Of a DNA stretch of 64,000 nt, positions 1-64,000 are shown one piece after another. The DNA lies in contig NC_088308.1 of assembly GCF_910592395.1 (NCBI RefSeq), forward strand, positions 26,551,501 through 26,615,500. Reading direction: 5' to 3'. Each line of letters begins with the position of its first letter. The first letter of the stretch is position 1. The DNA is from Lineus longissimus. Lineage: Eukaryota > Nemertea > Pilidiophora > Heteronemertea > Lineidae. A program made the position numbers and the translations under genes. The notes under the pieces were generated by a model. The model searched no databases, was not told the origin of the DNA, and saw only the letters and a program-made list of their open reading frames with translations.

Positions 1-11
1 TGTGATTTCAG

Positions 12-3000
12 GTTGAACATGGCATTGAGAACGCTCCCCAGAACTTTGCGGACGCAGGTTACTACCAGAATGCTGAGGCGTATGTCCACCACCGTGATAA
101 AAAGAGAGACTTGACTCCTACCCTGGTGGTCGAACCTACAGAGTAAGCATCAGTATTGTCAGTAATGTATTAGTCTCAATGCTTTGAAGGAAATACCAGA
201 GGTCAGCGACGATAAAAAAACTGTTTGATTTTCAATTATTACACAAGTGGCCTCATTGAAATTTCTGTGCTACGTCAAACAAAAAGTGTTTATAATTTGC
301 CTATTTGAGCATTCATGGTTGGATGTAACCGGACATCCATTTCCTTGATGTACAGAATGGATAGGTCCACACTGACAAACACTGGTGCACCAATGGTCAA
401 TTTCTTTGCAGACTTTTTTGATGTTAGGCTATCTGATTGTGGTATTTTCTGTTACAGTTCCTCAATGGACTTCAACGACCACTCATCGAATGAGACCACT
501 CCAAGGATAGAGACCAGCATGCACTCGCCAGACAAGAATGAAATGAAAGCTTTCGTGGTTGGTAAGTTGTCTGAACTCTGCCCTCGCACAAGGTTAGCCT
601 TACAAGGTGTCAGCGTCGATGTTATTATCATGATTTGTACTGGAGGATTGTGATTTGAAATCTTTGTCAGGCAGAGATAAGTTCATATGGACTGTGAACC
701 TCTTTCGGCTCCTGGGAAATCTACTTTAGTATGGTCTTTGATGTTAAGGAAATGTCAGACTTTGCCTTGAATGTTCCTGTGTTTGAACTAATGTTCTTTA
801 TCTTCAGATGCAAGTGTCAAGTCTGTTGACCAGACACTGTTTCCAGCAGGTTTACACAGTGAGACAGTATCTGACACCCTGCATGAGCGCTTTAACAACC
901 TCCCACCTCCTGAGACGCAGGAGAGAAGAGTCATCATGGTATCACTTGCAAAAGATCGAGAATACGGTATCGGAATAACGATTGTCGGTGGTGAAAGTAC
1001 AAGTAAACTTGACCTGGGTATTTTCATAAAGTCGATTACGCCTGGTGGACCTGCTGAGACGGGGGGCCAAGTTCAAGCTGGTGACCGCATTATCGCTGTT
1101 AATGGGAAGAGTTTCGAAGGTATTCCACATCACAAGGCTGTGGAGATCATCCGAGATTCTCCTTCACCTGTTCAGCTCCTTGTGTCACAGCCAGTCTATG
1201 CAGATGAACCAGCCAAACAGACCAAGAGGTCCACTACTCCTCGGAGTAACACACATTCACCTCGTTCAGGGATGTCTGGGAATGTCACACCAGTCATTGA
1301 TATACAAGGTAGGTACCCAAGAATTTTGCTCCTTCGCACAGGACAGAGACGAGCAACAAAATTATATCCGTGATCATGGTGAAAGTCAGCATTAGAAACG
1401 GAGACTTCCTCTGTCGTGAACAATATAAGCATATCTATGCCAGTGGCTCAGTGATAAAACACCAATATTGAGACCATTTCATTATAACCTGATCACTATT
1501 ATCCACAGTTCCATGATTTGATGTTACCAACTGGAAATTATCTTCTTCCAGCTAAACATGTGAGTCCATTGAATGGTATAGGATCTGGTGAGGACTCCGA
1601 GGTTGACATGCCACCTCATGAGAGTCGCGTCGAGGCGAGGGATGCCCGTAAGATGCACACGGCACCAAAAACCGGGTTGAGCCCTCGTCTCCTTGACCAT
1701 GGTCTCCCACTCATGATGGGGCGCTCGCCAGTCACGGCCATGATGGATAAAGCATCGACACCTATACTTACAATATCCCAAGAATCTGAGAGTGAAGGTT
1801 CCGTAGACAGTGAGGAGGATTTGGCGGACAATATCCTCGACCGCGGCACTTCTCATGATGTCATGGCTACCCTCAAGTACGAGGATAGATATGAAGTTGT
1901 CTTGCAGAAGATTAATGGGAGTTTGGGGCTTAATGTCACGGTAAGTTGACTGATGAAGTTTGAAAATGAATATATGCTGAGTCATTGTGGGCAGGTTCAC
2001 TTTTGGTTTCCTTTGTCTTCGTATTCAAACATTTGTTATTTTAATGGCTTGAGATTACATTCTGATGTTCTGATTTCAGGGTGGTGTGAACACCAGTGTT
2101 AGGCACGGTGGGATCTACGTCAAGTCCATGGTGTCTAACGGGGCTGCTGAGCTGGACAACCGAATACAAGTCGGTGATCGGGTCCTGGAGATTAATGATG
2201 TTCTCCTTAGCGGTGTCACACATAAACTGGCGGTGGAGACATTAAGGAACACTCCTGAAGTATGTCGACTTGTTATGGAGCGAGGTGTCCCAACCTCGGC
2301 CAAGCCCCCAACCTCATCTCCAGGTGTCAGCGTGCTTTCGAATACACCAACATCTGAAAACTCGGGTGAATCTGAAAAGGACTACTCGTTGGTGACGAAA
2401 GATAATACTTTCATTGTGGAACTGGAAAAAACTGCAGAAGGTCTTGGTTTCAGTATTGTTGGAGGCAAAGACAGTCACGATGATGGTATTGTGTGTATTC
2501 CCAGGATCAAGAATGTATTTCCGAATGGTGCTGCTGCGCGAAGTCGCAAGATGGATGTCGGTGACATCATTCTGGAAGTGAGCGATGTGAAAGTGAAGAA
2601 TCTCACTCATAATGAGATGATAGCTCTACTGAGATCAGCTACCCATCGTGTGAAGTTAAAGTTGTGTCGGCCACTGGCTGGGATTCTGCCCTCTGTCGGA
2701 GAAATTCAGGTAACATGCAACAGTTATTCATATGTCATTCTTTTAAACTTACTCAACTCCATTTAGATACTTGAAACTGTGAGAGGACAGTTTTCTTGAT
2801 TTTAGTCTGTGGTCCATAACATCACACATTGTAAACTGAAATCACTTAAAGCTGCCATTCTTTTTGCCCATGAAAAACATGATCCCCTAGGCAAATTCAC
2901 CAGGATTATGCTAACATTACACAGGTCAGTTTAGAAAAGGAGAAATGTTGTTACCAAATGTGTTGAATGCAATCTTACATGTCTTGATATCCATCTCTGC

Positions 3001-6000
3001 TTTCTTGCATTCAGGATGCTGATATCTCTGCTGAATTGGACATGTTAAACTCGTCGACTCCGAACCTGTCACCAGCCAACAACCATGAGTACCACGCACT
3101 CTCCCCGATTGGGCAATCGGAAACCCAACTCTCAGAATCAGAATTTCCAGAGTCCAGCATCATGTCTTCCAAGTATGAATCCCCACCAATAGACTCTGAT
3201 GCTAATTACGATGAGAGTTACCTGTCCACGGACTACTACACTGACAAATCTCCGGTGTATTCACCATCCCGCGATATAGATTCAGCTTCCTCCCTTCACC
3301 CTGCCAGCAGCCAATCAGATGTGAGTGTGTCATCTCGAGAGTCGGTGATACGGTCGCCGCTGAAGAACTATTCTTCCAAGCAGCTGTCAATGGATACAGA
3401 TACAGATATGGATGAAGTGTCACTGAACCCTGGGGTGAGTGTATTTAACTGGTAGCCCTGTGAGCCCTCGCTGTAAAAAGGAACAAACTTTTCAAACGTT
3501 ATTCTAAAATTGTACTCGCAATGTCTGGCTGTCACTGCTTTATTCATTACCTTGATAACTACATGTTGTTTCCTTTGTAACTCAGAACTCAAATGGTACT
3601 CTTATATTCATGTTGAAATCGACTTGCAGGAGATAGAGGTGACCCTAATGAAGAGAGACGGTGGAGGTTTAGGGTTCAAGGTGTCAGGTGGAGCAGACAC
3701 AACCAATGGGTGCTATATCAAGGCCATCGTACAGGAGCCAGCTCTCTCGAATGGACAGCTACAGCCTGGAGATAAATTAATCAAAGTAAGCACTTTGATG
3801 TGTCATTACTTCTAATGGCTTAAACTAGAATTGATTGATTCAGTTTCATGCAGCTGTGTTGTTGCAAATGTTGGGATCTTTGCTCCGGAACCATAAAATA
3901 AGGGGGGTCGGTGAAAAAAAGGGAAAGATTATCGAAAAGATGAATCAATGTAGTGGAGGTGATAAATAGGCCATCTGAAAAGGCTGAGATCTTGATGAAT
4001 GAGTAACATGGCAATCTAGGTCATGTTGTTGCAAAGACAGACGGCTAACACAACGTTTTTTTGCGTTGCAGGTTAATGGTACTGATGTGTCGCACCTTGG
4101 CCATCATGATGCTGTTAACTTCCTACGTGGGACGCCCCAAGTCGTCACTATCAGGGTGTACAGACCTCCAACTCCTGTAGAAACATTGGAGACGTCTGCA
4201 TTGATAACACCAAGAGTTCAGGTAGCCATGTCATGTGGTATTTGGTTGAGATTTATATCTTTGGTCTTAAAGTGCCAAAATTGTAGTTTCCAACATTTAT
4301 TTTATCAAGAATGTTATTGATTCTTTGTTTATGTAACAAGTGTGTCACTTGGGAGTCTTATGTTGCTCAACAGGTATCGTTTGATATATTGGGGAACCCA
4401 GCATGTAAATGCATATGTTTCAGTGTGTTTACACAATTATGAATCATATTTGCTCAACATGGTAATTGGTATGTGTTTCAGCTATTGACATTCAATCCAA
4501 ATATGTATGAACTATAATGGCAGTGCATATTTGAGATCTCGTCCACCCCCATGTGTGCTCATGATATCCTGAGTTTGTGTGTACCAAGGCATAGCAATGT
4601 CAGAGCCTTGTAGATGATCTTTGATGGCTGGTGTAAAATTTCCATGCAATGTTTGACTTTTGTTCTTAGTGCTCACTCTGAGGTAGCTTTCATTCTCGTG
4701 TTTGTAGGTTGATTCGGAAGCTGAGTTTGGCCAGGAATACCCAGGAGATAGTGACCTCTCATCAAGTGAACCAGAAGAAGAAGATGATGGGCCTGCCGCT
4801 GTGAAGGCGTTGATCGCTAATCTTGAGTCGTCCAAGCAAGGTCTCATACAGCCTCATTCGTATGGTCGCAAATCACCAGTGACTGAGGAAGTCGAGGAGG
4901 AAGTGTTGAGTCCACGGAGTAACGCCTACCTCGAAATGGCTGTGCCTGAACGAGCGGAGAGTGTGGCCTCTTCTATAGCACTGTGGTCAGATGATGGGTT
5001 GGAGAGGTCAGAGTCAAGACCGTATATACCACAGGTAAGGAGAATACCAAGTCATAACTAAGACAATAAATAACCGTGCTCATATACCGACACTTGTGAT
5101 CCTATCTCCAATCAAATGGTCGTGGCTCATTTCTTCATCGGGTTAGATTTGTAATCGAAGATGTTAATGAAGATGTACTTGCTGCTGTAATCTTCCACCT
5201 CTGCGGTTCCCTGTTGGAGTATTAAACAAAATCAGTTGAGAGTATGGCGAAATGTCACTAATGTTAAACCATCCTTGTTAAAGCAACAAAGCACCAAAGC
5301 TGGATCAGGTAACAAAAATCGCCAGGTATGTTTGTAAATTTGTAACCCCGTCATTTAGATATTACTGGGACAATAATGGTTTCGAAGTCACTATTCCCTC
5401 CTCTGGCTGAGTGTTTGGCAAGACTTGATAGAGATGTCTCAATGTCGTGGTGGTTTGGGGAATATTTCAAATTCTGTCAATAAGAGTCTGTCCTCTTACC
5501 TGGTGTAATGGTCACCCCACTTTCCAATATTTTATACTCCACTGTCTTCCTTTATCGATTATCCTTATATGTTGTACATCACATTTTCTTCAGGTTTTGG
5601 CCTATTTCCATCCTTTACCTGACAATGGATACTTATTGTTCTAGAGCATTTATCAGTTACCCAGTCATTTCCAGTACTTTACTTTCCTAGTAAATCATAG
5701 ACTTCATTACATATCATCTCCCATAGAAACCCCCCACCTGACCACTTTTGTTAAGGTGTTCTGAAGTAAATTTTTCTTATGATAATCACACTACTACATG
5801 CCAATGGTACCTTTGGGACCCGATAAATTGGCAGTATGGTTGTGTCAAAGACAGAGTCATTGCACTTTTACAAGGTCTGTCACAAGTATGCCTCAAAAAT
5901 TGCATTCGGGGTAGGTTCTGGTTTGTTTCGGCAATGAGTCAGCATTTTCTTTTCTTCTTTCCACAGAGTGGTGTGATCCGTCTGGAGCTAGAGAAGAATG

Positions 6001-9000
6001 CCAACGGTAGTCTTGGCTTTGGTCTCGTCGGTGGTGAGAAGGGATCATCTATCGGGATATTCGTCAAATCCATCGCTCCGGGTGGACCTGCTGATGAGGA
6101 TGGGAGACTGAAGGTTGGAGATCGCCTCCTTGAGGTAAAGGTGTTATCTGAGAATGCTCAGGATTGGAAGTAAACATGTTTTGCGTCTATTCAAAATCTC
6201 CAGCGATCAATTCTTGAAATCATCACTTTCCCTAACAGTACTGACCAGAATTGTTCATTCAATATTCCTGGTCACTAGACTCTTTATATGACTCTAGTCT
6301 GCTCAGCGTGACATGTCAACTCTATGTATGTTTATTGTGTTGTGATATCCTTTATCCCATTCTATTTTCACCTGTTCTAGTTAAATGGAGAAAACTTGAT
6401 CGGAATGAACCCAAACAAAGCTGTTGCCATCCTACGGAAAGCTCGGGGGGAAGTGTCCATTGCAGTATCTAGGTAAGTTGAGGTTCATCAAAATATTACT
6501 GTTCACCTTGTAAATGACCTCATTTTTCATAGCTTAGCAACAGCACCTCTAAATAATCTTGACTCTTTATTCAGAATCCCAAAGAATTGGGATATTATCG
6601 CATATCTTGTGCTATTGTCTTAAAAGAAGTGATATGAGAGATCTATCATCCCATTTTGGTCCAATTCCAGGCCAGCACCATCCCGACCAAACAGCCAAGC
6701 AGCCAAGACCTTCCAGCTGAGTGATGAAAGAGATGCGCTCCGGCAATACATGGCATCGACGCCGTCCTCCATGCCAAGTAGCAAGCCACAAACGCCAGCC
6801 ATGATCAGTGAGGAAGAATCCGACGCAATGCTCAGCCTCATAGACTCTGTCAAACCGATGCATGAACGCGACTTCCCAATATCCCCTGCATTTTCGGCAG
6901 ACTCCCCTGCTTCCCCGATGATGTCACCGGGAGTGATGAACAGTCATGATTCAGATTATGATCTGGAGTCTTCCAGTGAGGAAGAGAGTGAGGAGAAGCC
7001 TCACAATGGTTACCAAGCAAAGGACTCAAGTGATGAGAATGCTAATCTTACAAACCGTGACGTGGATTTAGATATCGCAGGACCAAAACAAAGCATGTAT
7101 GCTGATGCTGATGAGGAGTCGTCTTCATCGTTTGATGATGACATCCCATTACCTGAAGGAAGCGTTAATGGTACTGATGATGTGGATGGTGCTGATGATG
7201 ATCAAACTGTGGTTGAGAATCACCGAGCCGAGATTCCCGACCCGGTGACTGATGATTGGTTGCACACACTGCCCATTGTCAAGGTAGCTGAGAGTGGTCT
7301 CTACAGTGGAAAGAATCTGGAGTCTCTGATCGAGAGGATGACTGCTGGGATAGAGAATGACCAACCTGTTGAGGAGTATAAGGTAGGTGTTGTTGGAAAA
7401 TAATCATGTCTGGGATTCCAAAACAAGATTAGGATACAAGAATCTATTAGTTCTGCATCAACTTTTTTAAAGGAAAAGTATCTCTCAAGTTTCTGTTAGT
7501 TTGATTAAGGTTGATCTTTCTTCTGATTGCTCCCCTCAATCTTTCTCGTAATCTGTTTCCAGAGTTTGCGGCATGTGGAACCTACCGATAATTGCGATAT
7601 TGCCAAGATGCCTGAAAATAAACCCCAGAATCGATATAGAAATGTGCTACCATGTAAGTGTGCAAAGTCAGCCGCAGTGAATTGACAACAAATGTCAGTT
7701 CCTATATTTCATAGTTGTTCACAAGTTTGTAATTCACGTGAGGATGGGTTCTGCTCATGAAAACATTGTCATGAGATACATTTTTTTGCTAATCTCAATG
7801 AAAATACATTTATGCCTCTCAGGCTAAGTTCAGGAAGTAATTCAAGATTGCACACATTTAAATGACCTTTTTTCTGGTTATTTTCCTAGATTCACCTAGT
7901 CCTTTCTATAGCAGTAAGTGGGATCATGGAAACACAGCTTTGGTGTTTATCAGGAAATTCCATTTGCCAACCTTTTGCTTTGGGCGTAACTCAAGTTTCA
8001 TACCCAATTGAGTTGCTTTAAATGCTACAAGCTGAGTGCAGCAGTCAGTGGACATGTTCTCCCATATGCAGTATTCAAGGAAAGGCTGTAGTGCCATGCC
8101 AGTGCCAAGATATTAAGTTAATTGCGGGAAGTGGCATCTTCAAATGAAAAACTTTCAAAATACTTTGTTTTCTTTTAACATATCAGCTGGACGTCTCTTC
8201 ATATCAATGAGTGTCTGCTATTTTGCAAATTTTTTTGTCCAATTTTGTATTTTGTGGATCCTGGCTTGTTTATGTGGGTTCCAGTGTAGTTGTAGATCAT
8301 CTTCCAAGAACTGTTTGTAAGATTGTAGCATTGTGTTCATTTGATCCGTATACTTTTCCAGACGATGCAAACCGTGTTACACTTTCTGGTCCAAACAACT
8401 ACATCAACGCCAGCGACATTAAAGTCAGTGTTGGAAAACACTCCCACCACTTTATAGCCTGCCAAGGTCCCCTGCCAAACACGACCAGTGATTTCTGGCG
8501 CATGGTCTGGGAGTGTCGAGTATCAGTCATCGCCATGACAACATTAGATCTGGAAGGAGGCAAGGTCAAGTGTCATCGATATTGGCCACAAACAATAGGT
8601 GCTTCATTCAGTGTAGAAAATAGGTATGTTGTCACAGAAGTTAGGTCATAGTCATGGTAGAATTGAAGCAGTCAATTCGACATTCATCGATAGTTTCATT
8701 TATTGTATGAATTACTTTAGATGTTGTTGTTTTTCTAATATAGTGTCTGTAGTTGACCTGTCCATGCTTTGTGAAGACTCAAGAGTAATTTGCTATGATG
8801 CAACATTCATATTTTGCAGGTACGAAGTTTCACTGTCAAAATCTGAAACTTTGGAGCATTTTATAATCAACACAATCAGAATGAGCGACAGCGAGACTGG
8901 TATGAGTCGAGACGTCATCCACCTGAATTACACAACTTGGCCAGATCATGGGACACCATCCTCAGCAAGACCGCTGTTACAGTACATACAACTCATGCAC

Positions 9001-9356
9001 TTGTATCACACCACTGGCCCCATTGTAGTCCACTGTAGTGCAGGAATTGGAAGAACGGGCGCGTTGTTGACCATAGACCTGGTGTTAGCTCACATGGAGA
9101 AAGATTTGAAGGTATGTCATTGCTGTTTCCCTCTGCCTCATTGAATACGATATATGTAAGGGGAATACTGTGTTGTTATAGTCAGAGGCTTTGACCAATT
9201 ACTAACTTTGTTCTTTCCTTTCAGTTTGAAATTCCGAGCCTTGTGAAAGAGCTGAGAGAACAACGCCAAGGGATGATCCAGACCAAGGACCAGTACGTGT
9301 TCTGCCACATTGCTTGCCTCGAAGCCTTGAACAGTCTGTGCGAGGAAGACAGCTGA
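12..9356 (+). CDS. PTPN13: PTPN13-like non-receptor tyrosine phosphatase (PDZ x5 + PTP), 5' part outside window
   Basis: Sixteen phase-compatible exons: 12-142, 458-561, 808-1308, 1552-1940, 2080-2709, 3015-3434, 3630-3785, 4072-4221, 4708-5034, 5967-6134, 6381-6472, 6671-7382, 7563-7653, 8362-8623, 8820-9111, 9225-9356 (TGA). They give about 1518 residues. All have AG acceptors and GT donors. For exon 4 the acceptor at 1551 was chosen over the AG at 1508 because only it keeps phase with exon 3. Order seen: linker, five PDZ domains, acidic linker, PTP domain. This matches the C-terminal half of PTPN13 (PTP-BL/FAP-1), whose KIND and FERM domains would lie upstream of base 1. Members of this family sit under the membrane and at cell junctions and dephosphorylate tyrosine on PDZ-bound partners. 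FRMPD2-type proteins share FERM and PDZ domains but lack the phosphatase. No break or missing catalytic residue is visible. Confidence 0.93.
808..1308 (+). other. PDZ domain 1 of the PTPN13-like protein
   Basis: The whole domain sits in one exon. The carboxylate-binding loop reads YGIGITIVGG, followed by LDLGIFIKSITPGGPA and GDRIIAVNG, with a helix containing HHKAVEIIR. The LDLGIF...APGGPA-type stretch is characteristic of PTPN13 PDZ1. About 40 residues of Ser/Thr/Pro-rich linker follow before the donor at 1309. Confidence 0.9.
1891..2700 (+). other. PDZ domains 2 and 3 of the PTPN13-like protein
   Basis: PDZ2 is split by the intron at 1941-2079. Its first strand is EVVLQKINGSLGLNVT, and the next exon opens GGVNTSVRHGGIYVK, then GDRVLEIND and THKLAVETLRNT. 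The NTSVRHGGIYVK stretch is almost a signature of PTPN13 PDZ2, the domain that binds Fas/RIL/PRK2-type C-termini in vertebrates. PDZ3 (about 2410-2690) has GLGFSIVGG, GDIILEVSD and NEMIALLRSA, followed by a CRPLAGILPSV tail similar to the family's PDZ3 end. Confidence 0.9.
3630..4180 (+). other. PDZ domain 4 of the PTPN13-like protein
   Basis: Encoded by exons 3630-3785 and 4072-4221. GLGFKVSGG is the binding loop; GCYIKAIVQEPA, GDKLIK and then VNGTDVSHLGHHDAVNFLR follow. The intron falls inside the GDKLIK-VNG turn. The same junction is split in PDZ5, which suggests these two domains share an ancestral exon structure. Confidence 0.88.
5967..6472 (+). other. PDZ domain 5 of the PTPN13-like protein
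   Basis: Exons 5967-6134 and 6381-6472. GSLGFGLVGG is the binding loop; IGIFVKSIAPGGPA and GDRLLE end the first exon, and LNGENLIGMNPNKAVAILR opens the second. It resembles PDZ1 more than a diverged vertebrate PDZ5. An acidic linker exon (4708-5034) separates it from PDZ4. Confidence 0.87.
6671..7382 (+). other. Acidic Ser/Asp/Glu-rich linker between PDZ5 and the phosphatase domain
   Basis: One 712-nt exon encodes a low-complexity region of about 237 residues, rich in Ser, Asp, Glu and Pro (for example SSSEEESEEK and DEESSSSFDDD). No folded domain is recognisable. It is probably disordered and rich in casein-kinase-2-like acidic serine sites, which is inference from composition only. The last third (ESGLYSGKNLESLIERM) looks helical and leads into the PTP domain. 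Confidence 0.8.
7563..9356 (+). other. Protein tyrosine phosphatase catalytic domain
   Basis: Exons 7563-7653, 8362-8623, 8820-9111 and 9225-9356. Visible PTP landmarks in order: the pTyr-recognition loop NRYRNVLPYDANRV (split by an intron), NNYINAS, the QGPLPNTTSDFWRMVWE helix, WPDHG (general acid Asp, 8938-8946), the P-loop HCSAGIGRTG (nucleophile Cys codon 9034-9036), and the Q-loop QTKDQYVFCH. All catalytic residues are present, so an active enzyme is expected. The chain stops about 12 residues after the Q-loop helix, slightly shorter than the vertebrate tail. Confidence 0.95.
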
Positions 9357-9437
9357 GGGAATTGACGCATGTCTTCTTTAAAGAAAGTATGGAGTAACTC
9401 ATGCGGAACTGAGTACTGATCTAAATCAGTTAGTGTA

Positions 9438-9511
9438 AATAAACAATGCAATAATTCTGTAGAAGATTTCTTGGTTTACTATCATGTTCTCTAACAGAGG
9501 ATCGCAATAAA
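9438..9511 (+). terminator. Candidate polyadenylation signals for the PTPN13-like gene
   Basis: AATAAA occurs at 9438-9443 and again at 9506-9511, 82 and 150 bases after the stop. Using either would give an unusually short 3' UTR. Further A/T-rich candidates exist downstream, so the true cleavage site is unresolved. Confidence 0.4.
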
Positions 9512-11879
9512 TCAAAGCTGGTCAGATATTCAGATGTAAAACGTGTGTAAGATAATAATATCTGGAAGGGGGTGTCTTCGACTAGAAATATGCACACTAT
9601 TGCAGTGCTTCCATAAACATGCATGGTCATCCAAGTACTCACTGAGGTTTCTAGTTAAATCATGTTAAATACCGGTAACTTGAGTGATGTATGCAACTCT
9701 TAATATTGTGTGAGTTTGTGTGTCAGGATTGTAGAAGTAGACATCTGCTGGCCCGGTTGTTGGAAGCATGGCTTGTAAAAGCAGGTTGACGTGTCGTTTT
9801 ATGTACTTCAATGCACATAAAATGACATGACCAGTTAATATGCACTCCATCAACGAGGCCATGGATTTTGTAAGGGTTTAGTGTTTGCAATGGAGTCCAA
9901 AAATCATGTGCTTCTATTGAGAATTTTGAAGGAAATTATATTGTCAATATGAGAAATAGTCGAAAATTTCTTCTATATGTGAGTCTTCATGTTTTGTTTC
10001 CCTGTATTGGCATTTTTGTCAGAATTGTAGAATTTAATGCTGCACTTCCCCAGTCTTCACACTGGTTTACCTTAGTCTGATGGAACACGGTATAGTTGTG
10101 TTGAAGGTGTAGTGATAAGCTCTTTGCTCAAAATGACCCATGAAATAAGGCATAATGTTTTAGTTTTAGTCTTTTGATAGACATTATACAAAATTTGTTA
10201 TAACCTGCTGGTTGGTCAAACACAGAATGCAGATTTAAACCTTTACAATTTGCTGGACAGATTGGAGCCAATTGTAGCTTACCTGATGATGTTGGTTTTT
10301 AATCTTGCATAGTGATGGGCTCCAAATGCAGTTTACAAGATAACATTGATGTAAATTACCCCAATTGTGTGTTTTTGCTTTTTATACATGGTGTTTTAGG
10401 AATTTAGAAAACCCTGAAAGCAATACTTATTCTCCTTTGATCAGTTATTGTGTAAGATTATCTACCGTTATTCTTTCTAATGTGATTTCCCTGAGTGTGT
10501 TCTTGAAACGTAGCGTTGAAACCATCTTAGTTAATGCCGCATATAGGAGTAACTTTGTATTCAGCAATTAGAAAAATATCTTCAAGTTAGGTAGATTAGG
10601 ACTGATTATTGAAAAGTAACCTGATAGAGCTGTGATGTATGTAAATGTTCCTCACATGGACAGTTTGTTAACTTATAGTATTATTTATTCAATTATTTAT
10701 TCCTCACAGTATTTAAGTGTTGTCAGTGTATAGCAAGGCACTGTGGCATGGTTTATGCATATACAATCTCTTTTAATATTGATTCATTTACATAAGTATT
10801 GTTTGCTTGTATTATGACATGTAGCTGTAGATTATTTTGCTACCTGTGTGAACATCTCATCGGTGGGCGGGGGCAGGTAACTTTATACTCTCACATATGA
10901 TCCCTAATTTTCTCCTAATCACATATGATTATTTCAATACATTCCATTGGTTGCAAATTAGCTATTTACTGGTAACTGTATTGTTTGTGGAGGGGTACAA
11001 TAGAGGCATGGCCGAAATGTTGTCAAAACCTGAACTCCGGAGTGAAATTATTTTTGAGTTCAAATTAACTGACCTTTCACCAATTGACCCAGGTCATTAT
11101 GCAACACTGTAAATATTGATATGACCTCATAATTGGAAACTTTCTGTCCTTCGCATGCCAGATCGGAGGAACAAAGGCCTTGTAGCCCCTAGATATGTGG
11201 TTTTATTACATTTAGTCAGAGTCACCCTGTACTACTGCAATAATCATTGTTGTTGAAAATAGAATTATGAACTATGTCATCATTTATCTTTAGCAATGTA
11301 AAAATGAATATTTTATTAAAATATGAACCATATTTCAGTTGTTCTTGTGTTTTTGCGTGCTGAAATGAAGGATGTCTTTGTGGTATCCGTACCAAATGAC
11401 ATCATGATATGGAAGGTGCCCAGGCAGAAAAATCCGGTCGACCAATGGAGGGTTACTCATGGTAAATCAGTGGACCACAACTGGCAGCAACAAACTGTAC
11501 CCGGTGGTTTTGGTGTTGTGTTACCTGTCCAGTGGGCCACTGGGAGCCACTCGCTCCTTTGCCACTCAGTCCCAGCGGCTGTCCCTTGCACATTCCTCCT
11601 ACTATGGAAAAATATGGTAGGACGATGCCACCTCATCACACTTCTATAACTGGGTGGAGTATGACCCTTTCAGTCACAGTAATCCCCATTTTTTTTGCCG
11701 CTTGGCCAATTCGAAATCCCGGGTCGATGCAAGTGGGTCGATTGTGCCTGTTGCAGTGGAACGTTTTTGTACACGTATTAAAATTTGGATCTCTCTAATA
11801 GCGGGCTTGAAGGATATAAGTTGTAGACGCGAACGACTGTAACAACGAATAAAACAACAACCACAGCAGAAGAGAAAAA
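9512..11879. other. Intergenic or long 3' UTR, no gene seen
   Basis: AT-rich sequence with only short chance reading frames, which have no splice partners and no family resemblance. It may hold an extended PTPN13 3' UTR and the promoter of the next gene, just left of 11880. No TATA box or repeat stands out. Confidence 0.6.
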
Positions 11880-13790
11880 ATGTTTCGAAATGTTACGATT
11901 TTGCGTGGTTTTCTACGATTTACTGCAGGATCTAAACCATATAATTTGATGTCATGTGTCGGATACAAAAGCCAATATAGCATAGATAAATTATATCCGA
12001 ATAGCAACCTTAATTATGGATCAGAGTCGTCCTCTGCAGTGAAGGCAAGTGGTGGTTGATCTGTACATACAGGGTGAACCAAAAACCATGTTATGTTGAC
12101 ATTGCAATCCCTACAGGGATAATGTCGTCCATGATCTGATATCTGAATGATAATGATTGTGATGATGTGACTCACTCTCAATGAGTATCCAACTGGTTGT
12201 AACGCAACTGTTAATTGCCAGATGAACAGACAGTGAGATTTTGGATGGTCAAGCGTGTTAATCCAAGACTATTGTCACTTTTTCAGGAAAAGGATCCAAA
12301 TGATGAGTTCTCTGGGTGTATACCAATAGGTAAGTTCAGTGCAAAACTACTTGTATTCGAAGTGAAGCTCTGTGAGTGAGTCGCATTTGGTGCATATGGA
12401 GTTCTCTTTATGTTCATAATAGTTAAAAAAAGTGCTCACTGCTGGTATAAAGGTGACTGAAAACATTTGACTTAATACTGATTTTTGAAACATATTGCCT
12501 GTGAACATATGATATGTGCTGCCTTTATCTCCTTATATCAGAAGCCTGCTTTCTCTTTCAGATCAGGTTGATGTCTCTTATTGTAGAAGTAGTGGACCAG
12601 GTGGACAGCATGTCAATAAAGGTCAGTTTCATAAAAGTCAAGTGTGTGTGTGCTCTTTCTTTGAAATGGCCTTCATATCATAATGAACTCAATTTAGACA
12701 ATATTGTGGAGTGAATTATTTGTAGTTTTGAAAGAAACACCAACATTGTCTGGTATTCAGAAATGATATTGTTACATTAAGAGTTCTGACATAATCATAT
12801 TCATGCTGACATTTCACAGTTTAAACCATGTCAAAATGTGGCCTAAAGTACTCTGTCTTGATGGGTCACAAATGTCTCCTTGTTCCTTTTCAGCTGAAAC
12901 TAAAGTTCAAGTTAAATTCAATATTGAAAAAGCTGATTGGATACCTTCATGGATAAAACCAAGGCTTTTTGAAAAGGTAATCACTGTGCCATAATCATGT
13001 ACATTGTATCAAAAACCTTCACTCCAGCGGGAAAACAACAGTGTATCAGCAGGGACATTTATGAAACCTTTGTATGAAAAAATGTAACAGTAAAAAAGTA
13101 ACAAGCGAACGCAGAAGAAGACCAAACCTTTGTTTTTGGCATTTGCAGCTTTCAGGAACTAAAAGACTTTATTTCTATAAATTGTCAGTTAAAATTTGTG
13201 TCAAATTTTCAGGAAAGGGGAAGGATCACAAAAGGTGGTGTGTTTATGGTGACTTCTGACAGAACGAGGAAACAAATTTTGAACCAGGCTGACTGCTTCG
13301 ATAAGATCAGACAGGCCATAAGAGAGGCAGCAATAAGACCAGCAGAACCTTCAGAAGAGGATGTTGCATTAAAGAATAGGAGGTAAAGACTTGTTGTGGA
13401 TACACACTGTCAGTGTAAGAGAATATCTAGTTGAAGGAGTCGGGAAATTTTGAGTAACTTTCTGTTTGGAAACTGATACAGTTGGTAGTGCTGGTCAATA
13501 TCTTTCCAGCGAATTTTGTGTCATCAGCCTCTGTGTTTTGGTATTGTCACCTGCTGTCATCAACATTTTACATAAAAATTAGAAGAAAATCTGTATTCTG
13601 CAGATATCAATGTGATGGAAGAAATCAGTTATTTAATATAATTCTGGCAGACCATTTGAATTCGAAATTGTTATCCCTTTCTCTTCTTCATTTCAGATTA
13701 GCAAAGGCAAAACAGAGGACTTTAAAGGAAAAAAAGTTGCATTCATTAAAAAAGCAAAGTCGACAAGCCCCTGGTGTTGGAGGTGTATGA
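11880..13790 (+). CDS. MRPL58: Mitochondrial peptidyl-tRNA hydrolase / large ribosomal subunit protein ICT1
   Basis: Six exons: 11880-12044, 12287-12329, 12562-12621, 12894-12976, 13213-13382, 13697-13790 (TGA), giving 204 residues against about 206 in human. This is a class-I release-factor-like domain: SYCRSSGPGGQHVNK contains the GGQ catalytic motif that hydrolyses peptidyl-tRNA on stalled mitoribosomes. The upstream YSIDKLYP motif is typical of ICT1, and the C-terminus is the expected Lys/Arg-rich tail (AKAKQRTLKEKKLHSLKK) that enters the mRNA channel. The N-terminus (MFRNVTILRGFLRF) is basic, Ser/Thr/hydrophobic-rich and free of acidic residues, fitting a mitochondrial targeting peptide. 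The ATG is the first in frame. Exon 1 has a probable GC donor. The gene lies in the same orientation as the PTPN13-like gene, but the two are functionally unrelated. Confidence 0.93.
12039..12050 (+). other. Probable GC-type 5' splice site of MRPL58 intron 1
   Basis: The exon ends AAG followed by GCAAGT at 12045, a full match to the GC-AG intron donor consensus. The only competing GT in phase is at 12039 (GTGAAG), a much weaker donor that would remove two residues. Both keep the frame, so transcripts are needed to decide. Confidence 0.6.
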
Positions 13791-13827
13791 TGTTCATAAG
13801 CTTCTAGCTGTTAATTATAATATTGTA

Positions 13828-13833
13828 AATAAA
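13828..13833 (+). terminator. Polyadenylation signal of MRPL58
   Basis: AATAAA lies 38 bases after the MRPL58 stop codon in AT-rich sequence, implying a very short 3' UTR. Confidence 0.7.
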
Positions 13834-13954
13834 GTTTATATGAAAATTTTCATCTTGACTCAATCGAAGTGATGAAACTGTGACCTATTCCAAATTGGCC
13901 CCAATTCCATTATAGTTGTACCTGTTTGTTGAATTGAAACCTCTACACATGAAC

Positions 13955-14475
13955 CATCGTCCAGAGCTAGCACTGCTCCGTTTTCAAGATGGGTTGTTCC
14001 CCAATACAGCACTGATCCGTCTTTAAGATGGGTTGTTCCCCAATACAGCACTGATCCGTCTTTAAGATGGGTTGTTCCCCAATACACCATCACCCCAAGC
14101 TAGCACTGATCCGTCTTCAAGATGGGTTGTTCCCCAATACACCATCACCCCAAGCTAGCACTGATCCGTCTTCTTGTTCCAGTACACCATCTCCCAGAGC
14201 TAACACTAATGTCTACACCATTGTCTATCATGTCAAAGTCATAAGCTAGCACTGATCTGTCTTCAGGATGGGTTGTTTCTCATACACTTAATTCCTTGGA
14301 GATGCACTGATCGGTCTTCACAATGGATTGTTCCCCCTGTACACCATCACCCAGAGTTGGCACTGATCTGTCTTCAAGATGGGTTGTTCCCCCAAGACAC
14401 CATTGCCCAGAGCTAGCACTAATCTGTCTTCAAGATGGGTTGTTTCCCCAGAACTAGCACTAACATGTCGACCAT
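13955..14475. repeat. Minisatellite, about nine units of 39-55 bp
   Basis: The core CACTGATCCGTCTTCAAGAT plus GGGTTGTTCCCC is repeated. The first units (to about 14090) have a period near 39-40 bp. The next carry an added CACCATCACCCCAAGCTAG segment (period near 55 bp), and later units degrade. It begins about 120 bases after the MRPL58 polyA signal. Short open frames here are repeat translations, not genes. Confidence 0.85.
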
Positions 14476-15458
14476 CACTGCATTCTAGATCAGGAGCCGT
14501 AACTATCGTGATCATTGTTAGGTGCATAGTATATTGGTACAGTATAGAACTACAAAAATGAAGAAGACATTAGTTTGGTCACTTTATATTTATGAGCAAA
14601 GAAAACAAATAAAAGCAACATGAAAACAATCACTATGGCGTCAAAACATCTGTAGAGGGATGGGGTGCCAAGAAACATTCGCCTTGAGTAGCGTATTATT
14701 GGTCAGTCACGACCTGACTCGACTCCTGGTCGGTTTTACAGTCAGTACATTGTACAATAATGCTTTTCCATCCATGCGAAAGCTTTGAGGAAAGAACACG
14801 CAAGAGATGTTGCGACACCATTACATACAAAGACCTATTGAACAATACAATACAGACTAAATGAAAAAAACATACTTTCACTACACTCCGGACGCAGTAA
14901 TCCGGCCTCGCCCTGTCACCCCGTATTGAGGAAAGACGACGAGAATGACGAAATGAACTTTCACATGAAGCTAATGTCTGTTTTTAATCCTAGCCATTTA
15001 AATAATCTTTATTCGGATTGCGGTCGCCGCCGCTGCAGGAAAACTGCTCTAAACCCAGTGGGCTTGCGCAGTCCGTGCTCATGTCCCGCCAGCGTGAGTA
15101 ATTCGAATAGCCAACACCCATGTGGAAGAGCGTCTTGAGGTATGATTATTTCGCCATGGCCGAACACGTTGCATTTTACTTTACAAGCGATTAGACAATC
15201 GTAGCGCGGCATGACCACCAGCAAAAGCACATTTAGAGTCGAGGCAAACAAATTATCTAATATCATTAACGCATAAGCGCCCCACCCTCCCATCACCACC
15301 ACACGAGTGGCCTATGAAGGCCAGTGTTGAAAATACATTGATAAATTACATGGTTTACTTTCAAAAGAAAATATTACAACATATATGCGATGCACACTAC
15401 TAAACACTAGATATTTGCAGTATTGATCAAAGTATGGCAGCAGTCCCTGACACTTCTG
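14476..15458. other. Intergenic, no gene seen
   Basis: Unique sequence between the minisatellite and the 3' flank of the NHL gene. Frames on both strands are short and show no family features. Confidence 0.55.
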
Positions 15459-15464
15459 TTTATT
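15459..15464 (-). terminator. Candidate polyadenylation signal of the NHL-repeat gene
   Basis: AATAAA on the minus strand, about 290 bases past the NHL gene stop codon. Another lies near 15007-15012. Confidence 0.45.
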
Positions 15465-15755
15465 CTCGACATCACCGTCCGCAACAGGAGAACTCAGGCA
15501 GGATAAACTATCACCATCAGGTACATTCCTCCATTCCAATTAACCAGGCAAGGCTGTGATCAGCCCGCCAAAACAACAGACGGTATCATAATCACCTCAT
15601 TCATTTCCATCATTCATCTCTCGATCAAAATCTATTGGTTACCGTTCACAGTTCACGGGTATTCATTGGTGATCCAGCTGCTTTCAATCTCTGACGTTCG
15701 ATATTGTCCTCGGCACATCCTCAATTCGTCGTCCTCAGCCAATAGGAGAGACAGT

Positions 15756-16742
15756 TTAATGGTGTTTTGGCAAATACTTATACATCTGAAACACCTTCAA
15801 ACATGGCTTCAAGTTAGGTACAGACGAATATTCAGCGACAGCTAACCTTCCAGAGTTGGTGTCAAACGCGACCCCATGAGGACTTTGTACCTCATCCTTG
15901 TGCAGTAAGGTGAGGACCTCTCCGTCCCTGGTACACAGGGAGACCATTCTGTCCCGGTTTATCCAGTCTGCGATGATGATGTTATCATACCAGTCGGTAC
16001 AGATGCCATTCGGGTTGGTGTTTGCCTCCCAGTCGTTGTGTTCGTACGTGTTGATCTGGCGTAGATGCAGTAGGTTGTGCCCCATGTAAACGTGGACACA
16101 GTGGTTACCAGAGTCGGAGAAGATGATGTTGTTCTTCTTGTCCACAACAACGTAACAAGGATACTTGAAATTCTTATGCCCAGCGAGTTTAGGGTTCAAC
16201 TTGCCAACCAGTTCGCCCTGTCTGTTGTGTAAAGTGACCGAGTTGGCATCCGAGTCTGCAATGACAAACTTCCCATCCTTGGTCTCCCCGATTCCGCAAG
16301 GGAAGTTGAACTTCTTGGCCTTCCATTGATCAATTAATTTCCCCTCAGGGGTGAAAAACTTGACATTTTTATCCCTGCAGTCTGTCACGGCGATAGTCCC
16401 TTTCTTTGTAATCATTACATTCTTAGGTTTAAATATATCATGCCCAATTTTCCTGACCAGTTTTCCCATTTGGTCGTACACTTCAAGGCACGGTCGTTGC
16501 TTATTCATGTTGGTGACCAACAGGTGGCCATTTGGAAGGAATGCGCAATCGGTTGGGACTAAATCCGCATTGTCTGTCTTTCCGTCGCATCTACACACCG
16601 ACCACAGTAACTTTGGCGGAGACAATAAATTCCCGTACGTTTCGCTCACGCACCGCTCGACTTCCTCGGCGTCCTCGACAAAGTCTTGGACAGCCTCCGG
16701 CGGAGGAGCCGAGTGCTGTACCTTGGATTGCTTTTTCCCCAT
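15756..16742 (-). CDS. NHL-repeat beta-propeller protein with myristoylation-type N-terminus
   Basis: A single coding exon of 328 residues. The start is the ATG at 16742-16740, just after a good acceptor (TCTTTGCAG ending at 16755), so a 5' UTR intron is likely. The first residues MGKKQSK fit the N-myristoylation pattern (Gly2, Ser6, Lys7). After about 45 acidic and linker residues come NHL-type blades: VPTDCAFLPNGHLLVTN, FKPKNVMITKKGTIAVTD, FPCGIGETKDGKFVIADSD, YPCYVVVDKKNNIIFSDSGN, NPNGICTDWYDNIIIADW and SPHGVAFDTNSGRLAVAEY. That makes six blades, enough for a closed propeller. There is no RING, B-box, coiled coil or filamin repeat upstream, so it is not a complete TRIM-NHL protein. The substrate or partner is unknown. 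NHL propellers in TRIM2/3/71 and Brat bind RNA or protein, but this cannot be assumed here. Confidence 0.88.
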   Translation of the reverse strand: MGKKQSKVQHSAPPPEAVQDFVEDAEEVERCVSETYGNLLSPPKLLWSVCRCDGKTDNADLVPTDCAFLPNGHLLVTNMNKQRPCLEVYDQMGKLVRKIGHDIFKPKNVMITKKGTIAVTDCRDKNVKFFTPEGKLIDQWKAKKFNFPCGIGETKDGKFVIADSDANSVTLHNRQGELVGKLNPKLAGHKNFKYPCYVVVDKKNNIIFSDSGNHCVHVYMGHNLLHLRQINTYEHNDWEANTNPNGICTDWYDNIIIADWINRDRMVSLCTRDGEVLTLLHKDEVQSPHGVAFDTNSGRLAVAEYSSVPNLKPCLKVFQMYKYLPKHH

Positions 16743-16759
16743 GCTGATCTGCAAAGATA

Positions 16760-18990
16760 GAAAAGACCGGTTGATTCATTGGACAATTCATTCACATATC
16801 CACAGTGAGAAAATGACAGAAATCGACCCTCGTCTCCGGAATTCCGTCCCAATCTGACGGCATTCGAGGATTTGTCTCTGCCGTCCGACGACAGTCACTG
16901 TTGATAAGTATTATCGCTTGTGGTTGTGCATAATATCACAGCGACGAATACTTCTATCCCGTGACTGTATACCACGCGTATACCATGATTTTGCTAGGAA
17001 AACCCTGGAGGTGAATATTGCTTTTGAACACTGAACCCAGTTTAGTGCTGCAACTCTGCTATTCAAGACGACTGAGGCGGGGTTGTGGTTCAAAGTCATG
17101 ATCAAAATTGGTTATAAGTATGGTATCAAAGCATTGCCAACTTGATGAGTTACACGCGTTCATGGCTCAGCAGGTCTGTGTATATTTACTGTAGATGTCT
17201 GGAGTGACGGTGGGGTATCTCTTACCTTCACTCAGCCACCGGATTCATATTAACTAAACCGTACAAACGATATATACAGGCAAATCACTGATTAAATGAA
17301 CCATTGGCTAGTGGCTGTTCTAAAACTTAAACTCAGGGCTGTATGCGATATAAAGGATTTCATACTGGTTTTGTCGATAATACACTGAAGAACAACCTCA
17401 GATTGTCTTTAACCGTCTTTTGTCTCCAGAGACAGCCCGATTTCGTGACTCCAATTAATTTGGGGCGGGGAGATGGCGACGGGAGAAGAGACTGGTTAGA
17501 GCTACAAGTTATATGCGATCTATCAGAACGAAAGCTGGAAAGTGCGTTAATCGCGAAGTCTCGACCTCTCTGAAGTAGACATATACCGTGGCACGATCCC
17601 ACCAAAAAGCACTGAGTGAAAGAAACTGATTCCTGTTTTTATCTCACATATGAGTGTATGATTAGAGAGGTTGGCTATACCAAAGGTAGAAGGGAAGCAT
17701 GGGGTTATGAGTACACGGCAGCTAACAGTTGTACGACATCATCATTCCCGGTATAGAGAACATCCTGAGATCAGGTTTTTGCTATACTCGTACCTCGTAC
17801 GGATTTGAAATATCGAGAGGGGGAGTACATGTATATTGAAAATCACTGGTTACTTCAGGATGGGTAGTGGGGCATCTTTAGCCATGCACCTCAATCCGTC
17901 ATCAAACGAAACTGTTGGACAGTTTTGAGCTGAGACTACTCGATGGACGGTACAGGGCCGGCATTACAGTACCTCGAATACTCTAAAAGGTAAGGTAACA
18001 GATGCAATGAATCTTCTTATATTTAACGGGAAACCTTGGCTCTACGTAAAGCAAAATATTTACACCGTGAAGCATGTCAGAGATATGGAGGAATGGCTGA
18101 GCGTACCCATCGACCGTGATAGGCAAAGAGCAATAACAACAAGAACAAGGATATCGCCTCAGAGCATACAGTCATGTCCGCTATTTTACCTGGTCTGTTT
18201 GAAGCAACCTTAGTCAAAGGAAAGAGTGAGACCAACATCAGTTAGGCCTATGTGCATATTTCAACCGTCAGAAGTGTGAAATGTACAGTGGTCCCTCATT
18301 CTTGATTTGTTAGTAGGGCCATGAAGACCATACTGGCCTGGTTAGGTGGCCGACTCAAAGGGTCGTCAGTTCGCACCTAACTTTATAGACAGTTCCTTGA
18401 TGACCAGATAAACCCGAGTGTCCCTGGGTGACAGTTTTACAACACTTTGTGAGGGAGGTCAGTCCTATCACTGAGGTTAAGCTTTCATCCTCTTCCCAAA
18501 AACCTAAATGACGATTTGACGTCTTAGGTCAAGTCCTTCGATGAATTCCTCGTGTTGAGACTATGATAGGAGACCGCCGGTCATTAAAATTCCACTTGTG
18601 GGAAAAGCATCTCATGAATAGATCATCGAGTTTTCTTTCTTTCTGGAGAATTATGTTGTGTATATGAGAACTGATGAAACAGTTGGTCCAGTGCACCTGA
18701 GTGCTTCCAGGTAAAGAACGAAGAATTTGCTTTATTTTCAAAGTGATGCAGTATCAGAGTATACCGTCGAACACGCGGAATGTGTATACCATAGCCATCA
18801 GACCAGACCTGGGTGTAGGCATATTTTCAACATGCACAGTTAACAAACTGTGATATTATAGGCGAACAAACAGAAATATGAGTCAAGGAGATCAAGATAT
18901 GATCTTCAGATGCAATTTACAGTTTTCGATCGTATCTCTCGCGACATTACAATAAAGTAGATTACAAACGATGCTGGGAAAGTTAGGAAA
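16760..18990. other. Upstream region of the NHL gene, no coding exon seen
   Basis: Presumably contains the NHL gene's non-coding first exon(s) and promoter. Several frames of 60-80 codons exist on both strands but none shows homology or phase-compatible neighbours. Confidence 0.5.
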
Positions 18991-20306
18991 TAGACCACGA
19001 GATACCATGTGATTGGTTATGAAACAGTGACGTCACCCATACGATATCTGCATTGCGCAGCAGACGGTAGGGCCTAATACAATATCTAGACCACGAGATA
19101 CCGTGTGATTGGTTATGAAACAGTGACGTCACCCATACGATAACTGCATTGCGCAGCAGACGGTAGGGCCTCAAATATCTAGACCGACAGGTTGTCTCAG
19201 CATCTCGTCTTTGCCCAATGAACCCTGACGAGAATGATTACGTATATTTCACACCCGTGCTATATGGATCAAAACCAATCCACTATTGACATCAAACATA
19301 CTGTTGCGTGTTGTTCAGTAAACAGACTTGGAATCATAACTAATTACCATCAACGGGTAGATACACATCAACCCCGGGAAAGCGTACACTGTATATGAGT
19401 GCGGCGGCCAAAGGTATGCCATATCTCAGTGCGGGCCCAAGGCAAAGGCATCCTGACTAGATACAGGTTTTTGATACTCATACATCGTATATCGAGAGGC
19501 GGAGTATGCCTCGAAAATCGTGAATAAGTAACATAATTTTCGTTTCCTGTTTCAATAAGCACAATTTCTTCGTGTAGATGTTTTATCGAGTGAGATGGTA
19601 CCATTGGACAGGATTCCCGGGCAGATTGGGCAGGATTGTCGTGTTGTAGAGTACCCCCGATTCCGACTCATCACAGTTATCTAGCGACGTATTCGAAGTC
19701 GTAGGCCTAATTGGGAGTCGTACAGCGCCACTCCCGACATCGAATACTGCTTTATTATTTCGCCCTTCCACTCTTCAAATGAAAATATTCGTACATCCTT
19801 TGCAAACAAAGGGTGTTCATCAACGTGAAAGCGCTCTGGTGCGGGTGAACCAGGGTGTAATGGGCCACATCCAGTTGTCAGCGACCCTATTGTAGACTCC
19901 CGTGGCAGTCCATTGCATCAGCCTAATTGGATGTGGGGCCTACATGTACCGGGCAGCAGGACGAGGCCGGTCCAATGCGCAGTGTATAACTATTGATACA
20001 CCATTGTTGTCAAGTGACGTGTGACTGCCAAACAATGTCTAACAATAGAGCGGCTGACTACTGCATAGTGGATTACCAGAGTCAGTCGCATGCTCCTCCC
20101 CTCGCACACGTTAAAGCTTGGTCATCAGTGCCGAGTGTTGGCCTGAAGTTCAGGATGACTGCGTGGTGCCCCAAAGAGTCAGTCCTATGCTCCTGGCCCC
20201 ACGCACACGTTACTGAGGTTCAGAACGCTGTTCACCCAACTTAGCTAATTTGAATAAATATCGAGAGGGGGGAGTATATTAAAAATCACTACTGGTTACG
20301 TCAGGA
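17776..20306. repeat. Three dispersed copies of a short repeat (about 50-75 bp)
   Basis: A core ATATCGAGAGG[GC]GGAGTA followed by a GAAAATC-type segment appears at about 17776-17865, 19464-19522 and 20246-20306. In the first two copies the preceding CAGGTTTTTG...ATACTC(A/G)TAC is also shared. In the first and third the following ACTGGTTAC[TG]TCAGGATG is shared. The three copies are within 2.6 kb of each other. Confidence 0.7.
18991..19171. repeat. 85-bp tandem duplication carrying CRE palindrome and inverted CCAAT box
   Basis: Copies at 18991-19075 and 19087-19171 (period 96) differ at only a couple of positions. Each holds TGACGTCA (19028-19035 and 19124-19131), the full CREB/ATF palindrome, and upstream ATTGG, the reverse of CCAAT. 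It lies about 2.3 kb upstream of the NHL gene's coding start. A regulatory role is inferred from motif content. Confidence 0.75.
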
Positions 20307-20639
20307 TGTAGATTACTGTAACTGGGTCTCTAAGTCGAGTCGGAGGAGTCGTCGTAAAAGGTAACTCCGGTTGGACGACCAGTGACAGGGAAGAGAAGGC
20401 AGGAGTGTTCACTGCCAGAGACACCCAAAGTCGTAATACAAAGATCTCGGACAGAGACGCCCCGAATACATTAGAAAGAGAAGCAGGTCCCCCGAAGTTG
20501 GGCTCATAATGGTGATGGTTGACCCAAAGCTATAGTACATGTACCTCCATGAGATGAAGCGACCGAAATAATCGTTTTCTATGTGAGGTGTCCCACTCCC
20601 ATGGGTAGGATGTGAAACGAACTGATGTCTCTCGCATCA

Positions 20640-20880
20640 AGTGACCTGGCGCGACGAATTGCGGCTGGGACAAAATATGGTATAAAAGGACCAAAGTGTC
20701 CCCGAGGTTGTGAAATTGTCTCTAGTATGAAGGGGCCCAAGGTTGCGTAGTTGTCTCTGGTAAAAAGGGACCCAATGTTATGAAGTGTCTCCGGTGTGAA
20801 GGTACAGAAGGTTGTGCAGGTGTTTCTGGCGGGAAGGGATAGAAAGTTGGGTGATTGTCTCAAATATAAATGAGGCTTGA
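20640..20880. repeat. Degenerate tandem repeat, about 45 bp period
   Basis: Five or so units built on GGTTGTG(A/C)A...TTGTCTCTGGTATGAAGGGACC. It shares the GGTTGTG core with the larger field beginning near 21.7 kb and may be an outlying fragment of it. Confidence 0.6.
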
Positions 20881-22304
20881 AGTGGTGTATCGACGAAGCG
20901 ACAAATATTTCTGGATGTGACAGGCGGGATCACAAATGTGTCTCTCTAATCAAGCTATCAAACTTCACACATACGCTCCACTCCGACCATGCATGAGCCT
21001 GAGCATCTGACGCATCCACAAGCTACCGTACCGGTGCCATTGCCAGCGCAAGTTCTCATTGATCAGTGAGTTGTACATGTATATACATCCGTTCAGAGTG
21101 CCAAACACGCTGAAGGTAGCCTTACCTACCTAAACGCAAAGCCAAATGATGAACGTTTTCCTGAAAGCGGGACTGAAAGTCTCCATCTTTACTTTCTACC
21201 ACCTTAACTTGATCTTAGAGCTTCTCTTCTTCCCAGAAAACGGAGGCGACACGCACACTTATATCTAACCTACATCATACTTACTCTCTTGATTAAATTC
21301 GTCTAGTTCTAGCTGCACTTGAAAAAAAGTAATTAAACAGCAGTGGGATGAATTTTTCAAGGTTGTGGTCTCACGAGATGTGGTTGCAGACAGGTGGAAA
21401 TATCCAACCTCGTTTCTAAACATACCTTGGTTGTGCTCTTCTTTGAGATCTACGATTTTCATCGCGCACTTCCATCTTTTGCCGCAACCACGAGTAGCTG
21501 AATTGGTGTCTTCTTCTCCATGCTATGTGGTGGAGTTCATAATCGGTGGCCAAAGAAGCAAAAGAGAGGCACAGATCGGATCACAATGGCACACATCAGC
21601 GGACCAACAACTGTGGTTATGATCCTCGGTTACCAGTGGGCTGCCACTGCCCCTCGCTGTCCCTCGCTCCTCTCATTTGACACAACTGGCCCACTGATGC
21701 TTGCTGTCTGGGACTATATCTCCTGCTTTAACAGAAGCAGGGTGTGAGAACCCCTGCTTCACCTGATACAGGTTGTCAGAGACAGGGGACCAAGCTGTGA
21801 AAGACCGGGGACTATTCGTCCTACTATACTACCCACACCGGTTGTGAACGACAGGGGACCATGACGTATAGTACCTTCAGTTCCCTGTGTCTATCACAAC
21901 CTGTGACTGATGAAGCAGGAGGTATGAATATCCGTCTTTCACCACCGATGATATAGTCCCTTGTCTTTCACCAGCCACAGGGTGTCAGAGACAGGGGACT
22001 GTACCTCCAGCTACACCAGTCACCAATTAAGAATGACCAGGACTATATTCCGTCGGCTACATCAGCCAAAAGTTGCGAAAGACGGGAAATTCCATTGTAT
22101 TCCTCCTGCAACACCAGCCAAAGGCTGTGAAAGTCTGGGGACTATACCTACACTAGTCACCAGTTGTGAACGACAGGGAACCAAGTTGTGAAAGACAAGG
22201 GACCAAGCCACCGGTTGTGAAAGACCTAGGTTTCTTATACCACCAGCTTCACGAGCCACAGGTTGTGCGAGGATGTGCGAGGACAATACCTCCTGCTACA
22301 CTAG

Positions 22305-23395
22305 CCACATGTTATGAGAGACCAGGGTCTGTTACTGTCGACACAATCTACAAGTTGTGAGATACTGAGGACCAATTAAAGACAGGGGAGTTTTCCTCCT
22401 GTTACACCAGTCTCTGGTTGTAAAAGACTGTGAAGTTGTGAAGACATGGGAGAATTTCTCCTCTGGAGATATTAGCCACATGTTCTGGAAAATCGTCTAC
22501 TATTCCTTCTGCTACACCCAGTCGTAGTTAGTGACGGACAGAGGACTGTACCTTGTCTCACGTGAAGCAGTCCAGTCTCAACAATCTGTGGCTGGTATAA
22601 GCAGGAGGTTCAGTTGTCCATCACAACCCGTGACAGATTACGCAGGAGGTATAAACACAGTCTTTCCCAAGCGGTGATACAGTACCTTGTCTTTCGCAAC
22701 AAGCGGTTGGTGTAGTAGTAGAAATAGTCCAATGTCTTTCCCAAATGATGAATTTCTAGTACAGTATGTCACATGAGGGATATATAGTCCCCTGTATGTC
22801 CAACTTGTGACTTGTGTATAGTATGAAGAATAGCCCCTGACGTTCACAACGCCCCTGACGTTCACAATTACGTGTTCGCCTCCCACAGCCTGCAGCTGGT
22901 GAAGCAGGAGCTATAGTCCCAGATGACAAGCATCAGTGAGTCTCTTATGGCACTGATGCTTGCCAGTAGGAGAACGCGTTGTAAACGCCACTGGGCTATC
23001 CCCCCTGCTACGCAAGCCATAAGTTGGGAGGGACAAGGGGCTATATATTCCTCCTGTGACATACTAGAAAACCAACATTTGGACATACAAATGTATAGGG
23101 AACTATAACTGTCGACACAATCTACAGGTTGTGAATACCGGGGACCAATTAAAGACAGGGGAGTTTTCCTCCTGTTACACCAGTCTCTGGTTGTAAAAGA
23201 CTGTGAAGTTGTGAAGACATGGGAGAATTTCTCCTCCGGCGACATTAGCCACATGTTATGAGAGACCAAGGACTGTAACTGTCCACACAATCTACAAGTT
23301 GTGAGATACTGGGGACCAATTAAAGACAGGGGAGTTTTTCTCCTGTTACACCAGTCTCTGGTTGTAAAAGACTGTGAAGTTGTGAAGACAGGTCA
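22305..23395. repeat. Higher-order repeat unit of about 165 bp, three copies
   Basis: A block containing ACACAATCTACA(A/G)GTTGTGA, GGACCAATTAAAGACAGGGG and CAGTCTCTGGTTGTAAAAGA, then GTGAAGTTGTGAAGACA, occurs at about 22335-22480, 23110-23255 and 23283-23388. The last two are adjacent and the first lies about 780 bp away. Confidence 0.78.
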
Positions 23396-24100
23396 ACCAT
23401 CGTGCTCTTCAAACTGCAGGTTGCAGGGGAGCAAGTTGTGAAATAGGTGTTCCTCCTGCTACTTTAGCCACAATGTGCAAGAGACAGGATCCTCCGGCTA
23501 GCCGGGCATGGTTGTTCAAGTCAGAGGAATATTCCTTTTGCTAAACTGGGGGCTTCCACTGTCCATCACTTCACCTCGCTTGTCGCAGGATGTGCAATAC
23601 CTTGTCTCACGTGAATCAGTCCAGTCTCAACAACATGTGGCTGGTATAGCAGGAGGTTCAGTTCCCTGTCCATCACAACCCGTGACAGATTACGCAGGAG
23701 GTATTACAGTATTTCCCAAGCGGTGAAATAGTACTGTACCTTGTCTTTCGCAACAAACGGTTGGTGTAGCAGGAGAAATAGTCCAATGTCTTTCCCAAAT
23801 GATGACTTTCTAGTATGTCACATGAGGGATATATAGTCCCCCCTCTTTCCAACTTGTGACTTGTGTATAGTAGGAAGAATAGCCCCTGAGGTTCACAACG
23901 CCCCTGACGTTCACAACGTGTTCGCCTCCCACAGCCTGTAGCTAGGGAAGCAGGAGCTATAGTACCAGATGACAAGCATCAGTGAGTCTTGGGGCACTGG
24001 GCTATCCTCCCCTGCTACGCAAGCCACAAGTTGGGAAGGACAAGGGGCTATGTATTCCTCCTACTACTGTACGTACTAGAAAGCCAACATTTGGGAAATA
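22549..24100. repeat. About 500-bp segmental duplication inside the repeat field
   Basis: 22549-23090 and 23598-24100 are the same segment. Both start TACCTTGTCTCACGTGAA and run through CCCAAATGATGA and TTCGCCTCCCACAGCCTG to the CAACATTTGG region. The right copy lacks about 50 bp present at 22945-22990, and several small indels separate them. Spacing is about 1.05 kb. Confidence 0.8.
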
Positions 24101-25060
24101 TAGGGGACTATTCCTCCTGCTACACCAACCGCTCGTTGTGAAAGACAGGGGGCTATATCACCGGTTGTTAGAGACTGGGGTTTATACCTCCTGCTACTCC
24201 AGCCACAGGTTGTGGAGACAGGGGCTGCTTCACGTGCCACTGGTTGTGAAAGACTAGGTACTTACTATACATCATGCGTCACCAGCACCAGATAGTGAGA
24301 GGCAATGGACCAAGTTGTAAAAGGTAGGTGTTTCTCTTGTGTTTGAAGGACAGGGACTGTTCCTCCGGCTATGCCAACCATGGGCGTCACCTCACTTGTC
24401 TCGTTGTGACTGATTGTGATTCGCCTTGTTCAGCTCATTATTTGTCTCCCAAGATGTCTTCTTGATGGGTCTCAACACGTTGTGACCACTCCTTGAGGCA
24501 TGTATATGTCACATCTCGTTCTAATCCATCACATGGTCTTCGTTGGAGGACAAATTACAAGCAGGATCAGTCACATCTAATTCTCACCGGTAAATTTGAC
24601 ATTTTGGGAGACATGCCACAAGCAGTAAAAGGAACTGTTGGTATCAGTCACTTCATGCCCATCATGGACGTTTTGGGTTACATGCTACAAGCATCATTGG
24701 TCACAGAAATTTCACACCAACAAATTGGACATTGTGCAAGATGTGTCACAAGCACGATTTTTGCCGGTGGCTGGTGTGGAAGGAGGAATAGTCCTCAGTC
24801 CTTCACAACTTGCGACAGGTGTAGTAGGAAGAATGGTCCCTGTCTTTCATGATCACAACATGTGCTGGTGTAGCAGAAGGATTACAACCATGGCTGGCAC
24901 AGTCGGAGGAATAGTTCCCTCGTCTTTCACAACCTGTGGACTGGTGTAGAGAGGGAAATACTTGTCAGTTCTTGTCCTTCGTTACCTTTGGCTGGACTGG
25001 CAGGTGGAATACCCTCCCAGGTCTTTCACAATTTGTGGCTGGTGCAGCAGTCTCCGATGG

Positions 25061-26423
25061 AGACAGTTACAAACTCTCCCATCACTTCACCAACCATGCT
25101 TAGGCTTTCATTCCAGATGTTCTTGGGGGTCACGAAGGCTCCTGATCAGTTTTGCAGCATCAAGAGGTCATTTAAAGCATGTTGGTGCATCGGTCCTGCA
25201 GTTAACCCGGAAATATTCGCGGCCATTTTTCAGTTTTGTGAAATGGCATCTTTTAATGGCTAAACTTTAGAATCCCTGATCGGAAATGACGTAGTTTGAT
25301 CGCATTCAACTATAAATCCATTGAACAGTGGTGCTTGGTTAGTCAACCGATGACCTTTTTTTGGGGTGTGATCCATTCCATTCACGGGCCATACATCCAT
25401 AGAGGGATGGTGTCGGGATTCGACTCCTTTCTCTCCATGTAGGATGCAGGATGGAATTCAGGGTAATGTGATTGGTGGAGATGGGAGAATATTCGCTGTT
25501 AAAAAGTAGATCCTTTTCAAGCAGTCCATGATAGTTATATTCGGGGTATTGGGGAGAGGGCAATCACACTGGGGAGGGGCATGCCAACTGGCTGTTTCCA
25601 GAAGTCCACAGCAAACATCTCAGGCTGTGGAGAGATCAATAGCTTTCAGAGTCCTCCATTAGTTCTTATGATGATGCAATGATGATATTGACCATCTTGC
25701 ACAAAAAAGAACATCCAAGCTGAAGAAATGAACAAGATGATAAGTATGCTAAGTAGTAGAGGCCTCAGGCCCATCACAGGCCTAAGTAACTCCTTTATTC
25801 ACCAGTAGCCACTAGATATTTACTAGCATCACACATGATAAGACAAGACACACAGATCAGAACTGCCGCGACTGCTTCGAGACACGACATCTTTGACATG
25901 GCTCAGGTTCAATAACGCAGTTAACCATGATAATATACACGTGGAAGAGATTTTTGACTTGAAACTCTCAACAAAGAACGATTGCAAACAGCACTGGAGT
26001 CCAATAATCTTGAGGATATTTCGTTTATACGCATTATTTAAAATTGTCCATCCCAATTTATCATTATCATCATCATGACCATTTGAGGTTCCATTGTGCT
26101 ATAATGACTATATAGACTTGTTTCAAAACTGGCATTTGTACGTCTCAAGAGATCTCACATCTTACAAGTTACAAAGAACAAATTATCTATTAGATTCGGA
26201 ATCTGAAAGACATTTAGTACTTGTAAAGAAGTTTTCTTAAATTAAAAATAAAATAGTGTGCCACTTCTATGAAGCTCAGCACCAAATACTTGCATTCCAT
26301 CAATGTGTTCTTTGTACTTGGCATGTAGTATCTCTTTGTGGTAACACAGAAAAGCAACTATCAATAATACTGATCTCCATTTCAACATAATGCCAAGAGA
26401 TATGCGAGATCAGGTCGAGTGCA
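25061..26423. other. Intergenic / 3' flank of the GW182-type gene
   Basis: No coding exon seen. A minus-strand AATAAA (25794-25799) lies about 625 bases past the GW182 stop and is the best polyA candidate I can see. 25262-25335 resembles 46355-46430 (shared AATGACGTAGTTTGAT-type core and TATAAATCCATT(G/A)AACA), a dispersed repeat pair. Confidence 0.5.
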
Positions 26424-27661
26424 TTACATGGATTCCCCACCAAGCAGATCACCGGGGAGTAAGCCATGTGACAGCCCTGATGATCCCCACAGGTTAGACG
26501 TCCCTGTACTCCACATGCCTCCTTGCAGACCACCCAAGTTCGCTCCGTTCCATTGACTGGTGTTGCTCTCGTATTTCATATTCATCTGGTGACCCTGGGA
26601 GCGGATCATATGTTGTTGTTGATGAATAGCAGGCTGGGGAGTCGAATGCGAAGGTGTTTGCTGCGGCTGAGACTGCTGTGACCACAAACTGGAGGAGCTT
26701 GTATTGACGTTCTGATCACTCAACTGAGCAAGATCGTTTTCGTTGGCGAATTCGGCCATGATGGTAGTGTTGCCCAGGACACAGGCATTGAGTGACTTCT
26801 GAGCTTTCATGGCTTCATCTCTACTTTGATACTGCACCAGTGCCTGGCCATAGTTTAGGTTCAGATGGAACATCAAAAGCGGTCCATGCTGCATGCATAG
26901 AGTCTTCAGAGTAGACCCATCGATCTGAAAGTCAAGAAATAGATTAAGTCATCTGATATAAAGATTGGAGAGCTATGGACCCAGAAGTGTTCAGAATCAA
27001 GGAGCCCTTATATTGTCAAAGCAGTGTCCCAAGTATTCTATCCTCTACCCCCAAACCAACCAACTTTGGGATTGTTTTCACTCTTGATAGCCAGGCTATT
27101 CATACCAAGGGCAGTGGTCAACAGTTTGGGACTTATACCTCGCTGTACATGTATCCACCTTCTTGGAATGAAAGCTAAATTCATACCTGTAATGTATACA
27201 TTGGAAGCCAATACAACACAACTTTATTAGTGTTAGTGGCGATTCTCAATGAATCTGATTCGAAATATATGTACAGTGCCCAAATTTCTTTGACTACACC
27301 TGATATTTCATCACAAAAAGGTTTGTGTGCACACATGAATCAGCTGTAAATGGTTTTACCTCCCCTCTCAAAGAGATTCTGTCTCAAGTACAACAACTTT
27401 AGGTCGTGCAGGATCAGCCACTTCATAAATTTGACGATACATAAGAAGCAAAATTTAAGCTTCTGTCAAAATTATGAAGGGTATCGGGAATAATGATTAA
27501 CCAGAAAAGCCAATTTGTTAATAAGTTAAAACTACTACTAGCCTACACCTCGGACAACACGTGTAACACGGCTGTGTGTCACTGACTTACCTGCGGAGTA
27601 AGGTTCTTAAGCACCAGCCAGTTGGAGGAGGATGACCTCCCATCCCAAGATTGATTGGAAA
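26424..27661 (-). other. RRM domain and conserved C-terminus of GW182
   Basis: Exons 27661-27591 ([11 protein letters not shown], first RRM strand) and 26924-26424 ([17 protein letters not shown], then [28 protein letters not shown]). The sequence matches the non-canonical RRM of TNRC6 closely. It is followed by a Ser/Gln/His-rich stretch and the terminal [12 protein letters not shown] seen at the end of vertebrate TNRC6 proteins. Confidence 0.95.
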
Positions 27662-30600
27662 CTGGAAGATAAGGAAGTGGAGAACACTATCATTTCTGAA
27701 CACACCAAGGACCAACACCAATTCCCTTCAACAGGACAGGATTGGTTCCTTGGGCATTTTTTCAGACCAATCCAAATGCTTTTTTTAGTCATGGACATAA
27801 ATGAAATGAAATGATAGACAACACACACTGAATATTCAAAGAAATGTTTGCAAAAGAATAAAAACATAAGACTCAAGCAGAAGGTTTTTGTTCTGGAATT
27901 TCTCAATATTTTGTGAAAAAATATCTGAGATTCCAAAATATAAGAGAAATACAAATGAGATCCAACATTCAAATATGTTCCCCAATTTTTCTTTTCAATC
28001 ATTTTGATTGTTGACTTCATTATCTTCCACTCCATAAAGCGAAGACTAGGACATCGTTATCTGCCAAGAAATGACCAGTGATTGGCATTTGAAAATACAC
28101 AGCCAACAGGGAATAACTTATCACCTACAAGAAGTCTTCGAATGCTGCAAACTCATGTTTTCTAAGTCTAAGGAGACGAATGGTCATTTCTGGGCAGATA
28201 TCAACAGACAACTTGCTCAAACTTAGAAATGTTCATTTCAAACTAAAAGTCTGACATATTCTTATTTACACTTGAGCACCAACTTTATACCATTTGTCAT
28301 AAACTTGACTGGAATCAACATTGAATAGGAAATGAACATTTCTTAGCTGATCAAGACAGGTTTGCTAACCAAAACCATGACTGAGAGTGATGATCAAGAC
28401 CAGTTTTGGAATTGTACTTCATAATGTTTTTATAAAGTTTGATCATTTTTTCATCAGTCTATGATATCAAATGAACTTGCAAAACATGGTCTTGATCACA
28501 ATCTCATGTGTGTGTGTGAGAGTGAGTAACATCTCTGAAAATCCAAGGAGAACCAAGCTAAAGAACCATCTACACACTAGCACCACATTGAAGCAGGTGT
28601 GTGTGCGATCATTGATTGCCCTACACCACTATATTGACCAACAACTTCGGCAACAATATAGAAAATGCCTCTTTTACCATTAGCATTTCTGCTGCTTTGA
28701 GGAGATGAGTCTGGCTGAGGTGGTGCACCTTTTTTGGCTCCTTCAAGCAAAATATGGAAAAGCTGTTAACTTGTGAGACATGAATTCTGTGATCTTAAAC
28801 AATCTCCAACCGTAACCCTTTATGACATGTTCTACCAGTTCATACCTCATGCATCAACTCCCCCCCCCCCCCCCGAGCTGATCATTTTTGACTAAAACTA
28901 TCCATTCTTTATCACAACACGTTCATTATGCCAACCGACAAGACCAGAAACAACACAATTATCTATGAGCTTAACAAACACTGTATCCCGCGATACGAAC
29001 AAGTGTCTTTAGCTGGATGATCAATGGATACCTACATTTGTATGTTGTTAGTAACTGGAAATGCACCGTAATTAAAACATGAAGAGTTAATGGTTTTATG
29101 ACACATCACCAAGCATAGCGAAAGAAAGCAAGTCATGAACTAGATGAGCTGGTGGTTGTTTCATCAAGCTGAGTTGACTCTTGACGTACATGTTCTGGCA
29201 CTTGACCAGGTCCGAGGTCTTTGAAGATTTCGAAGCTTCACAGCCAATAGTGATCATGAACAGTGCATTTCAAAACGCCTTTTGCAGGTTGTACAGTATC
29301 ACTAAAGGCTACAAGGATAACAGCCAAATCTGTATTCAAAATGTCAGTGTCAGAGTACGTGCAAGTGACAAGACTTAATGAAAGAACCCCAGCTGGAGAG
29401 AGTCACTTACCTGCAGTAAATGCAGACTTATCACCGCCCCAAGAGATACTGCGATTAAAGTTCGGTTGCTGTTGTTGTTGTTGTTGCTGTTGTCCAGAAG
29501 ACGAGCCCCACAGGTTCTTTTGATTGGTCAAGCCTGGTGGAGGGCGGGTGGCAGCAGCTTTGGATGGCACTGGAACTCCCCAAAGCTCTGAGGTCAGGGA
29601 TGTCGGCGTGATTGAGGCACTATTTGGCCAATTACTAGTTTTGGCTTGAGGGATGGCAGTGGACTTAGGGAAGTTGCTGTATGCCCAAGTGGAACTGCTC
29701 GAAGTGGAATCGCCAGTAGTGTTGCTCACAGCCTGTTGCTTGGTCAGGTTGTTCAGGTACTCATCCTTGATTGTGTTAACACTCAGAGATCTGGAAATGC
29801 TGCCTGGAGTAATGTGAGGGTCATCTTCTATATTCTTGTTGGCCACCCCTTGCCAAGGTTTGCCTGGAATAAATTCTGGGATCATATCGTTCAGGTTGAA
29901 GGTCGAGCCGGCTGAGTTTGGTGGTGTGGCGGAAGGCGTTCCACCAAGAGATTCCTTTGAAGCGTTATCCGGGTTCTCCTTGCTACTCTCCAATACTGAG
30001 GAGACACTGGACGTGGGGGTGGCAGTGGTTGTCGGCCAATCACTTTCTGAGGTCGAGGTAAGAGCAGACCAAGTACTGTCACCACCAATAGATAAGGAAC
30101 GATGGAAGTCAAACTTGGACGACTGAGCCTGCAGATTGCTACTGGAATGCGATTGAGTAATAGGTTTGGACCCTGGAGCCTTGTTCAAGGTTGAGTCGGA
30201 GATAGGGGGAGTGCCGCCAGAAGCTGGATCATCTGACATGCCGTCTTTCTCTGGTGATGGAAGCTTCCACTGTGTCAATCTGGACTGAGTCTGCTGCGGT
30301 GGTGCCGCATCTTTCATACTGAAGTTACCAAATTCTGACTGGAGTCCGCTGACCAGATCGTTTGGAGAACCGCCTTGCATATCCTTCATGCCACCAGCAC
30401 CAGCTTGCTTGTTGTAGCCCTGCTGAGCCTGGGTCAGTTGCCCCTGGAGGATTACGATTTGTTGCTTGATCTTCTGTATCATCAGGTTGACTTGTTCCAG
30501 CTGCTGTCGTTGTGCCATTGGATTGTTGACAGGCGTCTTGTTTTGGATCATCTGTTGCTGGGTCATCAGGCGCTGGAGAATGTTCTGTTGTTGCAGCAGC

Positions 30601-33600
30601 TGTTGGAGGATGCTGAGCATCTGTGTGTTGAACTGCTGGTAGAGGATCTGTGGACTGATCAAACCTGCTTGAACGGCCATGCGCAGCTGTTGAACTAGCT
30701 GGTGTTGGACAAGCTGTTGCTGGACTGACTGCCCACCAGGGATGAGGCCACCACGCTGTCCCTGTGCAAGGTTCTGTCCCTGCTGCAGCACCTCTTGCTG
30801 TTGTGGCGGGGGTTGTTGTGGCTGTTGCTGTTGTGGAGGTGGCGGTTGTTGCTGCTGCTGCTGCTGACCTAACAATGGATGCTGAATAATCTTCTGCTGA
30901 AGCGACGGACTAATACTGGTATTTGTGAGACTTCCAAGACTAGAGGCTGTCAGACTAGGCCCCTGTTTGAGGGCAATGGCTTGTGGATTTGGTACTTGGC
31001 TTTGAGCACTGGAAAATGGCTGAGTATTTTGCATGGAATTAGGAGGCACATATTGATTACTGTCAGAATGAATATCTGCATGTTCATCGTTGCCATTATT
31101 AGCACTGTCATGAAGACGCTGCATGCTTCGCACCTTGAGGAGGGCTGCTTTCTGTGGATCGGTCATGTCTATGTCTTTATTCCTGTCAGCATTAGCACCG
31201 GCAATCAGATCAGCTGAAATGAAAAGCAAAACATTCCACAGTCTTGTCAAACCTGAGATACTCTTTGGATGCATTATTTTACAGCTAAAACATAGGAGAC
31301 AAAACATTGTCATTGGCTATATTATGATTCGTTTCTTGATCTTGAACAAACAACAACATTTAATAGTAAGTGTCTGTAACAACATCTGGCAAGCAGCCTT
31401 ACTAGATTCACCTAGCCACCAAGTAGTTTCTACTCACCAATGGCACTATCGAGGTTCATGTTATTGCTTATCAATGCATTTTGAGCATCCTCTTTCTGAA
31501 AAAACAAAATATTGCAATTGATTAATAGAGGCACCACCAATCAAACTGCATTGCTATAAACTGAGATAGCTAAAACCACCTATGACTATAAATGTTTCAC
31601 TGGTTTCTTGCACCACTGGTTTCTTGCGCAGATTCGGAGAGAGACCAATCTGAAAGATGACATACCTTAAAGCCCATGTCCATGAGTTGCTGCAGCAGTT
31701 TAATTCTCATCTGAGGCTGATTCTTGTAAGAACCAGCCATGGTAGCACCCTGAAACGACACAGCATCCTGCACATCAGCTAAGTTTTACTGCCAAGTTCA
31801 GTTGTGATTGGATGGACTCTGACACATATCATAAACAGGTCATGATAAAAACAGGGCAAAGACGAAATTTCCAAAAATTTACTTTTGCTTCACTATTTAC
31901 TGTATGTGGAACGTCATGAATGATACTGATATATATTATTGCACATGTTCGAAAAGCAAATCAGAAGGGTTTGATTACAACTAAATGTTGTATTACAAGC
32001 AGTAAAACTAGTCGATTTCAGTTGAATAACTTGTGTGGCATTGCCGTACTTGATGCAGTACAGTGATACACTGTTTAGACTTCAAAGGTTTATAGAAAGA
32101 AGAGGTGATAGGAAGCATTCGTTAGAGAAACCCCACAAGCTCCAGCACAGTTTGGATGCATTTCATCACTCCGTGTCACACTAAAACAAAGGCACACAGA
32201 AAAGATTCAACAGATGCCTTTCTTTAAACATATTTTCATGTGGTAGACATTGCCAGTGCAATTGGATGACTGCTTACCAAGTCTTTTAAGGTGCTTGCAA
32301 CACTGACCTTGACAACAAGTTTACTCAAGCCAGAGTGAGTCGACATATATAGTGTGGCCCTGCTCATAATTGACTTTTTCAGCAGCAACATCCCCCCGCC
32401 TTGACTTTTTCAGCAGCAACATCCCCCCGCCCTGAGTTGGATCTTTATTCATAGAGATAAATGTTAGTATTGAAAATTAACTGAAGGTGATCATACCATT
32501 CCTCAAGTGATATTCTTTAACTCAAGTTTGTCTTCAGGCAGGTGAAGTTAAATGTAAAGTGTTTCATTGTTGAGAATGGTATCATCACATAAAGGGAAAG
32601 TTATTTGTAAGTGTGGGATCAGAAAGTTAAATGTAAGATTTACAAATGTTTGTACGGTGTGATTTGAAGAAAGAACTGGTCAGCCACACGTTAGAGCTGA
32701 TCACTCATTTGTGGCCAGGAAGCCATTACAGAATCTTTAGTATTGACTACCAAAACCCATCATCTTTGTAGTATGTATAAGTTGATAGAGCATAAAAAAG
32801 AATGGTTCAGAGTAAACTCATTTGAAAATGAATATGGAATTTTGGTATCTCATAAAACACTGAATGAGCTGTCATAAAACACTGAATGAGCTGTGTTTGT
32901 AGAAGATGCAGACTGGTGACGAGACTTGCGGTCTCAGAAGGTTTGGCAAAAAAATGTTTTTAAATGCACCAAAATGTTTAGGGAATATTAGAATTATTAA
33001 TTTGTGAGATAAGACAGGACAACAACTAGATCAGAAGAAGAGAAGCACAACGCAGGGATGTTTAGTGTCGGGTGCGGTCAACAGGTGGAGACAAACTGTC
33101 TTTAGCCTACAACCCATTTTGGTGCAGTAATAGAGAAGAGAGAGTGAAGCAAGACCGGAATGGAGGAGGACAAAAGCAAAGCAGTGGATGCAGAAATGCG
33201 ATGTTACAGGTGCAAGGAAAAGCTAAGAAGTGCGGAGAATGGAGAGGGTGAACAAAGGTGCAATCTTGAAGACTGAGAAGCAGGCTGAAGAAACACGACA
33301 AACACCCTGTCAGAAACGTGGACGCACAACCCCAAACTATTGGTGGGAACGGGTCAAAAAGCAAATTAAAATCTAGTAACTAAGTTGGCACACATCGCAT
33401 GGCTACTTGTGAGGTACTGTAAAATGTATCAGGAGTGTGTGAAGAATCTATGTACTAATTTTTAAAAGGTGCATCATAGCTACCTTCATGGCCGCTTTCT
33501 TTTTAGTCCAATCTTTAGCACTACTCCAAGAAGCATTCTCCTGAACTACCGAATCATCTTCTCCCCAAACACTCACATCATCCGGCCAAGCTTGGCCTGG

Positions 33601-36600
33601 TTCGTTAGGCTGCAAATTCAATCAATAATAGATCTCGTCAGTGCTACCCAGATTGGGAAATTGCTCCTCCATTTTTTAGGGCGAGGTTCGAGTTTTTCAG
33701 GATGGGTAAACTGGGCACTCGCCACTCAAACTCAACTTTTTCAAAGTCATGGAATGAGCAATGTGAAAAGGTGACCTTTAGTTCATGTAATTCTTACTGG
33801 GAGGGAAACTAGACACAAGACACAAGACAAAGACAACACTCTGAGGAATGATATGGAAATGCCTGGATGGCATGAAACTTATCATAAACTTGATTACAAA
33901 TCTTGGCCTTGCATCCTCAAATCCCCACAATACCTTTTTCCCACTGGGTTTAAGAACTGGTGCACAAACGATTCCTATGCCTGTGAGAAGGTTCTGTCGG
34001 CTATTCAAATTCGAGGAAAGTCAAAAGGCAAGCAGGAAGACCATGTACAAAACAAGAATCTTAGGAGGAGTGGCTGCTTCACTCACGGGAGGACCGAAAG
34101 ATGCCTTACTTCCTCTGGGCCTGGAGTGGGAGGGGTGGGTTCAATTCCCACCAACAGACTTGGACTAAACTCAGGGGCATATACTAATGACAGCTTCTTA
34201 CACAAACAACAAACAGTGAATAATCCGTAAGTTGGTCCACACACTCCAGGGCGACAAAGTTTCTAAAGCACTTATTCTAAGAAAACAGATCAAGTTCTGT
34301 AAGGAAAAGAGGCAAAGGCTGGAACACTGGAACAAGGAATCTAAGATGGTTGTGAGTCTTGAGGGATAAGGGTAGCCAACAGAAGGAAGGATCTGCGACA
34401 GTGGGTTGCAGGGTAAGGCCAGACCACCTGATCCCAACACCTTCACACTATTACGGCCCAGAGAGCCGAGACGGAGAGGCAGACTTTTCTGTTCATGGCT
34501 TTAATTTCAGGAAATCTCGTTGTTTCCTCTAATCTGGAAATCTGTACAGTGGTGCCCGAGGTGGCAATACAATGAACAATTGTTCATGGCTTTAATTTCA
34601 GGAAATCTCGTTGTTTCCTCTAATCTGGAAATCTGTACAGTGGTGCCCGAGGTGGCAATACAATGAACAATTGAAAAAAAGAAAAAGATCAGATAATTCG
34701 TTTTAAACCACAGATATCAGTATATTCAGGTCACATTTCAGTTTTGCCCCTTGGCGATTTGGAGATCAAACCATCCTCCCATTGCAGGCCTTTGGACTGA
34801 TTCAAAATATGCTCAATAGTTTGGAAATATCCAAAGTGAAAGGCCTGCTAATGGCAAGATGGGTCAAACCGCATGCAAATTACCACCCCTTGCGCCACAA
34901 TTGTTTTTATCCTCTTGGTTGATTTCGGCCTTTAAAAATGTGGTTCTCGAACCAAACGCCAGGGCAGGGAAAACCAATCAAGAAATCAGATTCTCGGAAT
35001 CCCGATTTTTGAGAATTGGGTGGCCTGGACAACAGACAGGTAGAAGAGTGCATCTCGTTGCAGGCTACTGTGAAGAGGTGGACAGTTTGGAAATTATGAA
35101 GTCCTTTTTTCTTAATCTTTCAATTCACTTTGTTTTGTAGTGTAAAAAACAACAATTAAATGGCACAGATGACAGGCACCTTGGTATAAATTGATGCTAA
35201 AACTGAGAAGAACTAAGGCTAAAACGCAATAAGGACAGTTCAACTCTTCCTAGTGATGGAAGAGAGTAAAATGGGATCAAGGCCAAAAAATTTGGGTAAA
35301 AATCACAGCTGAATTTGTTCATTTATGTTGTTTTAGTGAATTGCAAACTGCATAATTTTGTTCAACTTAAAAATAACTTAAAACTCTAACCAAACACAAA
35401 GCCTACATTATAATAAACTAAGCAAATCTGAATAAAATGGGTAAACAATAACACAATGAACAAAACAAAACACCACTTTCCAGAAATATTTTCGAAAGGC
35501 GTCATATTTTTCCAATGAAATGCATCGTAGATACCTCAAAGTATTGTCACAATACCTTTTAGATCTTCTCTCTGACGACAGCTCAATCGAAATGTATTCT
35601 GGAAAATGATCACATTTGTCGTTTGTCCACAGAAACAGGACTCATAGATTTGTTGCTATGGTACAGCTAACAAAGCAAGGTAATCTGTCGGCCTACCTTA
35701 TTCCACGAGTCGATGGTTGTAGTACCCCAGCTGGATGATGAGGGTGTTTTGGGCTTAGCACCAGAGTTCCACTGATTAGCTTGATTTTGAGGATTGTTTT
35801 CCCAACCGCTGCCTTTTGCCTGCAAGGATGGAGAAACAAACACTTGTATAACTCGACTGCAGGAAACGATCAATCTCGTTGGATGAAAGGCTGGCACTAA
35901 CACAATTGACCCACCAGACACCATCGGTGACCTCAAAACCTCAGAAACTGTGCTTGCACCTGACAGAGTTTCATTCATACATGTAACAACAATAGTTTCA
36001 CCTTGTAAACATGGCGCTCAAATTTTGGGAAGGAATTGTGTGTGTCACGGATTGGTGGAGAAAGTGCAGGGGACCAGCTCCTGTATGAAACCATATGATC
36101 AAAGGCAGCAATCATTGTGTCCACTTTCCCCAGGAACCTGATGTGACCCGTTCTTGGTCTGGCTGCTCACTGAGCATTCCCATCCAGCACTCTTCTATTT
36201 ATGTCCCAATCAAGTCAGAACCATTCAACTCAATACAAGTACCTCCATATGAAGACTTTTTAATAAAGCCATTCCCCAAGTGACAATGACATAACTTGTT
36301 ATTATGACATGAAATAGATTACCACGTTCAATTCTCCACAACTCAATGTGCCGAGGCCAACAGAGCCCTTTCAATTCTCAACAGTGAGATGTGAAAAGGT
36401 CAATATATACACACTATTGATTGAAATGATGTAACCAATGGACTTCAGGTTCTGGGACTCCCAAAACTGATCTGCCAGGTGAATTTGAAGAAGTGAACAT
36501 GACTTACCTGCGGCGGTGGACCAATAGCACTTGTCCAGAGGGCGTTTCCTCCACTGTCAACTTTCTGCTGCTGACTGATGTCACCCCAACCCCTCTCAGG

Positions 36601-39600
36601 CTGACTGGACGGTGGTTGTTTATCCCAGACGGCAGAAACATCATCTGGCTTTGGACGTGGGGTTGGCGTATTAGGTGTAGTTGGAGTGCTTACGCTGTTC
36701 CAGTTGGAGACTGGTTTCGTCTGACTGGCAGAAGGATCACCCCAATACGACGTGCCAGTATCGATGTTTTTCCTCTGCGTTGGCGGCGAAGGTTCTTCCC
36801 ATCCCATGGGCTTAATCTCCTTTTTCTGCAACTGTGGTGGAGGTGGTGGAGGTTCGGCCCAACCGCCACCTCCGCCATTCCCACGATTATTTCCACCATC
36901 CCAACTTGATGTTGAAGTCCTCTGAGGCGGCATCGCAGGTGGCGGCTCCCCCCAGCCAACAGGAGGACCAGCACTATTGCCACCACCAGCAGCACCAGCA
37001 TTTCCAGAAGCACCGCTACTGGCTGCATCACCCCATCCACCGGATGGATTGCTTTTCTGACCATTATTATCACCCCATGAACCTGAACTGCGATTCGATC
37101 CAGCACCATCCCAACTCGACGTTGATCCTCTTGGACCAGGAGCAGCACCCCAGTTGGTACCCCCACTGGTATCTGGAGGCTTGGGACCTCCCCACTGATT
37201 CTGACCTTGGCTGTGACTTCCATTAGCACTACCCCAAGCAACATTAGCACTAGGATTGGGATTAGCACTTGTATTCATCCAGTTGTTCTTATCCGGTTGT
37301 GGTTGCTGCTGTGGAGGAGGAGGAGCACCCCAGTTGTTGCTGGATTCCTGAGGTGGAGGCCCGTTCCACGTATTACTACTCGCATAATCATTATTATCAC
37401 CCCATCCTCCTGATCCGGAGCTGGAAGTTGACACTCTTGATTCGGAATTCCAATTCTGTTGCTGAGGTGGCGGTTGAGGAGGTTGGACTACAGCATTTGG
37501 CATCGCTTGTTTCTGGTTTTCCCATATGGCAGTTCCGTTATTGACTTGTGTATTCCACACATTGGAATTAGCACTCTCGATCTCACGGCGTTTAGTGCGA
37601 GGCGACACTTCAGATTCCCACGACAGATCCTGTTTGACTGGTCGCTGACCCCACCCATCCTTTGCATTCACAGCACGAGATATCTCCATATTACCTAAAT
37701 GCCTCTCATTAGGTGCATTGTTTGCAGCAGTGTTAGAAGGATTACGAACAGTATTGGCAGAAGAAACGAGTCCTTTCCCGGCAGCCTGAGCCCAGGTGCT
37801 AGGTTGAGTTTTGGCTGGATTGGCATTCATTGGCGTGTTCATTGGAGTGTTTTGGGCGCCCCACTGAGCTGGAGGTGGGCCCTGTGCAGTGGAATTTTGT
37901 GGAGGTGGAAGATTTCCCCAACCACCAGACTGTTGAGGGATACTGGTCTTGTCTGGTTGTTGTGGGTTCCATCCTGTCGCCGGATTAACTGGGTTGGGAC
38001 TAGGCACTGGACTAGGTTGCCCCCACCCCTTCGAGTTGTTTTGCTTGGCACCAGGTGCTCCCCAATTCTGCTGTTGGGTAGCACCGCCCCATTGGTCTGT
38101 TCCATTCCTTATTGCAGTTCCATCACTCTTACCCATATTACTGGCATTTCCTGAATCCGATATGTTCCAAGCAGTGTCCTGATTCACTTGGGGTTTATGA
38201 ACCCCTGTACCCAAATTACTAATGCCCTGCCATAGCACAGGATTACCAATAGCCCCTGGTGGTTTATTGGCAGCCATTTGAGGTCCATTATTGTCAATAA
38301 ATTGAGCACCAGGTTTTTGTGCTTGCATGGCATTTTGTGGTCTCTGATTGCTACCTTGGGCAGCATTGTTCATCCCCCAGCCACCAAGGCCAGAGTTAAG
38401 TGCATTATCACCAGCTGCAACATTTTGAAAGCTTTGCATATGAAGTCCTTGGTTGCTCACAGCAGCAGAGGTCGGCGGATTACCACCCCAACCAGTGGAG
38501 TTCATATTTCCCGAGGGATTAGCAGCTCCGAAGCCCCAGGGGGAATTAGCGTCCATTTTTGTGTCATTAGGAGTACCTCCCCAGCCATTGGAAGCACTTT
38601 GACTTTTAATGGCACTTGACCCCTGACTTGACTCTTGACCTTGTTGCCCTGGATTGCTTGAGCTTGATATCACAGATCCTGATTTGACTGATGCGTTGTC
38701 ATCACCGGCTTCGGAGGCATTCGAGCCCTGGTCGGCACCAATCGATGGCCATGCCTCCTTATCCTTTGTGTCGACGATTATGTCATTCGTGTTCGCTGAA
38801 CCACCCCAGCTACTCTCAGGGTTCTGCCAGGTCCCGATCTCCTGGCTATCACCCTGGTGGGAAGCAGAATCTGAAAAACAGACCAATGCAACATTTAATC
38901 ACACAGAAAGAACATTTAAGGACAGTTAATTTGGTGAACAGCCTGTAACCTGAAATATTTTGTTTTGGGGATTCACTTTAAACTTGGTCTGAACTGAAAG
39001 GGTCAAGAGAAAAAATAATCAAATGGCTATCCTGGAGGAAAAAAAGAATACAAGTGGGTTATGCCAAAAATAGGAATCTTATCCTTGAAAAAATTCAATT
39101 ATGGGAAGGAAAAATATGTTAGGGAAAAAAAAGGTCAACATGATTTCATACAGGTTGTTAGACTTTGCATCTATCTTCAACAGTTTCCCATCAACGGCTG
39201 GTCTGTCAGCAGGCTAGATGAGGAAGAACTCTTGAAAGCCAATCTATCATTTTACAGTGAATGTCACTTGCCACCAGTGAACCCCTTTCCTTCAATATGA
39301 TGAAGATAAGGCTTAACTGGAGCTACAGCTACAGGGTAGTGCAGTGGAACTTGACTACAGAAGCACGCAGACCACATCAAGGCAACAATAGACAAAGTAC
39401 AACATGTCACGCACCCCACATTAGCTTTCGACACTTTCTTAAGACAGTTAAAACTGAGAGATCCCCAGGGCAGCAAAGGAGAATCAAAATTTCCGTATTC
39501 AGTAAGCTTGACTCAGATATCAGTTTTTGTTTTTCACAAGGAAGGTAAGGTGAGGAAGGAACAACTGATCAAGTGGAGCTATTGACAAGTGTTAGAAGAA

Positions 39601-42600
39601 ACCAGCAAGTGTTCAAGCTAATGATGCCTGCATACCCTGGGAAAACTGCCAAGTGCCAATCAGATTACAGGTCAAGTTCAAATATGATTTGACAACAATG
39701 TCGGAAAGATTAGTAGTTTTCCAGGTTCAAAAGGATCGAATAGTCTCAGTTTTAACCTCATAATAAACCCATCCATTCCATGTTCAAAATGACACCACTC
39801 AATAATTTTCAGTTTCGCTCTCAGTTTTACAATGACGCCACCCACTTCCCACTTGTTACAAAACCTTCCAACAGCTGACACTTACATCCTTCTGTCCACC
39901 CACTACCCGTAGTTTGAGGCCCCAGGCTCCAGTTATTAGCCTCATCGTCATCACCCCAACCTGGGCCTCCCCACTGAGAGCCCTTTTTACCACCTATAAT
40001 TAGAGAAGAACATTGCATGTCAAAGAAAGTAGAGCATTTACTGGCTCGCATCTGAACCACTTCCCTACCACTTCACCTGACTTGGTTAGTTTGATTTTTT
40101 GTCAGTTTTTGTCAAGGTCAAGTTCAGGATTTCATGTTTAGAAAACAAAGACTGGTTAGTATATTCAATGGATTCTATTAACAGACCTGGCCCTTTGTGG
40201 CTGGGTCAAATACCGAATCTTAAACAAGAAGGCCACCCTGTTACAGTTACACTAAATCTCAGTTGATCCAGAAGAGTGTGCACAATGGTTTTCTGTTTCG
40301 GTACTATCTTGGTCAATCATGTCAAACAGTGCCCAGTGCACACAATAGTAGACATTGCTACAGTAGCAGCCCTTCAACAGCTCCCCAAATCCCAACACAG
40401 AATGAAAAGCACGACTAAAATGAGCCGAATAGTTTAGCACACTTGTTGTGGATCAACTTGATGGTACCCAAAAGAAACACAAATTCGCCCTTACCTTGCT
40501 GCATTTTTTGCTGCTTCTGTTGCTGTTGCTTTTGAGCAAAGCGAGGCGGTACCTCACGAGGTGGGTATTGTTGTGACTTCTGTTGCTGAGTCTGTAACAG
40601 CGGAGAGCTATTCTGTTGTGGAGACTTGGGTTTATTATTCACAGCCTGTTGTTGATCAGTCTGTTTCTGCTTCTTCTTCTCTTCGTCTTCTTTAGCTTTT
40701 TGTTCAGCTTGTTGCTGTAACGAGAAACAAAGTCAGTTTAATTAGCTCGGCCATTATAAAGAGTGACCACCTGCAATAACGAAGCATGACATTCAAAAGC
40801 ACATGAGACATTGTCAGACTCTATAATTTCATGTTACTGCAATGGCTATTGAGCATTTACATGTTTAACACTGCTAAGAACTGTTGTCGGATCAAGTGAA
40901 GACCCTCATACATTTATGATTTAGTCCAGAAACAGTGGTAGCATAGTAACAAATTCAAGTCACAATGCTCTACAAGGTGTGATAGCTTCCAAGCTCAGAG
41001 TACTGATAGTATCATGGCTGGGTTCCAAATCATTCATCTTGTGAAATTATACATCCATGGACTGCAGGAAACACTACTTTCAGACTTGGTTTTATCTTCA
41101 CTGAAGCAATATCACAGTCAGATCACAAATTCATACCCAATTCTTTTAAAGACATGATAGATCTGGGACAAGACTGGCTAACATGATTAAGTTAGAATCT
41201 TGCTATTTATACCAGAAATAGTGGTTGAAAGTGGGTATGTGAGGAGCCATGGCAAGTTTGCCCAAGCTCCACGCAAAGTGTCCAACAAGTGACAAGTGAA
41301 AATCGTACCCATAACCAATGCGTGCAAGAACAAGCCTGTCATAAGTGGTAAAGTTCAAGACATGCAATTTGAGCATGTTGCCCTTAACCTTTAAAAATTG
41401 ATCTCGCAAGCTTCCATGACACAAGATTTGGTTTACTTCAAGATAACCATCTTGATCAAGGCTACTTTCGAACAATACATGGAATGGCCAAAGTGGTAAA
41501 ATCGAGCATTTCCAACCTGAAGTTGTAGAGAAAACCAAGCAGCAGTCCTACGGTAAAGTTTCCCAGGGGAAAGGTTACCTTCAGCTGTTTAGCAGCAGCA
41601 GCTTTTTTCTTCTTTTCTTCTTTTTCGCGGCGTTTTTCTTCGTCTCTTAGACGTGCCTCCTCCTCTTCACGCTCACGTTTCTCTCTCTCAATACGCTCCT
41701 TCTCTTCTCTGCAAACAGATATGGAATTAGAAACTCGAGGTGACCAGTCAAACCATTCCATTTTTAACTCTGGTGAAGCACAATAATTAGTATTCCACAA
41801 AATTTTATTTTGTGTCGCTGGAAGCGCGTTCAGTGTATGATCTTTTTGATTGAGGAAAGATCACCAACTTTGGATGGTTCTCACAAATTACGGTTTTTAT
41901 GAATATCACAAGGCACTAACATATCCAGAAGTGGCAGCCGAGGTTGTGGGTGACATGACAATTCCACCCAAGCAATGTTAGGTGAGACATGCTATTAGTA
42001 TCATCTAAGGAGGCATAATAACATCACCACTTTACCTACTTTTCTCTCCTTCGCTTATCTTCAGCTGCTTGTCGAGCTTTTTCCTCTTCTTGACGTTTTT
42101 GTTTTTCAATTTCAGACTGAAACCAAGACAAGGACAGCGTTGAAAATGCTTTCAAATGGAAAGGAATCATTGACCAGAAATCAAATTAGTAATCATCTGA
42201 AGGACTGTCATCACCTTCAATAGTTGTTTGGATGAAGAAACTAATGCCCCATTAAATTGGCTCTTCCTTTCAGTTTGCACTGCTATGGGCAATTTCATTG
42301 GCAAAGACACAATCAGGGCGATGAGCTCAAAAAGTGTTTTCTTTACAGATGACATAGTCCAGATCTACATTGTCTACATCCTGGACCCTTTTCATCACCA
42401 TCAGGAATACTGTATTGTTGTTGATACACAAGACACTACCTAATACACACAGCAGACAAGTACCCTACAGGTAACATGCAAACTTGACGGACAAGTAGAA
42501 CTTATTTCTTTTTAGTTTTAGTACAGGGTGGACAACAAAAACCTACACATTTAAAACAAATGACTGACTTCACTTAACAAGTTGCCATGATACGAGATGC

Positions 42601-45600
42601 TGTGTTAATATTTAACTCCACAACTGTCCAAGACAGAAAAAAAAAGGCGTGATCTTACATAATTTTATGACAGAGATGTCTAGTTACATTACTTTGGTAA
42701 CTGTTAATTGCTCAGCGTTACAAAAAAGCTGTGATGTGCAATATCACAGACGCGTGATTATTACATCAAGTGTTAATTTGTGACTAAACATGTTAAATGA
42801 GTCTCTCATTCGAGGCAAGAGAACAGAGCAAAGCATAAAGTATGTATCCCATTGTATGGGCTCCTGATCAATTTATTGAATATTAGTATTTTTGAAGGGC
42901 ATAGCAACAATCCATGGTATCAGAAACAGTCCCATGTTTCATTGATGTCTCCACCTACACAAACATGAAAGATCTTTCCAAACAGTCTCCAAATGAATTC
43001 ACTTACTTGTTTCTTTTTTTCAGCGCGCTCTTCTTCTAATTTAATCTTATCTGCTATCTCGTCAGCGATAGCTTCCATCTCCTGTGAGAATAGAGGAGAA
43101 GCTTTCAATTAGACTGATCACTTTAAAGTCGGCATCAAACTCAGGGCGCCACAACAATGACAGTCTACAAATCATTTTTATTTATAATTTTATAATTTTT
43201 ATTCGTAATTTTAATAGATTTGACTTGTTGTGAATCTGCTTGAAACATCCAACGCAGAACAAAACGTCATCAGCTGAATTCATGGACGGTCCCTTAGAAA
43301 CAGTAAACTGCTGGGAAAATTCACTTGAAATTCTCTGGAAAGTTCTTCACCGAGCGTTTCACTATCTGTGTCTAGTCATGCATGAACAAACTAACTGTCA
43401 CAGTTATGTTGAACACTCAGCATGCAGCATTCAATTGAGTGTTAGGGGAGCTTCTAGCACTTGACATATCACTAAGAAAGCAAGGAGAATACATACCCGC
43501 TCCCGCCTTCTCTGTTCAGCGGCCTTTTGTTTCTTCGACTTAGGCTTTGGCTGAAAGAAGAAACGGCACTTTCAAGTAACTCTTGCCTTTTCTTTACCAC
43601 AGAAAACAACGCAACACCTCCCCAGGGAACCCATTTACCCATCTCTAATTTATCGATAAGAAAAATGCCCTTCTGGCCTCAACACCCACACACCTACTAA
43701 CTACTGACACAAAGAAAATACTGCGTCTCATAACAGACTTATCCATCATAAATACCCGATTCAACAACATGTAATAAGAGGCGTTTACAGGAAGAGAAAC
43801 CAAACATCGCCCAAGCTACACTCACAATATCAAGTATCAAACCCAGGAAACCTTTTATGACAAGCTCAAATACCAACATGTCCCTTCAGCGCCAAAACTA
43901 GTATGATCAACAATAACATTATGACAATGCCCATACAAAAATCTAGCAGCTATCATTAAAAAAAAACATTGAGAGGAGCTGACAAAATAGGTTAAGTTTA
44001 CATAAGTCATTTCGAAAGTATTCGTACATCTTCAGTAGGGTGACATGACTGTGTCACACCCTTCATTCTAAAAAACGTCCTCCATAAAGACTGACACTTT
44101 CCAAGTCAGTTCCAATTCTGTGCAGTATTTTTTATTTACCTTCGACACAGGCACTTGATTCGATGGTTTAACCTTTTGACTATTCAATTTCTTGGAAATT
44201 TCTTCTTTCGCGGCTTCTTTCTCTTCGAGTAAAGTCTCCCGCAAAATTTCTAACTGCAAAGAGCACAATGCAAACATTATTAGATCAGGAGAGAGTGCAC
44301 TCATTAATAACCCCATGTCCACTAAAGTGTAGGGGGAAACCAGGGTCCTCCTAGAGGGCTCTTGTGCCATCAGAGAGATCAACCATCTCAATCACATGGA
44401 GAAGTATTCGGACTGGGAGTTGAGTTAAACACCTCAAATTTGACAGGCACAAAGGCTTTAACACTAACTTTTTACCCACAACAGGAGTGTGAAAGTTGCA
44501 TTATGTATTGAAGTCCAATTCAATGCTAACTTCTAAATAATCAACTGACATGAAGAAAGTGACTGGGAAGATCAACTTACCTTCTCAGGTGTAAACTCAT
44601 TTGGAATGAGCTTACCTTTCTTTCGTCGATTCTGAAAGAAAAAAACAAATTATTTTATACAACAATTCCTATGGTTGGAAATATTATGAACGTTGCGGTA
44701 GAATGTACCTTTGGCTGATATCAATATCACAATATTTTGGGGAGATAATCATCATTTGGTGGCCTATATCAGTAACGGCCGTCTGCTGATGCTAATGATC
44801 TGCAGCATGAATACTCACCTCAACGATTTCTACAAAAGTTTCAAATTCCTGCTCTCCTGTGTCGTTCTCCTCGTCATTCTCTATACACATGTCATCCACC
44901 TGGCCACGAACACCTGCAACAAACAACAAATTAATCATTCACAGTTCTGTTTCCATGTCTACTGTATTCTGCACCTGTATCCAACCACTCCAGCCAAAAG
45001 ATATTGCCAATTTTGCAAACAGCTATCAATAAGTACACAATAACCACAGTCATTGGCTAGTTATCAGGCATGTCAGATAGTCAAGTTCCTTCCTTATTTG
45101 TCTCACGGAATCAGTCTCTGTTCTAAATACCACTTTCACAGAACAGGGAAAACTGTTGAAATGATGAAACCGATGTGGTCAAAGAAAATAAATAGGGAGG
45201 TGTTTTGAAATTCCAATTTAACACTGTTACTCACCTACATGGGTATTTGTGAAAAATGCATATATACTGAGATCTGAAAAGGTGGGATAATATAGAATTA
45301 GAACAGAAAAAGAATCAATTCAATCCCAAAAAAATTTCATCAACTAGAGTGGAAATTGGAATAAGCCTTAAATATTTTACTCCCAGCCAAAGCTGCTTAT
45401 TTCTCAGTTTCTCAGTAGCAGACAGTCTTGCTATGATCACAAATTTCTTTGAACAAATCATCATTCATTGCGCCATATTTCAACCATATTGACTTGACTT
45501 GACAATATGCCAGGAAACAATAAAATGTAAGTTGCAGCATTCATTCCTACATACAGTTTATGCAGGAACTGGAATGTACCTTTCATATTCATATAGTAGG

Positions 45601-48600
45601 CCAACACGGATCTACTAACATCAAATGTGAATGAGTGAATACCATTTTTGGCTGTGCCTGTGCAGGCCTGTACAGAATGCCAGTGGCAGCGTTTTTTATG
45701 ACACATTTGTTCAGCAGATGATTTATGATGAATGTCTACTTCCTGAACTACACTTGGTCCATATCCTACAGTGAAATATAGCCATGTGGGCATTTTCCGG
45801 ATAAAGTCTATTGAACTGATTCTTATTTTATCCTGGAAATGGAAGTGTTCAATTAGTTGGATATCTTACCTCCTTTTCTGGACAAGAGGACATCTTTAAA
45901 AAGTTTGAAGAAAACCTAAAATGACAGAAAGAAACCAACATAAAAATCACTTGGCAACTCTAAATCTAGTTTTAGATCCTCGGCGGAGGAGTACAAATTA
46001 CACTGAATCTGAAATTAAATTCCACATTGCTGCAAAGACAAGCGACATCCTTTCATATCACCTATCTTATAACTGTCATGTTTTTCATCGAACCTTGCTG
46101 ACAATAAGATGAGGTCAAGTTCAATATTATAAGAATGCAGGTTTGGCCCCAGTTGAAGTCGGAGTCCAAACACAGCCGAGTTGTTGCCACATTGTAGGAC
46201 CAGGCCAAGGGCTGTAAATTTGTGAATTTCTGAGGTCTGCTTCAGTGCTTGACTTCGATTCAACCACCAAGAGTGAAGTCATGGTATTCAACATAGTTTA
46301 TTATTTGCTAGTATTGGTAACAATTATCCATCTCCGGGTTACCAGTAAATTCACAATCCAAGAGCGGAGATGACGTAGTTTGATGCAATTTATCATTTAT
46401 AAATCCATTAAACAATGACACATATTTTGTCTTGATGCTGTAATCGAGCATTGGTAACTCATTCCCATCCATGAAACTCAGGTGGTAGGCATAGGTGTGG
46501 GCAAATCACCCCCAAAATATACGAAAATAATAGAATTCTCGGCTAAAATAGGCAATAACTTCATCCTAATTACCTAGAGACTTTGGTTTTTTCAACACAC
46601 AAGGGCCCCCATCAGTTATTTGGTGTGTATTTACCCTACAAAACTACTGAATTATGCATAGCGAATGTGTACATTATCTCTGTACACATGTATTCAATAC
46701 ACGGTGTACATCGCACTGTACAATGAATACATTGAGAGGCCATATTTATTTCAAGTCGGCCATTGCAATAAACCTCTCAAATAAGCACATAAATTCAGAT
46801 GAAGATGATGAAAACGTAGATGAATATCCACAGAAGATATTAGATTATCCTTCTTCACAGTCCTTAGCAATCCTTATGGAATATTTACCTTTGAAATACC
46901 ACAATCTTATCCTACCCTGTGTGACTGCACTAATGTACATGAAGCACTACGCCATGCACTGATATTCAAAACTGAGGGACCATCTCCAGAATGATAATGA
47001 CTTCAGAGAATATGAAATTTTGGAGTCAGGGTTTTTCATTTGAAAATCACAACAAGATACAGGTAAAATACTAAAATATATGGAAATACATTCTTCTTCT
47101 TTTTGTCCCAGTTCAGCTCAGGTAGTTTAGTGAGCAAAAAAATTATGTTAGTGTTATACTTTTTATTTCGATGAAATGGTCCCTTTGCTTACCAACTATG
47201 AGGTATACTGTGATTATCATGACAAAAGTGTGTGCTGACAGTTACGAGTTTATTATTCAGTTATTTTTTGAAAAGTCTTGCAGGTTGATGCCCCTTGAAA
47301 GTACTTCCTTGCATGAGGAGCGTACTGCTGACCAGAAAATCCCGCAATTGTCATACATTCTCCACTGATCGGGCAACTAATCCTCTCACAGAACATTTGC
47401 CATAACATGAGAACCTTTGATATATGGCCAATGAAGCAGAACAGTTGACAGGCGGACTGGGCACACTAAAGAAACTTGAGACTGTCAGATAGTCTGCATC
47501 ACTTTGTAATGGGTTTGCTACCGTTACCACACATCCTGTCCATGTAAGTGAAATTCTGGTCGATTGAATTAAATTCAAATATTGAGAAAAGGCAAGGTGC
47601 TGTGCCCTGCTAAAATTCTTTAGCTGAAGCACTAATATCCTTCATCCGTCATCTATCCAGGTACTGAGTTACCATGGAAACCAGCGGGAAATGTAAGATT
47701 TGAGATCCTCCAAGCTGGCAGTGTAGGGTGCATGCTGTATAGACGGTTCCCATGATTGGAACAAGTATCTACAGCTGTCACTCGATCCCCTTGAAAATAC
47801 TTCGATGACAGGTTTGGAAAGAAACCCATCACAGCGGCAACTGATTGTGTTTCACCATGGTTCCCCAAGTATCTACGTTAGGAAGTCGTATATGTCATAC
47901 ATACCTTATTACTGTCTACATCTCTATCTTCATAACCTGAAAAAGACAAAATCATCAAGTATGAGAAATCACATTCCAATTCTCTCATGAGGGCAGCAGT
48001 GGATTAGAGCTCATACACTGCTGATGAGGGTTTATATGGTCCTTTTCTGGAGGGATTAACCTGAAAAACTCTGATGGCAGGGTAGAAAGGGGCGAGGCTG
48101 GGCTCCCGGTTTTGTTTCAGGACAGGGAGGGTCAGTTGTTGTAATTTGTGAGATTTCCCTGGGCTCTACGCCAATTATCATTAATTGTGTTATTTCAATT
48201 CAGTAACCTTTTTTTTACTTTGACACAGCATACTGAATTGTTTACCTGGGTTAGAGAGTTGTAGGCTATATATGCCTAGCTAGGCTATTTCTGTTTAGCT
48301 TTATTTATAGAAGATACCAGATAGTCTAGAGGAATCGACTCAAAGAGAACACAAGCCAAGACCACAAGCCAAGACGCTACTGGGAAGGCTTTCCAAACTG
48401 CACATCACCCCAATGCAGCAAAACTGACCAAAGAAGTAACCTTCCCCAAGATGACCTTCCAAATTAAGAAGCCGTATATGGTCAATAAGGTCCCACAACA
48501 CACGGTGGGCTTGGAGTAACAGGGCCGTATTTCACTTCTTCCTCCTGGAGGAACTCTGAAACCCTTTTTGTGCGGCTTGTGGTATTCGACTCGATGACTC

Positions 48601-51600
48601 GACGACGCGATGACTCGATGACGCGATCAAGTTGGAATCTTTTTAAAGAATATCACTGCCTGGACTGTAATTTATACATAGAATCATAAGTGGAGGAAAA
48701 TAAAAAAAGAACCGATCATTACCAACCCCTTTCCAGCTGTTTTCACCGTATCTAATCCGACCATTTTTCGTTTCCTACAAGTTCGCATTTTTGATAAAAC
48801 CATGCGCCATGTTGCTATGCAAGCTTACCGTCAATACAGCTAAATACACCTAAATATAGCTGGTTCAGATCAACCTCCTACCCAGGTTCTTTACGAGCAG
48901 AAATTCCAATGTTAAAATGACACGCGAGTTCCTGGAGACAAGGTTGGCTCTGGATATCCGTTCAGCACGGCAATATTATGGGCCGAATTCATAAAGGGCG
49001 TTTAAGGGTTAGACGTGTGTAACTTCTCCTTAATCAGTTTCAGGGCCTATTCATATTCTGTGAAAATTTATATGAAGGACCTGAATCTCTCCATTCAGTA
49101 GTTAAACGCTGTTTTAAGCTAAACGCCCTTTATGAATTTGGCCCTAAATGTCCTATACACCTTTCCAGAAATGGGGCGCTGAGTGTCCGAAATAGTGATG
49201 TCATAAGGGGAAACTAGGCCTGTGGTGGAGGGACAAAGGAGATAGTCATGGTTGACCAACACACTTGAATGCCTTTAATGACGGACAAGGGGGAAAAAGT
49301 TAGTTCCAATGCAAGCCACCAATTTCGGAAAGCATGTATAGGGGCTGATGTATTGGGGGGGGGGGGGCAGATGTCAAGGGGCGGAAGAGGGACTGAGTGA
49401 CTGAGTCTAAAAAACTGCACATATGCGAAATTCCGATTGTTGACAGACTACCACATGACATCTGACATTGGCCACTAGAAGCTTGTTTGTCAATTAAATC
49501 TTCGGTCATTTTGCATGCTATGAAACTTCCGCGAGTCCTTTAAATATCAAAATCAATCGCGGGGACCAATCTTCAGTGGCCATGGCTGGGGGGGGGGGGG
49601 GGAGGGGGCACATCCTTCTACATACCGTAGCTGGGTATGGGAAGGCCGAGCTAAAACCTCTGCTGTTGCAGCGGTAGCCCGGAGACCAGGATCATGGGAT
49701 TCCGTATTTTAGCAAAATCCATAGCAACGATCGCGTCATCGAGCCATCGCGTCGTCGAGTCATCGAGTCGAATACCACAAGCCTTTTTGTGCAACCCACC
49801 ATTATCTTTTGCAACTCCTGAAAAGTCAGTGTCAACCTCAACGTGTCACACTGCATTGTAGACCTGACCACCAATGACTACCCAAGGCAATCATAACAAC
49901 AAATGAAAACCAAATCGAAAATGTGAGAATTTGATGGAGTTGCAAGTCAGTGCACAGTCGCCATGGAAACAGGTTTATAGATTTTTACAGACCCTCAAAT
50001 CTATGGCTATGCTGGTGCCTCCAATGATACTGGTAGTGGTAGCACAGGCGACACTGGTTCTAATATTTCGTACAAGATATCAGGAGTGGAGCAAGGTCTC
50101 TCTTGAGACTTGGCAGCCAGGATCACAAGGTCAATACTCCATTGAGAGGGGACCACCACTGGTAGAAGAATAACAAAATTTCTCGACTTTGATCTGGATG
50201 CACATGCGCATGAATGGTTAATGTAGAAAAATCTGGTGCCTGCATGCATAACCGGACAAAAAATCTGCACATTTTGTCCACCGCAGAACTGAGTCAAAGT
50301 CTTCCAGTGAGAATTCAAGGTCAATTCATGTGTATGCTGACACACAGGGGTCACTCTGTGGAGGTCAATTCTGCTCCTTTTAAAGACTTTTTTCGAATTC
50401 AGAGGGGAGGCGTGCATCCAAGGAGCTTACATCACCAGTGGAGAATGGTCAATTTGTGACATATCGTGATCCTTTTCACTCTGTCACACCAGACAACCAC
50501 GTCAATATTGACAGCAGTGGCTCATATCATCGACTACTAACAGTCACTGGGTTCTACCTATGTATAGAACTGTTATTGATTATCCTAAATCATGCAGGCT
50601 TTCATATTCACTGATCACTACTCATGTATTCAATATACCTGTATGCTCCAGAGGCTCTCCACCGATGGATTATTTAGGGGGTGACATAAACATTAGCCAA
50701 ACATTGCCAATAGCTAAATATGTAAAGGTCTTGATCGGTACAGTAAATGCTAACACTAAATAAGGACCAGTGGATATTTCGTGAATTGATAGTTTCAAAC
50801 TAAAATACCCCATCTCCTGCCAAAATTTGCCAGTATCAGTGACTGCTTGGGTGAAGCACACATTCTACAAACTTGACGGAGCCCACACCCTAACAGACCG
50901 AACGTGTTTCTTCGAAGTGGGCTACTCAAAGGTTAACCAATCAAATTTGGTCGGCTATAGTGAAGTTCTGATAGCTAGCAGTCAATATGGATCCAATAGC
51001 TGATGGTCAGCCTCTCTGGGTCCAGTTCTTCTTTTTCATATTTAGAATCTCTGAGTCTGCAGGAACCTTCCTCTCCTCACAGAATAGACACTAGGAAGAA
51101 CTGAAGAGCTCCGATGGTAGATATTACCTTTACATTCCATGGATTCTCAGTGAGAGATATTTTTCCTCCTCCTCATACAACCTGTAGGTAAACTGCATCA
51201 CAACACGCCAGCAAACTTGTCTTTACAAAACAGATGCACTAGTAAGATGTAAACAATTTACATAAAAATTTGCGTAAAATTTACGAGGTTTCCCTCTTTC
51301 TCCATCTGGTGATATAAATCTGAGGAGCCCTGACAAGTACTTCACACTCTGTATCGATCGAACAAGCTGTCTGCTCAGTAGAAAGTGGCCATTTCGGATT
51401 ATTACCAACCTCAGTGACACGGTCACTGCTACAAACAACTTGGCCAGACAACAAGCCCAAGTGTGAGATACAAAGTGGTCGCTCAATATCAAGATCAATC
51501 AGAGGCCACCAAGCACTGCCACCTCACAGACTGGTGCAGAAGCACTTATATACTTGCTCCACAGCATCTAAATGTCAGTAGGTATTTCTTAAACACTTGC

Positions 51601-54600
51601 CGGGTCATTGCCACTCAGCAGTATAGTTTGGCCTATCTAATGGAACCGATGATTAGGCCTATTAAAGCAAGGCGGAAAGAAGAAGAAGATGCACACATAT
51701 TATCAGGCAAATATTCGCCTCCGCTTCACCAATGGCAACAGACACCTCCATGAGTTTTTACAATGCTCATAGAAAGGTAGCTCTTGGTAAACACAGACAT
51801 CATGAGGAATTGCCAACAAGTATGTTCAGCATAGCAAGCAGACGATTTACTTATATTCTGCAGCCAGCAGGCGGTTAACCCCTTCCGTTCACCTTGCTAA
51901 AAAAGTTGATAATCTAAGTGAGTTGCATGTGCTGACCTCCTTCCCTTGGAGGGCAATTCGGCAAGTCTGCTTGTTGCAAATGTTTACTTACATGAAGATG
52001 TTAGTTTCCAGTATGCTTTGGTCACTTCTTCAAATTTGGCAACTGAACATTTGTCCTGAAAACCAAAGAAATTCGACAGTTACAATAAAAAGAAAACTAA
52101 TTTGTTGAGGTTGATCACGCTTTAATCATGATTGCGAGGAGTGAACGATTTTGGACGAACTTCTAAAGATGTCAACCACGTTGCTCCTCCAACATGTCTA
52201 ATCAGCAACTATTCTACATCTAAGGGGCTCTCTTGACAACAATTTATATCCCAAATGCATGAAAGGGTTAAAGCAAGGATATGTGAGCTGCAGCTCCTGG
52301 CATTAAAGAACTAATATTGACCTTGTGATCAATACAGATAGTTTACAACAACCGCAATGGTAAATGAAGAATGCACTGACCTAAGCTTGAACAAACCAAA
52401 TTTTATCACAGATAAATAACTGTGTGGATTTACTGGTTTACTGAAGAGACATGCACGGTCATGTTCAACAAAATGGCCACCATTAAGAGGATTTTCAAAA
52501 ACTGATTGTGATTGTTTCAAGATAGTCAAATAGGCCTTAAGTCTCATTTCTTATCACCCCCAAGGCCAAGTTGGACAGGTCAACTGGTTGGCTAGGATGA
52601 CTGTGGTCCAGGTTATGCAGTCCTGGGGTGAATGTGTCTCTTGTGCTGGCCAAAGCCTATACCTCACCAATATCTGACATGTGGTTGTTCCCATTCTATA
52701 TAATTTATGCATTTCCATCAAACCGCATTAGCCCAGATTGTAGGTGTCATGTCAACAGGCACATTGGAATAAGACCACAATGAGGATGGATCCCACGAAT
52801 TGGAACATAGTTTTTTTGGCATCATGTGTGTTTACGGCCCCAAAGTGTCAAGCTTTCAGAATTTATGAGGCTAGCACTGAACACTGCATGTCACATAAGT
52901 ACCCAATAATCAATACTGTAGATATTGTAATTTCATGTTTATCCTACAAGTCACTCAATATCACCAGCTGTGTCAGTGTTACTGCTGACCTGTGTTTACA
53001 CTGGGGGTCACCTTCACAGGGTGAACCAACACCGCCGGTAGGCTTCCTTTAATGGTATATTTCCACTAGGATCTTTTTATAACCAAACAACCACCAAATT
53101 TGTGCATAACTTAGGCCTACTAAATTCTGCGATTTATTGCTGTTAAATATGCTGCCATCAATAAGGAGGAACATTGCGATGTCAAATACATTGTCCGTTA
53201 ACAAAAGAGATATCTCAGTGGGAGAGACACCATTTGAAAGGGGGCTTGATAAGAATAGCACGGACCACATGAATAAGTGGTGATAAAGCTCGGGGAGAGA
53301 TCTCAGCTATGGGACTTTCGACACGCAGGTCGATAGACAAGGCAATGGATAAAATGGCTAACCAACCAAGACATCCTTTTTTTGTTGCATCCAACATGAT
53401 GGCTATGCTGGGCAGGCACCAGCTTCTTAGGACATCCTGAGACAAGAGAATTACATTACAGTGACCTGCTATCGTAGTCATTGCAACCGCTAATAAAAAA
53501 CTCTCCTTTCCCAGCCAAACAAGTTTGTTTGATTTGAAAATTATTACCGGTTGCAGCAATGACAGATTCTCACTGCGGGCACCTGCAATGACTTCGAAAA
53601 TGGAAGAGTCTTTTGTCTCATACAATAATAGTCGAGGTGTGTTGCAGGACGCTTTAGCGCCTAGTACCAATTAACAACTATGGTCAGGTCTTTTGAACAC
53701 AAGCCCCTGTTTGCTCGGGGACATCACAAATTTCACTCTTAGTTTTCCAACTTTGGAGGAAAAAGAGTTAACAATGTGGATCGAGTCATTTGGGTTAACT
53801 TGACTAGGCCATAGTATTGCAAACTGCGTCATCAGTATTAGCCAGAATAATTTGAATAATTGATGGAGATGAGAAAATTACTTGGTACACACATACACAA
53901 TGAAATACAGTTTACATTATTTTGCTATGGTGATATGTATAAATACATGCATATATCAAATAACCTTATAGGGCTCCAGGCTTGTTTTACAGACATAAAG
54001 CCTCTTATAACACACACACAGGTTCAATAAAATAAATATCGTCAATATAGGCTTTATACTAGCAGCGAAATTTCATGTGTGACCATTGTATTGTAAAGGA
54101 TTGCATAATGCAGTCAACCTCAACATGACCTGTCCAGAACTATCGTGAACATGGGCCTGCACTTAGCTTCTGACCATTCTTGGGGTGGTCAGTCCTAATA
54201 CGATCAGTTATTAGGTCATTACAATTCTACCGTTTTTGGCACATTAAAGAGGTTGAATAGCGCCTCCAGAAGCAAGCAACAGCGCCACCCGTAGCAGAAA
54301 TGAGAACTGCTTAGTGACGTCATGGTTTCCATATACGGCATCTCATTTGCATATTTTTACAACCTTATTTACTACGAGTTATAAATATGCCAGTAGCACG
54401 TGGATCATGCCGGGCGGCGCTGTCAGGTGTTTCCACTATGGGTTACATAATCGGCTACAAAGAGGCCAGTGTTCTAGTAAATGAAGTTAGCAATGATAGC
54501 GAAAGAATGTTAGTGTATGTTACGCAGTCAATAGCGATAGTAGTGAGTTGGAGAGAGGAGAAAATGGAAAATGGAGAGAATAGTAGTATGGATTTCGAGT

Positions 54601-57600
54601 CCCAAGAAGAAACTTTGCAAAGTTTTCATCAAACTGATAATCATATTCCTTCCTTCTCTGTCTCCAACAATTAAAAGTTGCTGCAGTCAACCTGATGCGT
54701 TTATCCGCGAGCGAATCGACGAGACAAGCATTTTTCAAGCATCCGAATGGTACCTTACAGATCCGCAAGGGGCGCGTTACCGAAAATGTTGCAAAAATCA
54801 ACAACGTGATCGTAAATATTGTCATATTTTTCAAAATGAGAGTATGTAAATGATACGCAGACGGTAAACCAATGAAAGGCCAGTATCTATTGAACCTTAC
54901 AAGTGATTTGGGGGCCTTGAAACTCCTTATATTTATCAATGAAACCTTATTCCCGCCTAAGGTTTTGACCGGGCCGTCCAAAACTCCCCATTTTTTGGCG
55001 GGCCATTCCCTTTAAGTGTATTTGAGTAGGACATACAAGACTGCAAGCATTGGAATTCCATACACTTTAACATTCACAATATATTGAAAACGAGAGGACA
55101 GAACAAACTTGCGCCAAAACCGATAACGGGTCTACACTCAAATGTTTATAAAAACCTGTTTTGAACAGAAATGAGGCACAACATATTATTAAAACGCAGC
55201 CAACCTGAACACAGTTATTTAGAAGATAACCTCCAATCTATTAATAGTTTAAACGAAGACGAAGATGTTTCAACCATTGAAACGAAACTGATAAGAGCCG
55301 CCAACTGTGATATTTTGACAAAGAAATGACAAACATAAGGTTGACCAAGACATGACTTTGCATAGGGTTATATTTGGTGACTTTAGAGTAGGGGGACATG
55401 CTTGATTGAGAGGTTTCATGATCTGGGAATGACTTGATCAGAAAGAAACATTAGCTCTTGAAGTTGAGCTTTAGAAATGAAAAGGTACTAATTTTGGTTG
55501 AATTCAATTCAACTTTGATTTTGCTAAAGAGGCGCTCCAGACTCAATGTACCCTCCTGTAGGGAGAGGGGGGTGTCTGGAAATTTCGGCAAATACGCATA
55601 CACCTGTATAGGGGAACCTTTTTTGAAAATTGGGGTTGTGATGTGCACATACCTTAGTATGTATGGCTAAGCAACTTTATAATTCAGTCTACAGATTAAT
55701 AAATCACACGTGAAATAGATTGGAAGACTGGGATGAAATGGAGAAAAGAAGGATAACTCTGGAACATACCTTATTATTAGGTCGGTCAGGATGATATTGC
55801 AAGGCAAGACTTCGATAAGCTCTCTGGATATCAACTGAAAGATCAAGGAAACAATGTTTATCACACTTGACAGGTTTTGTGAAGAAATTGACAGGCAACA
55901 AACAAATTCTCATTTCAACTCTTGTTTCAACCTCCATGTCAAACCGACTCCAAGACACTCTGACAAGACCCATGGAAATCTGAAAGTGGCAAAACACAAC
56001 AAATCTCTTGATTTTAGGATTATCATTTAAAAGACCAGACATTCGGAACTCTTTTCAGACAAATACTGTAGCCTACATTGCCTCCTCTTTCTGCACCAAA
56101 GTGCTACTACATGTATATCACTGCGGATCAATACAATCCATTAGGTCCTCTGATCCTCTGGCATTTTGATAACAATTTTTCCAATATATCATGCACACTG
56201 TTTCTTCCTTACGAGTCCTATAAATATCATTGATTTCAACCCAAAATAGAACAAGCAATAACTAGGAGTCTTGATACAATATTCCATGATTATTTTTTCA
56301 TAGCTATAAATGTTCCTAGTTTGAAACATGCATTTCTTTTTATTGTTGTCCTTTTTGCATGGGCCATTCACAGATAAATGATCAGCTGAGAATAATGGTA
56401 TTAAGCACAAACTGACTAAAAAGTCAGTAGAAAATGCAAATATGAAACAAAGGGTTAAGAGAGATGCCATTTGACTGATAGGTTTGATTGATTATAATGA
56501 TTGTGTTGACAGTGTCTGCAAGTATCATTTTAAACACTTCTATTGACAACAATAAACTCACACTATTCAAGTCAACAGTCCATATAAAACAGGCATCATC
56601 AAAATCACACATCGACCATCATCAGATTCCTTTATTATAACCCGCATACGGCAGAGACAGGCGATTATGTAAACATCATGGCCAGGGGGACAACACGTCA
56701 CTCCATCAACAACACAGCACAATAATGAGCTCCAATCAATAAAGGTTTCAAATATGGCCGGCTTATAGTAATGGCTGCCGAGGATAGCATTCAAAATGGC
56801 GCAGACATCACATAGAAAGCTTTCAATCATATTATTGATTAACTTTGCTACAATGCAATACAGGAGTATCTGAAATGAACTTTATAACATGGCCAGACTT
56901 AATGAAACGTTTCATGGGGTAAACTGATCACCAAGATAGCCTTAGTCAAGTGCAAGAAGAACTGTCTATGGAGATCATTTATGTGACCTAGATTCTCATC
57001 AGGGTCATATCTGTCCTTGGATGAACCACAAGCAGTGATTTTGAAATATTGCACCAGGGTTGCACAAGTCTGAATAAAAAGACCCCATTTTCCAAAAAGA
57101 AGGCCCAAAATAGTGTCCTTCATCAGATGCAAGAAGTCTACACGGACGACCTTCCTCATTAATAAGAGTATGGTTCTATAACCTAGACGTAGACTTGCGT
57201 ACATCTTCTTTTCACTCCAGATATGTAAATAGAAGAACTACATCTTCCTATAAACATTACATATACAAGAGTTACAGCAAACACTCCTAGAGGCTGCTCA
57301 GCATCACCATTGGAAACCCTATCCATCATAAACAAGGTCTATACCAACCCAGGCCACTGTATATAATTAGTACATCAGACGGCCTCTCTAGGTTTGTTGT
57401 TGTCAATTAAGCGCCTCAATAACCCACTAATAACCCCTCTCAACACCTATATTGTGCACAAAAAGCAGTGAAAGCATTCAGACAATGGTATTACCTGTTA
57501 AATGAGAACAATGATAAACAGCTTAATCCAATAATAAGATCTGGCAAGTCAAAATAGAATAACCATCACATAAGGTTTCAGCACAGAGTTCCAATGATTG

Positions 57601-60600
57601 GGGCTGAACGAGATTGTTTGTTGTGTATTCGCGATGAATCCACTGAGTTCTCGCAATATCTACAACCTACACCACATAAAAATGTCTAATCGTAGTCCTG
57701 ATACGTGTGTGGGGCACACTAAATTACATGATCACGAATATACACTAGCAAATTTGAGAGCCAGCTGATAGAATCACAAGTAAATGCATCCCCATTAGTC
57801 CAGTCTACACAAAATATTATGTACAGTTTTGATCTGGACGCCACAGCCCATGCTCAGAACAGTCACGTGGCCTAATCAGCATAAAGTGTCCTAGCCAAGC
57901 CATACATTATTGATCAGGAGTCCGGGCAATGCTCACAGTCTGTGCATGCACCAGTAGTGCTTCTATTTATAATACCCATTGATTGAACACAACTCAGATG
58001 AATACACTGCATTTCTACTTTTGAAAAGCGGTTTAGATTCGTAGACCTACAAGTCCCCTTAGCGGGCTGTTCAAGGTTGCGTAGTCACGGTTTTGGCAAG
58101 TAAGCAAGCTATTTGGCCCAATATGTGGTATCACTCGAGGTAGTGGCGGGGAGGATTTCAAGGTGCCTCTCCCCAATGACTTCTACAAATTTGAATTTTT
58201 TGGATCTGAAATTTCCAATTTTTTCTGGGGGTGGACACATTTTCAGACGATTAGGGTTCTCGCTCTGTCACTGCAGGGTTGATATCTTTTCTCAAAATCA
58301 CTTCCAAATTCATAATTTCATCTATAAATAGCACTTTAATGGGTTTGACTTGGCAAGAGATAAAATCATTGACACTTGTCTCAATTGCTCCTTTAGTATC
58401 AGATCAAGCCATTTAAAAAAGTTTATCTTTTACAGTCACCAATTTCTTCATTCCCAAAAATAGGCACCCATTTAGCCTTGGATATCAAGAGTAAACCAGC
58501 CAACGAAGAGGCCCGATCATGATTCTATAACTGATACCTCATATCAAAGTTAAATGTGTTTACCCACTAATTGACCATGACACAACTCACCACGTGAGAG
58601 TGATTTGATAAATTTTAACTCTCCATAAAATGCCTTGAATAATGAATGTCCTGTTTTTTTGCCTGTGGGTGTGAAAGGGTTGTGAATAAACAGGCTTATA
58701 CTATTTCAAAAACATGTTCGCATATGAAATACGTGGCAGGAAACCTGTTATTGCATGTAATGTAGAGTAGGAAGTTGGACAACGCAATCCCACTAGTCCC
58801 TACATTGCGTTGGCCCCATAGAATGGAAATATTAGCATGGATTAACCCATTCGCAGGGTAATACTTTTCATGTCACTATGATCAGCAGGTCATAGGTTCA
58901 ACAATAACCACCGTTTCATCCCCCTGTCCATGAGAAAGACACCAAACCCTACATTGCTTCTCCCCCAGGTCAGCATCATGTCCTGGGAGAGTAATACAGT
59001 GAAACCTCCTTTAGCGGACACCTCTCTATTAAGGACACCCTCTCTATCAAGGACACTTGTTTTGGTCCAAAATTGGTTGTCTTCATTCATTCTGACCTCT
59101 ATAATCAGGACACCTCCCTATTAAGGACAGCAATTGTCAGTCCCAAGGGTGTCCTTAATGGCGAGGTCCTACTGTACTCCCAGTCATATCTTATAGCTAA
59201 TAGAATCTGGGATAGCCCAGCAGACTTTCACTTCGTCGAGCCGCTGGTCACAAGGACGTTGTATGGACCAAGAATCGAGAACGCTGTACTTTTTTCTGAA
59301 AATACATGCAGCGACGCATTATCCCGCGGTGGGAAATACGAGTCTGTCAATTTCATATTAAACTCTTAGCAACAGGTGTTGGTGAACAGCTTTCAGGCCA
59401 TGGATCTGGAATAAAACGCAGTCAATATTGTAGTCATGCCACAGAATAATCAGCAGGTTAGGAGGAGATTAGACTATGGTACCGTAACACCTCGCTTAGT
59501 GGTCACCTCGGTAAGCAGGACACCCTTCTATAAAGAACACTGATTTGGGTCTGGAAGTAGAATTGGCAATAATGTTGTGGAGAAGAAACAAGACTATAAT
59601 TGCCAAGTTTCAGCAAATCTGCCTGTATAACATCTGCACTACAGCAGTATTTGCTTCTATTTTACTGAGCGACAGGTAACTACAATGAAGACAATGCCCC
59701 CATGGTGTAGGCCTTAAAGGTGATGACAACCGGTAGATTTTTATTGAACTAACATGTATAATCCTAAAACCACAATATCACAACACTTGACCCATTTTAT
59801 ATCAAGTCACATCAAGCCTACATGACATAAAGGTTTGATCACATGTGCAAAATATCAATACATGATCCATACCAACCTATAGATTTCATGACTGTTGTCA
59901 ATAAATCATTTTAAGGACACCTATCTACGGCATGACGCATTGTCGGCATCGCAATATGTAATATTTCCTTTTCAATCAGGAAGAGGACTGTAGCGAAGAG
60001 TGTAATGATGACCTTATATCAGTTTGTTGACACCATGACATTTCAATCAGTCTTTTTATAGCCCCCCTCACCCCTTTGGACTGCAGTGCTTACGTGAACA
60101 GGTTCTGAATCACAAATCTAATGACTGTGAGTTTATTATCAGTTCTTTATATTTCCCCGGATCTTGAGTTCAAGTTGAGTCCTGTTCAAGCTACAATTCC
60201 ACCACTTCTGACAAACTAAGCTCTCATAACCAAATACATGAAATAGAGGCTTATGTATTTTGAACCCAATATTTACTGTTAACTTGCTCAAATGACCACC
60301 GTTCCTGGCAGGATGTCAGAGACCTGGACATGATCACACCAGACATTGTGGACAAGATCTTGAAGACCTTCCAGGAAGCCAGCAGGAAAAGGACCTGTGT
60401 TGATGGCTGAGCCCCTACTCCTTCTGATATTAAACCAGTACCAGAACAATCAAGTAGAGAGCAAACCCTCTCTGATTATTCAGACATCTAAGCCATCTAT
60501 GGTATTCATAAGCTTCCATCATTTCCAGCCCAAAGACAGGCAAGCCATTCGCAGACCACCAAAGACAACATGAGCTGCTTTGGCAAGAGACAGGTTACCA

Positions 60601-63026
60601 TGGCAGCCAAGTCATAATATCAATGAAGTCTATCTGGATGTCTGAGATACATGGATGGAGGGAGAGGTCATCAATGGAAATGATGGCAAGGCTTCATTCT
60701 GCCTTTCCAATTAATCAGGCTAATCTCTCAAATGGATGATCAATCACTAATGACTGGAAAAGTAATGGCTTGAGACTGTTTGCTGGAATTGTGCTATTTA
60801 CCAATGGACAAATGCAGTAGACTGGACAAATAAGGACACAATCAAAGCCATGTCCAAGCAGGACTATGTCAGACCAAAGTGGCACATTCTTACATCAATG
60901 TTCCGGACCCCTATCCCTGAGAAATCGGCAACGCATTTACCATTATCATCAATCCGAAAGTGTGTGGGGGTGGGGGGTACTTCATTCTATATCATTTATA
61001 TAGCTGAACACGTCACACTCTCTACACAATATTTCAGTAATTCCCAACACCAGATCACAGTAATCTCTGTGACGTATGGTGAGTATGACACAGTTAAGTT
61101 CTTTGCTCATGATTTGCCTGAGGAGGGAGATTAGGGCTTAGGACTGAACTTTAAATGCCCAGTTATGGTTGATTAAATCTACATCTATTCAAATTATATC
61201 TACATAATATCCTAGCAGACATAAAGCTAAAGGGCCAAAAAAGCTACAACTAATACAAATAAGCACTTTTCAAGCATGCGCATGCCTTCAATCCAAACCC
61301 CGCTTCTCCCCCTCCAGACTAAAGGCGAAAAGGCAAGTCCAAACGACGGTGGACAGTCTGAGCTAAGTCATTATCACCACATCACTATTCCATCAACCTG
61401 CAATTACCATTCTATCATATTGATTGCTAGGAATCAAAGGGGCCTTTAGTGCTCACGGCCAAAGTGATTCACCGCATTACCGCCAATCTTGGATGTTGAC
61501 TGCCTGGTGATGGTACACTAGACAAGTGGCCATAGTGATGAAATTCAAGGTTGGCCACATGGAATGCATTGGTAGGCCCTTGGACTGTGAGTCAGATACC
61601 CAAAGACACTACCCAACCCAACACACAACTCCAAACATACTGCATACAACCCTGAAAGGCTAAATATCAATCTCAACAGAAAGTAGTAATGAGAGCGATG
61701 ACAAAACATGCATACACTTTGAGAGTATAAGGCAACTCCATATAGTAGTATAGCGCATAAAATCAATCCTTCTAAATATAACAAAGGCCTTATTCACCTT
61801 AGCTGCTCATCGTAATAACACAGACTTATTGATAAGGCGACAGTCTTGGCCCTAGGCTTTAGTCACACACCTACAAGTATCACATGACCAGCTTCAATCC
61901 CTCAAGGGATGCAGTATAATTACCGTCTCATTTAATTATAGTTATTTACATTTGTAGAGCATCTTTTATCAGTAACACTGCTGCAAATGTTTTGAGCAGG
62001 ATCATCATGGCACAGCGTGATGAAGGGCTGCAATGAAGACAGACTTGTAGAGGTTGGATTTTACTGCACGAGCTGTCTGGTATTTAGACCCGGATAAAAG
62101 CTCACCAGAGACACACCCAATTACTAATTTAGCATCATCACATACATAGCTGTGATGCCTGACAGGTTGCCTGATGGCACTTTGATACGGTAAACCCACA
62201 GTGAGACAGCACGAGAGGGGTGGGGGAATTTGAAGACAACATCCATAAGGGAAAGCCAGGCATCACTCATCATTCAGCTGTAGCAAAGTATTGATCATCT
62301 TGACGTTCATCAGACCCTGGGAACAGGTGATACAAATGAATCATTTTTATGCAATAATCCACAAAATATACATGTATGTAATTACTCTCTCAGTAAAAAA
62401 TATCTGAAAATGTTATTCTTGTAAAACACGATCTGCATGCTTGTTCAGGTTTAGGTTTTACAGTGAGCCACAAACAAGGTCATGATCTTGAAAGATTGAC
62501 ACACCAAGATGGTCAAACTGCAGGTGGAACGAAGTATCTTTTGATGTATATTCGACGCCATTTACCAACCGAGTTCAATTTTCATGAGAAACCAAAGCAC
62601 CACTTTAAATACTATAGCAGCCCAAATAAAGTGACAGAACATAAACAGACAACTAGCCCATTTCAAATATGTATTCATATACCCCATTATCAAATCCTGA
62701 GAGCCACGATATCCTGCGAATTCCCACCCCATTAATGCAAAGTGATTCTCGCACTACCCGACACGTTCAATAAAGCTTAGCCAGTAAACAGGCGATCGAG
62801 AATAGGCTGATAGAATCACTGCTCTCATACCAATAATCTACATTCAGCTCCATTGATTTTTAACTCTCCTTGCCCATGATCTGCCTTGGGGACAGGCGGC
62901 TAACTGTACACACAGGTGACTGAATGATACATGCATTATCTTTCAGTTTGTCACAGTCCCACCATGTTCAGTTGACACAAAACCATACATTTCCCATTGA
63001 TAATTCATACCTGTGATGTGATGCAT
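26424..63026 (-). CDS. TNRC6: GW182/TNRC6 miRNA-silencing scaffold with an apparent N-terminal J domain
   Basis: Minus-strand exons, 5' to 3': 63026-63011 (tentative), 58662-58591, 55834-55770, 52055-51992, 47936-47905, 45915-45870, 44913-44819, 44631-44581, 44253-44140, 43550-43497, 43081-43007, 42116-42040, 41708-41579, 40714-40495, 39993-39886, 38870-36508, 35819-35697, 33609-33484, 31749-31666, 31495-31438, 31213-29411, 27661-27591, 26924-26424 (TAA). Every junction keeps phase; the total is about 2115 residues. Order: J domain (1-70), charged coiled coil (about 130-330), PPREVPPRF motif (near 350), GW repeats and Ago hook (400-1200), UBA-like segment (about 1280-1325), Q-rich region, PAM2 motif (about 1770), RPPPGL, RRM (about 1930-2020), C-terminal [14 protein letters not shown]182 proteins bind Argonaute through GW/WG tryptophans and recruit PABP and CCR4-NOT in the cytoplasm. 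The GW182 part is certain. Fusion to the J domain rests on splice phase alone. A GW182-only start could lie at the Met in exon 43081-43007. Confidence 0.85.
28860..28874. repeat. Poly-C tract in a GW182 intron
   Basis: Fifteen C in a row in the intron between the silencing-domain and RRM exons. Confidence 0.9.
29411..31213 (-). other. GW182 silencing-domain exon: Q-rich region, PAM2 motif, RPPPGL
   Basis: An 1803-nt exon. A Gln/Pro tract (about 30540-30880) is the Q-rich region that targets GW182 to P-bodies in other animals. It is followed by [14 protein letters not shown]-type helices. [18 protein letters not shown] (about 29855-29910) is the PAM2 motif that binds the PABP MLLE domain. [20 protein letters not shown] and, near the end, RPPPGLT are TNRC6 signatures. 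Tryptophans in SAWS/STWA-type contexts fit CCR4-NOT binding. Confidence 0.93.
31438..31749 (-). other. UBA-like segment of GW182
   Basis: Exons 31749-31666 and 31495-31438 encode [15 protein letters not shown] then [18 protein letters not shown], which has the MGF...AL...N.N...A pattern of a UBA three-helix bundle, in the position where TNRC6/Gawky proteins carry theirs. The intron splits it directly after MGFK. Confidence 0.88.
32370..32431. repeat. Perfect two-copy tandem repeat, 31 bp
   Basis: Copies at 32370-32400 and 32401-32431, each TTGACTTTTTCAGCAGCAAC plus ATCCCCCCGCC, in a GW182 intron. Each copy contains a plus-strand acceptor-like TTTTTCAG, but the gene is on the other strand. 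Confidence 0.9.
32851..32894. repeat. Perfect two-copy tandem repeat, 22 bp
   Basis: CATAAAACACTGAATGAGCT plus GT occurs twice back to back in the same intron as the 31-bp repeat. Confidence 0.9.
33484..38870 (-). other. GW-repeat, Argonaute-binding region
   Basis: The 2363-nt exon 38870-36508 plus exons 35819-35697 and 33609-33484. Dense GW/WG motifs (WGG, GWG, WGDN) lie in a Gly/Ser/Asn/Pro-rich disordered sequence. Near 36790-36810 [12 protein letters not shown] followed by GTSYWGDPS is the conserved Ago-hook block of TNRC6. A second conserved block, [15 protein letters not shown] then SPRTKRR, lies near 37600-37660. The intron between 33610 and 35696 is about 2.1 kb. Confidence 0.93.
34491..34672. 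repeat. Apparently identical two-copy tandem duplication, 91 bp
   Basis: 34491-34581 and 34582-34672 match without a difference that I can see (both begin GTTCATGGCTTTAATTTCAG). The perfect match points to a very recent event or to an assembly artefact. Confidence 0.88.
39886..40714 (-). other. N-terminal GW182 motif exons (PPREVPPRF and first WGG/GW)
   Basis: Exon 40714-40495 encodes a Gln/Lys-rich segment ending in [22 protein letters not shown] is invariant near the N-terminus of vertebrate TNRC6A/B. Exon 39993-39886 adds [18 protein letters not shown]. These two exons anchor the coiled-coil exons upstream to the same gene. Confidence 0.9.
41579..44913 (-). other. Highly charged coiled-coil exons
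   Basis: Eight short exons (44913-44819, 44631-44581, 44253-44140, 43550-43497, 43081-43007, 42116-42040, 41708-41579, continuing into 40714-40495). They begin with an acidic patch ([14 protein letters not shown]), then basic [10 protein letters not shown], then long Glu/Lys/Arg heptad-like stretches such as [20 protein letters not shown]. The last part matches the KKKKK/EAAQKK-type coil at the vertebrate TNRC6 start. The earlier exons have no counterpart that I recognise in vertebrate TNRC6. Confidence 0.78.
48575..49783. mobile_element. Non-autonomous DNA transposon with 55-bp terminal inverted repeats and 9-bp target duplication
   Basis: The left arm 48575-48629 begins GGCTTGTGGTATTCGACTCG. 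The right arm 49729-49783 is its reverse complement with one mismatch in 55. Both ends are flanked by the same 9 bases, TTTTTGTGC (48566-48574 and 49784-49792), a direct target duplication. The arms contain CGATGAC/GACGCGAT subrepeats that could be transposase sites. The 1209-bp body has no transposase-like frame, two poly-G tracts (49355-49367 and 49588-49602) and a nested inverted-repeat element. A 9-bp duplication with long inverted repeats fits the Mutator-like (MULE) superfamily, by inference. It sits in an intron of the J-domain/GW182 gene. Confidence 0.88.
48980..49144. mobile_element. Small inverted-repeat element (165 bp) nested in the larger transposon
   Basis: The ends 48980-49003 (GGGCCGAATTCATAAAGGGC...) and 49121-49144 are reverse complements with 23 of 24 bases matching. 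A clear target duplication is not visible; TA or TTA is possible. Typical MITE size. Confidence 0.7.
49793..51991. other. Intron right of the transposon, no further exon found
   Basis: Part of the about 4-kb intron between exons 52055-51992 and 47936-47905. Short open frames on both strands show no homology or usable splice pairs. Confidence 0.45.
52056..58590. other. Introns of the J-domain part, no other exon found
   Basis: Apart from exon 55834-55770, I saw no coding segment. Minus-strand frames of about 150 codons at 53215-53670 and 54520-54981 lack splice partners and family features. Confidence 0.45.
58995..59176. mobile_element. MITE-like element, about 182 bp, TA-flanked
   Basis: The left end TACAGTGAAACCTCC and the right end GAGGTCCTACTGTA form imperfect inverted repeats. 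Read as TA target duplications flanking CAGT...ACTG, the ends fit Tc1/mariner-type insertion. The interior has repeated (T/A)TAAGGACACC motifs. A diverged partial relative lies at about 59480-59550 (AACACCTCGCTTAGTGGTCACC). It lies in the first long intron of the J-domain/GW182 gene model. Confidence 0.7.
60312..60410 (+). CDS. Possible orphan terminal exon on the plus strand
   Basis: After an AG acceptor (TTCCTGGCAG ending at 60311), an open frame reads [20 protein letters not shown] followed by 12 residues and TGA at 60408-60410. The composition and helical pattern look protein-like, unlike the surrounding AT-rich sequence. No upstream plus-strand exon was found. It may be a real 3' exon, a relic, or chance; I do not recognise the family. 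Confidence 0.22.
   Translation, partial: DVRDLDMITPDIVDKILKTFQEASRKRTCVDG
63011..63026 (-). CDS. Tentative first coding exon of the J-domain/GW182 gene
   Basis: ATG at 63026-63024, five codons plus one base (MHHIT), then a good donor (ACAG before GTATGA). Phase 1 matches exon 58662. An in-frame TAG lies three codons upstream, consistent with initiation here. The exon is too short for homology, so an alternative start upstream of the window or in an unseen exon is possible. Confidence 0.3.
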
Positions 63027-64000
63027 TTTTATCTACGAACCTAAATTTGTGCAGAACCTCCTGTCAAAGCAAATGGAATACATTAACTGACTTGGAACAT
63101 GCAACTTCATGTGTCTCTGAAAACCTGTTCCTTGCTCTGACTGTTGATAAATTCATTAACCACAAACACCACACCAAAAGTGACAGAGACCTGACTGTTG
63201 ACAAACTCAGAATAATGTTGCTAATAAGTTGTGCTTTGGAGATTACAGGGTATTAAGCTAGCACATGTAACCAGAAACTTCAACAAATACCTGGACTAAA
63301 ATACTGCTTTTGAATTGCCAGCGTCGTCATGGATACTTGGCGTATGAATGCTGGGTGGGTAGGATTGGAGGCTCAATTGGATATTGCGACTGAAGCTTGG
63401 CTGTCGCCTATCATTGGCAGTGTCTGCTTCTATCATACATGGGGACGAAGGGAATAACATCGTAACACGACTCTTTGGAACAAAGTAAATGGACATCATG
63501 ATTATTAGAAGAGTTGTCGACTCTACATGGATTGTAATGTCTGAAAGTCATATCACATAGTTCTTTTTACAGAAACGAGCTGTAATATTGTTGAAAGGTT
63601 GGATTCAGATTCCAAGTTCAATATTCTTGTCTTAACGTGACAACAATAAGGAATAGGTTCACATTATATTGTAGCTGCCAAAATGATCAGATTATGAATC
63701 CATACAGAAATTTAGCTTCCAGATGCGCCCACTTCACACCGCGGTACACCATGGTGCCTTACTTTGCCTGTCTATTCTCACCTGCTGCAACTGACAACAA
63801 CATTGCGGGCAGAATACCTGTACATACATTCACCCGCTAAATCATCAAGAGAGCACCGACAAAAAACTGTGCAGAGCATTTCGTACATACAGTGCATCCT
63901 CTTGAGTATGGAGGAGGTGCACAGATCAATAGTTTTAAAAGGCTGATAGGGGAGAGATCAATGCTCAAAGACTGTCAACGTTGCAGTTTTCGAAACATGT

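Follow-up and report, generated by a model that had tools for sequence, protein, structure and literature searches.

A Lineus longissimus gene predicted to join a J domain to GW182/TNRC6

A spliced reading frame on the minus strand of Lineus longissimus DNA leads from a J domain into GW182/TNRC6. In the window (the whole stretch analysed, 64,000 nucleotides), spliced translation of the exons from 58662 to 40495 gave no stop and no phase clash. The sequence-only reading had described this frame with twelve exons; the frame held, and the count is 13, including the 32-nt microexon 47936-47905. Ten further exons continue to a TAA stop ending at 26424, for a total of 23 exons, 22 junctions and 2130 open codons (Table 1). 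A length of about 2115 residues had been estimated; 2130 codons were found without a stop, with the 5' end still missing. The frame encodes, in order, a J domain with HPD, an acidic linker, an ER/K-rich helix, PPREVPPRF, GW/WG dipeptides, a UBA domain, a PAM2-like motif and an RRM. Judged from the sequence, a single gene is the simplest reading of this DNA, and an mRNA in which the J exons are joined to the GW182 exons probably exists. The proposed fusion stood as far as frame, J domain and GW182 hallmark are concerned; they may form one protein, and the donor of exon 11 is ambiguous.

Table 1. Features of the J-GW182 reading frame and its introns (positions in the window).
Feature	Positions	Strand	Remarks
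Exon 1	58591..58662	-	J domain helix I, start of helix II side; internal exon, no ATG
Exon 2	55770..55834	-	helix II and HPD motif
Repeat element	54244..55018	.	in intron 2; 97-100% identical to 39 other scored copies
Exon 3	51992..52055	-	helix III of J domain
Repeat element with inverted ends	48574..49783	.	in intron 3; many copies genome-wide; outside coding sequence
Exon 4	47905..47936	-	32-nt microexon; recovered blind
Exon 5	45870..45915	-	recovered blind
Exon 6	44819..44913	-	acidic linker; recovered blind
Exon 7	44581..44631	-	recovered blind
Exon 8	44140..44253	-	recovered blind
Exon 9	43497..43550	-	ER/K-rich segment begins; recovered blind
Exon 10	43007..43081	-	nearest in-frame ATG 5' of PPREVPPRF in spliced reading; recovered blind
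Exon 11	42040..42116	-	frame-keeping donor AAA/GTAGGT, weakest of 22; recovered blind
In-frame TAG	42036..42038	-	just past exon 11 donor; last codon of exon 11 if donor TAG/GTAAAG is used
AATAAA	41804..41809	-	intron 11; may serve as poly(A) signal for a J-only transcript
In-frame ATG, AAAAATGG	41759..41761	-	intron 11, 5' of exon 12 on read-through; possible start of J-less GW182
Exon 12	41579..41708	-	ER/K helix; recovered blind
Exon 13	40495..40714	-	end of ER/K segment, Q-rich, PPREVPPRF
Exon 14	39886..39993	-	first GW/WG dipeptides
Exon 15	36508..38870	-	large GW-repeat exon, 2363 nt
Exon 16	35697..35819	-	spliced frame
Exon 17	33484..33609	-	spliced frame
Exon 18	31666..31749	-	UBA domain, first part
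Exon 19	31438..31495	-	UBA domain, second part
Exon 20	29411..31213	-	Q-rich region and PAM2-like motif
Exon 21	28678..28740	-	weak splice sites, top 9-10%
Exon 22	27591..27661	-	RRM begins
Exon 23	26424..26924	-	RRM and C-terminus, stop TAA

The J domain matched PF00226 at residues 11-64 with 40.1 bits (Pfam cut-off 27.8, E 3.9e-10), and its HPD lies in exon 2. It had been called complete: helices I-III and the HPD were recovered, but the match covers profile positions 2-54 of 63 and leaves the end of helix IV unmatched. Among solved structures, the closest were generic J domains (E. coli DnaJ, E 3.5e-8; DNAJB8; DNAJB2), with no particular DNAJC relative among them. The HPD loop, helices I-III, the N-terminal place and the acidic and charged helical region that follows are shared with class C J-domain (Hsp40) proteins, which have a J domain but lack the other regions of DnaJ; those act in trans, whereas here the J domain would be joined to GW182. 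No Pfam family matched residues 93-248 with an E-value of 0.01 or lower. A relationship of residues 111-160, approximately, to TRMT10C was rejected (E 0.39, not significant).

Residues 182-305 are 69% charged and 7% aliphatic or aromatic, and the score for opposite charges at i/i+3 and i/i+4 reached a z of 4.4 (2000 shuffles). A Glu/Lys coiled coil had been proposed here; composition and charge spacing fit an ER/K-type single helix instead, and the Glu/Lys stretch looks like such a charged helix. Exons 9-13 are all ER/K-rich, and this character runs across the exon 11/12 junction. In Zuotin/MPP11, too, a long charged helix keeps the J domain away from its partner site, but these proteins are ribosome-bound and lack a GW182 part.

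The GW182 hallmark PPREVPPRF, reported earlier at the end of the frame, was indeed found in exon 13 (40714-40495). There are 45 GW or WG in 2130 residues (GWG counted as two), none before residue 365. The UBA domain (residues 1290-1318) matched PF00627 with 24.4 bits against a cut-off of 22.4 (E 2.7e-5), and the RRM matched PF00076 with 23.8 against 20.7 bits (E 4.1e-5) and the GW182 RRM structure 2wbr at E 9.7e-28. The PAM2-like motif has the right place and pattern and a weak score (best, superPAM2 8smo, E 0.015; TNRC6C PAM2 peptide 3ktp, E 0.48). GW/WG, UBA, Q-rich region, PAM2-like motif, RRM and C-terminus follow one another as in the GW182/TNRC6 family (Drosophila Gawky, vertebrate TNRC6A/B/C), and PREVPPRF is also present in TNRC6A/B. 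In contrast, what precedes PPREVPPRF here, namely J domain, acidic linker and ER/K helix, is not known from Gawky or vertebrate TNRC6. The terms "DnaJ" and "J domain" were absent from the text of selected papers on small-RNA factors. Among the best candidates scored in the genome, all four matches to the GW182 C-terminus fell at this locus. Bacterial and archaeal contigs gave 21 pattern matches to it and viral contigs 27, none of them a confirmed relative, as expected there.

The nine exons that bridge the two parts were recovered by a splice-plus-codon search whose only fixed points were the donor of exon 3 and the acceptor of exon 13. For codon usage, the training set consisted of GW182 exons 14-23 alone; splice-site, amino-acid and start-site frequencies and the U1 end were approximate values. 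The blind search returned precisely exons 4-12 with a score of 131.2, which none of 200 first-order resamplings reached (mean -1.6, sd 16.3, maximum 17.7). Every splice site of exons 1-12 ranks within the top 3.5% of minus-strand AG/GT; those of exon 1 rank in the top 0.8% (acceptor) and top 0.4% (donor) among all AG/GT on this strand of 84 kb. Among the best candidates scored in the genome, nine of 18 matches to the bridging exons lie here, the other nine match the J-domain part alone, and no retrocopies of the transcript were seen. Exons 4-12 are confirmed as real, above chance. Exons 12 and 13 contain no ATG before PPREVPPRF; therefore GW182 needs a coding exon upstream, and the one with the right phase is exon 11.

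The fused frame hinges on the donor of exon 11, and we infer that this junction is used in frame. By modelled U1 pairing, the frame-keeping donor has a register-locked energy of -3.2, the weakest of 22, vs. -6.7 for TAG/GTAAAG 4 nt downstream, whereas position sums rate the two as equal (498 vs. 503). If the downstream donor is used, the J frame ends at the end of exon 11 because of the in-frame TAG. The locus might be split at intron 11 (331 bp) into two products, either encoded by adjoining genes or arising as isoforms from a single unit. The first would be a stand-alone J-ER/K protein, which may end ...DKRRREK-stop in exon 11 through read-through or the downstream donor; the second would be a GW182 that lacks the J domain and starts at 41761 or close by. 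This second product would closely resemble vertebrate TNRC6A/B, in which a short N-terminal stretch rich in E/K likewise precedes PREVPPRF. We consider such a split unlikely. It draws on the in-frame TAG carried by the better-pairing donor, on the AATAAA at 41809 and the ATG at 41761 (A at -3, G at +4), on the exon 12 acceptor, which is the weakest among exons 1-12, and on the best two-gene path with repeats masked, which breaks exactly at intron 11. Two CpG-richer 400-bp stretches, 41301-42000 (holding exon 12) and 42901-43400 (holding exon 10), are not explained by repeats, and an inner promoter within them is possible. However, a 3' end, a promoter and a 5' UTR would all have to fit into just 274 bases from TAG to ATG, and the 53 nt that the ATG adds to exon 12 lower the coding score from 40.7 to 34.2. 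Messages with a stop far upstream of many junctions are targets of mRNA surveillance, and so would be an mRNA spliced from the downstream donor on to exon 12. The frame and the ER/K character also continue over the exon 11/12 junction.

The one-gene path scored 131.2 vs. 121.3 for the best two-gene path with repeats masked, 131.2 vs. 125.9 unmasked (break in intron 3), and 137.0 vs. 134.7 when started from exon 1 (break in intron 2); this scoring discriminates poorly, as a control within the single gene GW182 gave a difference of just 1.0 between the models. In the control stretch, the program introduced a false intron into exon 15 and lost exon 17 in the two-gene path. The unmasked path and the path from exon 1 would suit two tandem genes that meet within a long intron, most probably intron 3 or intron 2. 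The first would encode a short J protein and have a separate last exon; the second would be a GW182 that begins at exon 4 and has a longer N-terminus. Introns 2, 3 and 4 are indeed long (3714, 4055 and 1989 bp; intron 3, 51991-47937) and contain AATAAA/ATTAAA sites. Nevertheless, we regard this arrangement as improbable. The end exon of the intron 3 path lies mostly inside a many-copy repeat, and the path vanishes with masking; the intron 2 path removes helix III from the J domain. The phases of exons 3 and 4 agree, and intron 3 showed no CpG-rich single-copy stretch, repeat edges aside. The CpG-rich peak in intron 2 is due to the repeat element at 54244..55018.

Base composition was compared along the introns. 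All 19 introns with more than 250 measured bases contain more T than A on the minus strand, and G exceeds C in only 14 of these 19. CpG is low alike in introns 1-5 (0.19-0.47) and in the GW182 introns (0.20-0.52; genome median 0.64). The T excess and the low CpG fit a single gene; skew and CpG would look the same for two neighbouring genes on the same strand.

Exon 1 starts at a splice acceptor and has no start codon; thus, the 5' end of the gene is missing. No convincing first exon was found upstream of exon 1. The top candidate, 69878-69815, which lies beyond the window, has a strong start context and borders on a CpG-richer stretch; it was dropped, with 69% of 100 shuffles scoring equally. 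A CpG peak near 65-66 kb was rejected as a promoter, being by eye an element with inverted ends. The lack of a first exon could mean that the J exons are rarely spliced in, or are an accident of assembly or annotation without a functional fused product, but the open frame, the strong splice sites, the kept HPD and the chromosome-scale contig (PacBio data with Hi-C) make this barely credible.

In the single-gene reading, one minus-strand gene would start upstream of exon 1 and end at 26424, and at least one mRNA would encode J domain, acidic linker, ER/K helix and complete GW182 as one chain of more than 2130 residues, with a predicted mass of about 230 kDa; translation starting at exon 10 would give about 207 kDa or less. 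The GW repeats would hold Argonaute, and the J domain would catch cytosolic Hsp70 and fire its ATPase. The charged helix would space the J domain from the Argonaute-binding part; a straight helix of 124 residues would measure about 18 nm (textbook rise per residue). GW182 is a core protein of microRNA silencing. Chaperones open Argonaute for loading, and the dismantling and reuse of Argonaute-GW182 complexes are less well understood. The likeliest use of the J domain would be local remodelling, that is, dismantling or recycling Argonaute-GW182 assemblies and condensates after silencing; this is favored over a role in the first loading, because loaded Argonaute is the form that GW182 is believed to bind.

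A link between Hsp70 and Argonaute-GW182 would be consistent with the trans-acting J proteins of RISC formation described in two papers (PMC5985592, PMC6204899), where Drosophila Droj2, Arabidopsis J2/J3 and S. pombe Mas5 are brought to Argonaute or its partners. These are separate type I (DnaJA-like) proteins, whereas in the fusion the effector itself would contain the J domain. A search of literature on GW182, TNRC6 or gawky with DnaJ or J domain, mostly outside subscription papers, found no published J-GW182 fusion.

If the fused mRNA is confirmed, two machineries, chaperone recruitment and microRNA silencing, would reside in one protein; if the exons make two products, the finding reduces to a J-protein gene adjoining GW182. 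We tentatively suggest that the GW182 of this lineage, perhaps of early bilaterians, may itself be a J protein, with a rigid charged arm that bears an Hsp70-recruiting domain, that the short E/K-rich N-terminus of vertebrate TNRC6A/B may be a remnant after J loss, and that the 4-nt choice of exon 11 donor may switch between fused J-GW182 and a J-only product. If true, this would account for a charged N-terminal stretch of no known use in some GW182 proteins (TNRC6A/B). With a J-bearing GW182, Hsp70 would be physically coupled to the effector of silencing, and the dismantling and reuse of Argonaute-GW182 complexes would become testable through the HPD.

The window sequence can be read as 23 minus-strand exons, numbered here in transcript order, which join through GT-AG introns into one open frame of 2130 codons from exon 1 (58662-58591) to a stop ending at 26424. 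The sequence-only reading had a single frame running through the J exons into GW182, and this is borne out with small corrections; the J domain and PPREVPPRF do share that frame. The predicted RRM matches the solved GW182 RRM 2wbr with E 9.7e-28, while the PAM2-like motif gave only weak hits to known PAM2 peptides (E 0.015 and 0.48). A J-GW182 fusion is probably correct and is our best single reading of the locus.

Features of the predicted protein from N- to C-terminus
Feature	Position	Strand	Support
J domain	residues 11-64	minus	Pfam DnaJ above cut-off
FFKLFKDVL stretch, short	after J domain, before acidic linker	minus	
Acidic linker	between FFKLFKDVL stretch and ER/K-rich segment	minus	
ER/K-rich segment	residues 182-305, exons 9-13	minus	z 4.4
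PPREVPPRF	exon 13	minus	
GW repeats	exons 14-17	minus	
UBA	exons 18-19	minus	Pfam above cut-off
Q-rich stretch and PAM2-like motif	exon 20	minus	
RRM and C-terminus	exons 22-23	minus	Pfam RRM above cut-off

The J exons are linked to exon 13 by exons 4-12. A splice-plus-codon search of the 11.3 kb involved, anchored only at the donor of exon 3 and the acceptor of exon 13, recovered exons 4-12 and no others with a score of 131.2. In 200 first-order resamplings of this stretch the mean score was -1.6 (sd 16.3) and the maximum 17.7. Every acceptor and donor of exons 1-12 ranked within the top 3.5% of 4,959 AG and 5,059 GT sites. Because of this score and these ranks, we conclude that the bridging exons are genuine coding sequence connecting exon 3 to exon 13 in phase.

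The one-gene path was also scored against paths forced to stop and start afresh. Beginning at exon 3, the scores were 131.2 vs 125.9 unmasked, the end exon of the two-gene path lying mostly inside a repeat, and 131.2 vs 121.3 with repeats masked (152.0 vs 145.9 and 113.2 vs 103.3 with other exon penalties). From exon 1 they were 137.0 vs 134.7, and the two-gene path severs helix III from the J domain. Two control stretches within GW182, a single gene, differed so little (277.5 vs 276.5 and 262.8 vs 261.8) that path scoring is a poor discriminator of the two models; the J-to-GW182 stretch is no worse than the control.

The main alternative, that J and GW182 are split at intron 11, is where the masked two-gene path breaks, and we consider it unlikely. 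The frame is kept only if exon 11 ends at 42040 with donor AAA/GTAGGT, the weakest of 22 in register-locked U1 pairing (-3.2); the donors of exons 14 and 17, within GW182, are close at -3.6 each. Four bases further on, TAG/GTAAAG pairs better (-6.7), and its use would close exon 11 with a TAG codon. Summed position frequencies put the two donors level (498 and 503, respectively). Intron 11 (331 bp) also contains AATAAA at 41809 and an in-frame ATG 53 nt ahead of exon 12 (A at -3, G at +4). The DNA is therefore compatible with a J-only product, with a J-less GW182 and with the fusion. What speaks against two separate genes is that the gap from TAG to ATG is just 274 bases, that adding the 53 nt from the ATG drops the exon 12 coding score from 40.7 to 34.2, and that the ER/K-rich pattern continues across the joint. 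The paired donors 4 nt apart (42040-42035, minus strand), one keeping frame and the other adding a stop, form a possible switch.

Composition was measured after masking exons, splice margins and three repeats. On the minus strand T exceeded A in all 19 introns for which more than 250 bases could be measured, and G exceeded C in 14 of these 19. CpG o/e ranged from 0.19 to 0.47 across introns 1-5 and from 0.20 to 0.52 across the eight introns of 13-22 that were measured, compared to a median of 0.64 (quartiles 0.49-0.87) in 180 windows of 1 kb drawn at random from 18 regions. The skew weakens and CpG climbs around 70-74 kb, where repeats muddy the signal, and this suggests a transcription start there; the pattern would be identical for two same-strand neighbouring genes. 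Within the gene, the CpG-rich 400-bp stretches at 41301-42000 (exon 12) and 42901-43400 (exon 10) overlap no repeat, whereas those at 48-50 and 54-55 kb coincide with repeats. These repeats, 48574-49783 (intron 3, with inverted ends) and 54244-55018 (intron 2), are many-copy with 96-100% identity to copies scored elsewhere, and the CpG peaks they cause are able to mimic promoters.

Exon 1 begins at a splice acceptor and lacks an in-frame ATG, and no convincing first exon was found in the 20 kb read upstream of the window. Once an apparent retroelement is set aside, the leading candidate is 69878-69815, which does no better than chance, since 69% of that region's shuffles score as well. Beyond the window's high end, stretch L009 carries elements with inverted ends at ~960-1970 (by eye) and ~6600-7300 (by self-comparison), and stretch L010 a minus-strand open frame that looks Gag-like and has a zinc-knuckle-like pattern, also judged by eye (~81414-80757 in window numbering). 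Within the window, PDZ and then protein-tyrosine phosphatase domains follow exon by exon on the plus strand (792-1370, 2074-2763, 8617-9141) in a PDZ-PTP gene that we take to be PTPN13-like, and an intronless minus-strand frame of 339 residues (15756-16775, start MGKKQSK) matches the NHL repeat.

In the genome searched (391,118,348 bases, 30 contigs, the window on contig C1), all four matches to the GW182 C-terminus among the best candidates scored fall at this locus. The J-plus-bridge protein gave 18 matches on the same basis, nine here and nine elsewhere, the latter confined to the J-domain part (query 9-87).

No paper on a J-GW182 fusion was found in the literature searched, and passages of four papers on animal small-RNA factors or GW182 contain neither 'DnaJ' nor 'J domain'. 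In one of these papers Nematostella GW182 is put at 185 kDa from blots, smaller than the protein here, which computes to 233 kDa if the candidate first exon is included. The fusion may already be present among automatically annotated gene models in public databases.

J domains catch Hsp70 and trigger its ATP hydrolysis, and GW repeats bind Argonaute. According to excerpts of two papers (PMC5985592, PMC6204899), fly Droj2 binds Argonautes and aids loading in vitro, though one paper calls it non-essential, Arabidopsis J2/J3 bind AGO1, and S. pombe Mas5 is required for siRNA complexes. Those proteins are tied to RISC in trans, whereas the J domain of the fusion would act in cis. The ER/K helix may serve as a spacer. 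GW182 is thought to join Argonaute that is already loaded, and for that reason we favour remodelling or recycling of assembled complexes over first loading. A J domain in cis would direct Hsp70 to a set place on the silencing effector.
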